Assembly: GCA_949152475.1 (NCBI GenBank)
Contig: OX424558.1
Coordinates: forward strand, 31,444,651-31,508,650
Direction: 5' to 3'
Source of the DNA: Terebella lapidaria
Taxonomy: Eukaryota > Annelida > Polychaeta > Terebellida > Terebellidae
Length of the DNA stretch: 64,000 nucleotides
Part shown: positions 1 through 64,000 of the stretch, one piece after another
How positions within the stretch are numbered: the stretch's first letter is position 1
Layout of the letters: every line of letters starts with the position of its first letter
Program-made: the position numbers and the translations under genes
The notes under the pieces: model-generated
What the model was told of the DNA's origin: nothing
The model's input: only the letters and a program-made list of their open reading frames with translations
Database searches by the model: none

Positions 1-626
1 ATTTCTCGAAGTGTATCATTAGGCCCATGAGAAGACAGACTTGCATCAGCCAAATGCGAATTCCCAGCAAGACCCAAGAGATTGGCTGTGGAGGACCTAG
101 TCATCGAGATACCGGTATTGATGCAGAACATTGGAAGCTTTCCCAGATATTATGTTTGGGATCACCATAATACGCACCATATATATGAATTCCTGTATGC
201 TCATAAACATATCTCAGCATTTTCCTCAGAAGCTATTGGGAGGATACAGTAATTTACTGATATTTCAAGAATTTACCGATATTTCAAAAGTAGGTCGTTC
301 AAAACTAGTTTGTGCCATATCACACGCTAAATGTCACCAGTATTGTGTCAGTAAGTCATGAGAATTATGTCATTATAACACAGAACATTGAGGAAACTTT
401 TCCTACACTGAATGGTGGTACCAATTGCAAGGGTGATTTCAACAACAATATCAATCAACTGAAGTGGAGTTCAACCCAAAATCTCATAGGATTTTTGGTC
501 ATAACTTCATTTAGGATGGTCGGATCAATTTGAAATTTTGTTTGTTTTCATTTGAAACCGTATTATCTTGACAATTAAAAAATTAGCGAGATTATTAGAT
601 TTAGGTCTTTTATTAGATTTAGATAA
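1..626. other. Intergenic sequence, no gene recognised
   Basis: AT-rich sequence without a convincing coding region; the short open frames have no recognisable domain and no splice context. The segment around 468-540 is similar, in inverted orientation, to 5425-5503 on the other side of the repeat nest, so the nest sits between two arms of an older inverted repeat. Confidence 0.5.
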
Positions 627-667
627 AACTAGACGTCGAGGCCTAAAGATGCCTTGGAGGCATTTCA

Positions 668-1480
668 GTGTTAAGACTAATTTGTAATATTTATAACATG
701 TTTACCATGGGCTCTACAATGCTCTACGACACACTGTTTCCAAGATATCAACAAAAACGAAAAATGCCGACTCGGCGAAAAAATTTCAGGTCAAGGTCAA
801 AGTTTATCCATAATACCCCTCAGACATGTTTGTCTAGTGCCAAAATAACGTCTGTTTTGCTCTACGACGCACCGTTTTCGAAATATCGACGAAAAGGAAA
901 ACTGCTGACTCGGCGAAAAAATTTTAAGTGAAGGTCAAAGTTCATCCATAATATCCCTTAGACATGATTGTCTAGTGCCACGAGTCCGAAAATAACGTCC
1001 GTTTTGCTCTACGATGCACCGTTACCGAGATATCGACGAAAACGAAAAATACTGACTCGGCAGAAAAATTCAAGGTCAAGGTCAAAGGTCATCCTTAATA
1101 CCCTTTAGACATGTTTGTCTAGGGCGACGAGTCCGAAAATAACGTCCGTTTCGCTCTACGACGCACCGTTTCCGAGATATCGACGAAAACGAAAGATGCC
1201 GACTCGGCTAAAAAAATTTAGGTCAAGGTCAAAGTTCACCCATAATACCCCTTAGACATGTTTGTCTAGTGCCACGAGTCCGAAAATAACAGCCTTTTCC
1301 CTCTACGACGCATCGTTTCCGAGATATAGGTGAAAACGAAAAATGCCGACTCGGCAGAAAAATTCAAGGTCAAGATCGAAGGTCATCCTTAATATCCCTT
1401 AGACATGTTTGTCTAGGGCGACAAGTCCGAAAATAACGTCCGTTTCGCTCTACGACGCACCATTTCCAAGATATGCAGGA
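668..1480 (+). repeat. 147-bp tandem repeat array, degenerate copy
   Basis: About five to six diverged monomers with the motifs GACATGTTTGTCTAG, CGAGTCCGAAAATAACG, TACGACGCACCGTTTC and ATGCCGACTCGGC in fixed order. Same monomer as the cleaner array near 7500-9090. The open frames through it are a by-product of the repeat. Confidence 0.85.
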
Positions 1481-1650
1481 ATCCTCAAGGATGACTGGGC
1501 GAAAACTCTTCCGACCTCTAGGTCAAAGGTCGTTTGACGGATTGATCCCAAAATCAATAGGGTTCTTCCCTGTTGATATATGAACCTCCATGCAAAGTTC
1601 TGCAGCCATTGCCTACATACTTTTTAAGTTATCGTGCGGAAACAAAGTCC

Positions 1651-4600
1651 AAAAATTAGGCCAAGGGCCAAAGATAGGTTACCGGACAATACATGTGTAT
1701 ATGTTTAATATTTTAGATGTTAGTCAGGTCACTGGTTAAATTTAAGGTCAAAAGAATATTCAGCATGTATAATATTAAGCATATATCATGTCCACAGTTA
1801 TACAGAGAGATAAACAGAGAGATATTAGCAATTTTGTCCTGTGGCCTTGAAAATGAAGGCAAAGGTCAAATTCAAGGTCATCAGAATATTTGGCGTATAA
1901 CATTTCCTATATGTCCTTCATTGATTCCCACACTATGAAGACAATAGGTGATATATTAGCCATTTTGTTCTGTCACCTTGAAAATCAGGTCAAAGGAAAC
2001 TTGAAAATAAGGTCAATGGTCAAGTCGAGGTCAGAGAATATTCAGCATATATCATTTGGAGTTTGACCACAATTGATTCCTAAGCTGTGAAGTTGATAAT
2101 AAGTGATATCCTGTGCCCTTGAAATTTAGGTCAAAGGTCAAATTGAAGGTCATGAGAATAATCTGTATATATAATTTCCTATATGTTCATAATTGATTCC
2201 TAAGCCATAAAGTCGATCAGAAACGAGATATTAGCCATTTTGTCCTGTGACCTTGAGACTTCAGTCAAAGGTCAAATTCTAGGTCATGACAATATTCAGA
2301 ATATAACATTTCCTATATGTTCACAATTGATTCCTAAGCTGTAAAATCGATAATAAGCGAGATATTAGCCATTTTGTGCTATGACCTTGAAAATAAGGTC
2401 AAAGGTCAAATTTAAGGTCATCAGAATATTCAGCGTATATCCTTTCCTATATGTCCACATTCGATTCCTAAGCTGTAAAGTCGATAATAAGCGAGATCCC
2501 GTGACCTTGAAAATGAGGTCAAAGGTCAAATTCAAGGTCACGTGAATATTCAGCATATATCATTTCCTACATGTCCACAATTGATCCCTAAGCTATAAAA
2601 TCGATAATAAGTGAGATATTAGCCATTTTGTCCCGTGACCTTGAAAATGAGGTCAAAGGTCAATTCAAGGTCATGACAATAATCTGCATATATCATTTCC
2701 TATATGTTCATAATTGATTCCTAAGCTGTAAAGTCGATAAGAAGTGAGATATTAGCCATTTTGTCCTGTGACCTTGAAAATGAGGTCGAAGGTCAAATTC
2801 AAGGTCATTAGAATATTCGGTATATATCATTTCCTATATGTTGACAATTGATTTCTAAGCTGTAAATTCGATAATAAGCGAGATATCAGCCATTTTGTTC
2901 CTTGCCCTTGAAACTGAGGTCAGAGGTCAAATTCAAGGTCACGAGAATATTCAGCATATATCATTTCCTATATGTCCACAATTGATTCCTAGTCTCTAAT
3001 CTCAACATTAAGTGAGATATAAGGCATAATGTGTCCCATTATAAAGCATAGGAAAATTTAACATGGGAAAGTCCCATTTGGTCCAAGTTTGGCCCAAAAT
3101 GGCCCACTTCGAGCGATTCAAGCGCAACGAAACTTATACACATCACAGGAGTACATATGAGGAGTGTTGTGTATCAAAGAGAAAAAAAGTTACTGAACAG
3201 TTTTTGAGAAAATGGCCGCCAAAGTCCAAAATCAGGCATTTTTCATCAAAAACGGCCGCCATTTTGAAAAAAAATGCGAAAATCGAAAAACTAAAAAATT
3301 AGCCCAAGGGCTAAGATAGGTTACCGGACAATTTTGGTTTCAAGCATTGTAGGTGACATATGATTTTGAGATTTACCAGTCAAGGTCATCTTTGTGAATC
3401 TCAATGTCACCATCAGGTATGCTGCATATGACTTCGTATGTTCATAATACAAACATATAAGTTTTATCAACAAGTATTTCGTGTGAAGAGGTCAATTTCA
3501 GATTTTGAGATTCGCCCTCCAAGGTCTTTAAAGTCAAGTTAAAAAAATGTGAAAAAAAAAATGTGCCATTTATACATGACTTTTTTACAGGCTTATACAC
3601 AATCCTAACCCTAAATTTCAAGTCATCCAAGGTCAAAATCAAGGTCATCATTAGTTGTTCCATATATGACTTCCTATACGTTCATAATGCAAACTGAGGC
3701 TCTATCTACATGCAAAATTCCAAAATTTTTTTCAAAGGGTGAAATTTTTTTTTTTGTAGAAATGACCCAAAATGAATAGAAACGCGATTTGAGGCAAACA
3801 AAATTTTTTTCGCCGACCCGTCAAAAATTCAAAATGGCCGCCATACGGAGACCGGCGATTCAAGGGCAACAAAACTTATAGACATCATAAAGGTACATAA
3901 GGGGAATATTTTGAAACAATAATCTCAAAACTGATCAGACAGTTTTCGAGAAAAGACAGGCCAGGTGCAAATTTGAGCATTTCTCGACCCAAAAATGGCT
4001 GTTTTGACCTTTCAAGGTCATCCAAGGTCAAATTCAAGGTCACCATATATGACTTTCCATTTGAAAGTGCCAATATCTAAGCTCTATCTTCAAGCGTTCT
4101 ATGAGTACAGTCCCGGCAGCTCTCATTATGAAGGAAAAAAGTGCCGAAAATTTTTTAAGTCCAAATTTTTTTTCAAAGGGTGAAAAAAAATTTTTTGTCT
4201 AGAAATGACCCAAAATGGATAGTAACGCGATTTGGGACCAAAAAAATTTTTTCGCCGACCCGTCAAAAATTCAAAATGGCCACCACACGGAGACCGGCGA
4301 TTCAAGGGCAACAAAACTTATACACATCATGAGGGTACATAAGGGGAATCTTTTGAAACAAAAATCTCAAAACTGATCAGACAGTTTTTAAGAAAATGGC
4401 CGCCAAAGTCCAAAATTGGCCATTTTTCGTCAAAAATGGCCGCCATTTTGAGAAAAATGCGAAAATCAAAAAACTAAAAAATACCCCCCTGTTGAAATAT
4501 TTTTAGGCAACTTTGTGCAAAATTTCAGGAAAATCCGCCTGTAAACTTTAAAGATAAAAATGTGGACGGACGACGGACGCAACGCGATGGCAATAGGTTT

Positions 4601-4874
4601 TCGGACCATAGGTCCGGTAACCTAAAAAAACCTTTCCTGGGAATATTTTCAGGTATTTTTTTGCAAAATTTCAGAAAGATTCGACCATAAACTTTAAAGA
4701 TAAAAATGTAAACGGACGACGGACGGACGCTAAAAACAGCATTGATTTCATCCTCACGGACCTCGGATCCGGCTGAAAAACTATATCGTTCTTCCACATA
4801 ATATGTCTGACCAATGCTGAAAATTTGGCGAAGATACATCGAGGCAAACTAAAACCATAGGTCCGGTAACCTAA
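1651..4874 (+). mobile_element. Nested family 2 satellite elements (HINE-like)
   Basis: Family 2 begins with TTAGCCCAAGGGCTAA-type sequence followed by GGTTACCGGAC (starts near 1651 and 3292). It ends in a hairpin in which CGGACC pairs with GGTCCG (near 4600-4630 and again at 4853-4874). It carries an approximately 134-bp tandem repeat at about 1717-3000 built around GGTCAAAGGTCAAATTCAAGG and CATTTCCTATATG. Further on come a conserved block with AAAATGGCCGCCATTTTG and a GACGGACG-rich stretch before the hairpin. The inner element appears inserted into the outer one. Non-coding. Confidence 0.6.
1717..3000 (+). repeat. ~134-bp tandem repeat array (family 2 satellite)
   Basis: Roughly nine imperfect monomers, each with GACCTTGAAAATGAGG, CAAATTCAAGGTCA, CATTTCCTATATG and AAGTCGATAATAAG. 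The same satellite recurs at about 10900-12070 and 49190-50030. Confidence 0.8.
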
Positions 4875-4994
4875 AAACAGCATTGATTTCATCCTCACGG
4901 ACCTCGGATCCGGCTGAAAAACTATAGGGTTCTTCCACATAATATGTCTGACCAATGCTGAAAATTTGGCGAAGATACATCGAGGCAAACTAAA
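4731..4994 (+). repeat. Tandem duplication of a family 1 tail segment (unit about 141 bp)
   Basis: The segment from AAAAACAGCATTGATTTC to GAGGCAAACTAAA occurs at 4731-4853 and again at 4872-4994, nearly identical. A family 2 hairpin lies between the copies. It looks like a recent local duplication made when the family 2 element inserted or left. Confidence 0.75.
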
Positions 4995-5086
4995 GTTATC
5001 GGTCGGAAACCAAAACGGCGGAAGAAAAAGAAGAAAAAAAAAATTCTGCTAAAACCATAAAGGCATTTCTTCTGAAATGCCTTAAT

Positions 5087-5528
5087 TAGAGATTCACCAA
5101 TCAAGGTCATCCATGTGAACTTCAAGGTCACCATTACATAAACGTGTGTGGCATTTAGATTTTCTATATGTTCATAATAGAAAGATATATCTGGGTGCAA
5201 GCGTTTAGGCCGCCCAGGCCAATTTACACATTCAACTCAAAAACTTTCCTTGTATTATATTACAGAATAAAGATCATGAAATCCCTAAATTTGTTTGAAT
5301 TCCTGTGATCCTATTTGGGTCCAACATTCATTGAAGTAGATTGCCATCTTTTTTAGTTTTCAATAAAGAAGTCTGAAATTTTGTGAACAAATACAGTTTT
5401 GTGCGAGTTGAAACTTATAAAACTTCAAATTGATCTGACCATCCCAATCGAAGATATGGCTGAAAATCATGAGATTTTGTGTTGAACTCAAGTATAATAT
5501 AAACAAACAAATTTCAATTTAAAGTACA
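5087..5528. other. Intergenic region downstream of MSH2
   Basis: Contains a family 2-like scrap with AAGGTCA motifs up to about 5210 and then unremarkable AT-rich sequence. The part at 5425-5503 matches 468-540 in inverted orientation. No gene seen. Confidence 0.5.
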
Positions 5529-5534
5529 AAAACA

Positions 5535-5540
5535 TTTATT
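5535..5540 (-). terminator. MSH2 polyadenylation signal
   Basis: AATAAA on the minus strand, 89 nt downstream of the MSH2 stop codon. It is the first canonical signal after the coding region, so it is the likely 3' end signal. Assigned by motif and position only. Confidence 0.6.
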
Positions 5541-5628
5541 TGCTTACACATTCACATATCACATTCAACAAACAACAACAACACTGAAAACAATCACATT
5601 TGTCCTCTCGTTCCCGTACATATATAGC

Positions 5629-8600
5629 TCAGCTAGTGAGATCATGTCTCCTCGCAAGGATATTTGTGATGTACGAGTTGTTGTGAGATTCGACCTCAGC
5701 CCGCAGTTTCTGGATCTCCGCAAGAGCTTGCTCCTGGTCGAGGGAGTCCAAGGGTAACTTCTTGACCTTCTGTAGGAAATCCTGCATCAGCTGCTCCCCT
5801 TCCTGGATGAATGGAAAAGATCAATCAGTACTTTCACAAATACATGGCATATTCACCTGACATTTACATGTCATATGACATTCACTATATTATCTGGTAT
5901 CTTGGAAATGGATATATGTGGTTCATGCCCAACAACAGCAAACATTCAACAACAGTAAATTTTGTGCAGTAGTTTTTGCTTTGCAAAAATGTTAACACTG
6001 ACCTGAATTGAACTGCTTTTCGTAATCTGACCTGTTTTGCAATTTTTCGTTTTTTACTGGCGGGTTCATCACTGCTACTTTGTTCGGTGTCCTTTACACT
6101 AACACTCTGGAAGTCCTCCAATTCATTTGCTTTCTGCTTGGCAAACTGGGGAATAGTAACATATTAAAGGCTTTAAAATCCAACTGCAAAATTCAAGTTC
6201 ATATCCAGGATTATATTCAACAGCATGATCATGTGGATGGTCATGACAATAGGTAGTCTATTGCTATATACAATGTCTTAATCATAATGCTTCGTGACAT
6301 TGTTACATTTATGGGGTAAAGGCCTAGACGAATAAACTGGTATGGCCATCATAGTTACATACCTCAATGACATGTTGTGGAAAGTGTGCAAGTTCAGCAA
6401 CATGGATCCCAAAGCTCTGGTCACAGACACCTGAAAGAATATATACAGAGAGAAAATAGCGAATGCCCCTCAAAAAATTCAATTCACCTTTGGATTCGAA
6501 CATCACTGTATTCCTATAATTTCATACAACTTGAATATCAATGTCACAAATACCACTCATCTTGAGAAATATCCATACGTTTTCACTTCCCTGATATCAA
6601 CTTCAGATCCACATAGCTTTTATACGTATTTGCAAATTTACACCCTGGGTATACACACCTGGTTGGACCCTGTAGAGCAGTGTCAGTGTGTCATCTGTTG
6701 TCAGGGCCGTCACGTGCAGGTTGTTCACCGTCGGGACGACATCAGCCAGCGCCGTCAGCTCATGGAAATGTGTCGCAAACAGACAGAAACCCCGAATCTT
6801 GGTAGCTATGTACCTGAGGGTGGAATGTGGACAGGTATATCTATGTCAGTATATCATTCTGAAAAATTTCCATGTCTATAAGGTGAAATTTTGGCACATT
6901 AGTAGATTAAGTGCATGCATGCAATGTAACAAACATTGGAGAAAGTACAGGATAAAGAATACACAAAAAAATCTTACTCTGAAATCGCCCAGGCCAGCCC
7001 AAAGCCATCGTATGTCGAGGTCCCACGTCCCAGCTCGTCTATGATGATCAATGACTGGTCTGAAGCAGTCTGCAACACAGAGGAATAATTGTATTGAGCA
7101 CTAAATTTGAATAACGTCATTTACTGCAAAGAAATGTGAATGATTTGAGGAGAATTCAAGTTGGGATTTTTGGAGCCTGACTTTGAGGATGGAGGCCGTC
7201 TCCAGCATCTCAGCCATGAAGGTGGATACGCCCCTGAGCTGGCTGTCTGCGGCACCAACCCGGGCCAGGACACAGTCCACAAGGGAGATTTCCGCTGTCG
7301 AACACGGGACGTAACAGCCGATCTGTGCGAGCAACACGATTGCTCCAACCTGAGGCGATGATACAGGAACATGCAGAAGACATTAACATTGGGTCATACA
7401 TTTAATATACTCTGAAACTAGACGTCAAGGCCTAAAGATGCCTTGGAGGCATTTCGGTGTGATGAATAATTTATAATACTAGATATCGACGAAAATGAAA
7501 AATGTCGACAAATTTCGGGTCAAGGTCAAAGTTCATCCATAATACCCGCTAGACATGTTTGTCTAGGGCGACGAGTCCGAAAATACCATCCGTTTCGCTC
7601 TACGACGCACCGTTTCCGAGATATCGACGAAAACAAAAACTGCCGACTCGGCAAAAAAATTTCGGGTCAAGGTCAAAGTTAATCCATAATACCCCTTAGA
7701 CATGTTTGTCCAGGGCGACGAGTCCGAAAGTAACGTCCGTTTCGCTCTACGACGCACCGTTTCCGAGATATCGACGAAAACGAAAAATGCCGACTCAGCA
7801 AAAAAATTTCGGGTCAAGGTCAAAGTTCATCAATAATTCCCCTTAGACATGTTTGTCTAGTGCGACGAGTCCGAAAATAACGTCCGTTTCGCTCTACGAC
7901 GCACCGTTTCCGAGATATCGACGAAAACGAAAAATGCCGACTCGGCAAAAAAATTTCGGGTCAAGATCAAAGTTCATCCATAATACCCCTTAGACATGTT
8001 TGTCTAGTGCGACGAGTCCGAAAATAACGTCCGTTTCACTCTACGACGCACCGTTTCCGAGATATCGACGAAAACGAAAAATGCCGACTCGGCAAAAAAA
8101 TTTCGGGTCAAGGTCAAAGTTCATCAATAATACCCCTTAGACATGTTTGTCTAGTGCGACGAGTCCGAAAATAACGTCCGTTTCGCTCTACGACGCACCG
8201 TTTCCGAGATATCGACGAAAACGAAAAATGCCGACTCGGCAAAAAAATTTCGGGTCAAGGTCAAAGTTCATCCATAATACCCCTTAGACATGTTTGTCTA
8301 GTGCGACGAGTCCGAAAATAACGTCCGTTTCGCTCTACGACGCACCGTTTCCGAGATATCGACGAAAACGAAAAATGCCGACTCGGCAAAAAAATTTCGG
8401 GTCAAGGTCAAAGTTCATCAATAATACCCCTTAGACATGTTTGTCTAGTGCGACGAGTCCGAAAATAACGTCCGTTTCGCTCTACGACGCACCGTTTCCG
8501 AGATATCGACGAAAACGAAAAATGCCGACTCGGCAAAAAAATTTCGGGTCAAGGTCAAAGTTCATCAATAATACCCCTTAGACATGTTTGTCTAGTGCGA

Positions 8601-9751
8601 CGAGTCCGAAAATAACGTCCGTTTCGCTCTACGACGCACCGTTTCCGAGATATCGACGAAAACGAAAAATGCCGACTCGGCAAAAAAATTTCGGGTCAAG
8701 GTCAAAGTTTATCAATAATTCCCCAAAGACATGTTTGTCTAGTGCGACGAGTCCGAAAATAACGTCCGTTTCGCTCTACGACGCACCGTTTCCGAGATAT
8801 CGACGAAAACGAAAAATGCCGACTCGGCAAAAAAATTTCGGGTCAAGGTCAAAGTTCATCCATAATACCCCTTAGACATGTTTGTCTAGTGCGACGAGTC
8901 CGAAAATAACGTCCGTTTCGCTCTACGACGCACCGTTTCCGAGATATCGAGGAAAACGAAAAATGCCGACTCGGCCCAAAAATTTCGGGTCAAGGTCAAA
9001 GTTCATCCATAATACCCCTTAGACATGTTTGTCTAGGGCGACGAGTCCGAAAATAACGTCCGTTTCGCTCTAAGACGCACCGTTTCCGAGATATGCAGGA
9101 TGAATCATGGATGACTCAGCAAAAAATTATTTCGACCTCTAGGTCAAAGGTCGTTTGAGGTATCGATCCCAAAATCAATAGGGTTCTTCCCTGGTGATAT
9201 ATAAACCTCCGTGCAAAATTCTGCAACTATTGCCTGAATATTTTTTTAGTTATCGTCCGGAAACCAAGTTCCTCGATTTCATCCTCACGGACCTCACGGA
9301 CCTCGGAGCCGGATCAAAAAAAAAAGTACACCCTAGAGATGTTTGTCTAGGGCGACGAGTCCGAAAATAACGTCCGTTTCGCTCTACGACGCACGGTTTC
9401 CGAGATATGCAGGAAGCCTCAAGGATGAATCAGCAAAAAATTATTTTGACCTCTAGGTCAAAGGTCGTTTGACGGATCGATCCCAAAATCAATAGGGTTC
9501 TTCCCTGGTGGCATATGAACCTCCATGCAGAGTTCTGCAACTATTGCATAAATATTTTTCCAGTTATCGTCCGGAAACCAAGTCTTAAAATTAGCCTTGA
9601 TTTCATCCTCACGGACCTCACGGACCTCCGATCCGGCTCAAAAAGAATAGGGTTCTTCCTCATATCATTTCTGACTTGCGGTGAAAATTTGACAAGGATC
9701 CGTCAAGGCAATCTAAAGTTATCGTCCGGAAACCAAAAGTGGCGGAAGAAG

Positions 9752-9786
<35 letters not shown>

Positions 9787-12700
9787 CTGCTAAAACCATA
9801 AAGGCATTTCTGCCGAAATGCCTTAATACTACAGTGGAGTATATCCTACTCACAGATCGGATGTATGTTGATTTGCCACCCATGTTAGGGCCTGTGATGA
9901 TGTGAAACATTTCCTTGTCTGCAAAATGAAAATACAGTTCTACACTGAGTAGAGATTTGGATCCCGTACAAATAAAACAATACATCATGGTACAATTTAC
10001 ATGTGACAATTTCCTTGTCTTCATGCAACAGTCATAGTTACTGACTTTTCTGAAAGGAGACATTGTTGGGTATGAAAGCCACGTCGTCCTGCATCTCAAG
10101 ACATGGATGCCTCGCTTCTGTCAGCTTCATCACACCGGTACCTAGAACAAAACATACACAAGATGTATATAAACACATCCATGATAAACATATGTGCATG
10201 GTGTCCATATCCCAACTGCTTCTCAGAATATCATCCGTGTTCACCTCGGGGCTGTAGTTTCGGTCGGACGTAAGGAACTGGAGCACTTGCGGACACCTGG
10301 GCGAAGCTGACTAGGACGTCCAGCTGAGCAACGATATCATTTATCAACTGCATCGGTTCAATGTATCCACCTGGTCGTGGAAATACCAATTATCATGAAG
10401 CTATATATAGTTATGTTCCAATGCGAAGTCAGCCATTGTAGATCTGTTAATTGCTAGGGTCATTTGCAAGTTACAAGTGAAAAGCATAAAGGCAGCATGG
10501 TTGAATTCTTTATCCAAATTCAACTAACATCACAAGCAAATTTTCAATGAGATTCAACTGACAGCAACATAAGTTTGTTGTGTTATACCTGCAATATTGA
10601 GTATCTCCGCCACTACAGATTTCTGCTGCTGTTCGTAGCTTGCCTTCACCTCCAGGTATTCCTCATTCAGCTGTCGGAGAGCTGAGTTACGAAAGCGGAC
10701 CCCATCCTTCTTGGTGTCGATCGTGTGGTAGTTTCTGTTGTTGCGCAGATTTTTTTCATCCTACATGCAGACAAATAACGGGAAACCTCTAAGTACAGAA
10801 ACGATAACGCAATGTAACATGGCCAAAACCACAGTATCTCTGACTTATATCTCTGATAAAAAAATTAGCCCAAGGGCTAAGAAAGGTTACCGGACAATAT
10901 ACATTTTAGATATTAGCCTTTTGTCCAGTGACCTTGAAAATAATTTTTCAACAAATATATCACTTCTAGTATGTCCACAATAAATTCCTAAGCTGTAAAG
11001 TCGATAATAAGTGAGATATTAGCCATTCTGTGATCGGTGATGTGACCTAGAAAATGAGGTCAAAGTTCAAGTTCATAAAAAGATTCAGTATATATCATTC
11101 CTCTATATTCCCAATTGATTCCTAAGCAGTAAAGATGATAATAAGCGACATATCAGCCATTTTGTTCTCTGACCTTGAAAATTGGATCAAAGGTCAAATT
11201 CTAGATCACCAAAATATTCAGCATACATCATTTCCTATATGTTCACTATGGACCCCTAAGCTGTGAATTTGATAATAAGAGAGATATAAACCATTTTGTA
11301 TTCTGACCTTGAAAATAAAATGACTGGCCTTGAAATTTAGGTCAAAGGTCAAATTCAAGGTCATGAGAATATTCAGAATATATCATTTCCTATATGTTCA
11401 CAATTGATTCCTAAGCTGTAAAGTTGATAATAAGCAAGATATTGGCCATTTTGTCCTGTTGACCTTGAAAATGAGGTCAAAAGTCAAATTCAAGGTCACT
11501 AGAATATTCAGCATATATCATTTCCTATATGTTCACAATTGATTCATAAGGCGTAAAGTCACTAATAAGCAAGATATTGGCCATTTTGACCTGTGACCTT
11601 GAAAATGAGGTCAAAGGTCAAATTCAAGGTCACAAAAATATTCAGCATATATCATTTCCTATATGTTCACAATTGATTCCTAAGCTGTAAAGTCGATAAT
11701 AAGCGAGATATTAGCAATTTTGTCCTGTGACCTTGGAAATGAGGTCAAGGTCAAATTCGAAGTCACGAGAAAATTCAGCATATATCATTTCCTATATGTT
11801 CACAATGTATTCCTAAGCTGTAAAGTCGATAATAAGCGAGATATTAGCCATTTTGTCATGTGACCTTGAAAATGAGGTCAAAGGTCAAATTCAAGATCAT
11901 GAAAATATTCAGCATATATCATTTCCTATATGTTCACAATTGAATCCTAAGCTGTAAAGTCGATAATAAGCGAGATATTAGCCATTTTGTCCTGTGACCT
12001 TGAAAATGAGGTCAAAGGTCAAATTCAAGGTCACGACAATATTCAGCATATATCATTTCCTATATGTCCACAATTGATTCCTAGTCTCTAATCTCAATAT
12101 TAAGTGAGATATTAGGCTTAATGTGTCCCATTATAAAGCATAGGAGAATTTAACATGGGAAAGTCCCATTTGGGCCGAGTTTGGGCCCAAAATGGCCCAC
12201 TTCGAGCGATTCAAGGGCAACGAAATTTATACGTGTCACAGAGGTACATATGAGGAGTGTTACGCATGAATAAGAAAAAAAGTTACTGAACAGATTTTGA
12301 GAAAACTACAGCCAAAGTCCAAAATTGGCCATTTTTCGATGAAAACGGCCGCCATTTTGAAATAATTGCGAAAATCAAAAAACTAAAAAATACCTCCCTC
12401 TCGAAATATTTTTAGGCATTTTTGTGCAAAATTTCAGAAAGATTCGATCGTAAACTTTAAAGATAAAAATGTAGACGGACGACGACGACGACGGACGACG
12501 GACGCAACGCCACGGCAATAGGTTATCGGACCAAAGGTTTTTTGGAAAAGCATTTGGCATTTGGAAAGCAGTTTTTCAACTTTACAAGACAATTGAATTT
12601 TCTGTCAATCTATGGCTTCCTAAAACTAAATGAATGACCCAGAAATTTTGGGAGGTTTTACTGTTACTTACCTTCCTGGTAACTCGGAAGAAATATCCAA

Positions 12701-15700
12701 GTTGTGCATTTGATTCCAGCTTCAGGGTCTTGGAGGGTTCCATCCCGAGGTCTCGTGCGGCCTGCAAGATAAATGGGTCTCATAAGTACACATTTTATGT
12801 GGGTTGAAACTGACGAATCATTCATTAACTGCTTTTTTGTTGCCTGACCTTGTTCAATTGTGCTTTGATTCCAGATTCTAACTTGTCCATCTGTTCCCTG
12901 AGGTCTGTTTGAGATAAACCAGTCATGAAAGTATGCTAATATTCTCTGATAAGAAGGTCTACGGATAAATAAATTCATATAGGAAATAGAAATAGTCACA
13001 GTACTAACTTTGAAGTTCATCATCAAAGTCTGGTTTGATAAGGTACTCATGATTCTCAATCTGTTCCATGTCGAGTGTCGCTTCCACCATTTCTTGGTAC
13101 TTAGCGAAATCCATCAAAAGTTCCTGGGAACACCAGTGAATAAAATATCTTCACATGGAAACATACCACTCAACCCACATATTTCAAATGGCATTGTATC
13201 CATCCGGTGAGCCAGTATATTTTTTTTTTTACTATATTGGATGTATTAGCAAGTGCAAAATCATTTGAATATCTTCACCAAACTTTTTGCAAATAACAAC
13301 ACAACTCAATTCCACATAATGAGAGCACTATGAGCCACAGACATACCTTGATGGGGTTGCTAAAGACACTGAGGAGCAGGGACGAGTGCGGTCCCTGGTG
13401 CGACTCAAGCGTCTCCAGCAGGGTCGGCATGCGGTGGATGGCCTGGTAGACACGGTAACAGTCCTGGAGCGTAGCCGACTTACGCTGGAACTTCTTAGCG
13501 AGGCGCTGGAAGTCCGGCACGCGACGTAGCTGGTCTTCCTGCAGGCTCTGGCGCATAGCCGTGTCATCCAGCATTGCCGACACGATGTCCAGGCGCTCCT
13601 CTGCAAGGAGAATGTCGCATTATAGACATAGCTCAACAACATTATTTACTGAATACCTACACTTACTTGTATTATACTAATACATACTTACAATATGCCA
13701 TATACCATTTTAATACATGTATCTACATACTCAAAATATTGCTTGTATTGAGAATATTTTTTGTTCAACACTAGATGCTATAGCTTTCCCAAAGGCTGTG
13801 TGTATTTAAGACTTAAGACTTAATTAAGACTGTGTGTGACACATCCATCAATATCGCGGGTTACAGAAATTATTGCATGAACTAGGACAAATCATACATA
13901 ATTTCCACTAGTACATGATTTCCCCCAAACACACCTATTTTGTTGATGTCCATGAGTGGCTGTTTGATCCACTGACTCAGCAGTCTCTGACCCGGTGCTG
14001 TACGACATCGGTTCAGCAATCCCAGCATGCTCTGGCAACGGTTACCCCCTACATTGAATAGCAACAAACCTTAGTAAAATTCCCAAATTTTAATTGTAAA
14101 TTTGCCGTTTATTGTTATTACTCACCTCTAAACTACTACATGCTCCTTTTCGATCCTTTGGATCGTTCTGGATAGAAATTCGCGTACTGAAAGCAAGGCA
14201 CGATCGTCTGCCTGCATGACTCGAGCGCTCCTTTTGCCGCCAAAACCGCCGCGCATATGCGCGCGCAGCTGCGCAGAAGCTTCACTTTTCTGTCCAAAAA
14301 ACGACAAAAGGAAGCCCCTAGCACACAACTGGCGGGGATGGATGGGAGGGCCTTTACTGTAGTAGTTTAGAGGTGAGTAATAACAATAAACGGCAAATTT
14401 ACAATTAAAATTTGGGAAGTTTATTTTATACATCACCAATCTAAACTACTACATGCTCCTTAGAATCAAAGGATAGGCGGTGGAGCAGTAGTGCTAGAGA
14501 GTCATGAAAACAGACGATAGTCTTGATTTCAAGCGAATCGCTAAAATGCTACATTTTCGATATATCTTTAGTAATATAATAAAGATACTCACCTAGCGGT
14601 GCGATCGCTTGCCTCCGACATGCACGAATTTCTTCTTCACCCATCGGTGGAAAACGGAACTCTACTTGAGACCGTAACATAAAGAACTCAAACACAAACA
14701 CAAAGTGTTGCTTATATACACGTGCACATTAAAACCAAGACTTTTCTGTCCAGCTGGTTCAAACAACAGCTTGCGCTACGACCAGCGGACCCAGTCTAAA
14801 TCTGGACGACTGGTCCTGAAGTTCGGCAGCATTGGACAGATAGAACCCGATGAATGTCGTAGAATTAGTCCACATTCCAGCCCTCACGATATATTCCAAC
14901 GGAATATTCGACCTGGCCGCCAAAGACATCGAGATGTGTCGGATTTGGTGGGACGATATTTTGTAAGTGACTCGATCGTCAGCACCTGACTCCGCATAGA
15001 CAGTCCTCACTACAACCTTCACCCATCGGGATAGTGTAGCTGTGGAGATATCCGTAGCCCTATTAGGCTGATAGGAAATAAATAATCGCTTGCGATCTTT
15101 CCTGATCGATCTGGTACGATCGATGTAGATTTTCAGCGCTCTTACCGGGCACAATAGAGCGTCCGGCTCATTCCGTCCTACGTAACCGCCCAGTGACGGA
15201 ATTACGATAGGGGAGAACGCTTTCCCGCCCTCAACTGCAGCACGTGTTTTAGGCATAAAATCACGTACTGGGTATAAGGAAACGGACCCATCCGCGCCAA
15301 ATGCGACTCGCGATACGTCGATCGCCGCGACATCTGAGCATCTTCGACCACTTGCTAGCATAACTAGCAGGAAGGTCTTAAGAGTTAACCTCTGCAAGGA
15401 AACTTCCTTGAGAGGCTCCCAAGGTGCTTTAGTAAGACAATATAGCACAAAAGCCATGTCCCAATCCGGTAGAGTAGGAACTCCGCGTGGCCTTTGCGTC
15501 CTAAAGGACGCCAAGGGATCAGCAAGGATACGATTATTAGTTAAATCGATCCCCCTAGCACGGAATACAGGGCCCAGCATGGACCTGTATCCCTCGATCG
15601 TAGTAGGCTTCAAATTAAGCCTATCAAAGAGATAGCAGAGAAAGTCTAGCACTGCATTCAGAGGGGCAGAGAGCGGATCAATGCGCCTTCCGTTACACCA

Positions 15701-18700
15701 ACGTACGAATACTCTCCATTTAGCCTCATACGTTTTAGAGGAGGATCTCCTATTCTTTCTCGCGAGATGTACGGACACCTGCTGAGAAAATCCTGCCTCC
15801 TGGAAGGATCGCTCGATAGCCTCCACACGTGTAATTTGAGCACGTGGACGGAATCGTGAAATATATCCCGCCCCGGTTGCTTCAGCAACCTGTCCTCGAT
15901 CGGGAGAACCCGTGGTACATCGATCAGGAGGGACAGTAGCAGGGGAAACCACGCCTGCATCGGCCAGCATGGCGCCACCAACAGAATCTCGCACTGAGAC
16001 CTGGCTACTTTGTGCAGCACTTCTGTTAGGAACCGAGTTGGCGGGTACGCATACCCGAACATCCCGTCCCACGACTGGGACATCGCGTCCACAGCCAGTG
16101 CCTCGCTCTCTGGCAGAGGTGAGAAGTAGACCGGGAGCTTGTGATTCCGAGAGGTTGCGAACAGGTCTATGTTCGGTGTCCCGAACGCCTGACAAACGCG
16201 CCGAAACACCCCCGGATGCAGACTCCACTCCGTGCCTATGATCTTGTCCGGTCTCGACAGAGCGTCCGCTAGGACATTCCTGTGACCCGGCAGGTGCCTC
16301 GCCCTGATAAACAGACGGTACTTGAAGGCAAACCTGATCAGACACTCGGCCTCCAAACAAAGCTGACTCGACCGAGTTCCACCTTGTTTGTTTATGTGCG
16401 CCACTACTGTGCTGTTGTCTGTGAAGACCAACCACTTCGTCCCTGGGGGACTCTGAGGCCCCCAGATCTCGAACGCACGTCTCACCGCTCGCAGCTCTAG
16501 GACATTGATGTGCAACGCCCTCTCGCTCGTGTTCCACACAGCAGAGAGTTCGTGCTCGTCCATATGAGCTCCCCAAGCCAATTCTGACGCATCGGTGAAG
16601 AAGGTCCGATCGGGCAGATACTCCGCCAGTGGCATCCCTCGGAAAAGATTCCGATGGTCCCGCCACCAATGCATTGCTTCCCGAGCACGATCGTCCACCG
16701 ATACGACTTGGTCTAGTCGATCGGTGAGGATCCGCCATTGCAACGCTAGACACCATTGAATGGGTCTGAGGAAGCACCTGCCGAACGGCACCTGTTTCTC
16801 CATCGACGCCAACAGACCGATGATGGACAGAAACTGTCGAGCTGTGATCGACGACTGCGTCAGCGCGACCTCCATCGCCGCAATCGCCTTGAGAACTCTC
16901 TTCCGCGGAGGAAGAGCTACTCCTCGCTCTAGATCGTAATCTACCCCGACATACTCGAACCTCTGTGTCGGGGACAGATGAGACTTCGCCCAATTGGGGA
17001 TCCAGCCGAGGCTGGTCGCCAACCTGAGGACGAACCCGGATTGCTCTATAGCCTGAGACGGGGAGTCGGCTATGATTAACCAATCGTCGATATAATGGTG
17101 GAATTGAATTCCAACCGATCGAAACCTGGCTGCCATCGTCCTTACGATACGGGTGAACACGTAAGGGGCGGTGGCTACTCCAAAAGGAAGTACCCTGAAC
17201 TGATACACCGAACCTTCGAAGGCGAACTTGAGGTATCGCCGATCGGCTGGGTGTATTGGCACATGTAAGTACGCGTCCTTGACGTCGATACTGACTGCCC
17301 ACTTCCCCTTGGACAGAGCTTTCTGGACGGAAAGCGCCGACTCCATCTTGAACCTGGGTATGATCAGGAATTTGTTGAGGTTTGACAGATCGAAAACGGG
17401 ACGCCACCCGCCTGTCTTTTTCGGCACTAGGAAGATGAGAGAATAGAATCCTCTCTCGTCCTTGACCACCTCGATCGCACGTTTCTCTAGCAACTGCTGC
17501 ACCTCGTGCTGCAGAAGCTGAAACTTTTCCCGATCGCCGGGCACAGGGAAGAACCACGCTTTGGGTCTGATCGGTGGTTTTCCAGCCTCCCATCTGAAGG
17601 TGAGACCGAACTTCACCCATGCCACGACTGAATTGTCTGACGACGCCAGATCGCTCCAGTTCTGGACGAACTGAGCCAGGCGTCCCCCGACTGGACCAGG
17701 TTGTGGAAGATCGAATTCCGACAGAACTGAACCTTCCACAGAGCCTACGCTTTCCCGCAACGAGTCACTTCTTACCAGAAGCTTTCCCTTTGCCCTTGAA
17801 GCGTCCACCCCCTTTGCCTCCGCGCTTGCCATCCCCCTGGGGAGGGGGAGGCTGCGCCCCACGAAAGGGCGGCTGCGTAGAAGCGGGTGCATGTGGTGCC
17901 TGAGGTTGGGCAGGCTTCTGACCCTTGGTCTTCTTGCCTGTCCCAGACCCCGCCGACTTCCCAAGCAGAGCCTTGGCCATAGCCTCATCCCGGAGATGTT
18001 CCCGCATGACGGAAATATCCGATCGAGAGAGGTTGGCGTAGGTATAGCCTGAGAAAAGCGGCCTCCCACGTAGCTCAGCGACGTCCGTAGCGGACACGTC
18101 AAGCAGACGGAGATCGGCATCACGCATGGTGAGATCCAATTGTGCGCCCAGGTGCGCACTGTCATGCTCAGCAGCATGGACCACTCCGGCCAAGACGCCG
18201 AGTGCTGCATGAATGTTGGCGCGACTCCCCTCCTCCAGATCCGCCTCGTCCACAAACTCCTGAACCAAAGTGGTCAGGTGATCTGTCAACGAGAGCTGCC
18301 CCATCAATTGATGAGACAGCGTCTGCCAGTGAGAAAGGCGAGCCTTTTTCACATAAGCTGACCAGACCGTACCCTGCTTCCGGGAAAGCAGGTGAAGGTT
18401 AGGGTCTTCGACCGGGACGGAAGTCTGATGTCCACCCTCGGACTCTACAGTCCGATAGGTGTCGATCGACTCAGGTCGAACACGGCTAGTCGGGAATGTC
18501 GACTCCGTACGAGCCACATCCTTCTTAGCCGTAACTCCCTTGTTGATCTTGTCGAAGGACTTGACCAACGCGGGAGCCACAGGGAGCCGGATCGGCCGAC
18601 GAACTGGCGCCGACGCGAACCTACCGGTTCCCCGTGAGGGCCCTGGAGCATCGATCGGCAAGTCCATTCGCCTTGCGACCGACTCCAAAGCCCACCGGAA

Positions 18701-21700
18701 GTTAGAACCCCCGGCCTGATCGGAAGTCTCATCCTCCGAGGAGGACGACTCCTGATCAGCTTCCACTCGACCCCCCCGATCGTTGGACCTCACAGGTCCG
18801 ATCGAAGACCTCGACGACCCCAAGGGTACATCAAAGGACGGGCGAGGGAATGCCTGCTCAGCGATCGCGCCCGTCCGGCGACTTACATCCGCGTACACAG
18901 GACTTGAGTGGCCCTGAGGAACGACCCCAGCACCACCCGCCCGATCGTGCCCTGATCGAGGACCAGGAGCACGACCGCCAAGTGAAGACTCCCGATCGCA
19001 CGAACGATCGAGAGCCTCACCCCCAAACAAAGGGAACTCTCCCCCCTCGAACCCGAGGACCCGAATGAGCCATCCAAGACGCTCCGCCGATCGAAGCCCG
19101 AAGCCTGATCGTCGCCCACCGAGAGGTCGGACGAAGCCTGAGCCACATCGAAAATCGATGTGGTCTCAGCACCACGGCGCTTAGAGGAAGCACGCTTCCT
19201 CTTCTTGGAAGGCCCCGGGGAAGAGACTACGGACCCCTCCACCTTGATCGGCCCCGACTGAGGGACGACGAAGGTGGAGTGCGGTTCCTTGGCTGCTTTC
19301 GCCTTGGCAAGAACTGAAACCTTCTTCTTAGAAGATTTCGACTTCTTGCCAGCAGGGGGAGCAAGCTCTCCCTGCGACGAAGGGGCAGCCGAAGAACCGG
19401 CCGGGACTCCCTGTCCAAGCAGGGAAGAGAGACCCGGCAGGAGGGGACCCTGAAGGGACGATAACGACTGTGCAAAGAAAGATTGCACAGCCGCGTTGAC
19501 CATGTCCTGTGTTAGCCCCAGGGGCTGGCTAACACCGGACGCAATCTGTGCCGTCACAGGCGGAGTCTCCACCTCCATGGGCGACTGGCGGACTTGCGGA
19601 GCCGAAGCTTCCGCAAGCCTCAAAGCATCCCGACGAGCCAACGAGGCTTCGGAATACTTTGCAGTCGCCTGCACGAAGGAAGAGGGACGCCAGAAACGAC
19701 ACAGATCACACCTCAAATCCTCGAGTCATGCAGGCAGACGATCGTGCCTTGCTTTCAGTACGCGAATTTCTATCCAGAACGATCCAAAGGATCGAAAAGG
19801 AGCATGTAGTAGTTTAGATTGGTGATGTATAAAATAAACAGTCAAGTTTTGACGGATACAACATTTGTTTCCTAGGCGCATGAAACCGACCTTCCGCAGC
19901 ACTAGGGAACAGATTCAAGGCTCGCACCGCGGCAGCATCGAGTTTCATGAACTGGGCCAGGTCAAAAGTGACTAGCTCGTACTGGTGGAAATTTGTCTCA
20001 TCTGAGAGAATCTGTAAACAATGAAACTAACGATTCAGTTGAGTACCATATTTCATTTTTTTCCTCCACAAATGAATGAACTTGTTACGAATTCTATTCC
20101 AAAACCCAAGATATACATTAAAATGTATGTATTTTCAAGGAATTTATGACCAGGATAACTTACCTCAAGATATTTTATTAGTGCAGAAATACCGGCCATC
20201 GCTGTAGTTTTCTCCATTTCAGCTGGAAATGATGGAATGATTCTGCCATGCAATATTCATCAAAAGATATTATTATTTCGAGACATGACTATTTGTGCTT
20301 CAAATCACAATTATTTATTATTCTAATTCATACGTAGAGCAGAGCTGTTGACTTCTTCTCCTTTCTTCGTCTTTATCAGCCGATTGAGATCCTGAGCAAC
20401 ATCCTTGCTTGAAAACTCTCCTGTTCAACAAAACAATACACTTGGGTAAAACACCATGTATGTTTTTTTGACGAAGCTCGTCATCAAATGAATATTTTAG
20501 GCATTGATTCTTCCAAGCTTATAGAGTTAATTCTTCAGTATATTCCAATGAATATAAAATTTTCCAGCAGGAAACCTGGTTCTAAGCTGTGTTTGTGTGT
20601 CCCTACCTCGCTTTCTTTCAGTAAGTAACACTCCGCTGCGCTCAATGACCTGCTGTAGTTTGGCGCCCTCTGGAGTTGAGCACTCCCCGCTCACAACCAG
20701 GCATTCCTTCGGTCCCAGCTGTATGATCAGAGCCTGGCAACAACAAAAAGATACATACTTTATGCAAATTTAGTATCTATCATCGTTTGTTCAATAATGT
20801 ATCCTAGATACAGTTAAACCTCTGATTAGTGAATGCCTTTGGAACCCAGCAAATATATTCACTATATGGATGAGTTCACTGATCGGAAGAAGTGCCATCA
20901 GGATACAAAATTCAAACCGGTAATCTCATATCACAGATTTATTGTCACCCGAGTCACGTACTCATGTGTTCAATATCAGACTACTTCCTTGATGCATGTA
21001 CTATATGGGTTCTTTTTGCTTTTTACACTTTCCAAGTTCTTGCTGAGACTCACCTCCAGGTTGGAGAACTGTTCATTGTCAGTGAATTCACAAACACTAA
21101 GCTTTCTCAATGTCGCATCCGCGAAACCCACTCCAACAACCTACAACAGTAGTAAACAGTTCTGATGTTCTGAAGTTTCTACCAGGGGTTCTGATTTTAA
21201 TGCAATGCAATATTTCTTGCTTGTAACAGCACTGGCTTCAAATATCTAAAGCACACCTCCATGCAAAGCTCAATACATCATACCAGTACCTATGCACTCG
21301 AACCCAGATACCGGTACTCACCTTATTCCCATCCTCGGACGACAACTTCACAGCGATGACTCCGGCAGAGGCGGACATGTCATTGTTTCCAAAAAGGATC
21401 TCCTCAAACTGGGTCAGGTTTCCTGGAGAAGCCTTTAACAGTACAAAGTGAAATGAGTTTTAACACTTCACAAATACTGAAACCATTTATGATCACCATA
21501 CTCAGTGCCAAAATTTAATTCAGAAGCTGGAATCTCACATTAAAAACTGATTTGCTTCCATCACAACAAACGACCACATCAACAGTAAAATACTACTGAG
21601 GTTCACCTTGAAGTTAAGTATCCAGTCATTTTTCCCGGCTTTAGACTTGGGTGTGTAGACTTCGACTCTATACTGCTTCACCAGTAACAGGTCTCGGACA

Positions 21701-24700
21701 GTCGACTCAAAGTTCATCCGGCTGAGAACCACAGACTCCAGCTTTTTGTTGCCTTGTGTGTAAAACAAGACTACATGTATTGTCAATGGCAATATATTTT
21801 GGTAATCAGACATGTGTGTATTCACCCCAACGAAATCAAATTTACAACTCGTTACAATAACATGAAATCCGATGGTGATATGCCACTACAGTTGTACTGA
21901 ACTAAAGGTAAAGCAGGTTGGTGCCTCTTTAGGATTGAATAATCAATCGTCGATCCAATTTTGAGACTTCTACTTGAGTTTACCAGAGCCGAGGTACTTG
22001 ATAACAGCCATGGTTTTGAAGACATCCTTAGCCGCCAGCAGGGCATCCTGTCCATGGACTGTGTAGTAATCCTGGAATCAGGAAAGTTTTTTACAGAATA
22101 TAATAAGCTTCCAGTATATCAAGTAAATACAGCATTCATCTTGTTGTGGTGAATGCACAAGAATCAAAGATGTCGGGTTGATACTCACCGTTCTGTCAAA
22201 AAACCTGACCGTAGTAGCCGGTTTCTGTTGGGGAAAATAAGTTTCGCGATTTAACCAAAGTGGACCTATTTGCGGCCATTTCAGTTAGCGGGTGGAGTAC
22301 CGAAACAAAAAAAGAAAACTTGCATTTCATGACTTAGTCCATAAATACTAGCGAATTTATTCAAACCGCTAAAACCGTTAAATGAATGGTTGCTAATAGT
22401 TTCTGGGTTTACAGTACATGTACTCCATAATGATCAATGGATGTCAAATATCAAGCTCATAAAGTCTACCTTGAACATGTTGAACTTACCTCAGGCAAAC
22501 CCTGATAGAATGCTATAAATCCCTGTTCTTGCGCATGATCTGGAATAAAAGATAATGATGCCTACAAGATGTCTTGCATTGTGGATGGCTATGCTATGCC
22601 CAATCTCCTCCCATGATTGTCCAATGTCCACAGACCAAAGTAGGGGACATTTACAGGACGGTGGAAGTTTCGTTCTAGCTGTGATCATGATCAATTTCTC
22701 CATTGGTTTAAGCAATACAGCATACACTAACAAGAGTTGGTTCGTGAAGTAGATAATTCCTCAGGCTCATTGGATTTAACTAGACGATTCCGGTCGCCTA
22801 CGACCGCTTGGGTGTATCCCCCGTAGCACTATCATTCCTCATGCCCCAAATATATTACTAATAAGTGTGAAAAACTAGAACAAGGGATAGAGAAGATTAC
22901 CAGAGAAATGTAAAATCTTAGGCCACAACTGCTTTTTTTTTCCCCACCAAAATTGCTAAATTAATCTTTCAAGGTTATTGAAGGGTGAATTCAAGATCAC
23001 CATTGAAACCACTGCATATGAATGTCCATTTCGACATGTTCGATAACAAAAACGAAATCACAGCCAGATCAAACTTTTCACCTAAAGTTATATTTCAACT
23101 CAGGATTTTTGACATACTTGGTTCCAAGTTGAAATTCAAAGTAAAAATTGACCAAAACTGCATTTCAAGATCACGAAATTGGAGCCAGATCGAACTTTTC
23201 ACCATAAGTTATATATCAACTCATAATATGTGACAAACTTGTTTCCAAGTTGAAATTCAAAGTAAAAGTTGACCAAAACTGCATTTCAAGATGACAAAAT
23301 TGGAGACAGATCGAACTTTTCGCCATAAGTTATATTTTAACTCATAATATATTCCAAACTTGGTTTCACAGTCAGGAACAGATACAAATTTGGTAATTGT
23401 TATGAATTACCAAAATATGAACTTTTGACATCATTTGGAAATAACACAAAACGGAAATGGCAAATATACATGACCATTTTGTGATATTTTAGCAATTACC
23501 TCTTTTGGTAACTTCAGTGTAACTTTCTTGTTCAGATGCCTGCTGTGAATTGCCTGCTGTGTACGGATTGCTACAAATCTATTGAGAGTACACCACATGG
23601 TTTAAGCTCTCTTTTGTCAAGTTTATAGCAATCCGTACACAGCAGGCAATTCACAGCAGGCATCTGAACAAGAAAGTTACACTGAAGTTACCAAAAGAGG
23701 TAATTGTTAAAATATCACAAAATGGTCATGTATATTTGCCATTTCCGTTTTGTGTAACTTCCAAACTATGTTAAAACTTCATATTTTGGTAATTCATAAC
23801 AATTACCAAATTTGTATCTGTTCCTGACTGTTTCAAGCTCAAATTCAAAGTAAAAGCTTACCAAAACTGCATTTCAAGATGATGAAATTCGAGCCAGATC
23901 AATGTTTTAGTAAAAATAATGTTAACTTATCCAGTTACACCCAGATATCTCTACTGGACAAAACCTTTACCTTGTTGAGCACAATAATAAATGTTTCTTG
24001 TCTTAACTATTATTATTGAGGTCAATGATAGATTCAACTAGCAAAAATAATGTTAACTTATTTGGTTACAGCCATAAAATCTCTACTGGACAGAACCTTG
24101 ACCTTGTTGAGCCCAATAATAAATATGTCTTGTCTTAACTATTTTTATTGTGGTCAATAATAGACTTAACTAGTAATAATAACGTTAACTTATTCGGTTA
24201 CACCCATGAAATCTGTACTGGACAAAACCTTCACCTTGTTGAGCTCAATAATAAATGTTTCTCATCTTAACTATTTTAATTGTGGTCAATAATAGACTTA
24301 ACTAGTAAAATTCAGGTTAACTCATTCGATAATATCGATCTGTTTTCACTAAAAACATCAGTCCTCTATTCTGAACAAGAATCCAGTGCTATTTGTTTTC
24401 ATAGTACAGGGTACTGGATTGATCACAGATGTTCAGGTAGGTATTTTAACGGTCGTAATAAGTTAGTTCGTTAACTAATTAATATTTATTCGATCATTCT
24501 GAAAAACGATAGGTTTCGTGTGAGGGTCTTTCTCCTCGAGTCTGTGCGATTTCATCATCATTCATTGAAAACTCTCACTCGAAGAGCGTTCACAAGCCAT
24601 GTGTGTTAAACAGGCTAATTTGAGCACAAAATGTGTCACCAATCGGCCAATTTGGTTGCTATGGCAACCAAAATCGATTGGTGTCGAGATCTTACCATAA

Positions 24701-27700
24701 GATGTGTCTGTATAAAAAATTATTAGAATCGGTTAAGATTTGCAACCTGTAGCGCGTTCACAAGAAAGTGTCTGCGGACGCGGACGCGGCGGCGCGACGA
24801 AGACAAATCCATAGTATCCGCCGAACTTCGTTCGGGGGATACAATAAATTTCTTACTCATGTGAGATCTTCTAATGCACTAAAAAAGGTAATGGAGCACA
24901 TTTAGGATCTAGAATCTAGTGCAGATAAGGGCAAATAGTACAGTCCCATGGCCATATATGTGTCAAAGTGTCTACGGTAAATTCATTTTCTGGAATGTAA
25001 ATCTAAATGTTTTTTCCCGGGATAAATTGACTAAGATCACCGGATTTACTAATACTAGTAAAATGCTGCAATAATCTGATTTATGTTATCCATCCATATT
25101 GTTTCACTGATGCAAATTTATTGGGCTGTTAATATTTCTTACCAGTTTACATGACCGGTAAATAGCCTCCAAAGTAGCGGTAACCATAGTTGACAGGCTA
25201 CTCATAAAACTGACTACTGATATCATACCTTACATTCGCACTCACACTGATCAAAGCACTATGTACTGATTGAGCACCATACACTGATCAATTCAATCAT
25301 CAATGCAGGTGACTGGATCTTCAATGAGTACAAAGTATGTAATCAGTTAGTTGTTACCTTGTTTGTAACCAAACCGGTCAGTTACTCGTCCAAATAAAGG
25401 TACTAGTAATTAGGGCCTGGACGAGTCAACGGGTACCCGAATTCGGGGCGGGTCATACAATTACTCGGGTCGGAATTTCATTACCCTTACCCGAGATCGA
25501 ATTAAGATATCGATATAGTTTTTGTCTTGAAAATTTGCGATAAGCACTAGTAAAATCACAAGAATGACAAGAAAATAATCGGGAAACAATCGGAAGTAGT
25601 TTTATGAGATCATGTGATCTTTTTCAAACTCGAAAATAAACACCGACGAAACAAATAACATGTGTCAAAATATCGATGACGCGTTTACGTGTTGCAAATT
25701 ACTCCAGTGATTCTCGTTCACATTTGATCTATATTTGGACGGGTTACCCGGGGCGGGTGAGGTCAGACCACACGGGTACCTGGGTCGGAAATTTCCGACT
25801 CGTCCGGGGCCTATTAGTAATATTAAATATTTGACAAAAGTAACAGCAGTTTTTTTTTGCAGTTCACATTTTATCAATATCTGTCTCAATATCGGGGCAA
25901 AACCGCACCAAAAATGACACCGTGCACCAGAAGTCATTCTCACCATGTCTCACATGATGACACTCTATGTGATGAATAAACAATGGTTTTGTTTCAGAGA
26001 GTGATAAACTGAGCTCGCATCGGCTTAAGTTTGTTGTTACCGAACCGTACCGGTTAACCTTACTGTGTACAGCGCTGTACACAGTAACGGTTAACTGAGT
26101 ACTCGTTGAAGCCCTACAGCTGACCCCGGGCAGCTGAGTCAGCAGGCATGACAACACCAATGATATTGCGTCATATCCGTTACAGTCAGAGAATTCCCTA
26201 TTTTGAAAACAGGGGATGCCCTTGATCCCCCGCAGAATGGTGGGGGATATTTTGCTATGGCTGGTTGTTGACCCAGGCTGGTTAGCATTGCACACGAATA
26301 GTTTCAAGACCACAGCACGCACAAAACGGCTCTGATGGTGAACGATATATATGGGTTGTCAGGCATGAAAATCAGTCGTTTTAAGGGGGTACCCTCAGAA
26401 TTCGAGCTGTAGCAAAAAATCCAATTTATCAACATATATTTTCCTTACTATAGTGAGATCAAGAAATGAATTGGCTAGCTTTGTATATAAGCTGCTAAGG
26501 TTTATCTTGTTCTGGGACGGAGCTATGGAGACTTGAATTTGGGCTTTTTATCACTGTTTTGTATGGCCGAAGGAATTAGTGAAATCTGTCCAGCAGTAGG
26601 CCCAGGTGCCGCTAGTTCACCATCTGCCCACCAGGGGACTGATGGTGGTCGGTCCCCTGGTGGGCAGATGGTGAACTAGCGGCACCTGGGTCAAGTCAGC
26701 AGTTGCACTGTTAAATTCATCAGTATCATGGCCGTAGCCAGCTATGGGGCAACCGGGGCACTTGCCCTGGTAGTTTTTTTCCCGGGGGATTTTTTTTTTA
26801 TAAAATGAATGCAAAGCAGAACCAACCGCGTACAGCCCCAGTCAGACAACGTTGCCACGACCGATTGGTGTAATTTACCCTAGTGAGACAAAAAGTGACT
26901 GAGTAAGAGTGACAATACACTGTATACACACACATTCAGTTTCATCGTGTATGCTATACTGTTAGTATAATATAACACTCTCAATCTGTATCCTGGTCCC
27001 TCAGCTGCCTGGTTTGTAGATGACTGTCAGTGAATAAACACCCTATTATATAGTTGTTTACACTGGTTTTTGACGATATTGTCGCGATGCTAAATGTTAT
27101 CGTTCTACAATTTGGCACACTTCATCTGGGAGCCAAACGGCAATTTCCTACCGAATTTCAGACTTCTATTGCAAAATTTGAAGAAGTTGGCAATCTAACC
27201 CAATGTTAAATTTCAGCCTAAAACGGGATCTCGAGAATCTGAGCATATTCGAGGATTTTGTCCTGCTTACATCCATCAGGATTTAAAATATTATTGTTAT
27301 TTTGGACAAGTATTCTACACAAACATGTTGATTTCGAATGCTACAAAATCGAGCAAATGCACAAAAGTGTGTGCGGACCCACAATTTGAATGACAGGGCT
27401 AAAATTAACATTTGGGTAGATTGCCAACTTTTTCAACTTTCGCGATAGAAATCTGTAATTCGGTAGAATATTGCCGTTTGACTCCCATGTGAAGTATGCC
27501 AAGTTATATCGATACCGTTTAGCATCGCAAAAATATCAGTGAAAAACAGTGTGAACGAGTTAGAAAAATCAAAGTATAGTAGCTAATATATGAACTGTTA
27601 CTGTCACCCAATGTGGCCAAACAAGCGTCATGATGCAGCGAATCGTTACACTTCCGTTGTCAAGGCAGCGCGTGCCCATACGTCACCAAGTGTTACCTCG

Positions 27701-30133
27701 TGCAGGTTGCTTACATCATAGCATTGACAAAATGTCTATGATCATAGAGTTCTATGCTTACCGTATTACCCCGCATATAGGCGCATGCGCCTATAAGTGA
27801 AACAACGCCTTTCGAGAAGTCGTGAGAATATTAACTGGTTTCATTTATAGGCGCATGCGCCTATAACTGAAAATAGGCGCATAAGCCTATAACTGAACCG
27901 TGCTTTATATACATTAATATAGGGCGAGACAGTAGGCTAGGTAGGCCTAATCACATCTCCTGGTTCTAACGCGTAGTTGAAATATATATTATATTACATA
28001 CAATATATTACATACAAACATAAACACACAATTCGTTCTAAAATAAGTCTATCAGTAATCTCAAGATAAACAGTGAATGACGAGGGGGAAATAACTAGCC
28101 AAGTATCCGATCATAAAATCCGACAGAGTGAACGTACGTATTTTGATGTCAGCAGGGTATGGAGTTTAGGTTGTCTGTGATGCACGTGAAAACTCAATCA
28201 AATTCGAACAATCATCTGGGTTTTGCATACAATTTTCGGTTGAACGCATACTGATCAACAGTGTGAATCAAGTTTCACTTATAAGGGCATCCACTTGTGC
28301 AAAATTTGACCAACTTCATTTATAGGCGCATGCGCCTATATGCGGGGTAATACGGTACCCGTTTAACGGTGTACATGTACTAGTATCACTGTCGGACTGC
28401 CCACACTGCTTGCGAGCAGGCAGTTTAATTTTGTTTCGGTGGATATAGCCTATAAGCCTATCACACGATTGATCATGTTATTGGTAAGTAGGCCTACTAT
28501 GTGACCAATGTGAGTCTGGTGTGCCGTACGTGATGTATTAAAAACAATGTGATTCCCTGGAACTGACTGGATGTCTTGTGGTTAGATCTAGATTCTAATA
28601 ATTATGTCCCCGCCCCCCCTATACTGGGAGAGATATATTGTTTTACCCTTGTCCGTCTGTCTAGCCGTCTGTCTGTCCGTCTCGCGAGACGTCACTTTCT
28701 GCTCGCTGAATTTCTCCTCCCCCCAAAAAAAGTATGTCTGTGTCTGAAATCTGAATTCATGGGTCACTTCTAATAAAGGTCGTTTGTGTCTGAATTCGTG
28801 TGTCAGTTCTTTTGATATAGCTGTATTTTTGTTTGAATATATGTTCTAAATTGTGTCATTAGAGACCTTTCGAAATCACTGGCGTGTAACGTGAAACGTG
28901 AAGGATTTCTTTTTATGACGTCAGGAACGTAATAACGTATCAACCGTGAAACTGAGACCTTTCGAAAGCACTCGTGTGTAACGTGTAAGGTGTGATAAAC
29001 GTGGCAGTTAAAGATGGATATCACTGATTTCATATAAATGTTAATTTTATTACTGCATTTGAAATGTATCACGATTTATGATCTCGCTGCTGGTGTTTCT
29101 GTTGCAACATCACAACACAGAGCGGATGAACTGTATCCGAAAGGATGGCTCGAGTTTGGACAACGTGCGGGAGGAAAAGGCATGCAAATTTTAATTTTAA
29201 CCATCGCTTCTGATAATCAATCCACGCTGTAATCACATAACATCAAATAGTGTAATGGTTTTCAAGCAAGCTAGTATTTTCAATTATTTGTTGAAACATG
29301 CTGAATGCACCGTAAACGCAATTTTCGTGGCTGCTTGGGCGGCGTGTGTTGTGATCCAAAGCCAAACAAATTAATACAATAATATATTACCGCATAACTT
29401 AGTCGATGAGCCTATCTGTTAACTAAAGTCGGCGTCATTAAACTCTGACCCACTGTTTTTTCGCGACGATTTCTTCGATTTTTAAGTCCCATATTCAATA
29501 TTCATTGTTTAATTTAAACATTGAGACTACTACTATCAATATTATACGTATGCATCTCATTTTTGTCTGTACACAGCAATCATGCTGTCAGTGTACTAAG
29601 TAATTACAAATTCTGGTGCTCATAGCATCAACGACTGCTGTTCTACAAAGCGTGGAATATCGTCATTTTTCGGACCGCCTAATCAAGTTGGCACTGTACG
29701 TGGTTCTATATTTAAAACCCTGTAACTTTTACGTAATTTGACGTCATAATAAGAAATCCTTCACGGTACACGTTACACGTTAGTGATTTCGAAAGGTCCC
29801 TATTAAATCCCTGAAGATACCTCGAACTACACTCTACGAGTGGTCCTAAAAACTATAAAATGAAAAATTTTGTCACTGCCACTTTTAACATTCTCGCCCC
29901 AGTAGATTTCTTGGCCTGGCTACGGCCCTGAGTATCTCAATCAATGTCAACACATGGGCATAAGGATCAGGTCTAATTAACAATGCCGAAGACTGTATCA
30001 TATGTCATTCTTCACCCAGTTGAACTACACTTTCGTATGTATATGACAATGATAACTGTCATGGCCACCTTCGCCTTGAGTTCAGTGAAAATTCCTTACC
30101 AATTTTCAGCTCTTCTGTCGGTGCTACCGCCAT
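5629..30133 (-). CDS. MSH2: DNA mismatch repair protein MSH2, complete, 26 coding exons
   Basis: MutS homologue that pairs with MSH6 or MSH3 in the nucleus to recognise mismatches and act as an ATP-driven sliding clamp. Exons in transcript order: 30100-30133, 22490-22539, 22189-22224, 21984-22071, 21607-21752, 21322-21432, 21054-21140, 20607-20733, 20334-20420, 20164-20222, 19891-20011, 13935-14048, 13347-13600, 13009-13123, 12849-12904, 12672-12761, 10589-10760, 10245-10370, 10046-10141, 9854-9918, 7182-7349, 6978-7069, 6659-6813, 6363-6430, 6032-6145, 5629-5802. All introns are GT-AG and the phases agree. The sum is 2805 nt, giving 934 residues, equal to human MSH2. The N-terminus [11 protein letters not shown] resembles human MAVQPKETLQL. 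Seen: mismatch-binding start ([10 protein letters not shown]), lever/clamp ([15 protein letters not shown]), Walker [10 protein letters not shown] (about 666-674), Walker B DELGRGTS (about 745-752), and ATHFHEL (about 778-784). No break or missing catalytic residue was found. Introns hold most of the mobile DNA listed here. Confidence 0.97.
7416..9826 (+). mobile_element. Family 1 hairpin-ended satellite element (HINE-like) in an MSH2 intron
   Basis: Fills most of the intron between the exons at 7182-7349 and 9854-9918. It begins ACTAGACGTCAAGGCC and ends with the hairpin AAGGCATTTC-TGCC-GAAATGCCTT at 9801-9824. Order inside: 147-bp satellite, a tail with CCTCTAGGTCAAAGGTCG and TTATCGTCCGGAAACCAAG, a second partial tail unit, and a poly-A run at about 9747-9784. 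No coding capacity. It runs antisense to MSH2. No target duplication is evident, as expected for Helitron-type insertion. Family is inferred from structure. Confidence 0.65.
7500..9090 (+). repeat. 147-bp tandem repeat array, about 11 copies, very regular
   Basis: GACATG(TTTGTC) recurs at 7552, 7699, 7846, 7993, 8140, 8287, 8434, 8581, 8728, 8875 and 9022, exactly 147 bp apart each time. Inner monomers are almost identical, while the edge monomers are more diverged. Because 147 is a multiple of three, one frame stays open through several monomers on each strand; these frames are not genes. Confidence 0.95.
10858..12545 (+). mobile_element. Family 2 satellite element (HINE-like) in an MSH2 intron
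   Basis: Lies in the intron between exons 10589-10760 and 12672-12761. Starts TTAGCCCAAGGGCTAA then GGTTACCGGAC; ends near CAATAGGTTATCGGACC. Contains the ~134-bp satellite (GACCTT recurs near 11595, 11729, 11862 and 11996), then the CATGGGAAAGTCCCAT block, the GGCCGCCATTTTG block and a GACGACGACGGACG stretch. Its 3' hairpin is weaker than in the copy near 4600. Non-coding. Confidence 0.65.
14128..14225 (+). repeat. DIRS inverted terminal repeat, left copy
   Basis: 98 bp, reverse-complementary to 19720-19817 with no difference that I can see. The outer flank from 14080 to 14127 belongs to the element too, because it reappears in the internal complementary region. Confidence 0.9.
14355..14463 (-). 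repeat. DIRS internal complementary region
   Basis: The plus strand reads as the reverse complement of the left end (14080-14147) followed at once by the reverse complement of the right end (about 19800-19839). It is therefore a copy of the joined ends, the hallmark of DIRS elements, which use it for replication through a circular intermediate. Confidence 0.9.
14759..15830 (-). CDS. DIRS tyrosine recombinase domain
   Basis: Tyrosine recombinase that in DIRS elements integrates the circular DNA copy in place of a DDE integrase. Visible: an N-terminal helical region ([14 protein letters not shown]), the first catalytic Arg in ASGRRCSD, the HxxR box in SSHQIRH, and the Tyr near the end in GFYLS. 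The open frame continues further upstream, but there it overlaps the reverse transcriptase frame and shows no domain, so only the recombinase part is annotated. Confidence 0.85.
15658..18255 (-). CDS. DIRS reverse transcriptase / RNase H / methyltransferase-like ORF
   Basis: Open frame of about 865 codons. The reverse transcriptase shows [29 protein letters not shown], the [13 protein letters not shown] box and a YIDD active site. RNase H follows with [22 protein letters not shown] and [15 protein letters not shown]. After it comes the conserved DIRS module with [17 protein letters not shown] and VAPCWP, usually annotated as methyltransferase-like. This is the normal DIRS order. It overlaps the recombinase frame at its 3' end, as is common in the family. 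Confidence 0.9.
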   Translation of the reverse strand: MWTRRIWRRGVAPTFMQHSASWPEWSMLLSMTVRTWAHNWISPCVMPISVCLTCPLRTSLSYVGGRFSQAIPTPTSLDRIFPSCGNISGMRLWPRLCLGSRRGLGQARRPRVRSLPNLRHHMHPLLRSRPFVGRSLPLPRGMASAEAKGVDASRAKGKLLVRSDSLRESVGSVEGSVLSEFDLPQPGPVGGRLAQFVQNWSDLASSDNSVVAWVKFGLTFRWEAGKPPIRPKAWFFPVPGDREKFQLLQHEVQQLLEKRAIEVVKDERGFYSLIFLVPKKTGGWRPVFDLSNLNKFLIIPRFKMESALSVQKALSKGKWAVSIDVKDAYLHVPIHPADRRYLKFAFEGSVYQFRVLPFGVATAPYVFTRIVRTMAARFRSVGIQFHHYIDDWLIIADSPSQAIEQSGFVLRLATSLGWIPNWAKSHLSPTQRFEYVGVDYDLERGVALPPRKRVLKAIAAMEVALTQSSITARQFLSIIGLLASMEKQVPFGRCFLRPIQWCLALQWRILTDRLDQVVSVDDRAREAMHWWRDHRNLFRGMPLAEYLPDRTFFTDASELAWGAHMDEHELSAVWNTSERALHINVLELRAVRRAFEIWGPQSPPGTKWLVFTDNSTVVAHINKQGGTRSSQLCLEAECLIRFAFKYRLFIRARHLPGHRNVLADALSRPDKIIGTEWSLHPGVFRRVCQAFGTPNIDLFATSRNHKLPVYFSPLPESEALAVDAMSQSWDGMFGYAYPPTRFLTEVLHKVARSQCEILLVAPCWPMQAWFPLLLSLLIDVPRVLPIEDRLLKQPGRDIFHDSVHVLKLHVWRLSSDPSRRQDFLSRCPYISRERIGDPPLKRMRLNGEYSYVGVTEGALIRSLPL
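17765..19030 (-). CDS. DIRS gag-like ORF
   Basis: Frame of about 421 codons. It is rich in charged, Ser, Gly and Pro residues and ends in a Lys/Gly-rich basic tail ([16 protein letters not shown]). Its position upstream of the reverse transcriptase and its composition suggest the structural (gag-like) protein of the element. A further open stretch with similar composition lies at about 18883-19716. No catalytic domain is seen. Confidence 0.6.
   Translation of the reverse strand: MFGGEALDRSCDRESSLGGRAPGPRSGHDRAGGAGVVPQGHSSPVYADVSRRTGAIAEQAFPRPSFDVPLGSSRSSIGPVRSNDRGGRVEADQESSSSEDETSDQAGGSNFRWALESVARRMDLPIDAPGPSRGTGRFASAPVRRPIRLPVAPALVKSFDKINKGVTAKKDVARTESTFPTSRVRPESIDTYRTVESEGGHQTSVPVEDPNLHLLSRKQGTVWSAYVKKARLSHWQTLSHQLMGQLSLTDHLTTLVQEFVDEADLEEGSRANIHAALGVLAGVVHAAEHDSAHLGAQLDLTMRDADLRLLDVSATDVAELRGRPLFSGYTYANLSRSDISVMREHLRDEAMAKALLGKSAGSGTGKKTKGQKPAQPQAPHAPASTQPPFRGAQPPPPQGDGKRGGKGGGRFKGKGKASGKK
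19720..19817 (-). repeat. DIRS inverted terminal repeat, right copy
   Basis: Inverted partner of 14128-14225. The element continues to about 19839. The host sequence that follows runs 51 bp to the splice donor of the MSH2 exon at 19891-20011. Confidence 0.9.
23040..23365 (+). repeat. ~122-bp tandem repeat (family 3 satellite)
   Basis: About three imperfect monomers; the AGATC(A/G)AACTTTTC motif recurs at about 23063, 23184 and 23306, together with CAAGTTGAAATTCAAAGTA. The array resumes after the foldback at 23832-23920, so the foldback inserted into it. Confidence 0.75.
23369..23830. mobile_element. Foldback/MITE element with 204-bp inverted arms
   Basis: The left arm 23369-23572 and right arm 23627-23830 are reverse complements with only a few differences, separated by a 54-bp spacer. 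Ends read CAGTCAGGAAC...GTTCCTGACTG. TTTCA flanks both sides (23364-23368 and 23831-23835), consistent with a 5-bp target duplication. It interrupts a tandem repeat and has no coding capacity. Confidence 0.85.
23905..24310 (+). repeat. 132-bp tandem repeat (family 3 satellite)
   Basis: About three units; CT(C/G)TACTGGACA recurs at 23949, 24081 and 24213, with ACCTTGTTGAGC and GGTCAAT(A/G)ATAGA in each unit. Confidence 0.8.
25411..25813. mobile_element. Short terminal-inverted-repeat element, hAT-like MITE
   Basis: The left end GGGCCTGGACGAGTC matches the right end in inverted form (GACTCGTCCGGGGCC). Subterminal CGGGTACC motifs occur on both sides. TAGTAAT-type sequence flanks both ends, which would fit an 8-bp duplication with one mismatch. 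About 400 bp, no coding capacity. Superfamily is tentative. Confidence 0.6.
26601..26690. repeat. Perfect 39-bp inverted repeat with 12-nt loop
   Basis: The left arm 26601-26639 and right arm 26652-26690 are exact reverse complements; 26640-26651 is the loop. It is GC-richer than its surroundings. Transcribed from either strand it would form a long perfect hairpin. It could be a very recent inverted duplication or a small-RNA precursor; the sequence alone does not say which. Confidence 0.9.
27055..27560. mobile_element. Foldback-like element with ~165-bp diverged arms
   Basis: The arms 27055-27222 and 27393-27560 are reverse complements at roughly 80% by eye (shared GCGATGCTAAA, CAAACGGCAAT, GTTGGCAATCTA), with about 170 bp between them. 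Older than the foldback at 23369. No coding capacity. Confidence 0.7.
27761..28355. mobile_element. MITE with 41-bp terminal inverted repeats and TA flanks
   Basis: Ends CCGTATTACCCCGCATATAG and its reverse complement; the arms match over about 41 bp and contain the palindrome ATAGGCGCATGCGCCTAT. TA lies directly outside both ends. An extra internal copy of the palindromic part occurs near 27846-27890. No transposase is encoded. Confidence 0.85.
28597..28800 (+). repeat. Fragment of a dispersed GTCCGTCTGTC-rich repeat
   Basis: Begins near CCCCGCCCCCCCTATACTGG and continues through a TTGTTTTACCCTTGTCCGTC block, a layout common in invertebrate interspersed repeats. No termini or coding part are recognised. 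Confidence 0.35.
28862..29800. mobile_element. Non-autonomous DNA transposon, ~50-bp inverted ends, TA flanks
   Basis: The left end GAGACCTTTCGAAATCAC and the right end GTGATTTCGAAAGGTCCC match over about 50 bp with a few differences. TA lies outside both ends. A partial extra copy of the left end occurs near 28952. Superfamily is uncertain (Tc1/mariner- or Harbinger-like by flank). No transposase found. Confidence 0.7.
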
Positions 30134-30143
30134 GTTTTCATTA

Positions 30144-30168
30144 GCGCCAAAACTGACGTCACTTCCGG
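30144..30168 (-). promoter_or_regulatory. MSH2 proximal promoter cluster: E2F, CRE and ETS sites
   Basis: Read on the MSH2 strand: CCGGAAGTGACGTCA (30154-30168), the classic overlapping ETS and CRE/ATF sites of housekeeping promoters, then TTTTGGCGC (30144-30152), an E2F consensus. The cluster ends 11 bp before the start codon, so the 5' UTR is very short or the sites lie at the transcription start. The ATG itself is in ACATGGCGG, a YY1-like start context. E2F control fits a replication-coupled repair gene. Confidence 0.75.
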
Positions 30169-30169
30169 T

Positions 30170-32320
30170 CGATGTTCACTGTTGTGAAACTGATTAGCGA
30201 ACGGTCGTTACGGATAGATCTAGTCACTGTCAGTAACCCGATGTTCGAAATTACGTTACGGCAAAGACACTCTACCAGTCTACCCCGTGCCGTTTCCTGA
30301 GACAGATGCCTTTGAATAAGCCTATTGCAGTGCCATTTATGTCTATGCTTCTGATGAACAATTTTGTTCATATATAGGGCCTACTCCAATAGTTGTGTAA
30401 AATAACGCAACTGTAGGCCTATACCTATAGGCATATAGTTACTGTAACAGTATGACAAATTATAACAAAGTAATAACGCATTCACGCTGTTTTAATTTAA
30501 GTTCAAATTCCCTGCCAACATTAAGATGTAAGCAGCTGTGAGTGTAGCTGTACATGTATATGCGATTGTGATACAGCATTGTTCATGGTTAACGATGGAG
30601 GCAACATAATCAAATACAACAAAAACACCGGGCATTGATCTATGGGTGGCTCCGGTCCTGCTATCTTCCGGCAGCATTATTTTAGAATATTGATTTCAAC
30701 AAAAAGATCAAAGCGAATCATAAAATATATTCTCGTTAGTTCACACAAGGTATTACAATTTATTCATGTCTAATAACCGTATCCTTTGACAGTTTTAGCC
30801 CAAGAGCGATCCAGGTAATTTTGACTCCGTGATTCAAGCGATGGCCTGTTCTTGCTAAAGCATTATGAATATCATGAACGTATTGATATAAACTTCCAAT
30901 AAAGAATAGCACTTTCGAAATTTAGTTTCAGAGCTTCAGACAACTAATTTAGGCATATATTTCTCGGTCCCCCACACCCGAGTGCTACTTGCTAAGAGGC
31001 GAGTTGCATATCTTTTACTGCATTTCTTGACGCCTACTTTAAATCATTGTGGCGATTTTGCCCTAAGCACGCGGCAGGTGATTGTAAACATAAATGCCAT
31101 TTATGTGGCCTTTTCGTACTTGGCCTTGTTTTGACATGCTCCGTTCGAGCGTGCGTTGCCACGGCGACGTATTGTAATTTACGCTCCAGTAAACTATAAC
31201 AATGGATCGATTAAACCTCGCGTGCGCCCTACAGTTTCTGGTGTATTATATATACACTGGAAGCGACTCGTTCGAGGAGATTGTCCAAGATCGAGAGACA
31301 GGACGCACACGAGGCTCACCATGAGCTTTGTGTTCCCTGTTTGTGAGTAGTGGGCTCCTAGAGCCCTGGGGACGATTTCCATGGGGAGGCCCGGGCTGGG
31401 AGAGACAAGTTGCTGACTCGGGGGCCTTCGGCCCTGTGGATCGCCAGCTCTCTCCCTTCCCGGGACGTGTGACAGAGGCTCTGGCCAGCATGTCGGACTG
31501 TACGGGGTTCCGTCCCCGAGGCAGACCGCGGCTCGCCAGGCCCCGCCAGTTAACACCGTAGGGATGAACTAGTTTCTGAACGGTGTCCGTAGGCCTGGGA
31601 GTGTCGGGTGGGCTGTTACCTGGTTACCGTTAATGCTGAAGTAGTTACCGTGTCCGCCGCGACCTCCGGTGAGCGGCCCTGCCGCGAGGATCCGGAATAG
31701 CGGATGCGCGTCCGCAAGGACTCGGATGAGAGAGGACTATCCTCGAGGATCCCGAAGAGCGGACGGTAGTCAATAACTTTACATCATAAAAGCATATAAA
31801 GTTTATAAATGTTGCAGAATCGGGCAGTGACAGCGGACGTCACATTCATTGCAGAGACAACAACCAATTAATTTATACAGATTGACTATACAATTAGGAA
31901 ATAATCAAGATATCTGAAGTGTAATGGGAAATTATTAACCGTACATATGCAGGTAAACAGAGGATGAGAAATGATGACGTAATAAATCTAATTTATTTAC
32001 AAGTGTACCTTGCGTGGACGACTGGGCGTGTACTAATTATGTTTCGTGCATTATGAAGACGGCCCTGATTGAATCAATATGAAGACGTACAGGACAGGCA
32101 GTGAGGTACAGTAGTTCTATATGTAATTTCCGCTTAACTACAAATTGAATTATATCGCATGTGTTACATACGAATTATGAGGGATTTTTCTTTCATTTGC
32201 GATTCCGCGAAACACGATGGACAGGTGCTTGCGTTTAATTTAATCACCTGTTTCGTAACCAATGTAAGGAAAACAATCAACCATTGGCGAACGATTCGTA
32301 GCCACATAAGAAGCATATTT
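30170..32320. other. Intergenic region between MSH2 and the receptor gene
   Basis: Divergent intergenic space: MSH2 points left and the receptor gene points right. About 31330-31760 is much richer in G+C than the rest, with open frames of up to 120 codons but no domain or splice support. From about 31800 on, sequence resembles the 5' flank of the second receptor gene (51890-52500). A stretch at about 30640-30715 resembles 43725-43815 and may be part of a dispersed repeat. Confidence 0.6.
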
Positions 32321-32324
32321 TCTT

Positions 32325-32330
32325 TATAAA
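32325..32330 (+). promoter_or_regulatory. TATA box of receptor gene A
   Basis: TATAAA lies 143 bp upstream of the chosen start codon. An ACCATTGG (CCAAT-like) motif lies about 45 bp further upstream. Gene B has TATAAA and a CCAAT motif in the same relative order, which supports both assignments. Confidence 0.6.
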
Positions 32331-32467
32331 GCCCTGCCCTAAACGGCACAAAACTGGACATCGAATCTCATAGCATCAGTAATCATATGTCCTTTCCGTG
32401 ATGGTGCTCTGAAAGCGACACCAGTTTTAAAGTGAAGCATTTGTCGAAGCTTGCCCAGGTCACAACT

Positions 32468-35400
32468 ATGTTGCCACGGGCTGTGCAGTTTTTGGCAGCC
32501 GTCGTGGTATTCGGCTCACATGAAGGGTCTATGGTAGTGGAGCAACTCAAGCTGGGACTCATCACGCCTATGGGCGGCAAGGAGGGCTTCCAGAGGTGTG
32601 CCTCGGCCTCCACCATGGCTCTGGAACAGGCCAAGCAGGACGGCTATCTCACCAACGTCAACGTCAGGTAAAGTCCAGTCAATTATTTGGAGACGGGTGT
32701 AGAAGATTGTTAGCCAACATAGCGACGCATACAGGCAAACTAAGCTCAGTAGCCAGTCTTCATTTATCATTCAGTGAACTAACTGAATATGCAGTCCTTG
32801 TTACACATGTATTGGTAAAACTTGCGCGAAATATGTTATAATTGTTATAGAATTTTAGGTATTATCAGCTGCCTGTGGTTTCAGTATCATCTGGGCTAAC
32901 GACTACTGTGACGGGAAGGAGTCCCTGGGCCGTGTGGTGGATCTCTGGGAGAAGGAAGACATCGACGGCTTCTTCGGTCTGCCCTGCTCTGTCGGTAAGT
33001 AAAACATCAGAATCATTTAGGTGGCCACTTACGCCAATCCATGGCGACAGTGATTTTGCACACTTTTTAACAACTCCATCCAGTAACTATGACTGCCTAT
33101 TACAAAATCACTCCCTGACAATTGATAGGATACTGACTTTCAGCTTCGATCAATGCCGGTAAGATTATCGCGTACTGGGACCTGCCTCTGCTGTCCTACT
33201 CCTCCGTGGACCCGGTCCTGGCCGACAAGGACACCTACAACACCCTGGTTCGGCTCATGAGTCCCTACAACAGGATGGCTGACGCCATGGTCGAGCTGTT
33301 TGATTACTACCAGGTGAGGAAAGCGCAGTCAGTAAATATCATGACGTGTATATTCGTGTGCTAGATGTAGCTCCTCTCCTTCTAAACATGAGCGAGGATA
33401 TTATGGAGCCGTGTTCTCTCCGAGTTGCATCGAAGTTTGAAATCAGCTCCATGTTTTCCCAAATCTGTCTTTGGAATACTTCCCAATCGTTTTGTGTCTA
33501 ATTGCATGATTCATCCTCGCCAGTGGCACCGGGTGGTCCTCGTGATGATGCCTGACCCCGACTTTTACTGTGACATCGCCGGCCGAGCTTTCGAGGAGCG
33601 ATTCACCGAGCGAAACGTAACGGTCGCTGATTGGATGAGGTCCTCCGATCACATGACCCGGGACAGGATGGACACGTGGCTCGAGAGAATCCGCCACAAG
33701 GGCCGCAGTAAGTTAAAACATTACAGCCTACTTTCTGGTGTTTATGAAGCTTGTCTCGTTTTGTGGCGCTATATTCATATTCGAGCATGATCTTTTTGTC
33801 CATGAACGAAGTCAAATGTCAGAGGTTCACAACTACTAGTTTCATGAGACTGTTACATGTATCGAATAAATTGTCATCTTCGGTCACTCTAAATACTTTA
33901 CTGAAATTACTCAGCTCAATTCTTTTATGTACCACCCTGTACATAATATTCACCTTGCAGTTATCGTGGTGTGTGCGGTGGACGATGACCTGTTGCACTT
34001 CATGCTGCGGGCTCAGAAGTTTGGAATGACGGGGAATGACTACGTGTATATCACCCCCTCGCTCTGGTCGGCTGAGAACCTGGACCGGCGCTGGATGAAC
34101 ACCCAGATGAACAGCCAGGATAGCCACAAGGCTAGGGTGGCCTATGGGCCGCTTTTACAGGTAAGAGCTGTCGGAGTACATTTATTTGAAACGCCTCTTG
34201 AACTGGAACTGTCCGACTATATACGATGTACCTACATCACACTGTTAAACACGTAAATGCAATTAGGTATTTGCAATATGGACAAATTCAATTTGCATCT
34301 GATGTCAGAATCCCAAGTAAAGCTACAAAATGTACATCTCTTCCATTCCTTCCCAGATGGCCATGGGTTTTATGACAGACCCCGAGTCTGTGGCTTTCAT
34401 GGAGGAGGTTCCCGTCAAACTAGCTGAGGAGCCCTGGAACTATCACGAGTCTCTGGAGAAGGGAATCATGGTGGGTATTCATGATAGGACGGAATAAGAA
34501 GGCTGAAAGAGAGATACTTAAGACCGGACATCGCAAGTTCGACCGAGCATCGCAAGTTCGCAATTGATAGATATTGGTCGCTGCTGTAGTCAATTTGCAG
34601 GAGTTCATTCATTTCAATTCAAATTGAAATAAAAATTCTAAAAGTCTGCTTGACAAGCTATTGCTGGTCACTGTCATTCCACTGATCCCCCCGACTGTGT
34701 TGCAGGGTTCCCCATTCTCGCTGTTCCTGTACGACAGCGTCTATCTGTACGCTATGCTGGCCGACGAGATGATCCGGATGGGAGTCTCTCCACGGAACGG
34801 ATCCATGCTCTACGACCTTGCCAAACAGAAAATATTCCAAGGTATGCCAACTCTAGCCTAGCCCCAACAATGACTCTTTCCAACCTAGAAATCGGTAGGT
34901 GCGGTCTCCCAACCACCCCCACCCATTTCTAGGTTAGAGTGAGCCATTAATGGGGCTACGCCAACTCTTCACCACCAACAACAACTGTTTCCCCACAACA
35001 AGATCCAAATCTTGTTACCACGGTAACCCACTCCCTGCCAATCCTCAGGCAAGTCCGGGATCGTGACGCTGGACGACAATGGAGACCGGATCGCTAACTA
35101 CCGCCTGTGGCACCTTCCCCCGACCTCGGCCACGTACCAGGAGCTGATGGAGATCGTCATGACCGACACCTCAGGGGACGTACGTGCCTCAGTTACAGAA
35201 AATAAACTATTTATTTAATACTATCAATCAAGCGTTCTTATATCAGATTCTTATGAAAATTTGACTAAAGATACCAAACAATAATTCAAGAGGGACCTAT
35301 TTTTTTTATTTTATTTTAGAATTTACTATTTTTCATCGAAAAACTCTGGACTTCGACAGTTTATCTTGTGATTTGGTTGTTCAGGATGAAAGATTGGTTT

Positions 35401-38400
35401 TGTGTGGACATAAAGCGTTTGACTTTGTGTTGACAGCGAGTGCGGATCCACAACCAGAGAGATTGGGGAATGAACGGGCCGCCCAGAGACAGCCCAGTGT
35501 GTGGCTTCTTTGACGAGCTGTGTCATGACGATACCACCAGTAAGTGAGACGTCACACACTAAATCAAAGAATATATATACCCCGTGAAAACATACACTTT
35601 CTGAGTAGCAAAATTTTGCCAACACCCAAACTTTATGGTCCTTCCAAGATATGACTTGAAACCGTGGAGGTGGTCAAATAGTTCAATTGCTAATTTCGAA
35701 TATCGGCATGAAAAGCAACGTCGAAATATTATGCATAACTTTCCGACAGAAATAAAATTAACGTATATCAGTCAAGGTTCAGAAACCAGTCTATTGAATT
35801 ATTTTGTTCGATCTGCATTACAGACGTGATTCTGGTTTCAGGGCGTGACGCCACCATTATCTGTGTGGTGGTATTTGGTTTGGTTGTGGTGGCGGCGGTA
35901 TCAGCAAGTGCCATCATCTGCAAGTGAGTATGAATTTAGTGCTTTAAGTTACTATCAAAGTGCTTGTAATAATCAATTCATACTGCAATAATTGAAACAA
36001 AAAGTGTTTAGAAAAATGGTACGGCAGTTTGGACATATTTCTGTATTGCATTATTAAAAATTAGGTACACTTTTCTCTCACAAAATAAAGTCAAGGAGAA
36101 ACAATGAAGAATCATAATATGACCTGATATATAGCAACAAATACTTAATATCACCTTTATTCATGTTTCAGCGGACGAATGAAGTACGTATTAGTTAGAA
36201 AGAGTACAAATCCAGTGATGAAATGCATCGTAAGAAATATATTTCTATAGAGAATACGCTTCTTATACATGTATTCATATAACTTTATTTGAAACTACAC
36301 AGGCGTAAGAAATTTGAACAGGAGTTACAACTTATGTTGTGGAAAATTCGATTCGACGAGGTGGAGTTTTTCCGGAAATCAAAAAATGGGCAAATAAAGG
36401 TATAGGTACTTCTCTTTCAGTAGAAATTGTTTGCGTAAAGCAACAACAGAATGAATCTTCGTAAACACACAATTCCTAAATGAATGAATGAATGAATGAA
36501 TGAATGAGTACGTGAGTGAGTGAGTATGTGAGTGAGTGAGTGAGTGAGTGAGTGAGTGAGTGAATGTATGAATGAATGAATGAATAATGAATGAATGAAT
36601 GAATGAATGATAATTGTTTGAAAATTAATAATGTACGTATATTTGATGACCTGAACCATATTATAACCTCAGCGCCGTAGCAGTTCACATGGCTCCATCG
36701 ACTTCAGTAGCTGCGTGTCTCTGATTGGCACACAGGACACCAGCGACGCCTCGCAGCTCGGCTACCACAAAGGTAATCCCACGAGTACTGACTACACTTC
36801 AGTAATGTCATCGCTAACACAAAGATAACGTGGATATCGCACGGGATATGTTTCCTGTCACACATGTCAAGCAATTTCAATATGTCCCTTTATGGAAGTA
36901 TACGTATTTCGACAGGGGTGTTGGTGGCAGCTCGCTTTCTACAGAAAGATGGGATATTCTTAACTAGACAGGACCATTTGGAGCTCAAGCTGGTGAGACT
37001 ACCTGACAAAATCCCTTTGTTTTCACTTCATCCATTATCACATTATTTAGCACAGTTCTTCTGCATCTGACCTGCACAGATGCGAGAGTTGACCCACGAG
37101 AACATTAACACGTTTGTGGGGGCCTGCGTGGATCCACCGCATATCTGCATCATGTACAAGTACTGCTCAAAGGGCACACTCAAGGTTAGTAACATACAGT
37201 GGTAGCGTACCATTGTTCGGTTCTTTGCAAAAAGCTCAACGATATCAAAACCATTTTCAAACTTTGGCCAACATCAGTCATCGTAGTTTCTTATCTGTAG
37301 CAACATATACATCTTTCGAACAGGATATTTTACTGAACGACGACATCAAACTGGACCTGAACTTCAAATACTCTTTGACTTTCGACCTCATCAACGTAAG
37401 TTGATAATTCTGCATACATTTAAGATAATTTAATGCAACTACTGATTTCATCACACCTTTTTTGTGTCCATCCAGTCATCTCCGAATGCTGTCAATTAAC
37501 TGAAGTTTGGTTGGTACGAGTGAGACCGTATTGGCTTGACGTTATAGGGTATGGAGTACTTACACCGCTCTGAGCTCAAGTCCCACGGGTACCTGACGAG
37601 CTCCAACTGTCTGGTGGACGGATGCTGGGTGCTCAAGATCACGGACTGGAGCCCTAAAGCCTTTCGACAGCTGGTCTACGAGACCGACCACGAGAAATAC
37701 GCAGGTACATCTGGGATTTAAAATAGGATTTCCAGCAAAAAGCTTGCCATGCAGATTAATTCATTTGTTTGGAGATGGTTCATCATGCACATTTCAGTTT
37801 AATTAATATGGCAGCAATCTTCATAATTTAGTTGAGCTTGTAGCTCATTGGTTTCTGTGTGGGAATTTGTAGGCTAATAAAGAACTGTGTCTGTAGCCCA
37901 GCTGACGGTTGCCCCTGAGATCCTGAGGGAGACGGAGTCTACGCCCCGGGGCACACAGAAGGGAGACGTGTACAGTTTTGCTATCATCCTACAGCAGATT
38001 CTCTACCGAGCCAGACCGTACGAGGCTCACGGTTCCATTGGTCTCATCACTAAAGGTTCGGTCAAGCCATGTCGATTTCAAATATATGTTGTATGATGAC
38101 CAAAACATGAACGAATCATAGTGTCGTCAGAGCTAGTATTGAATCATCCTTGTTCAACAACAAAATTAGGTCTCAAATTAGTTTTATCTCATGGGTACTA
38201 TTTATAAATCACCACAAAACTTTTTCAATCACTCCTTGCCTAACAGACCTAGTGGGGCGTGTCCGTAATGGTGAGACCCCGCCGTTCCGCCCAGTGCTCC
38301 CTGACGACCGTAATGTGGACGAGAGAATGGTGGACCTGATGAAAGGCTGCTGGTGTGAAGACCCCAACGTCCGCCCAGCCTTCACCAAGATCAAAAACAT

Positions 38401-41400
38401 CTTCAACGTCATCAACAAGGGAAAGTGAGTCGAACGAGAAGTGCAAGATACAAGTTTTTAGGTTGACGGACATTCTTTTGCTATGGCGTTGCATCCGTAA
38501 TCGCCGTTGTTTGTCTCGCTTTCATCTTTGAAGTTTATGGTTAATTTTTTAATGACTTTGGCGACCATTTTCTCAAATCTGCCTGAGCGGTTTTGAGATT
38601 TTTGTTTAAAGAATTACCCTTATGTATTTTTTGTGACGTTTATAACTTTCTTTGTCCTTGAATCGATGGTCTGCATGTGGCGTCCATTTTGCTTTTTCGA
38701 CGGAATTGGCAATAATATCTCGTTGACCGAAATCAAGTCCCCATTTGTTTTGAGCCATTTTCAGCAAAAAATGAATCACAATTGAATTTGTTTTTGACAT
38801 GGGAAAAATTGCAACCACTCTTCATAATGGAAGTTGTATGGAGAAAACACTTCCTAGAATACTTCAAGGTAGAGCTTGCATATTGTCACATTCAGATGGG
38901 AAATCATATTTTGTGGTTTCAGTGGTGACCTTGAGTTTTACTTTCATTATCCTTGAAAGATCAGAATAGTCTCCATTTTCGAAAAACGATGATTTTTTTT
39001 TTACTTTGAGAGCCTTTTTCTCTAAATCTGCTCAATATCATTGTGCAGAAAATTCGACCATAAACTTTATAACTATTTTTTGTTGTAGTAAGTGTCAATA
39101 GCGATAACTGCAGTAGTTTGGTTGATCAGGTGTTTAGATGTTCGTGTTTACAATCGGAAGGTTAAAATTTGAAGCAAATAACGAAAACAATGTACCAACG
39201 AATTTATACCCCCACAGACAGTACAACATCCTGGACAACATGCTGAAGATGATGGAGAAGTATGCTCACAATCTGGAGGAGTTGGTTGGAGAAAGGACCA
39301 GGCAGCTGGAAGAGGAGAAGAAAAAAACAGATAGGCTCCTCTACAGGATGATGCCCACGTCAGTATTCTATTGTTTCTCGTCATCATCCTTGTTCGGCTC
39401 TTGGTTGAATGTTCACTGAACCATATAGTCTTTAGCATGGTGAACATTGTGACGCAATAATTATGATGATAATAAGTGAATATGGCTATGTTCCCAGGTC
39501 CGTGTCCGAAAGTCTGAAGGAGGGCAAAGTAATCGAGCCAGAATTATTTCCTGACGTGACAGTCTGCTTCTCCAAAGTGGTGGCCTTCACCAAGATGATG
39601 TCAGAAAGTAATCCTATCGAGATTGTCGACTTCTTGAATGACCTGTGGACGCTCTTCGATGACATCCTCGCCCAGTATGAAGTGTACAAGGTAAATATGT
39701 CCAATGTTATTGGTCCAATGCCTTTTTATGTTTTCAGAAGTTCTTTTCTCTCTTTTTTGTCCGCCGGTTTGGTTCTGACTCGATAACTGAAGTTAACTTT
39801 CATGTATCATCACCAAATTCCCTCCACGTTAATAAAGAGACATATTCCTTGTTATTGAGCTGGCTGTTGATATTGTATCTAGCTAAGGGCTATAAGTTAA
39901 AACTGGTAGAACAAAATGGTTGTTTTCCCCAGACCTGTCGCCCTAAACAAGCAGTTCTATAGGAACGAGTGCTGATCTGGCTCTAACTCTTTAGTCCTAC
40001 TTTCATGAAAGGTTCACTCTAGAAGAAAGTTTCACTCTCACAGCACCAGAAAAGTGCCTGCGTGAAACTAATTAATGTGCAATTCTAATGTACTGAGTAA
40101 TATACTACCCCCATCCTTCTTACATGTGTTGTAGGTTGAGACGATTGGGGACACATACATGGTGGCTAGCGGTCTGCCGGTCCGTAATGTGAACCACGCT
40201 AAGGAGATCGCTGACATGTCTTTGAACATCCTGCGAGCGGTTCAGACCTTCCCAGTCCGGCACCAGCCCGACAAGCGGCTCGAGATCCAGATTGGCATGC
40301 ACTCCGGACCCGTCATGGCCGGTCAGTGACGCATACAGGGCGATTATTCAAATCTGGATAGCCTGGGCAGTGTGGAATGTCAGAGCTTTTATTGCCGTTA
40401 GCATGCATATCATATAATACCATCTGGCCGCTCAGTGATGCCCACAGCGCCACTAGTTATGATCTGGACAGGGTGTGGGCAGAGTGCGCATGTCATTCTT
40501 ATAGTCTTCAATTGAATGTGAATATTAATGTGAGGTTGGCAGTGCTAGACAAAATGTGATCGAAATATTCCCTAATCAAGAACACACTGGTTGCAGAATG
40601 GTCTTGATAAAATTTTGAATATCATGACGAATTTTAGAAGAACATGACAAGTCACAAAAATCATGTTCACATCCATATTTATTGATCGATCAGATTCGAA
40701 GAATAGTCCCTCATGTTCATCAGTAAAGGCATTGATAAAGCTCTGATGTAAGGTAAACGTAGTATCAGATGTTCTAGTTGATCACGTTTCAGTTCTGTTT
40801 TGAACTTCACTAATGAATTTGGATTTCGAGAATTTTCATGAGGACGTAGGGTGTTGAACTTTTTTTGGTTGGACAGTCTGTCACCTGTTGATCTGCACCA
40901 CACCACTTGAACTCCTTAACAAGACTTCAAATGATCTCCTTTGGGCACTGATTTCGATGGCTCACTTAGTGCACTGATGGACTACGTGCAGGGATTTGCC
41001 ATTGTTGAAAGCAGCCTAAACCATTGTGCTCCTATGAACCGTGAAGAATAAAATATTCTCTCGTCAGCTGCATCAGAGCATGCCAATGTTTCTCCAGCAA
41101 GAGTGAGACGCTTTATTTTCCCCGAGTTTCACGTGTAGGAAAGAAGCATTCTACATTGATGAACAAGCAGAATGATGTATCCATCCTGGGTTCCTCCATC
41201 ACTGAGATTTTCAAAAGTTCCACCTCTACATGCTTGAAAGCTCCCACATGTTTCCCTACTTTGAATAAAGGCCTTATTTCCGAGATGACTGAATGCTCAA
41301 ATTGCTGAATCCCACCCCAAAGAAAATCATCCACACGGCAAGCCAGAATACCAATCAACTCGTCCTGATTGGCCCAGTGTATTACAGCCGGATCTAATTT

Positions 41401-44400
41401 GGACACTTGGGCAAGAGTTTTCAGCATCACATACTTCACTTGCCTATACCATATGATCATATCCACTGACCTGACATCCCACTTTTGCTGAGCACATATC
41501 ACTAGAAACACTCTCTGAGATCTGCTGCTGCATGTCGACGAGTCTATTTGCACTGGATCCTCAAAAACAAATTGCACAGATCCTCAAAACCACGTGCCAC
41601 CAGTCTAGCTTTACATACCATTCCAGTTGATGTTTTCTTGACTGTGTGAGCCCACAGGTTGACTTCCACCAATACTCCATCACGAGGTCTGCTACTCATC
41701 TTGAATCATAACATTCTCATCTTGTTTGGCTCGCTATTTTGTCGCAAACTTCTATTGTATTCTCTTTCGCACATGTCACAAAAGTCACAGTCTTTTCAGT
41801 TTACATTTTTGTTCAGTACCAGCAGATTCTCTCTGTCTATCCATTCTGTCATTTCCATTTTCCTGATTTTCATTGCTTCGTATGTTCATTTTTTTGGTCA
41901 ACATCCTCCACCTATATCTTGTCACTTTCATCCATTTATAATGGATGCGATTTTGCTGTACAAAGAACTTCACCAGTCTCTCTCTCTCTCGTGCATTTGC
42001 TGTTGGGGTTTTCTGTTTTCATTGGTATCATTCAAGTCTAGAATTTTCTTGATGTGTTTTCATGATCTCTCAATCCGAGTTTGATGCGCGTGGATCACGA
42101 TTCACAATCCCACCATCTTGCCCTATGACAGTGCCAAGGTACTTCCAGTCATCTCCGTCAGGGCGCTTGTAGTACACCTGCTTACTTGTCACATAGATAT
42201 TGTAGATTGTGCTTTTTTTCATCAGAGCTCTCCTGATACACTGATGTTTTTGGGACCTACATCACTTATCGTCATTCCCTCCCAAGCAAGCACCTTGTTT
42301 ACCGAAGATGAATATGTCCTCATGACCATTATTGTTGGGTACTTTGCCCGTAATTCGATGCATACCCAAAATGTCGGTTGAGTTTCATGATTTTTTCTGC
42401 AGTTCTTCTCCTGAGTTCACATCTAGCATGAGGACAACCCTGGCAAGGTCCTTGCTCGCACTGTCTGATGTCTTGTGCATGTCGCCTGGTATGTATTGTG
42501 TCTTAATGATGACATAGTAATGTTCCCTAGGAGGGTACTCCAGTTCTGCTTTGCGGAACCTCACAACTTTGTCACTTGACAAATTGAACACTGTTTCTGC
42601 TCTTTTCGGCGATGCGGAATCACGAGGGTATATTCAAGGGAAACTATCGGAGTATGCTTCCATGGTACCACTTAGTTTTCGATTTTGAAATGAGTTTACA
42701 CTATCTTCGCGGATGCACAATCTTCTGTATTGACTCCACTTCTCCAAACTTGAATGTTTTTTTCTACTTTGACCAGTAGTTATGCTTTTTCTGTCCTCAT
42801 CTGTCAAAGTGTGTATATCTAATCATGAAGCCACTTCTCCCGGTAGCCCGGTTAGCTCAGTTCGTATGTGGGCTGACTTTTCACCATTGCATTCGGTTTA
42901 GGCACGGGTTCGATCCCCGGCATCGGCGGTATGTGAGGTGGTGAGTGGTCGCCAAACCGGGCAAGTGGGTTTTCACCAGGTTCTCTGGTGTCCTCCCACA
43001 CAAATGACAACCCTTACGCCAAGATCCGAGCCAACAAGAGATGTTAATATAAGCTTCATCAATTGTTGTAAAATAAATAAAGTTTAAAGTTTTTAATCAT
43101 GAAGCCACAGCTTGCCACATTTGTGCATCCAGAGGCTCTGTGAGAAAAACTTAAATAAATTTTATCTCGTGAGCGTGATATTGCAGTCTCCCTCAGCACC
43201 ACCTTTTGGCTTACATTCTCTTCTTATTTTTACTGATCCATCACGTTTTAGGCAGTTCTTTTGCAAGTAAAATCCACAAGTATCACAACTTAAACGTGGA
43301 GCAAAACGGTTCAGAGTGTTTGCCTCTGACGGTGGTTTGTCACGTCTGGGGGCAGATGACCAGTTTTGCCTTTCTTGTTCTCCGTCCTCTGTGTCAAACA
43401 TACATTCTCTGTCTTCACAATATATAATTCTGAGTTTTGATCTGAAAATATTCTCTTCCAAGATTACTTCATCCCACCGAATGTCAATTGTGATGTTGCC
43501 GACAAAAGTTGTCTTTCTTCAGCATTAAGTGTGGCACTGTTCATCAGTTTCAATGCGAGTATGGTATCTGTTAGACTCGTGCCATACTTTTGTGTACATT
43601 ACATTGTGCAAACTCCACAATGAAACCAGTTGTGCAAACTCCACAATAGAAACAGCTCTTCTCATCCTTTTTGTACACTTCATAGGCCAGCGCGTCGCGC
43701 TGGCCTTCTACGTTTGGGTAAAACCACACCCACGGAGGGTAGGCATGAGTGGGCCCGGTCCTGCTATCATTTGTTAAATATAGTAATCTCAACAAAAGGA
43801 TCACAACACTTTCAAAAGTAATATTCCTGATTGATTCCATGAGGTTTTACATTTTAATCCTGTGAATAAACGCAAATACTGTGAGAGCTTTGCGATATTT
43901 GTTGATTTACCGTAATACATACGCATACAGTAGCGCAACAAAAATATTGAGCTAAATTACTGATGTTGGCAGAGAAATCACGAAAGCTTGCCAACTTTTA
44001 TAGTTCACGATATAAAAGTGATTAAATGTGATGGAGAATATTTTTTTACACCAAAATAGACGCATAAACTATCAATTTGGTACAAAACATTGGACAACAT
44101 TGAGACCATCGAATGTCTGTGCTCGGATATACATCTATAGATATGTTCTTCTTCGTTTATTATATGGAGGATAATGAGCAATTTAATCCAAAGAATTAAG
44201 GTCAATAATCACAGAAAATTTCCCATCCCAACATACTTCCGCTGGCCACAAAAAAAATTCTCTCCACTGTAGTTTACTTGTCTAGAGCTTTTGTTAGCCT
44301 TTTCACCCACCATGTACTTTTTTTAGGTCCTGTACTTTCAACTGTGTAGCTGTTTGTCGGGCTTTACCAGTCCAAGACAGAGACACAGCCATTGCTTGTT

Positions 44401-45318
44401 TTCCTTTGGTAGTTCTGTTTTCTGGTAAGTTTGTTTTCCATGCCTCATAGGCATTTTCAGTTTGTAGGTAACTGTAGTTAGCAGTCATCATAAATGTTCA
44501 CAACCAATCTCTGTTACCATGAAGAGTTACAGGAAATTCATTGATTTGATTAAACCACGTGCACAGCTAATATTATTGATTGGTCATACTCAAATCATTC
44601 ATGCATTGATATATTTCCGGTGAAGTGTACATGTAGTATCAAACTGAACAGAACTTCTGTACCTGTAGAGATTCTTAAGTGAACAAAATCTGGTTCCGTC
44701 ATGACAGGTGTTGTGGGTCAGACCATGCCGCGCTACTGCCTCTTCGGTGACTCCGTCAATTTCGCCTCCAGGATGGAATCCACTGGACAAGGTAAACAAC
44801 AGTGTAGTTGGCTCTGAAGCACCTATAAATATGAACCAGATTGCAAAACCATGGCTTGATCGTTTCCATGATGATCGTCTCCATAATTGAGGGCTGGTTA
44901 GTGTTAATATGACAAAATTGGTTGATATTCCTGTCCTCTGGATGTATGTCATAATCAATTACTTGCTTGCAGCCTCAAAGATACACTTGAGTGAGAGCAC
45001 ACGCCACGCCTTGAAGAGGACCTGTGTCGGGTACATCATGCCAAAACGCGGACTGATGGAGATCAAGGTCAGACGCGTACAAGCCTAGAGTATTTACATG
45101 CCCTTCTAAAGATGCGACTAGCATGCGAGTGAATTTTCAAAGCGAGCTGTTTCACCCAATATTTATATATGTTTTGTCAGGGACTTGGCCTTCAAGCGAC
45201 ATACTGGCTGACTGGCAAAGGTGGCGAGGAGACCTTGGACAGGCCTGCGAAAGCTGAAATAGCGACTGACCTGTCACAGCTGTACTATACTAGCCACGAA
45301 TGTGATGAATCTCTGTAA
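32468..45318 (+). CDS. Receptor guanylate cyclase-like protein A (natriuretic-receptor type, predicted pseudocyclase), 25 exons
   Basis: Single-pass membrane receptor. Exons: 32468-32667, 32885-32994, 33144-33313, 33524-33707, 33961-34160, 34357-34470, 34706-34841, 35049-35179, 35437-35539, 35842-35923, 36172-36183, 36303-36399, 36673-36772, 36916-36992, 37080-37184, 37324-37395, 37548-37704, 37897-38055, 38247-38424, 39218-39358, 39498-39690, 40135-40321, 44708-44791, 44972-45067 (±1), 45181-45318; about 1074 residues. Order: signal peptide ([15 protein letters not shown]), ANF-receptor ectodomain, TM about 455-475, kinase-homology domain about 547-795 ([14 protein letters not shown]), coiled coil, cyclase domain from about 843. 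It lacks the kinase Lys (VAAR for VAVK) and the first metal Asp (FSK, Lys869). It keeps Glu909, Asp913, Cys980, Asn987 and Arg991. An in-frame ATG at 32432 also exists; the start at 32468 was chosen because it aligns with gene B. Catalysis is predicted lost in homodimers. Confidence 0.95.
35540..35655 (+). promoter_or_regulatory. Conserved intronic block after exon 9 (gene A copy)
   Basis: About 115 bp just after the exon 9 donor is nearly the same in gene B (58221-58340), including GAGACGTCACACACTAAATC and GGTCCTTCCAAGAT, while most other intron sequence has diverged. It may be a splicing or regulatory element, or a trace of gene conversion. Confidence 0.5.
36172..36183 (+). other. 12-nt coding microexon of gene A
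   Basis: Exon 11. It is flanked by a TTTCAG acceptor and a GTACGT donor and completes N-G-R-M-K at the cytoplasmic face of the membrane segment. The same 12-nt exon, with the same splice phases, is present in gene B. Confidence 0.85.
36480..36612 (+). repeat. Microsatellite, GAAT/GAGT tetranucleotide repeats
   Basis: GAATGAAT runs on both sides of a GTGAGTGAGTGA run, in intron 12 of gene A. The His/Ser-rich reverse-strand frames across it are artefacts. Absent from the matching intron of gene B. Confidence 0.95.
40700..44500 (-). mobile_element. Ty1/copia-like retroelement, broken fossil
   Basis: Occupies most of intron 22 of gene A, antisense to it. Recognisable parts, in element order on the minus strand: a gag-like piece near 44303-44491, a Cys-rich zinc-knuckle-like piece near 43162-43461, reverse transcriptase near 41113-41577 (with VDDFLWGG and FKVGKH) and RNase H near 40830-41100 ([11 protein letters not shown]). 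No clear integrase and no terminal repeats were recognised. It is broken in many places (well over five) and old. A SINE has inserted within its span. Confidence 0.7.
42835..43093 (+). mobile_element. tRNA-derived SINE with 15-bp target duplication
   Basis: The head is tRNA-like: A box GGTTAGCTCAGTTCG and B box GGGTTCGATCCC. A middle region follows with TTCTCTGGTGTCCTCCCACA, similar to the central module seen in several invertebrate SINEs, then a tail ending in AAAATAAATAAAG. The target duplication TAATCATGAAGCCAC lies at 42820-42834 and 43094-43108 and is intact, so the insertion is fairly recent. Not a functional tRNA gene, since the anticodon arm is not tRNA-like. Confidence 0.9.
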
Positions 45319-47297
45319 TGATTATCGATCTATTATATGGATCATGCTAGGTTAAGTATTATATCTTCATTGTATTTTTGTGTTTTGATTATTGTATTTT
45401 AGGATGTTCATGTTGATTGTATTGTTTATATAGGCAAAGTAATGTACCCGAGGCCTGCTTATCGAGGCCTGCTTATAAACTTGATATATTTTCGAATATA
45501 TAATGTATGTTATATATTCTACCACAGCCACTTTTTTCGCCATGCCTCAATATTTAACCCGCTAATCAAGTGTTTATTCACTGTTCAAAATCATCATAAA
45601 CAGTCGTTTTCGAGTCGCAAGTCATGTCCAAACAAAACGAGTGAAGACTACATTTCGGCTAACTATAGTGTTAATATTGAGTTCACTGCGGAACACTTGT
45701 GTGTGTAATGTCATAAAATGTGAATGTATCAAATATTATTTCATATGGTTGACAATCTGAGATGACCTGCTGCAATTCATCAGTGTCACCACTAAAAGAA
45801 CAGTACTACAGATAATCTGCCTTGTTGATTATCCGGTTACATCCCACACATGTTTAATATACCTTTATGTTTATCTCTCACATACATAATCATGTGTACT
45901 TTTGTTGATATTTTGATATATAATCTAATGATCTACATGTATTTAAAATTTATTCTTGGTTATATAACAATATACTCGTATGTCAGTGTTATATATACGA
46001 ACGTTTATGTTGCATCATTTATTGATTGTGTTCAATGATATTGGGAGTATAATGAAAAATATATCAATATTATGGTGATAAGTCATTTCCTGTATATGTC
46101 AAATATGTTTGGAACGTTTTGTTGCTGAATATATTGCCATTGTTTCTATTATATTCCTAATATATCTTTTGGTATATATCGTTATAAGTATCATTATATA
46201 AATAATCATATATCAAACTTTATGTTTACTGTTATACTAAATTGTATACATATAATATGTATCTCAGTATAGCAGTATAATCATTATGTAACAGACTTTA
46301 TGTATGCATTTATATATTCCACTATATGCATCTAATTATATTCAATATATTCAATATATGTATCACTTTATATATATCATGATGAATCAGATTCTATATT
46401 AGATTACTTATGAATCACGCTAACTATTTATTATCTAGTTAGGGTTATGATGATAACAAACATGACGATTTTGTTGTTTTATGTGGGTACTGAAGGGACA
46501 GGCTTCTCACTAAATATTCGATGATATTTGAGTTCACCTCCAGATACTTTCTTGAATGTACACTTATGAAAAATGAAAAATATATTATGGTGATATTTTC
46601 TCTTTTGTGTATGTTGAATATGTTTGGAACCTTTATTGTTGAAAATATTGCTATTGTTGTTATTATATATCAAATATATTTATTACTATATATATTATAT
46701 ATATAAGACTATATTATTATATATGAGACTTTATGTATATATTTATATATTCCATTATGTGTATATTTATGTATTTTATTATATGCATCTAATTCTATTC
46801 AATATATTCATTGTATGTATTAAGTCATATATATCAGTATGTATCAGAACTCTACATTGGATTACTTATGATATATGTTAACTAATCATTATATAGTTGT
46901 TGATAATAATAAACAAACATAGCAATTTTTTGTTTTATGTGGGTATTGAAGGGACAGGCTTGTCACTAAATATTCGATGATATTTGAGTTCATCTCAAGA
47001 TACTTTCTTGAATGTACATTTACGAAAAATGAAAAATATATTATGGTGTTTTTTATTTCTTGCTTATGTCAAATATGTTTGGAACGTTTACTGTTGAATA
47101 TATTGCTATTGTTGTTATTATGTATCAATTATATTTACTACTATATATCATTATATATAAGACTCCATATATATATTCATATATTCCATTACATGTATTT
47201 ATGTATTCCATTATATTCAATATATTCATTATGTATCAAATTATCAAAATTCTTTATTGGATTATTCATGAGATATATTAACTAATCGTTATATAGT

Positions 47298-47339
<42 letters not shown>

Positions 47340-49116
47340 AACATGGCCATTTTGTTGTTTTATGTGGGTCTTGAACTTACCAGCTTGTCACGAAATATTT
47401 GATGATATTTGAGTTCATCTCAAACTACTTTCTCAAATGTCTTTTATGGAATAGTACAATGAGCAAATTCAAACTTGAACAATCCGGTACATTGCCTGTC
47501 AGCAACCTCTCGGTCAGCAGTTACACGGAACTTGGACAATGACCACAAATATATAACCTCAGCATGATTGAAGAATTGTCTCCAACATAGATTCCATGTT
47601 GGACGTGCGCGAGGCAGTAAATATATTCGAAACTAATGTTGGTTTTGTACGAAACTAAACACTTACTTACGTACTTACATACTCAATTTCAAATCAAATA
47701 TTTCTTCACCAACACCAACAATAAAAAAAAGTCACCATACGTAGACAGGCGATTCAAGGGCGACAAAATCATGCACATAACGAGACTATTCATAGGAACA
47801 CCAATGCTTACATAACAAAGTCAAAATCCAAAGTTCGTAGTTTTGACAATATAGGCTGTTTTGACCTTTCAATGTCATTGAAGGTCAAATGCAAGATCAC
47901 CACTGAATCTGGTTTCCCATTTATGAGCAAATAATTAAGTTCGAAATGAATGATAATAGCGTATCATATTTCACAGAATGTCACTCTTTGTGACCAGTTG
48001 GAAAGGAAAACCCACAAAATGTGACTCACACAAACTATTAGAAAATATGATTACGTTTGAAGTATGCTTCACCTACAGTGATTACGTAGTAAGTCCATAG
48101 GAGTTACACATGAAGCACGAGTCAACACTCAGGTTACTTCCAGAAATAGATGCGTATCCATGTCTGGAGTTGATAGAGTTATGGCGAATGAACACATCTC
48201 TGGAAAGGCTGGAGGTGTCCCCTAATCCCCCGAAATCAGCTTTTTCAGCTAGCTTGCATAATACTTTTGAATATTAAATATGTTTCCGGGGGCTCAACGG
48301 TTGTTTGTGTCTTTTTTAAAAACTGGAAGCCGTCAAAATAATTCACAATCATCTTTCAATCTATAACTCAACTTTTATTGCAGATAGAGACATTATATTG
48401 GTGTCTAATCCCATTTGTTCGATGACGGGAATTCCGATGGTGTTATTGTTGAGTACCTGCTGAGTGACTGTTGCTTACTTCAGGAGTGAGTACTCAGTGA
48501 GTGACATCACCAGCAACAATGGCCCATGGAGATATGTGACCTAGTTTCTTGGTCTCTGATTAGTTTACCTATTTATGACGTCATTTCTGAGGACCATAGC
48601 ACGGTGGTTATATGACGTCACGGTCTGATCTTCCCCGAACTTATGGTCCTTGCCGCCATCATTCAGAAGTCGATAGACTGTCATTGTACTGGGTTAAACA
48701 AGGAAACGTCGAGTTGACGTGAGCGGAAATAATCAGGAGGAACACGTTGGAAATCCAGACAGCTCTCGAGCAAGATGGTAACTTGTTGCCGAGTTTTATG
48801 CAGATACCAATCAATATAGTAGTGATTCTTGAGCGACGCATTGACAGTAACCCCAACTATATAGTATCGTCTTGCAGACAACACCACAGTTTGTAATTCC
48901 AGTGGAAATTTAAACAATGTTTTGAACACAATGAATAGTGAATTGGTGAGAATTCATACTTGGTTATGTGAGAACAGGTTATCACTAAACGCAAGCAAAG
49001 TAAATTTATTATATTCTCTCCACATATTAAGGCGCAAGCTGAATGGAAAGTACGGTCAATTTGTGTATAATTCATGGAATTGAAATTGGATAGAACAACG
49101 TGGAGATGGATATTGT
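45319..49116. other. Intergenic region between gene A and a satellite element
   Basis: Very AT-rich to about 47450. From 47700 to 47900 there is a scrap with family 2 motifs (GGCGATTCAAGGGC). The remainder to 49116 is unremarkable, with no gene or recognisable repeat. Confidence 0.5.
46080..47430 (+). repeat. AT-rich tandem repeat, units of about 425-456 bp
   Basis: GTTTTATGTGGGT recurs at about 46475, 46931 and 47356, each time followed by an ACTAAATATTCGATGATATTTGAG-like stretch, AAAAATATATTATGG and ATATGTTTGGAAC. Roughly two full and two partial units. An AAT microsatellite lies at about 47303-47337. Confidence 0.8.
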
Positions 49117-50856
49117 AAAAAAAATCAGCCCAAAGGCTAAGGAAATTTACCGGACAATATTTGTGCTATATTTTAGATATTAGCCATTTTGTCCCATGAT
49201 CTTAAAAACAAAGTCACTGGTTAAATTCAAGGTTAGGAGAATATTCAGCATATATGTTATTTCCTACATGTCCACAATTGATTGCTAAATGGTAAATGCA
49301 ACAATAAGATATATATAGTAGCAATTTTGTGGGGTGACCTTGAAAATAAAGTCAAAGGTCAAGTTCAAAGTTATACAAATATTCAGCATATATCATTTCC
49401 TATATGTTCACAACTCACTCCTAAGCTATAAAGTGGATAATAAGCGAGATATTATGCCATTATGTGCTCTGATCTTGAAAATAAGGTCAAAGGTCAAATT
49501 CGAGGTCATCAAAATATTCGGCATACATAATTTCCTAAATGTCCACAATTGACTCTCAAGCTATAAAGTCGATAATAATCGATGGAGATATAACCTTGGA
49601 GATAGGATCAAAGGTCAAGTTCAAGCTCATGAGAAAATCAAACATATATCATTTCCTCTATGTGCACGATTAATTCATAATTTGTTGAGGTCAAAGGTCA
49701 AATTCAAAGTCATCAGAATATTTAGCGTACATCATTTCCTACTGGTCCACAATTGATTCCCAAGCTAAAAAGCCGATGATAAGCGGGATGTTAGCCATTT
49801 TGTGCTCTGACCTTTTGTGCTCTGAATATTCAGCTAAATATTTGATTTCCTCACAAAAATTGATTCCTAAACTGTAAAGTCAATATAATAAGCGATATTT
49901 TAGCCATTTTGTGCTCTAACCTTGACAATGAGGTCGAAGGTCAAATGTTCGGCATATAGCATTTCCTATATGTCCACAATTGATTCCTAAAGTTGGAATC
50001 AATTTTAAAATCAACCAAATTTAGCATTTTTGTTTGTCACGAAAACGTGAATTCAAAGTACATCTCAAGATAGTCGGAAATATATAGGAAATATGCACAG
50101 TTCGACAACAGATACTCAGAAAATTGCCGTTGATCGTGCATGAAAACAGTGGATAGAGAATGATCGGCCAAGCCTACATTAGTGTACATTGCCGGTTGCC
50201 GCAGTATCTAGACAAATACCAATGACGTCAAGAAACTGTGTGTAGAACTCGCCCACAAGGCGGGCCGCTTTGAGGAAAAAATTGCTGCGAAATAGACTGG
50301 CCCGAGTTTGAATATTTACTTGACAACTAAATTTGGGCACGTAATACATATTTTCAGACCTAAATTTGTATGATTTCTCGTTCTATAGACAATATAAAGC
50401 TACGGCAGAAAGAATAAATTTTGTCAAATCCAAAAGTGATTAAAGCTTTAAGTGAGATATTAACAATAATGTGTCCCATTATAAAGCATAGGAAAATTTA
50501 ACATGGGATAGTCCTTTTTGGGACTCGTCGAAAAACTCAAAATGGCCACCACACGCAGACCGTCGGATCAAGGGCAACGGAATTTATACACATCGCAAAA
50601 GTGTATGAGGAGAATTTTTCGAAGTGAAAATCTCAAAATCTGGCTTAAAAATGGCCGCCAAAGTACAAAATTTGACCGGTTTTTCGACAAAAATGGCCGC
50701 CATTTCGGAAAAATGTGAATATAAAAAAAACTAAAAAATACCACCCTACTTTTGAGCTATTTGTACAAAAAAAAATGTAAATGGACGACGCCGACGGCGC
50801 CGACAGACGCAACGCCACAGCATTAGGTTTTCGAACCAAAGGTTTGGCAACCTAGA
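49117..50856 (+). mobile_element. Family 2 satellite element (HINE-like), diverged copy
   Basis: Starts with CAGCCCAAAGGCTAA then TTTACCGGACAAT. It has diverged 134-bp satellite units (to about 50030), then about 400 bp not seen in other copies (50030-50440), then the common block with AAAATGGCCGCCATTT. It ends in the hairpin TTCGAACC...GGTTTGG near 50825-50852. Non-coding. Confidence 0.6.
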
Positions 50857-50979
50857 AAAATCCATAACATTTTTCGGTAGCAGTGCTGATGAACAGCTGA
50901 CATGGATCAGTAGTTTGTGAAAAAAAATCTGTATGCTTTAAAGAAACAAAACATTTTCTACCGTCGTCCGACATGTGAA

Positions 50980-51890
50980 CTCTATACTTCGCTCTGATTC
51001 ACAGTATTATGTCATACGGTATTGTAGCTTGGAGGAATACCAAAGCGGTATAGACATTATTCACAATACAAAAACGTGTCATTAGAATTCTTTCCAAATC
51101 AGCTTGCAGAGCTAAAAACAACCGATATGTATGAATTGCAGGTTGCCTCATTTGCTAATGATTATACTTGCAACTTCCGAAATCCTTCGCAAACAGGTAT
51201 CCCAAACCCAACTCACAGCAAATTTATGACAAGACGTAGTACAAACAGAAATCTTGACATTCCAAAGAAATAGAACATGTCACAGAACCTCCGTTTACCA
51301 TATGATTCTTGGATTATGGCATAAATAACCTACAAAAATTTGATAATGGAACACAACCACCGGAAATTCCAATAGTCTTTCAAACATTATTTCACATTCC
51401 GTTATGAAAAAGACGTAGGCCTACCGTTATCTGAAAAAAAACGGAACAACAAATGTACTAGTATTGAATTTATTTGATCATTTGTATCCTTGCTCTCGGA
51501 ATAAATGTTCTGCGTCTTCGAGTTTCCAATCGCATCGCTGTCTGGACCAACCGCTGTGATACCCCCTGGACATATTGACACCCACTTTTTGAAATCATCT
51601 TCAATTAAGGTCTAGGTCACGGCTCGCTGGCCTCGACTGACACGCGCTGTTGCGCTGTCCCGCAGCATATCACTTCATATCAACATCTGTTATGTATGTT
51701 TCTCCCCTATCTCTCTTTTATTTGTTCCAATTATATGTTCACCGATCATGGGGCTGACAGGAAGACAGCTAAGGCAATATGTCTATCAACACCTAATCGC
51801 CTAAAAGTTGTATGTGGGCCTATTCTGTATTTCGCGATGTTTCGAATAAACAATTACTAGCTGCGGATGAGTGTGATGGCTTTTTTTATG
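50980..51890 (+). pseudogene. LINE 3' fragment (ORF2 C-terminus and 3' UTR)
   Basis: Broken frames read MSYGIVAWRNTKAV, IQKRVIRILSKSACRAKN and LYELQVASF-like text, typical of the C-terminal region of jockey/CR1-type LINE reverse transcriptases. A long AT-rich non-coding tail follows. The 5' part is missing and several frames are interrupted, so it is dead. Its 3' portion lies within the segment that is repeated in gene B intron 1. Confidence 0.6.
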
Positions 51891-52170
51891 AATAATGCAG
51901 AATCGGACAGCGGCATCTAAGGTCACATTTAACGCTGAGGCAACAAACAATTAATTAATAAGATTGGCAAACCAGTCTCATATCTTTTCATGAAACAAGA
52001 TTAAAAAATTAACATTACGTGAAATTAAATATAATACTGTCTGCCTTTCATGTACATTCAATCAGAAAGGAAACAGTTATATCTATAGTGATTTCATAAT
52101 TCTAATTTAGTTGCACCTTGCGCGGAGGACAATGTATGATCTTTGTCTTTGTTCGTCTTGAAGACGGCCC
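51307..52170 (+). repeat. 864-bp segment upstream of gene B, first copy
   Basis: Nearly identical to 53329-54191. It comprises the LINE tail plus about 280 bp (51890-52170) of gene B 5' flank; the latter is also similar to the 5' flank of gene A (about 31800-32080). Confidence 0.9.
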
Positions 52171-52459
52171 TGATTGATAGAACACGGGAACAGGAACCGA
52201 CATCACACCCACCGGAAAATCAAGCCTGTGACACACCGACATACAATTTATGGGCAATTTCCCTTCGAGTCGTTAGCTAGAAATTGAATTCTACGTTATG
52301 TATTGAATTCGAGTTATTAGGAGCTATTTCTGGTTTGGTTCCTTTAAACAATCAAGAAACCTGCGCCTGTCTAATTCAATCACACATTTCGCAATCATGA
52401 TTAGGAAAACAAACAACCAATGAAAAACGCCCTGTCGTCATTATGAAACTGATTCTCGT

Positions 52460-52465
52460 TATAAA
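52460..52465 (+). promoter_or_regulatory. TATA box of receptor gene B
   Basis: TATAAA lies 65 bp before the start codon aligned with gene A; CAACCAATGAAA (CCAAT) is about 45 bp upstream of it. An earlier ATG at 52501 would leave almost no 5' UTR, which favours 52525 as the start. Confidence 0.6.
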
Positions 52466-52524
52466 AACCGACACCGAACAGCAGAAAACTGAGGCTTTGG
52501 ATGGAGCTTGCCCAGGTCGCAGCA

Positions 52525-55500
52525 ATGTGGCGACGGGCTGTGCAATTTTTGGCAGCCGTCGTGGTATTCGGCTCGCATGAAGGGTCTATGGTAGTGGAGC
52601 AACTCAAGCTGGGACTCATCACGCCTATGGGCGGCAAGGAGGGCTTCCAGAGGTGTGCCTCGGCCTCCACCATGGCTCTGGAACAAGCCAAGCAGGACGG
52701 CTTCCTCACCAACGTCAACGTCAGGTAACGTCGACCCATTCATAAACTCCTATGTGAATTCAGGTCCAGAACGAGTTTCCTGCCCAAATATTGCACTCAT
52801 GAAGATTTCCGAAACAATATGCCGTGCAGACAACCCTTGTTGTACCTTTCTCATGAATTTGGTTTCCTTATCAACTAAATCTGTTTGAAACCCATAAGCC
52901 TATAATTTTGTGATTTTATTGTTTTGGTAATATAAATAGTCATAGGGTTATAATAGGTTACCAGGAAAATGTATAGTGTTGAGGTACAACTGTTCTTTTC
53001 CTAAGTGCTATTTTGATCTTTCAAGGCTAAATTCGAGGTCACAACTGAAATCAATACATGTATATATGACTCCCATTTGGACGCGTCAATATTCAAGTTC
53101 TAAATTGAAGAAATTCACTACTGTATTTGTGGTAATAGATTGATACCTACATTCATACCACTGAGTCGGTGTCACTGCTGGCGGACGTTAAATCTGTCCC
53201 CGAGGATACCATCAACTCAGTAGCCTTCTGGCTATTGATTAGGTACTTATGTACTTGTCATATATCTGTTCCACGGGGTTTGTTTCGGATTTCTAAAATA
53301 TTTTCATAGGTTGTTGGGCAGTTGTATATCTTGGATTATGGCATAAATAACCTACAAAAATTTGATAATGGAACACAACCACCGGAAATTCCAATAGTCT
53401 TTCAAACATTATTTCACATTCCGTTATGAAAAAGACGTAGGCCTACCGTTATCTGAAAAAAAACGGAACAACAAATGTACTAGTATTGAATTTATTTGAT
53501 CATTTGTATCCTTGCTCTCGGAATAAATGTTCTGCGTCCTCGAGTTTCCAATCGCATCGCTGTCTGGACCAACCGCTGTGATACCCCCTGGACATATTGA
53601 CACCCACTTTTTGAAATCATCTTCAATTAAGGTCTAGGTCACGGCTCGCTGGCCTCGACTGACATGCGCTGTTGCGCTGTCCCACAGCATATCACTTCAT
53701 ATCAACATCTGTTATGTATGTTTCTCCCCTATCTCTCTTTTATTTGTTCCAATTATATGTTCACCGATCATGGGGCTGACAGGAAGACAGCTAAGGCAAT
53801 ATGTCTATCAACACCTAATCGCCTAAAAGTTGTATGTGGGCCTATTCTGTATTTCGCGATGTTTCGAATAAACAATTACTAGCTGCGGATGAGTGTGATG
53901 GCTTTTTTATGAATAATGCAGAATCGGACAGCGGCATCTAAGGTCACATTTAACGCTGAGGCAACAAACAATTAATTAATTAGATTGGCAAACCAGTCTC
54001 ATATCTTTTCATGAAACAAGATTAAAAAATTAACATTACGTGAAATTAAATATAATACTGTCTGCCTTTCATGTACATTCAATCAGAAAGGAAACAGTTA
54101 TATCTATAGTGATTTCATAATTCTAATTTAGTTGCACCTTGCGCGGAGGACAATGTATAATCTTTGTCTTTGTTCGTCTTGAAGACGGCCCCGAGGATAC
54201 CATCAACTCCGTAGCCTTCTGGCTATTGATTAGGTACTTATGTACTTGTCATATATCTGTTCCACGGGGTTTGTTTCGGATTTCTAAAATATTTTCATAG
54301 GTTGTTGGGCAGTTGTATACTAATTCCATCAGGTGTACAGTAAAAACAACTACATTTAACACACTGTCTGCCCCTGATGAGGCCAGTGTGTCTTTGGATT
54401 AACTTTTTGGTCGGGCTTTGTTTCTATTGCAAAATGTTGTATTTTACGTTTGTTATTGGCATCATCAAACTCTACTGTATTTGTGGTAATAGATTGATAC
54501 CTACATTCACACGCTACAATGGCGTTTACAATGGCTTACAATGGCGAAGAAAAAATTTAAGGGTGGGACATGGCTCAAAACAGATTGAAACAGATCGAGT
54601 AATCAATATGATCGCCGCACGAAGACTGGCGATTCAAAGGCAACGAAACTTATCTATATCACAAAGGAACATATGGGGGCACCTTTTGCATCATGTAGAA
54701 ATGTTTTCAACAAATTTTGAAAAACTGGTTGCCAATGTCCGAAATTTGGCATTTTTCGTCGAAAACAGCAGCCATTTTGAAAAAAGTGCCAAAAAAGAAA
54801 ACACCCACACCCGATTTACTTTGTGGTATTTTGGTGCCAAAAATTCAATAAGATTCGGCTCTAAACTTCAATGTCATGGCAATAGGATATTGGACGATAG
54901 TTAAACTAAGAAATATATAATCGTCACAAAGTCCTGATATCTGCAAATAAGTGGACTGGCGTAAGACCAATATTCATACTATTAGGGAACTGTTGTTTCA
55001 GTATCATCTGGGCTAACGACTACTGTGACGGGAAGGAGTCCCTAGGCCGTGTGGTGGATCTCTGGGAGAAGGAGGACATCGACGGCTTCTTCGGTCTGCC
55101 CTGCTCTGTCGGTAGGTAGATTATTCAGCTCCAGCAGTGTTTGCTTAAAATTATTGAAACGATAGTGGTGTTGTACATACAAATGTACGATAGGTACCAC
55201 CAGCCAATTCGCAATTGTCGGCCTAGTCAAGTCGCAATAGGCCTAGTCATTATGAAATACCAATATTCACTTTCAGCTTCGATCAATGCTGGTAAGATTA
55301 TCGCGTACTGGGACCTGCCCCTGCTGTCCTACTCTTCCGTGGACCCGGTCCTGGCCGACAAGGACACCTACAACACCCTGGTCCGGCTCATGAGTCCCTA
55401 CAACAGGATGGCTGACGCCATGGTCGAGCTGTTTGATTACTACCAGGTGAGGACTGTGGATAGTCTACGAACGTGTTGGTGTGTTTGTTTGTTCTAGAAA

Positions 55501-58500
55501 TCTCCCTCTCCTCCTGGGCGTGAACGATGAACATCGAACCAGTACCCAAGTATAAAGTATACCGGATGAACAAAATCGAGTCCGCTATCCAAGTCCAGTG
55601 TCAGGCAAACTCGAGAAAATTTCATCGAACTTCATGGCCCTCCAAATATAGCTCAGAAGGAAGTGGAAACGGTCTTGCTCCATTGGTTGTTTATTGATTG
55701 ATTAGACCTTCCTGTTTGGTTATTTTGAATCCTGTTTCATAACAGTATAACAAACAGGTCTAAACATAGTGATGTACATTTTTTACTGTCTTGAACAATC
55801 ATAATTGGTTAATATAACTGAAGACTTTCAAAAATAAAATTAACCATATTCATATCTGAAGATTTTCAATAAGAAAAATAACCATATTCATAACATCCGT
55901 TTCAGTCTATTTAAATGGAGCATCTCATTTTTTTTAATAATATGGGTTTAACTCCACAGCCGTGAATCGTGTACCATAAACGTTTGAAATTAACTCCAGA
56001 GTTTTCGAATATGTTTTAGTAATGTAGGCCCCCTATATCTTGTCGTATCACCCACCCTCGCCAGTGGCACCGGGTGGTCCTCGTGATGATGCCTGACCCC
56101 GACTTTTACTGTGACATCGCTGGCCGAGCCTTCGAGGAGCGATTCACCGAGCGAAACGTAACAGTTGCTGATTGGATGAGGTCCTCTGATCATATGACCC
56201 GGGACAGGATGGACACGTGGCTCGAGAGAATCCGCCACAAGGGCCGCAGTAAGTAGTACTTGAGCAAAGTAGACTTACTTATACAACATTTTGATGCGGT
56301 TTGCCTCTCTCTATGGCATTTTATTGACGTCCTGATATGATATGATCGTTTCGTCCCCAAACACTACGACTCGTAGACGAATGTCTATCAAAATGCGATC
56401 AAAATGCCTTCCAAAAACACATCTGAATCAGTATCCAGAAGACTTATCTATCTGGTCCATTATGTTTGAACAAATGTAGGACCTATACTTTCATCTTCAA
56501 TACTATTCAAACAATCATACTAAAGCTATTTAGTCCATAGTCTACGACGTACTTGTACATGTATACGCCCAGTCATGTTAGGCACCACCCAAGCCCATTG
56601 AACTCATCTTCCTTGCAGTTATCGTGGTGTGTGCGGTGGACGATGACCTGCTGCACTTCATGCTGCGGGCTCAGAAGTTCGGGATGACGGGGAATGACTA
56701 CGTGTACATCACCCCCTCGCTCTGGTCGGCTGAGAACCTGGACCGGCGCTGGATGAATACCCAGATGAACAGCCAGGATAGCCACAAGGCTAGGGTGGCA
56801 TATGGTCCGCTTTTACAGGTACGAGCTGCCATAGCTCAGTGTACAGTCATCTGGGCTGGAGGTTCAGTTTTGCTGACTCCAGCACTGGTTTACTAGCTAG
56901 ATATTCAGAATACAAGTTGAGAAACAAGACATAGAAAGCTTGGAGTATGGACATATTCACTGTATGTGACAATAAACCCGCTCTCTTCCCCTCCTCCCCA
57001 GATGGCAATGGGTTTCATGACAGACCCCGAGTCTGTGGCTTTCATGGAGGAGGTTCCCGTCAAACTGGCCGAGGAACCCTGGAATTACCACGAGTCTCTG
57101 GAAAAGGGAATCATGGTGGGTAAACTGACCATAAAACAGCGAATATACGTATATGCTTCGTTGGAGGTATTCATGGTATGGCAGAAGAATATTTCTGAAG
57201 GAGTGAAAAAGAAACATTTGGATAGATAATCATTGATAGCTGGTATAACCAATTTGCATGGGTTGATCATTTCGAATAAATTGAAACCACCGTATTGCAT
57301 AACATTACCAGTTTGTTACATGATAGTTGACAAATCATTGCTGGTCACTGTCATTCCACTGATCCCCGATTGTATTGCAGGGTTCCCCGTTCTCGCTGTT
57401 CTTGTACGACAGCGTCTATCTGTACGCTATGCTGGCGGACGAGATGATCCGGATGGGAGTCTCTCCGCGGAACGGATCCATGCTGTACGACCTTGCCAAA
57501 CAGAAAATATTCCAAGGTACTGGAACTGTTCACCTGCATCCACCAACAAACCAACCCTCTATCACCCTACACCAACCTACAAATATTGTTTCCATGGTAA
57601 CCCACTCACTGCCAATCCCCAGGCAAGTCCGGGATCGTGACGCTGGACGATAATGGAGACCGGATCGCTAACTACCGCCTGTGGCACCTTCCCCCGACCT
57701 CAGCCACGTACCAGGAGCTGATGGAAATCGTCATGACCGACACCTCAGGGGACGTACGTGCCTCAGTTACTAATGATACTGTGGAATAGCAACATATTTT
57801 CTACATTTGTATTTAGGAGACGGTAAACAGATAGACATGGATGAGGAGAAAATGAAAATTCATTATCAAAACATGAGAGCGAATCTTAGAGATGCATAAA
57901 TATACGGAGCCATTCACCGTACTATGAAGATCATTGTACAGAAGTTGTACTGAAAGATCAAGACCTAGCATTCGATATTGGTTGCAATGATCTATTCATA
58001 CAATATTATCTTTCGTCACATTGACTGGGGAAAGAAACAGGTGTACATGTACGTATATCACGTCGAAGAGAATGTTGTTGAAGATCTGTCATGTTGACAT
58101 TTGATCTGTGTTGACAGCGAGTGCGGATCCACCACCAGAGAGACTGGGGAATGAACGGGCCGCCCAGAGACAGCCCAGTCTGTGGCTTCTTCGACGAGCT
58201 GTGTCATGACGATACCACCAGTAAGTGAGACGTCACACACTAAATCAAAGAATATACTAGTACGTCGTGAAAACATACACTTTATAAGTAGCAAAATCTT
58301 GCCAACAACTAGAGCTTAAATGGTCCTTCCAAGATTGAAATGGAACCATGATGGTAGCGATCAGCAGGAAGTTGCTATTCCATTTTTCATTGACAATCAT
58401 GGTAACCGTATCAGTCGATGCAAGATCGATCAAACGTCGATTGATTGATTGATTCGGATCAATCTGTTTTACAGACGTGATTCTGGTTTCAGGGCGTGAC

Positions 58501-61500
58501 GCCACCATTATATGTGTGGTGGTATTTGGTTTGGTTGTGGTGGCGGCGGTAGCTGCCAGTGCCATCATCTGCAAGTGAGCACAAAATTAGTTTCATACAA
58601 TATCGTCTTGCTTGTACTAATTAAATCATATTGCATTTAGAAAGAAAAAAGAGTTTAGAAAGAGTTGTGTGTATTGTGCTAAAAAAATGATGAATATATC
58701 GGAGTTTATAATTTACCAGAATGTCCTTCTCTTGTGTTCCCATAGATATGTTTTCAATAATATAAGAGAGGGTTACAACTGATGTTGGATCTTTTTTATA
58801 CGATGGTGGATGAGTTTCTAAAAAAGCTGACGAGAAGCAAAGAGAGAACATAATGTGGATTGACTATTGTGACCAAATAATTTATTTTCATCTTCATTCG
58901 TATTTCAGTGGCCGTATGAAGTACGTATTGGAAAGACAAAGTGTGCAGTACATCATAAATCATTTTATATATGGAGGAGTAACACATCTCTCAACATTTT
59001 TCCTACCATTTAGCGCATCCATTTTATTGCAGGCAAAACTTTTTTTTATTTCCATTTGAAACTAAACAGGCGAAAGAAATTTGAACAGGAGTTACAACTT
59101 ATGCTGTGGAAAATTCGATTTGATGAGGTGGAATTTTTCCGGAAAAAGAAGAATGGGCAAATCAAGGTATATGTTCTTTTCTTGCAGGGGAAACTCTATA
59201 AAAAATAAAATATATAAATAAAATATCGCTGACCATAACTACGTTGTTCTTTAATGAATATGTGAAGTAATGACCATACAATAATGTATGTTTCTTTGGT
59301 GGCGTGACACCGTATTTTGACCTCAGCGCCGTAGCAGTTCGCATGGCTCTATTGACCTCGGCAGCTGCGTGTCTCTAATCGGGACCCAGGAAACCAGTGA
59401 CGTCTCGCAGCTCGGCTACCACAAAGGTAACGTGGCTGCCACAACCGCAGTAGTATTGCTTCCAAGGAGATAACATAGCTATCGCAGAGGAATATACTTC
59501 AGTTATATCTCCTCTTACATTGAAGGTTCACATAATAGCAAAAATTGTCCCTCCATGGAATTATCTATTCTTCAACAGGGGTGTTAGTATCAGCCCGGTT
59601 CCTGCAGAAAGACGGGATATTCTTAACTAGACAGGACCACTTGGAGCTCAAGCTGGTGAGGATATCTGACAAGTTGACAAATACGATTGTCCATCCATTA
59701 ATGCCATTACTTTGTATAATTCTACCTCTGACCTGCAGATGCGAGAGTTGACTCATGAAAACATCAACACATTTGTGGGGGCCTGCGTGGACCCGCCACA
59801 TATCTGCATCATGTACAAGTACTGCTCAAAAGGCACGCTCAGGGTAAGGAAGACGTAGGATATTTCATAGCTTTGTGTTAGAGAATTTGTGTTATTGGTT
59901 CATATGAAGCTCATTTTGCATAGGAAACTGTAATGGGCAACTAATTGCCAATCCGATTGATCTTTGTATCATGTATAAATGTATAACAATTTTATATTTT
60001 AAATGTATAACAATTCGTATATCTCTCGCTCAGGATATCATACTGAATGAGGACATCAAACTGGACCTGAACTTCAAATACTCTCTGACTTTTGACCTCA
60101 TCAACGTAAGTTGACGTTGCTGCATATTCCAGTATTTATACCAATCACACCTTCATCCAATCGGCTTTGCATGCTCATGCAACTAATTTCATCGAAGTTT
60201 TGTCGATTTCTATAGGGTATGGAGTACTTACACCGCTCTGAGCTCAAGTCCCACGGGTACCTGACGAGCTCCAACTGTCTGGTGGACGGGTGCTGGGTGC
60301 TCAAGATCACCGACTGGAGCCCAAAAGCCTTTCGGCAGCAGGTCTACCAAAACGACCACGAGAAATATGCAGGTGACTGTCATTGGATTTCACAGTTTCA
60401 GTAACTCTGCAAGTCCCATGAAAGATTACATTGGGAGATAATTTACTCCCAATGAAGGTTTAATTTGTACGGAGGCAAGCTTCATAATTCAGTTGCGATT
60501 CTACATGCGAGGAGTTTGTAGATTAAGAAAACATTGTGTTTGTAGCCCAGCTGACGGTTGCCCCTGAGATCCTGAGAGAAACCGAGACGATGCCTCGGGG
60601 CACACAGAAGGGAGACGTGTACAGTTTCGCTATCATCCTACAGGAGATCCTGTACCGAGCCAGACCGTACGAGGCCCACGGTTCCATCGGTCTCATCACT
60701 AAAGGTGTGATTGTCTTGATGGAAACTGCTCACAGAGTACGCCTGATGAAGCAGCAGCGCTTTGTGATCTAGTGCCAAACGCTAAATTACTTTAGTATTT
60801 TAGTTGTATCCCTGGTTCTCTGAAAAAAGTGTATGAACACCGGTTTCGTTTACGTGTTAGAACGTAATCAAGCTCAATTTTTTTTACTTTTGGCATATCA
60901 ACGTACAACTTTTTCAACCGTCTCCTCCCTGACAGACCTAGTGGGGCGGGTCCGAAATGGTGAGACCCCGCCGTTCCGCCCAGTGCTCCCTGACGACTGC
61001 AGCGTGGACGCGAGAATGATGGACCTGATGAAGGACTGCTGGTGTGAAGACCCCAACGTCCGCCCAGCCTTCACCAAGATCAAAAGCATCTTCAACGTCA
61101 TCAACAAGGGAAAGTGAGTCGATCGAGGGGTGCATGATGCACGGTTGCTATTGTTATTGGCAATATACTTGCAGCGGTTTGGTATTCAGATCTTACGAAA
61201 ACATTGGTAAAATACAGTATATATATATACATATATAATACATTATATCCCGCAGACAATACAACATCCTGGACAACATGCTGAAGATGATGGAGAAGTA
61301 TGCTAACAACCTAGAGGAGCTAGTCGGAGAAAGGACCAGGCAGCTGGAAGAGGAGAAGAAGAAAACAGACAGGCTGCTTTACAGGATGATGCCCACGTCA
61401 GTGTTTTATTGTTTTTCATTATCTTCTCTGTTCGGCTCTTGGTTGAGTGTATTGCGTTGTCATCAGATTCAGTTCAAGTATTTACAATTGCGACTTTGTA

Positions 61501-63975
61501 TAAACTAAGCGAGAGAAGTGGAAAAAATGACCAAAAAAGATAAAGAAATTTAAAATGAAGACTGTACTTGGTTTCAAAAGTGACTCTGTCGTTGAATTTG
61601 AATTATAACTGTTTCAAGGTCCGTATCTGAACGTCTAAAGGAGGGAGAAGTGATCGAGCCGGAACTATTTTCTGGTGTGACTGTTTGCTTCTCCAAAGTG
61701 GTGTCCTTCACTAAAATGACTTCAGAGAGTAGTCCCATCGAGATCGTCGACTTCTTGAACGACCTGTGGACTCTGTTCGATGACATCCTCGCCCAGTATG
61801 AAGTCTACAAGGTACGCTGCTTTTGTCATTGGTCTCGGACAACCGATTAGATGGTATGAGTAAACTGTGGATTGCCATGCCCAGTTATCGGCTCCGTAGA
61901 CCTCCTCTTGTGGTATTCAACTATGCAAGTACATTAAATCCATGTATTTTCAACATTCATGTGTTTTGACAACCTACGTTCAGTAATTTTTGACATTAGA
62001 GCGTTGGGGGCGAAGCCCCCAACTCTCTACATGTCTATGTGCTGACTTTTTTATGGAGGTTTCATGCCAACCTATCGACGTTTGTTTTGGCATATAAACC
62101 TTTGTACACCTACTTCAAATCAGGATTTTCTTCGTCCTTGACATAAAATCTCTCGATTTGATGGCAACCTTTGAATATTCCACAGATATACAATGCATAA
62201 ATCGATGTGTTAGGTTTGAGAAAATTACGCAAAATGGTCAGCTCGTCTGAAAAACGTCAAAATGGCGGAGCCGATGGAAATTCACGTTCCCAGAATGCAA
62301 AGCAAATTTTACCGCAATGACGCGTACTTTGGTGGAGCACACAATTTTCTGTGCAGCATTTTGTGCATGCATGTACATGTAACTTTGCGTGTGGCCTTCT
62401 TTGGCGTTATGAAGTAAACACAACGATTCGTCTGCGATACCACGACTACATTTACCGTAATTTGACATATTTTATCACATGAGAAGGTGCATGCTGGGTT
62501 GCGAAACCTTTTTATTTTAAACTGGTCTTTTAATTTGCTCAGTATGTATGTGTTATTTATATCATGATATCAGATACAGATATTCATCATAGTATCCAAT
62601 ATTTTAAGGATATTCTATTGAGGTTCAATATCATTTTATCAGGCGTATCTGTTTCATTGAGCTCCAAATAAATGTTAATTATTAGGAATATGATTGAAGT
62701 ACGCCTATGTATGTCATCATAATATAGGGAATGAATTGGAATCATGTGGGGGCATGATATGGTTCAATTTTCTTTCTTTCTTTGCCGTGGGGGGGGGGGG
62801 GGGGGTCGTTGTGTAAGATACATTTAGCTGTCGTGGTGCTGATGGTGTGCTCGAGCTCTAATGTCGTCTCTCGCAGTTAGATGCATTTTCTTGTTCTAGA
62901 TTGTTCATTTATCAATCTTGAATTGAAGCCTGTTTTCCAAACTCACAAGAAAGCTTTTATCTGAAAATGGCGTCATGTGGCCAAGGTTCGAATACTCACG
63001 TGATCGTAGACGAGTGGCAATTCGTTATCCATTTCACGATTCATGACAGGGCGTGAATTCGTGATACAGATACATATATGTAAATTCATTGGATATATGA
63101 CGCCATTTGCTGATGGAGGAAATAGTCTTTAAAACAAAAAACATGTATTTCTGGTCAGGGGTATGCATGGCGACTGTTCCCTGTGTAATTGGATACAAAT
63201 CAAACTTCATTGTACAAAGTAATATAGATATGACGCCAGTGTGTCTTTTCATAAAGTAATTGGTCGGGCTTTGTTTCTATTGCAAAATGTTGTATGTTTG
63301 TTATTGGAATTATCAAAATTTGGCTGTATTAGTGGTAATAGATCGATACTTACATTCATACCACCATCTGTTGTAGGTCGAGACGATTGGGGACACATAC
63401 ATGGTGGCTAGCGGTCTCCCGGTCCGTAACGTGAACCACGCTAAGGAGATCGCTGACATGTCTTTGAACATCCTGCGAGCGGTTCAGACCTTCCGGGTCC
63501 GGCACCAGCCCGACAAGCGACTCGAGATCCAGATTGGCATGCATTCTGGACCCGTTATGGCTGGTCAGTCACGTATACAGAGCAATTATTCAAATCTGGA
63601 TAGGCTGGGCAGTGTTTAATGCCAAAACTTTTATTGCAGTTAGCATGCATACTATTAAAAGATGAAATACCATCTTTCAAGTAAATGGGAATATCAACGT
63701 AAAAGCACGGATGATGAAGTTAGATGAAGTAATGGCCTAGAAATCTATAATCAAAATGCACCATGCGACAGGAGTTTCAGAATGATCTTCCATGTAGGTT
63801 TTAAACGTCATGATAGACTTTAGAACATATATTACCTGAGAAGATCGTTGCAAAATACCCTACTGAACACTATTTGGTTCCGTCATGACAGGTGTTGTGG
63901 GTCAGACCATGCCTCGCTACTGTCTCTTCGGCGATACCGTCAATTTCGCCTCCAGGATGGAATCCAACGGACAAG
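52525..63975 (+). CDS. Receptor guanylate cyclase-like protein B, tandem paralogue of A, cut by window edge
   Basis: Exons: 52525-52724, 55002-55111, 55277-55446, 56065-56248, 56619-56818, 57002-57115, 57381-57516, 57623-57753, 58118-58220, 58493-58574, 58909-58920, 59070-59166, 59327-59426, 59579-59655, 59739-59843, 60034-60105, 60216-60372, 60546-60704, 60936-61113, 61256-61396, 61619-61811, 63377-63563, 63892-63975. All 23 equal the gene A exon lengths, so there are no coding indels; two more exons are expected beyond the window. About 997 residues are present. Same domain order as A: signal peptide, ANF-receptor ectodomain, membrane segment, kinase-homology domain (VSAR in place of VAVK), coiled coil ([17 protein letters not shown]), cyclase domain. 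It also has FSK instead of FSD (Lys codon at 61695-61697) and keeps VETIGD, RYCLFGD and NFASR. It is open throughout, hence probably functional as a protein but predicted deficient in cyclase activity by itself. Confidence 0.95.
53199..53327 (+). repeat. ~129-bp direct repeat flanking the promoter copy, left
   Basis: From CCCCGAGGATACCATCAACTC to GGTTGTTGGGCAGTTGTAT; repeated with one or two differences at 54190-54316, on the other side of the 864-bp copy. This suggests that the copy arrived by a duplication-type event. Confidence 0.9.
53329..54191 (+). repeat. 864-bp upstream segment, second copy inside gene B intron 1
   Basis: Almost identical to 51307-52170 and in the same orientation. 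It makes intron 1 of gene B about 2.3 kb, against 217 bp in gene A. It lacks the TATA box and exon 1, but carries the distal part of the 5' flank that is conserved between A and B, so it could act as an intronic enhancer or alternative promoter. Confidence 0.9.
54190..54316 (+). repeat. ~129-bp direct repeat flanking the promoter copy, right
   Basis: Partner of 53199-53327. Confidence 0.9.
54383..54515 (+). repeat. Dispersed intronic repeat shared with intron 21 of gene B
   Basis: CAGTGTGTCTTT, TGGTCGGGCTTTGTTTCTA and GTGGTAATAGATTGATACC occur here and at 63238-63362 in the same order. The last part also occurs at about 53110-53160. Confidence 0.8.
54540..54905 (+). mobile_element. Family 2 element fragment (3' half)
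   Basis: Contains the GGCGATTCAAAGGCAACGAAAC block and the GTCATGGCAATAGGATATTGGAC 3' region of family 2, without the satellite part. Diverged and incomplete. Confidence 0.5.
58221..58340 (+). promoter_or_regulatory. Conserved intronic block after exon 9 (gene B copy)
   Basis: Counterpart of 35540-35655 in gene A; near-identical over about 115 bp. Confidence 0.5.
58909..58920 (+). other. 12-nt coding microexon of gene B
   Basis: Counterpart of 36172-36183. The codons differ at synonymous positions but the peptide NGRMK is the same, as are the TTTCAG acceptor and GTACGT donor. Confidence 0.85.
61812..63376 (+). other. Intron 21 of gene B
   Basis: 1.56 kb without coding sequence. It contains a short perfect hairpin GTTGGGGGC-GAA-GCCCCCAAC (62003-62023), a poly-G run of about 19 near 62788-62806, and the dispersed repeat at 63238-63362. 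The matching intron of gene A is shorter (444 bp) and lacks these. Confidence 0.7.
63238..63362 (+). repeat. Dispersed intronic repeat, second copy
   Basis: Similar to 54383-54515; ends 14 bp before the exon 22 acceptor. Confidence 0.8.
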
Positions 63976-64000
63976 GTACTCGTCAATATACCTAGCTCTG

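Follow-up and report, generated by a model that had tools for sequence, protein, structure and literature searches.

Tandem receptor guanylyl cyclase genes of Terebella lapidaria with a beta-1-like pattern of active-site residues

Gene structure and the replaced catalytic residues

What can a receptor guanylyl cyclase do when lysine takes the place of the first of its two metal-binding aspartates (hereafter, Asp1 and Asp2)? This question is raised by genes A and B, two tandem paralogues in a 64,000-nt stretch of the Terebella lapidaria genome (hereafter, the window; GCA_949152475.1, contig OX424558.1, 31,444,651–31,508,650, forward strand). Gene A (32468–45318) comprises 25 exons encoding 1074 amino acids, with an ATG at 32468 and a TAA at 45316–45318. 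Gene B (52525–64000 within the window) also comprises 25 exons, encoding 1054 amino acids; its spliced model joins the window to a downstream locus (L011) that holds the last two exons and the stop codon (joined coordinates 64065–64361), and its last sense codon ends 361 bases beyond the window end. Both genes, with all their features given below, are on the plus strand. The introns are GT-AG throughout, and neither spliced model contains an internal stop codon.

The domain order of gene A is a ligand domain (Pfam ANF_receptor, PF01094; residues 43–394, E 4.8e-52), a kinase-homology domain (PK_Tyr_Ser-Thr, PF07714; 568–787), a coiled-coil linker, and a class III cyclase domain (Guanylate_cyc, PF00211; 858–1040). 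The Pfam scan covered gene A, and the ectodomain of B is about 99.1–99.5% identical to that of A, with 92.5% identity in the cyclase exons. HNOBA was the only soluble-cyclase-type Pfam family matching A (over the linker, 802–849), and the haem-NO-binding domain had no Pfam match in gene A. One hydrophobic stretch (24 residues), a candidate for the single transmembrane segment, was picked by eye. Human GC-A has the same domain order as gene A. The linker and cyclase domain of A align to it (PDB 9bcv) end to end, over 249 query residues. Genes A and B are complete natriuretic-peptide-receptor-type guanylyl cyclase genes. Of the two metal-binding aspartates of such receptors, Asp2 is present and Asp1 is Lys in both genes, and the guanine-specifying Glu and Cys are found in the motifs VETIGD and RYCLFGD.

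The cyclase domain starts in exon 21 (A: 39498–39690; B: 61619–61811), which reads FSKVVAFT in A and FSKVVSFT in B, and the lysine is encoded by AAA in each case (A: CFSKVVAFT, 39574–39576; B: CFSKVVSFT, 61695–61697). The Lys of A lies opposite the Asp of YFSDIVGFT in the GC-A alignment. The original prediction had placed a lysine at this aspartate in both copies, had excluded sequencing error, and had dated the change before the duplication. The complete 25-exon models confirm the AAA codons, which are neither chance nor a sequencing error, the two copies of exon 21 differing by a dS of 0.71. The change, common to both copies, is most simply older than the duplication; recent gene conversion as the source of the shared Lys is unlikely, because at this dS the exon has probably not been copied between A and B in recent times. 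It had also been predicted that both proteins are intact without coding indels, of which the open frames and splice sites held up and the absence of indels did not: the two lengths agree through residue 1047, and the C-terminal tail after GGEET then has 27 residues in A and 7 in B.

Further along the cyclase domain, exon 22 (A: 40135–40321; B: 63377–63563) keeps VETIGDTYM, with the base-specifying Glu and Asp2. The same exon holds a second replacement, a Gln codon (CAG; A: 40288–40290; B: 63530–63532) where the Arg that stabilises the triphosphate would be expected (position 4; hereafter, Arg4). The original prediction included neither this replacement nor the six-gene family and the resemblance to soluble beta-1 described below. 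Exon 23 (A: 44708–44791, preceded by a 4386-base intron; B: 63892–63975) keeps the guanine Cys, ribose Asn, and phosphate Arg in A and the counterpart motif in B.

We searched the species' own genome (761.6 Mb, 438 contigs) for the FSKVV(A/S)FT motif with a degenerate DNA pattern that covered most codons, some Ser codons being omitted, and the only exact matches were A and B. The Pfam cyclase model had 172 matches in the genome and the FSK exon of gene A had 71, part of which entered a census of catalytic residues. This partial census comprised 63 rows read exon by exon, or 58 after the removal of 5 duplicate gene rows, with Asp1 uncovered in 3 of the 58 (L053, L078, and L072, the tail of the gene g3 described below). 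In the 55 readable loci, Asp1 was D in 49, K in 2 (A and B), and N, E, G, and Y in 1 each. The Tyr-bearing locus (L061; C12:13.42 Mb, FGYLLGFD) keeps the other seven checked residues. Of the 55 loci with coverage of Arg4, three (A, B, and L050) lacked it; Asp1 is missing from L050 as well, and this locus looks sGC-beta-like. Apparent catalytic losses at four other loci (L017, L020, L031, and L034) came from alignments that ran into introns and were gone with exon-wise alignment. Among the matches listed in an open-access literature search there was no paper on Asp-to-Lys receptor cyclases, which is not proof of absence.

Based on the residue roles described in PMC3591389, the active site can be divided between the two sides of the dimer. 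One side provides the two metal aspartates and the triphosphate Arg (D486, D530, and R574 of human sGC alpha), and the other provides residues for guanine (E473 and C541), ribose (N548), and phosphate (R552 and K593). We located D530, R574, and the five beta-1 residues by PDB 6jt0 numbering, and they fall where expected; the role of position 4 is that of R574, placed via 6jt0_A numbering. The eight-site pattern of A and B is KEDQCNRK, with K, D, and Q on the metal side (2 of 3 residues lost) and E, C, N, R, and K on the guanine/ribose/phosphate side (5 of 5 kept). Human sGC beta-1 (PDB 6jt0 chain B) has G, D, and T on the metal side (FSG, GDKY, and Thr at the Arg4 site) and keeps E473, C541, N548, R552, and K593, whose letters were matched in the PDB chains. 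Both A/B and beta-1 have therefore replaced Asp1 and the triphosphate Arg and kept the second Asp, Glu, Cys, Asn, Arg, and Lys. They differ in that A and B have Lys and Gln where beta-1 has Gly and Thr, and in that gene A carries ANF_receptor and kinase-homology domains and no Pfam match to the haem-NO-binding domain. GC-A, which is like gene A in overall organisation, has FSDIVGFT where A and B have FSKVV(A/S)FT and IQIG, and mammalian receptor cyclases, GC-A among this class, are described as homodimers in PMC5225109. PMC3591389 describes metal coordination as dependent on both aspartates and catalytic-domain homodimers of human beta-1 as inactive. Judged from these residue roles, homodimers of A or B should be poor enzymes.

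Selection on the pair and conservation in a six-gene clade

We estimated dN/dS between A and B with the Nei-Gojobori method. The ligand-binding ectodomain is encoded by exons 2–9 (A: 32885–35539; B: 55002–58220), and codons 68–452, after exon 1, contain 1 nonsynonymous vs. 38 synonymous differences (dN 0.0011, dS 0.167, dN/dS 0.007). This very low ratio is to be read cautiously because synonymous differences are unusually rare in the ectodomain exons (42 of 301 sites) compared to the intracellular exons (120 of 372; Fisher p = 2.4e-8), with a dS of about 0.15 in the former (32468–35539 vs. 52525–58220) and 0.42 in the latter. Introns in both halves of the genes align poorly (45–73% in forced alignments). 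The low ectodomain dS may reflect exon-limited conversion (homogenisation) or constraint on codons or synonymous sites.

In the intracellular part, dN/dS was 0.082 for the kinase-homology domain, 0.071 for the cyclase domain, and 0.072 for cyclase exons 21–23 (bootstrap 0.031–0.140). That the proteins are kept by selection, as originally proposed, agrees with this strong purifying selection on the cyclase exons, and for the A/B pair the value goes against neutrality. Controls were drawn from the 190 pairs that 20 other cyclase loci can form; 55 of these offered at least 80 codons and a dS no higher than 1.3. The A/B cyclase value was below that of 54 of these 55 pairs, the exception being L028–L031 (0.071 at dS 0.08), and all eight pairs with similar dS (0.37–0.48) had higher values (0.095–0.258); as control pairs share loci and their intervals overlap that of A/B, this comparison does not amount to stronger constraint. 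The eight pairs are canonical at each site read, with L029 lacking the later exon. Put fairly, the cyclase domains of A and B, poor as they are in metal-side residues, are about as constrained as canonical ones.

A search with the ectodomain revealed close relatives of A and B at four further places in the genome, namely g3 (C14:2.67–2.70 Mb), g4 (C17:22.37 Mb), g5 (C14:22.32 Mb), and g6 (C14:28.49 Mb), and exon-by-exon alignment found no stops in the aligned codons of these four. The six genes form one clade with a bootstrap of 100 in a tree of 53 sequences from this genome only. Between lineages of the clade, the ectodomains are 66–91% identical and the cyclase exons 45–67%; for g4–g6 the ranges are 89–91% and 45–57%. 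The linker exon is 83–85% identical between A/B and g3, g4, or g6, whose cyclase exons share 52–64%, and is 70–72% identical between A/B and g5. On fixed topologies, the branches of g4 and g5 measure about 0.06 for the ectodomain and 0.44–0.48 for the cyclase (about 7–8 times longer), and that of g6 about 0.06 and about 0.25 (about 4 times longer). The A/B stem measures 0.20 and 0.31, and the trend is reversed for g3 (about 0.55 and about 0.22). A canonical gene outside the clade (contig C16, one 1233-codon open frame) is 31% identical to A in the ectodomain and 51% in the FSD exon, the reverse of the conservation trend in the clade.

Catalytic residues differ among the six genes. Both metal aspartates are Asn in g5, which is spared at the five residues of the other side, and g4 has losses on both sides (Asp2 to A, Glu to Q, Asn to D, and Arg to K). 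All covered catalytic residues are kept in g3 and all checked ones in g6, where LGV replaces FGD after the Cys; both are metal-competent. By our count, active-site losses occurred in at least three lineages of the clade, the branching order of which is weakly resolved, with disagreement between single-domain trees. In cyclase-domain trees, g5 stands beside A/B (60–72% support), whereas it groups with g6 in the kinase-domain tree (77). Exons 22 and 23 are fused in g4, g5, and g6 and split in A, B, and g3. Based on this fusion and the kinase-domain tree, the losses in A/B and in g5 are taken as independent, and the same two observations oppose the idea that the Asn codon of g5 (AAC) is an intermediate between GAC and AAA.

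Proposed complementary halves and the alternatives

The explanation we favour, with about an even chance of being right, is that each of A and B is the beta-like partner, the one that does not supply the metals, in a heterodimeric receptor cyclase. With Asp1 replaced by Lys and Arg4 by Gln, neither A nor B alone would have a self-sufficient active site. They would instead supply the guanine/ribose/phosphate half while a metal-competent receptor cyclase supplies the metals, the two pairing, we infer, through the conserved ectodomain and the coiled-coil linker. A and B would then act as soluble beta-1 does and the partner as alpha-1, with one ligand-controlled active site per dimer. What is observed here comprises the residues, gene integrity, selection, paralogues, and pattern match; the pairing, the identity of the partner, the activity, and the ligand are inferred. 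That the ectodomains of A and B barely differ suggests a ligand common to the two. One speculation is that the second site always stays empty and that, within it, a salt bridge could join the Lys to the remaining Asp2.

The partner could be a clade member that is metal-competent (g3 or g6) or a receptor that has lost the opposite half, and losses of the latter kind, which fit a heterodimeric cyclase, are present in the same genome. In L057 (C2:27.914 Mb) the ribose Asn is replaced by Ser and the phosphate Arg by Lys, and in L060 (C12:38.448 Mb) both are replaced by Thr. Asp1, Asp2, Arg4, E, and C are kept in both loci, with Lys8 uncovered; in human sGC alpha, the two replaced sites are occupied by Thr and Lys. 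L057 and L060 are probably receptors, based on same-strand ectodomain matches nearby (strong for L057, weak for L060). Counting against this partner, L057 is not the closest relative, and the ectodomain pieces adjacent to it match A at just 36–38%. Going by their residues, both loci are candidate partners for A and B, L057 being the one that we would place beside g3 and g6.

Complementation is favoured because the enzyme domain is constrained, because losses are one-sided in A/B and g5 and fall on the opposite side in L057 and L060, and because the linker is conserved in A, B, g3, g4, and g6. Loss was one-sided in 4 of 4 two-loss receptor lineages (p = 0.046 with equal site odds) or 4 of 5 with g4, a post hoc and weak test. 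Against it, the g4 losses on both sides fit no half, the long cyclase branches of g4, g5, and g6 look as if constraint had been relaxed and not as if a role had been retained, and the g5 linker is less conserved (70–72%).

The main rival makes A and B decoy or dominant-negative receptors. They would use the conserved ectodomain to capture the clade's ligand, either sequestering it or damping cGMP as dead dimers with an active sister receptor, and the cyclase domain would be kept just as a dimerisation surface. NPR-C is known as such a ligand-soaking decoy receptor. An ectodomain far more conserved than the cyclase (89–91% vs. 45–57% in g4–g6), the dN/dS of 0.007 in the A/B ectodomain, the residues lost on both sides in g4, and the loss of both metal aspartates in g5 are in its favour, and for g4 and g5 it may explain more than complementation does. 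However, the cyclase domains of A and B are about as constrained as those of canonical paralogues, and none of the five other-side residues has been lost in A/B or g5, although a pure scaffold would have no need of them. This role is somewhat unlikely.

Two further readings appear improbable. In the first, A and B are working homodimers with altered chemistry: Asp2 would suffice, Lys would stand in for one metal ion, and the product would be some cGMP or a different molecule. This is consistent with the retention of Asp2 and the five other-side residues and with the purifying selection on the cyclase exons, but the description of both aspartates as essential for metals and the reported inactivity of beta-1 homodimers with the same pattern (PMC3591389) speak against it, as does the loss of the triphosphate Arg. 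In the second, similarly improbable, the kinase-homology domain or the coiled coil recruits signalling partners and the cyclase is structural; the kinase-homology dN/dS, about as low as that of the cyclase, would fit, whereas the retention of five guanine/ribose/phosphate-side residues is left without explanation. Pseudogenes in the making, or a sequence or assembly artefact, are ruled out for practical purposes by reading frames and splice sites that are complete in both genes, by diverged introns, and by dN/dS values far below 1.

Heterodimeric receptor cyclases are already known as a kind from nematodes, and complementation between A/B and a metal-competent partner varies the idea proposed for ODR-1/DAF-11 of Caenorhabditis elegans. 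Key residues for GTP binding or Mg coordination are proposed to be missing from these two, which would be active only as complementary heterodimers (PMC8045692, PMC5225109); PMC5225109 presents the pair as the first receptor cyclase that is an obligate heterodimer. According to PMC8045692, native cells have yet to yield formal proof and the two may also act as homodimers, and some soluble beta subunits are reported as active as homodimers (PMC5225109). A proposed shortage of catalytic residues in a receptor cyclase is what ODR-1 and DAF-11 have in common with A and B. In contrast, the ANF-type ligand domain of A and B is complete and extremely constrained, while the ODR-1 ectodomain is reported as dispensable for olfaction (PMC5225109). 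The A/B case is likely independent of ODR-1/DAF-11, as A and B arose within this genome's clade. In Crassostrea gigas, PMC4883820 describes 23 RGC kinases, 8 of them called oyster-specific. This spiralian receptor cyclase repertoire is large, as in T. lapidaria; that study classifies kinase domains, whereas catalytic residues were read here. The new parts of the present case are the lineage, the beta-1-like pattern in a receptor with a ligand domain, and the inverted conservation.

More tentatively, the complementation favoured here may extend to a combinatorial set of peptide-type receptor cyclases, with an origin separate from the nematode receptors and from the soluble enzyme, that shares a near-fixed ligand domain and a split active site. 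Beta-like members (A, B, and g5) and alpha-like or complete ones (L057, g3, and g6) would yield cGMP only where the right two meet at the membrane. The case for obligate receptor heterodimers rests mainly on the two nematode receptors, and the literature still counts their association in native cells as unproven (PMC5225109, PMC8045692). If A and B are such subunits, they would be a second case, strongly selected and probably independent, implying that split active sites recur in receptor cyclases. Because A and B have intact ligand domains, ligand-gated activation of a heterodimer could be tested with them, and the inverted conservation with repeated catalytic losses would make the clade a natural series for the origins of pseudo-cyclases.

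Other features of the window and the assembly

The surroundings of the two genes contain several repeats. An 867-base repeat, 99.2% identical between copies, flanks exon 1 of gene B (51307–52173 and 53329–54194), with the second copy bounded by 131-base direct repeats (53198–53328 and 54189–54319); it is a recent mobile element or a local duplication. Arrays of two satellite families, with periods of about 147 and 134 bases, are spread over the first 12 kb and recur at 49 kb (720–1474, 7510–9094, 2000–3027, 10955–12115, and 49335–49582). Reverse transcriptase and tyrosine-recombinase frames occur together at 14759–19725 (minus strand; Phage_integrase below the cut-off), with short inverted repeats near both ends, in what is presumably a DIRS-like retroelement. 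Before gene A, a fragment at 9719–10120 (minus strand) resembles MutS domain V (E 7.6e-6, below the Pfam cut-off) and is a putative exon of a MutS/MSH-like gene.

Elsewhere in the assembly, the host COX1 (L070; C438:7251–8591) reads through with the invertebrate mitochondrial code and looks like that of a mollusc (gastropod), and a tRNA scan of this mitochondrial locus gave no matches. Another contig (C417; L071) carries a divergent COX1 with insertions, which we take to be that of a ciliate. A further locus with two cyclase matches (L082; C237:5900–8300) has a 756-aa frame if TAA and TAG are read as Gln, compared to none above 200 aa with the standard code. These ciliate-like contigs may come from a symbiont, food, or a contaminant.
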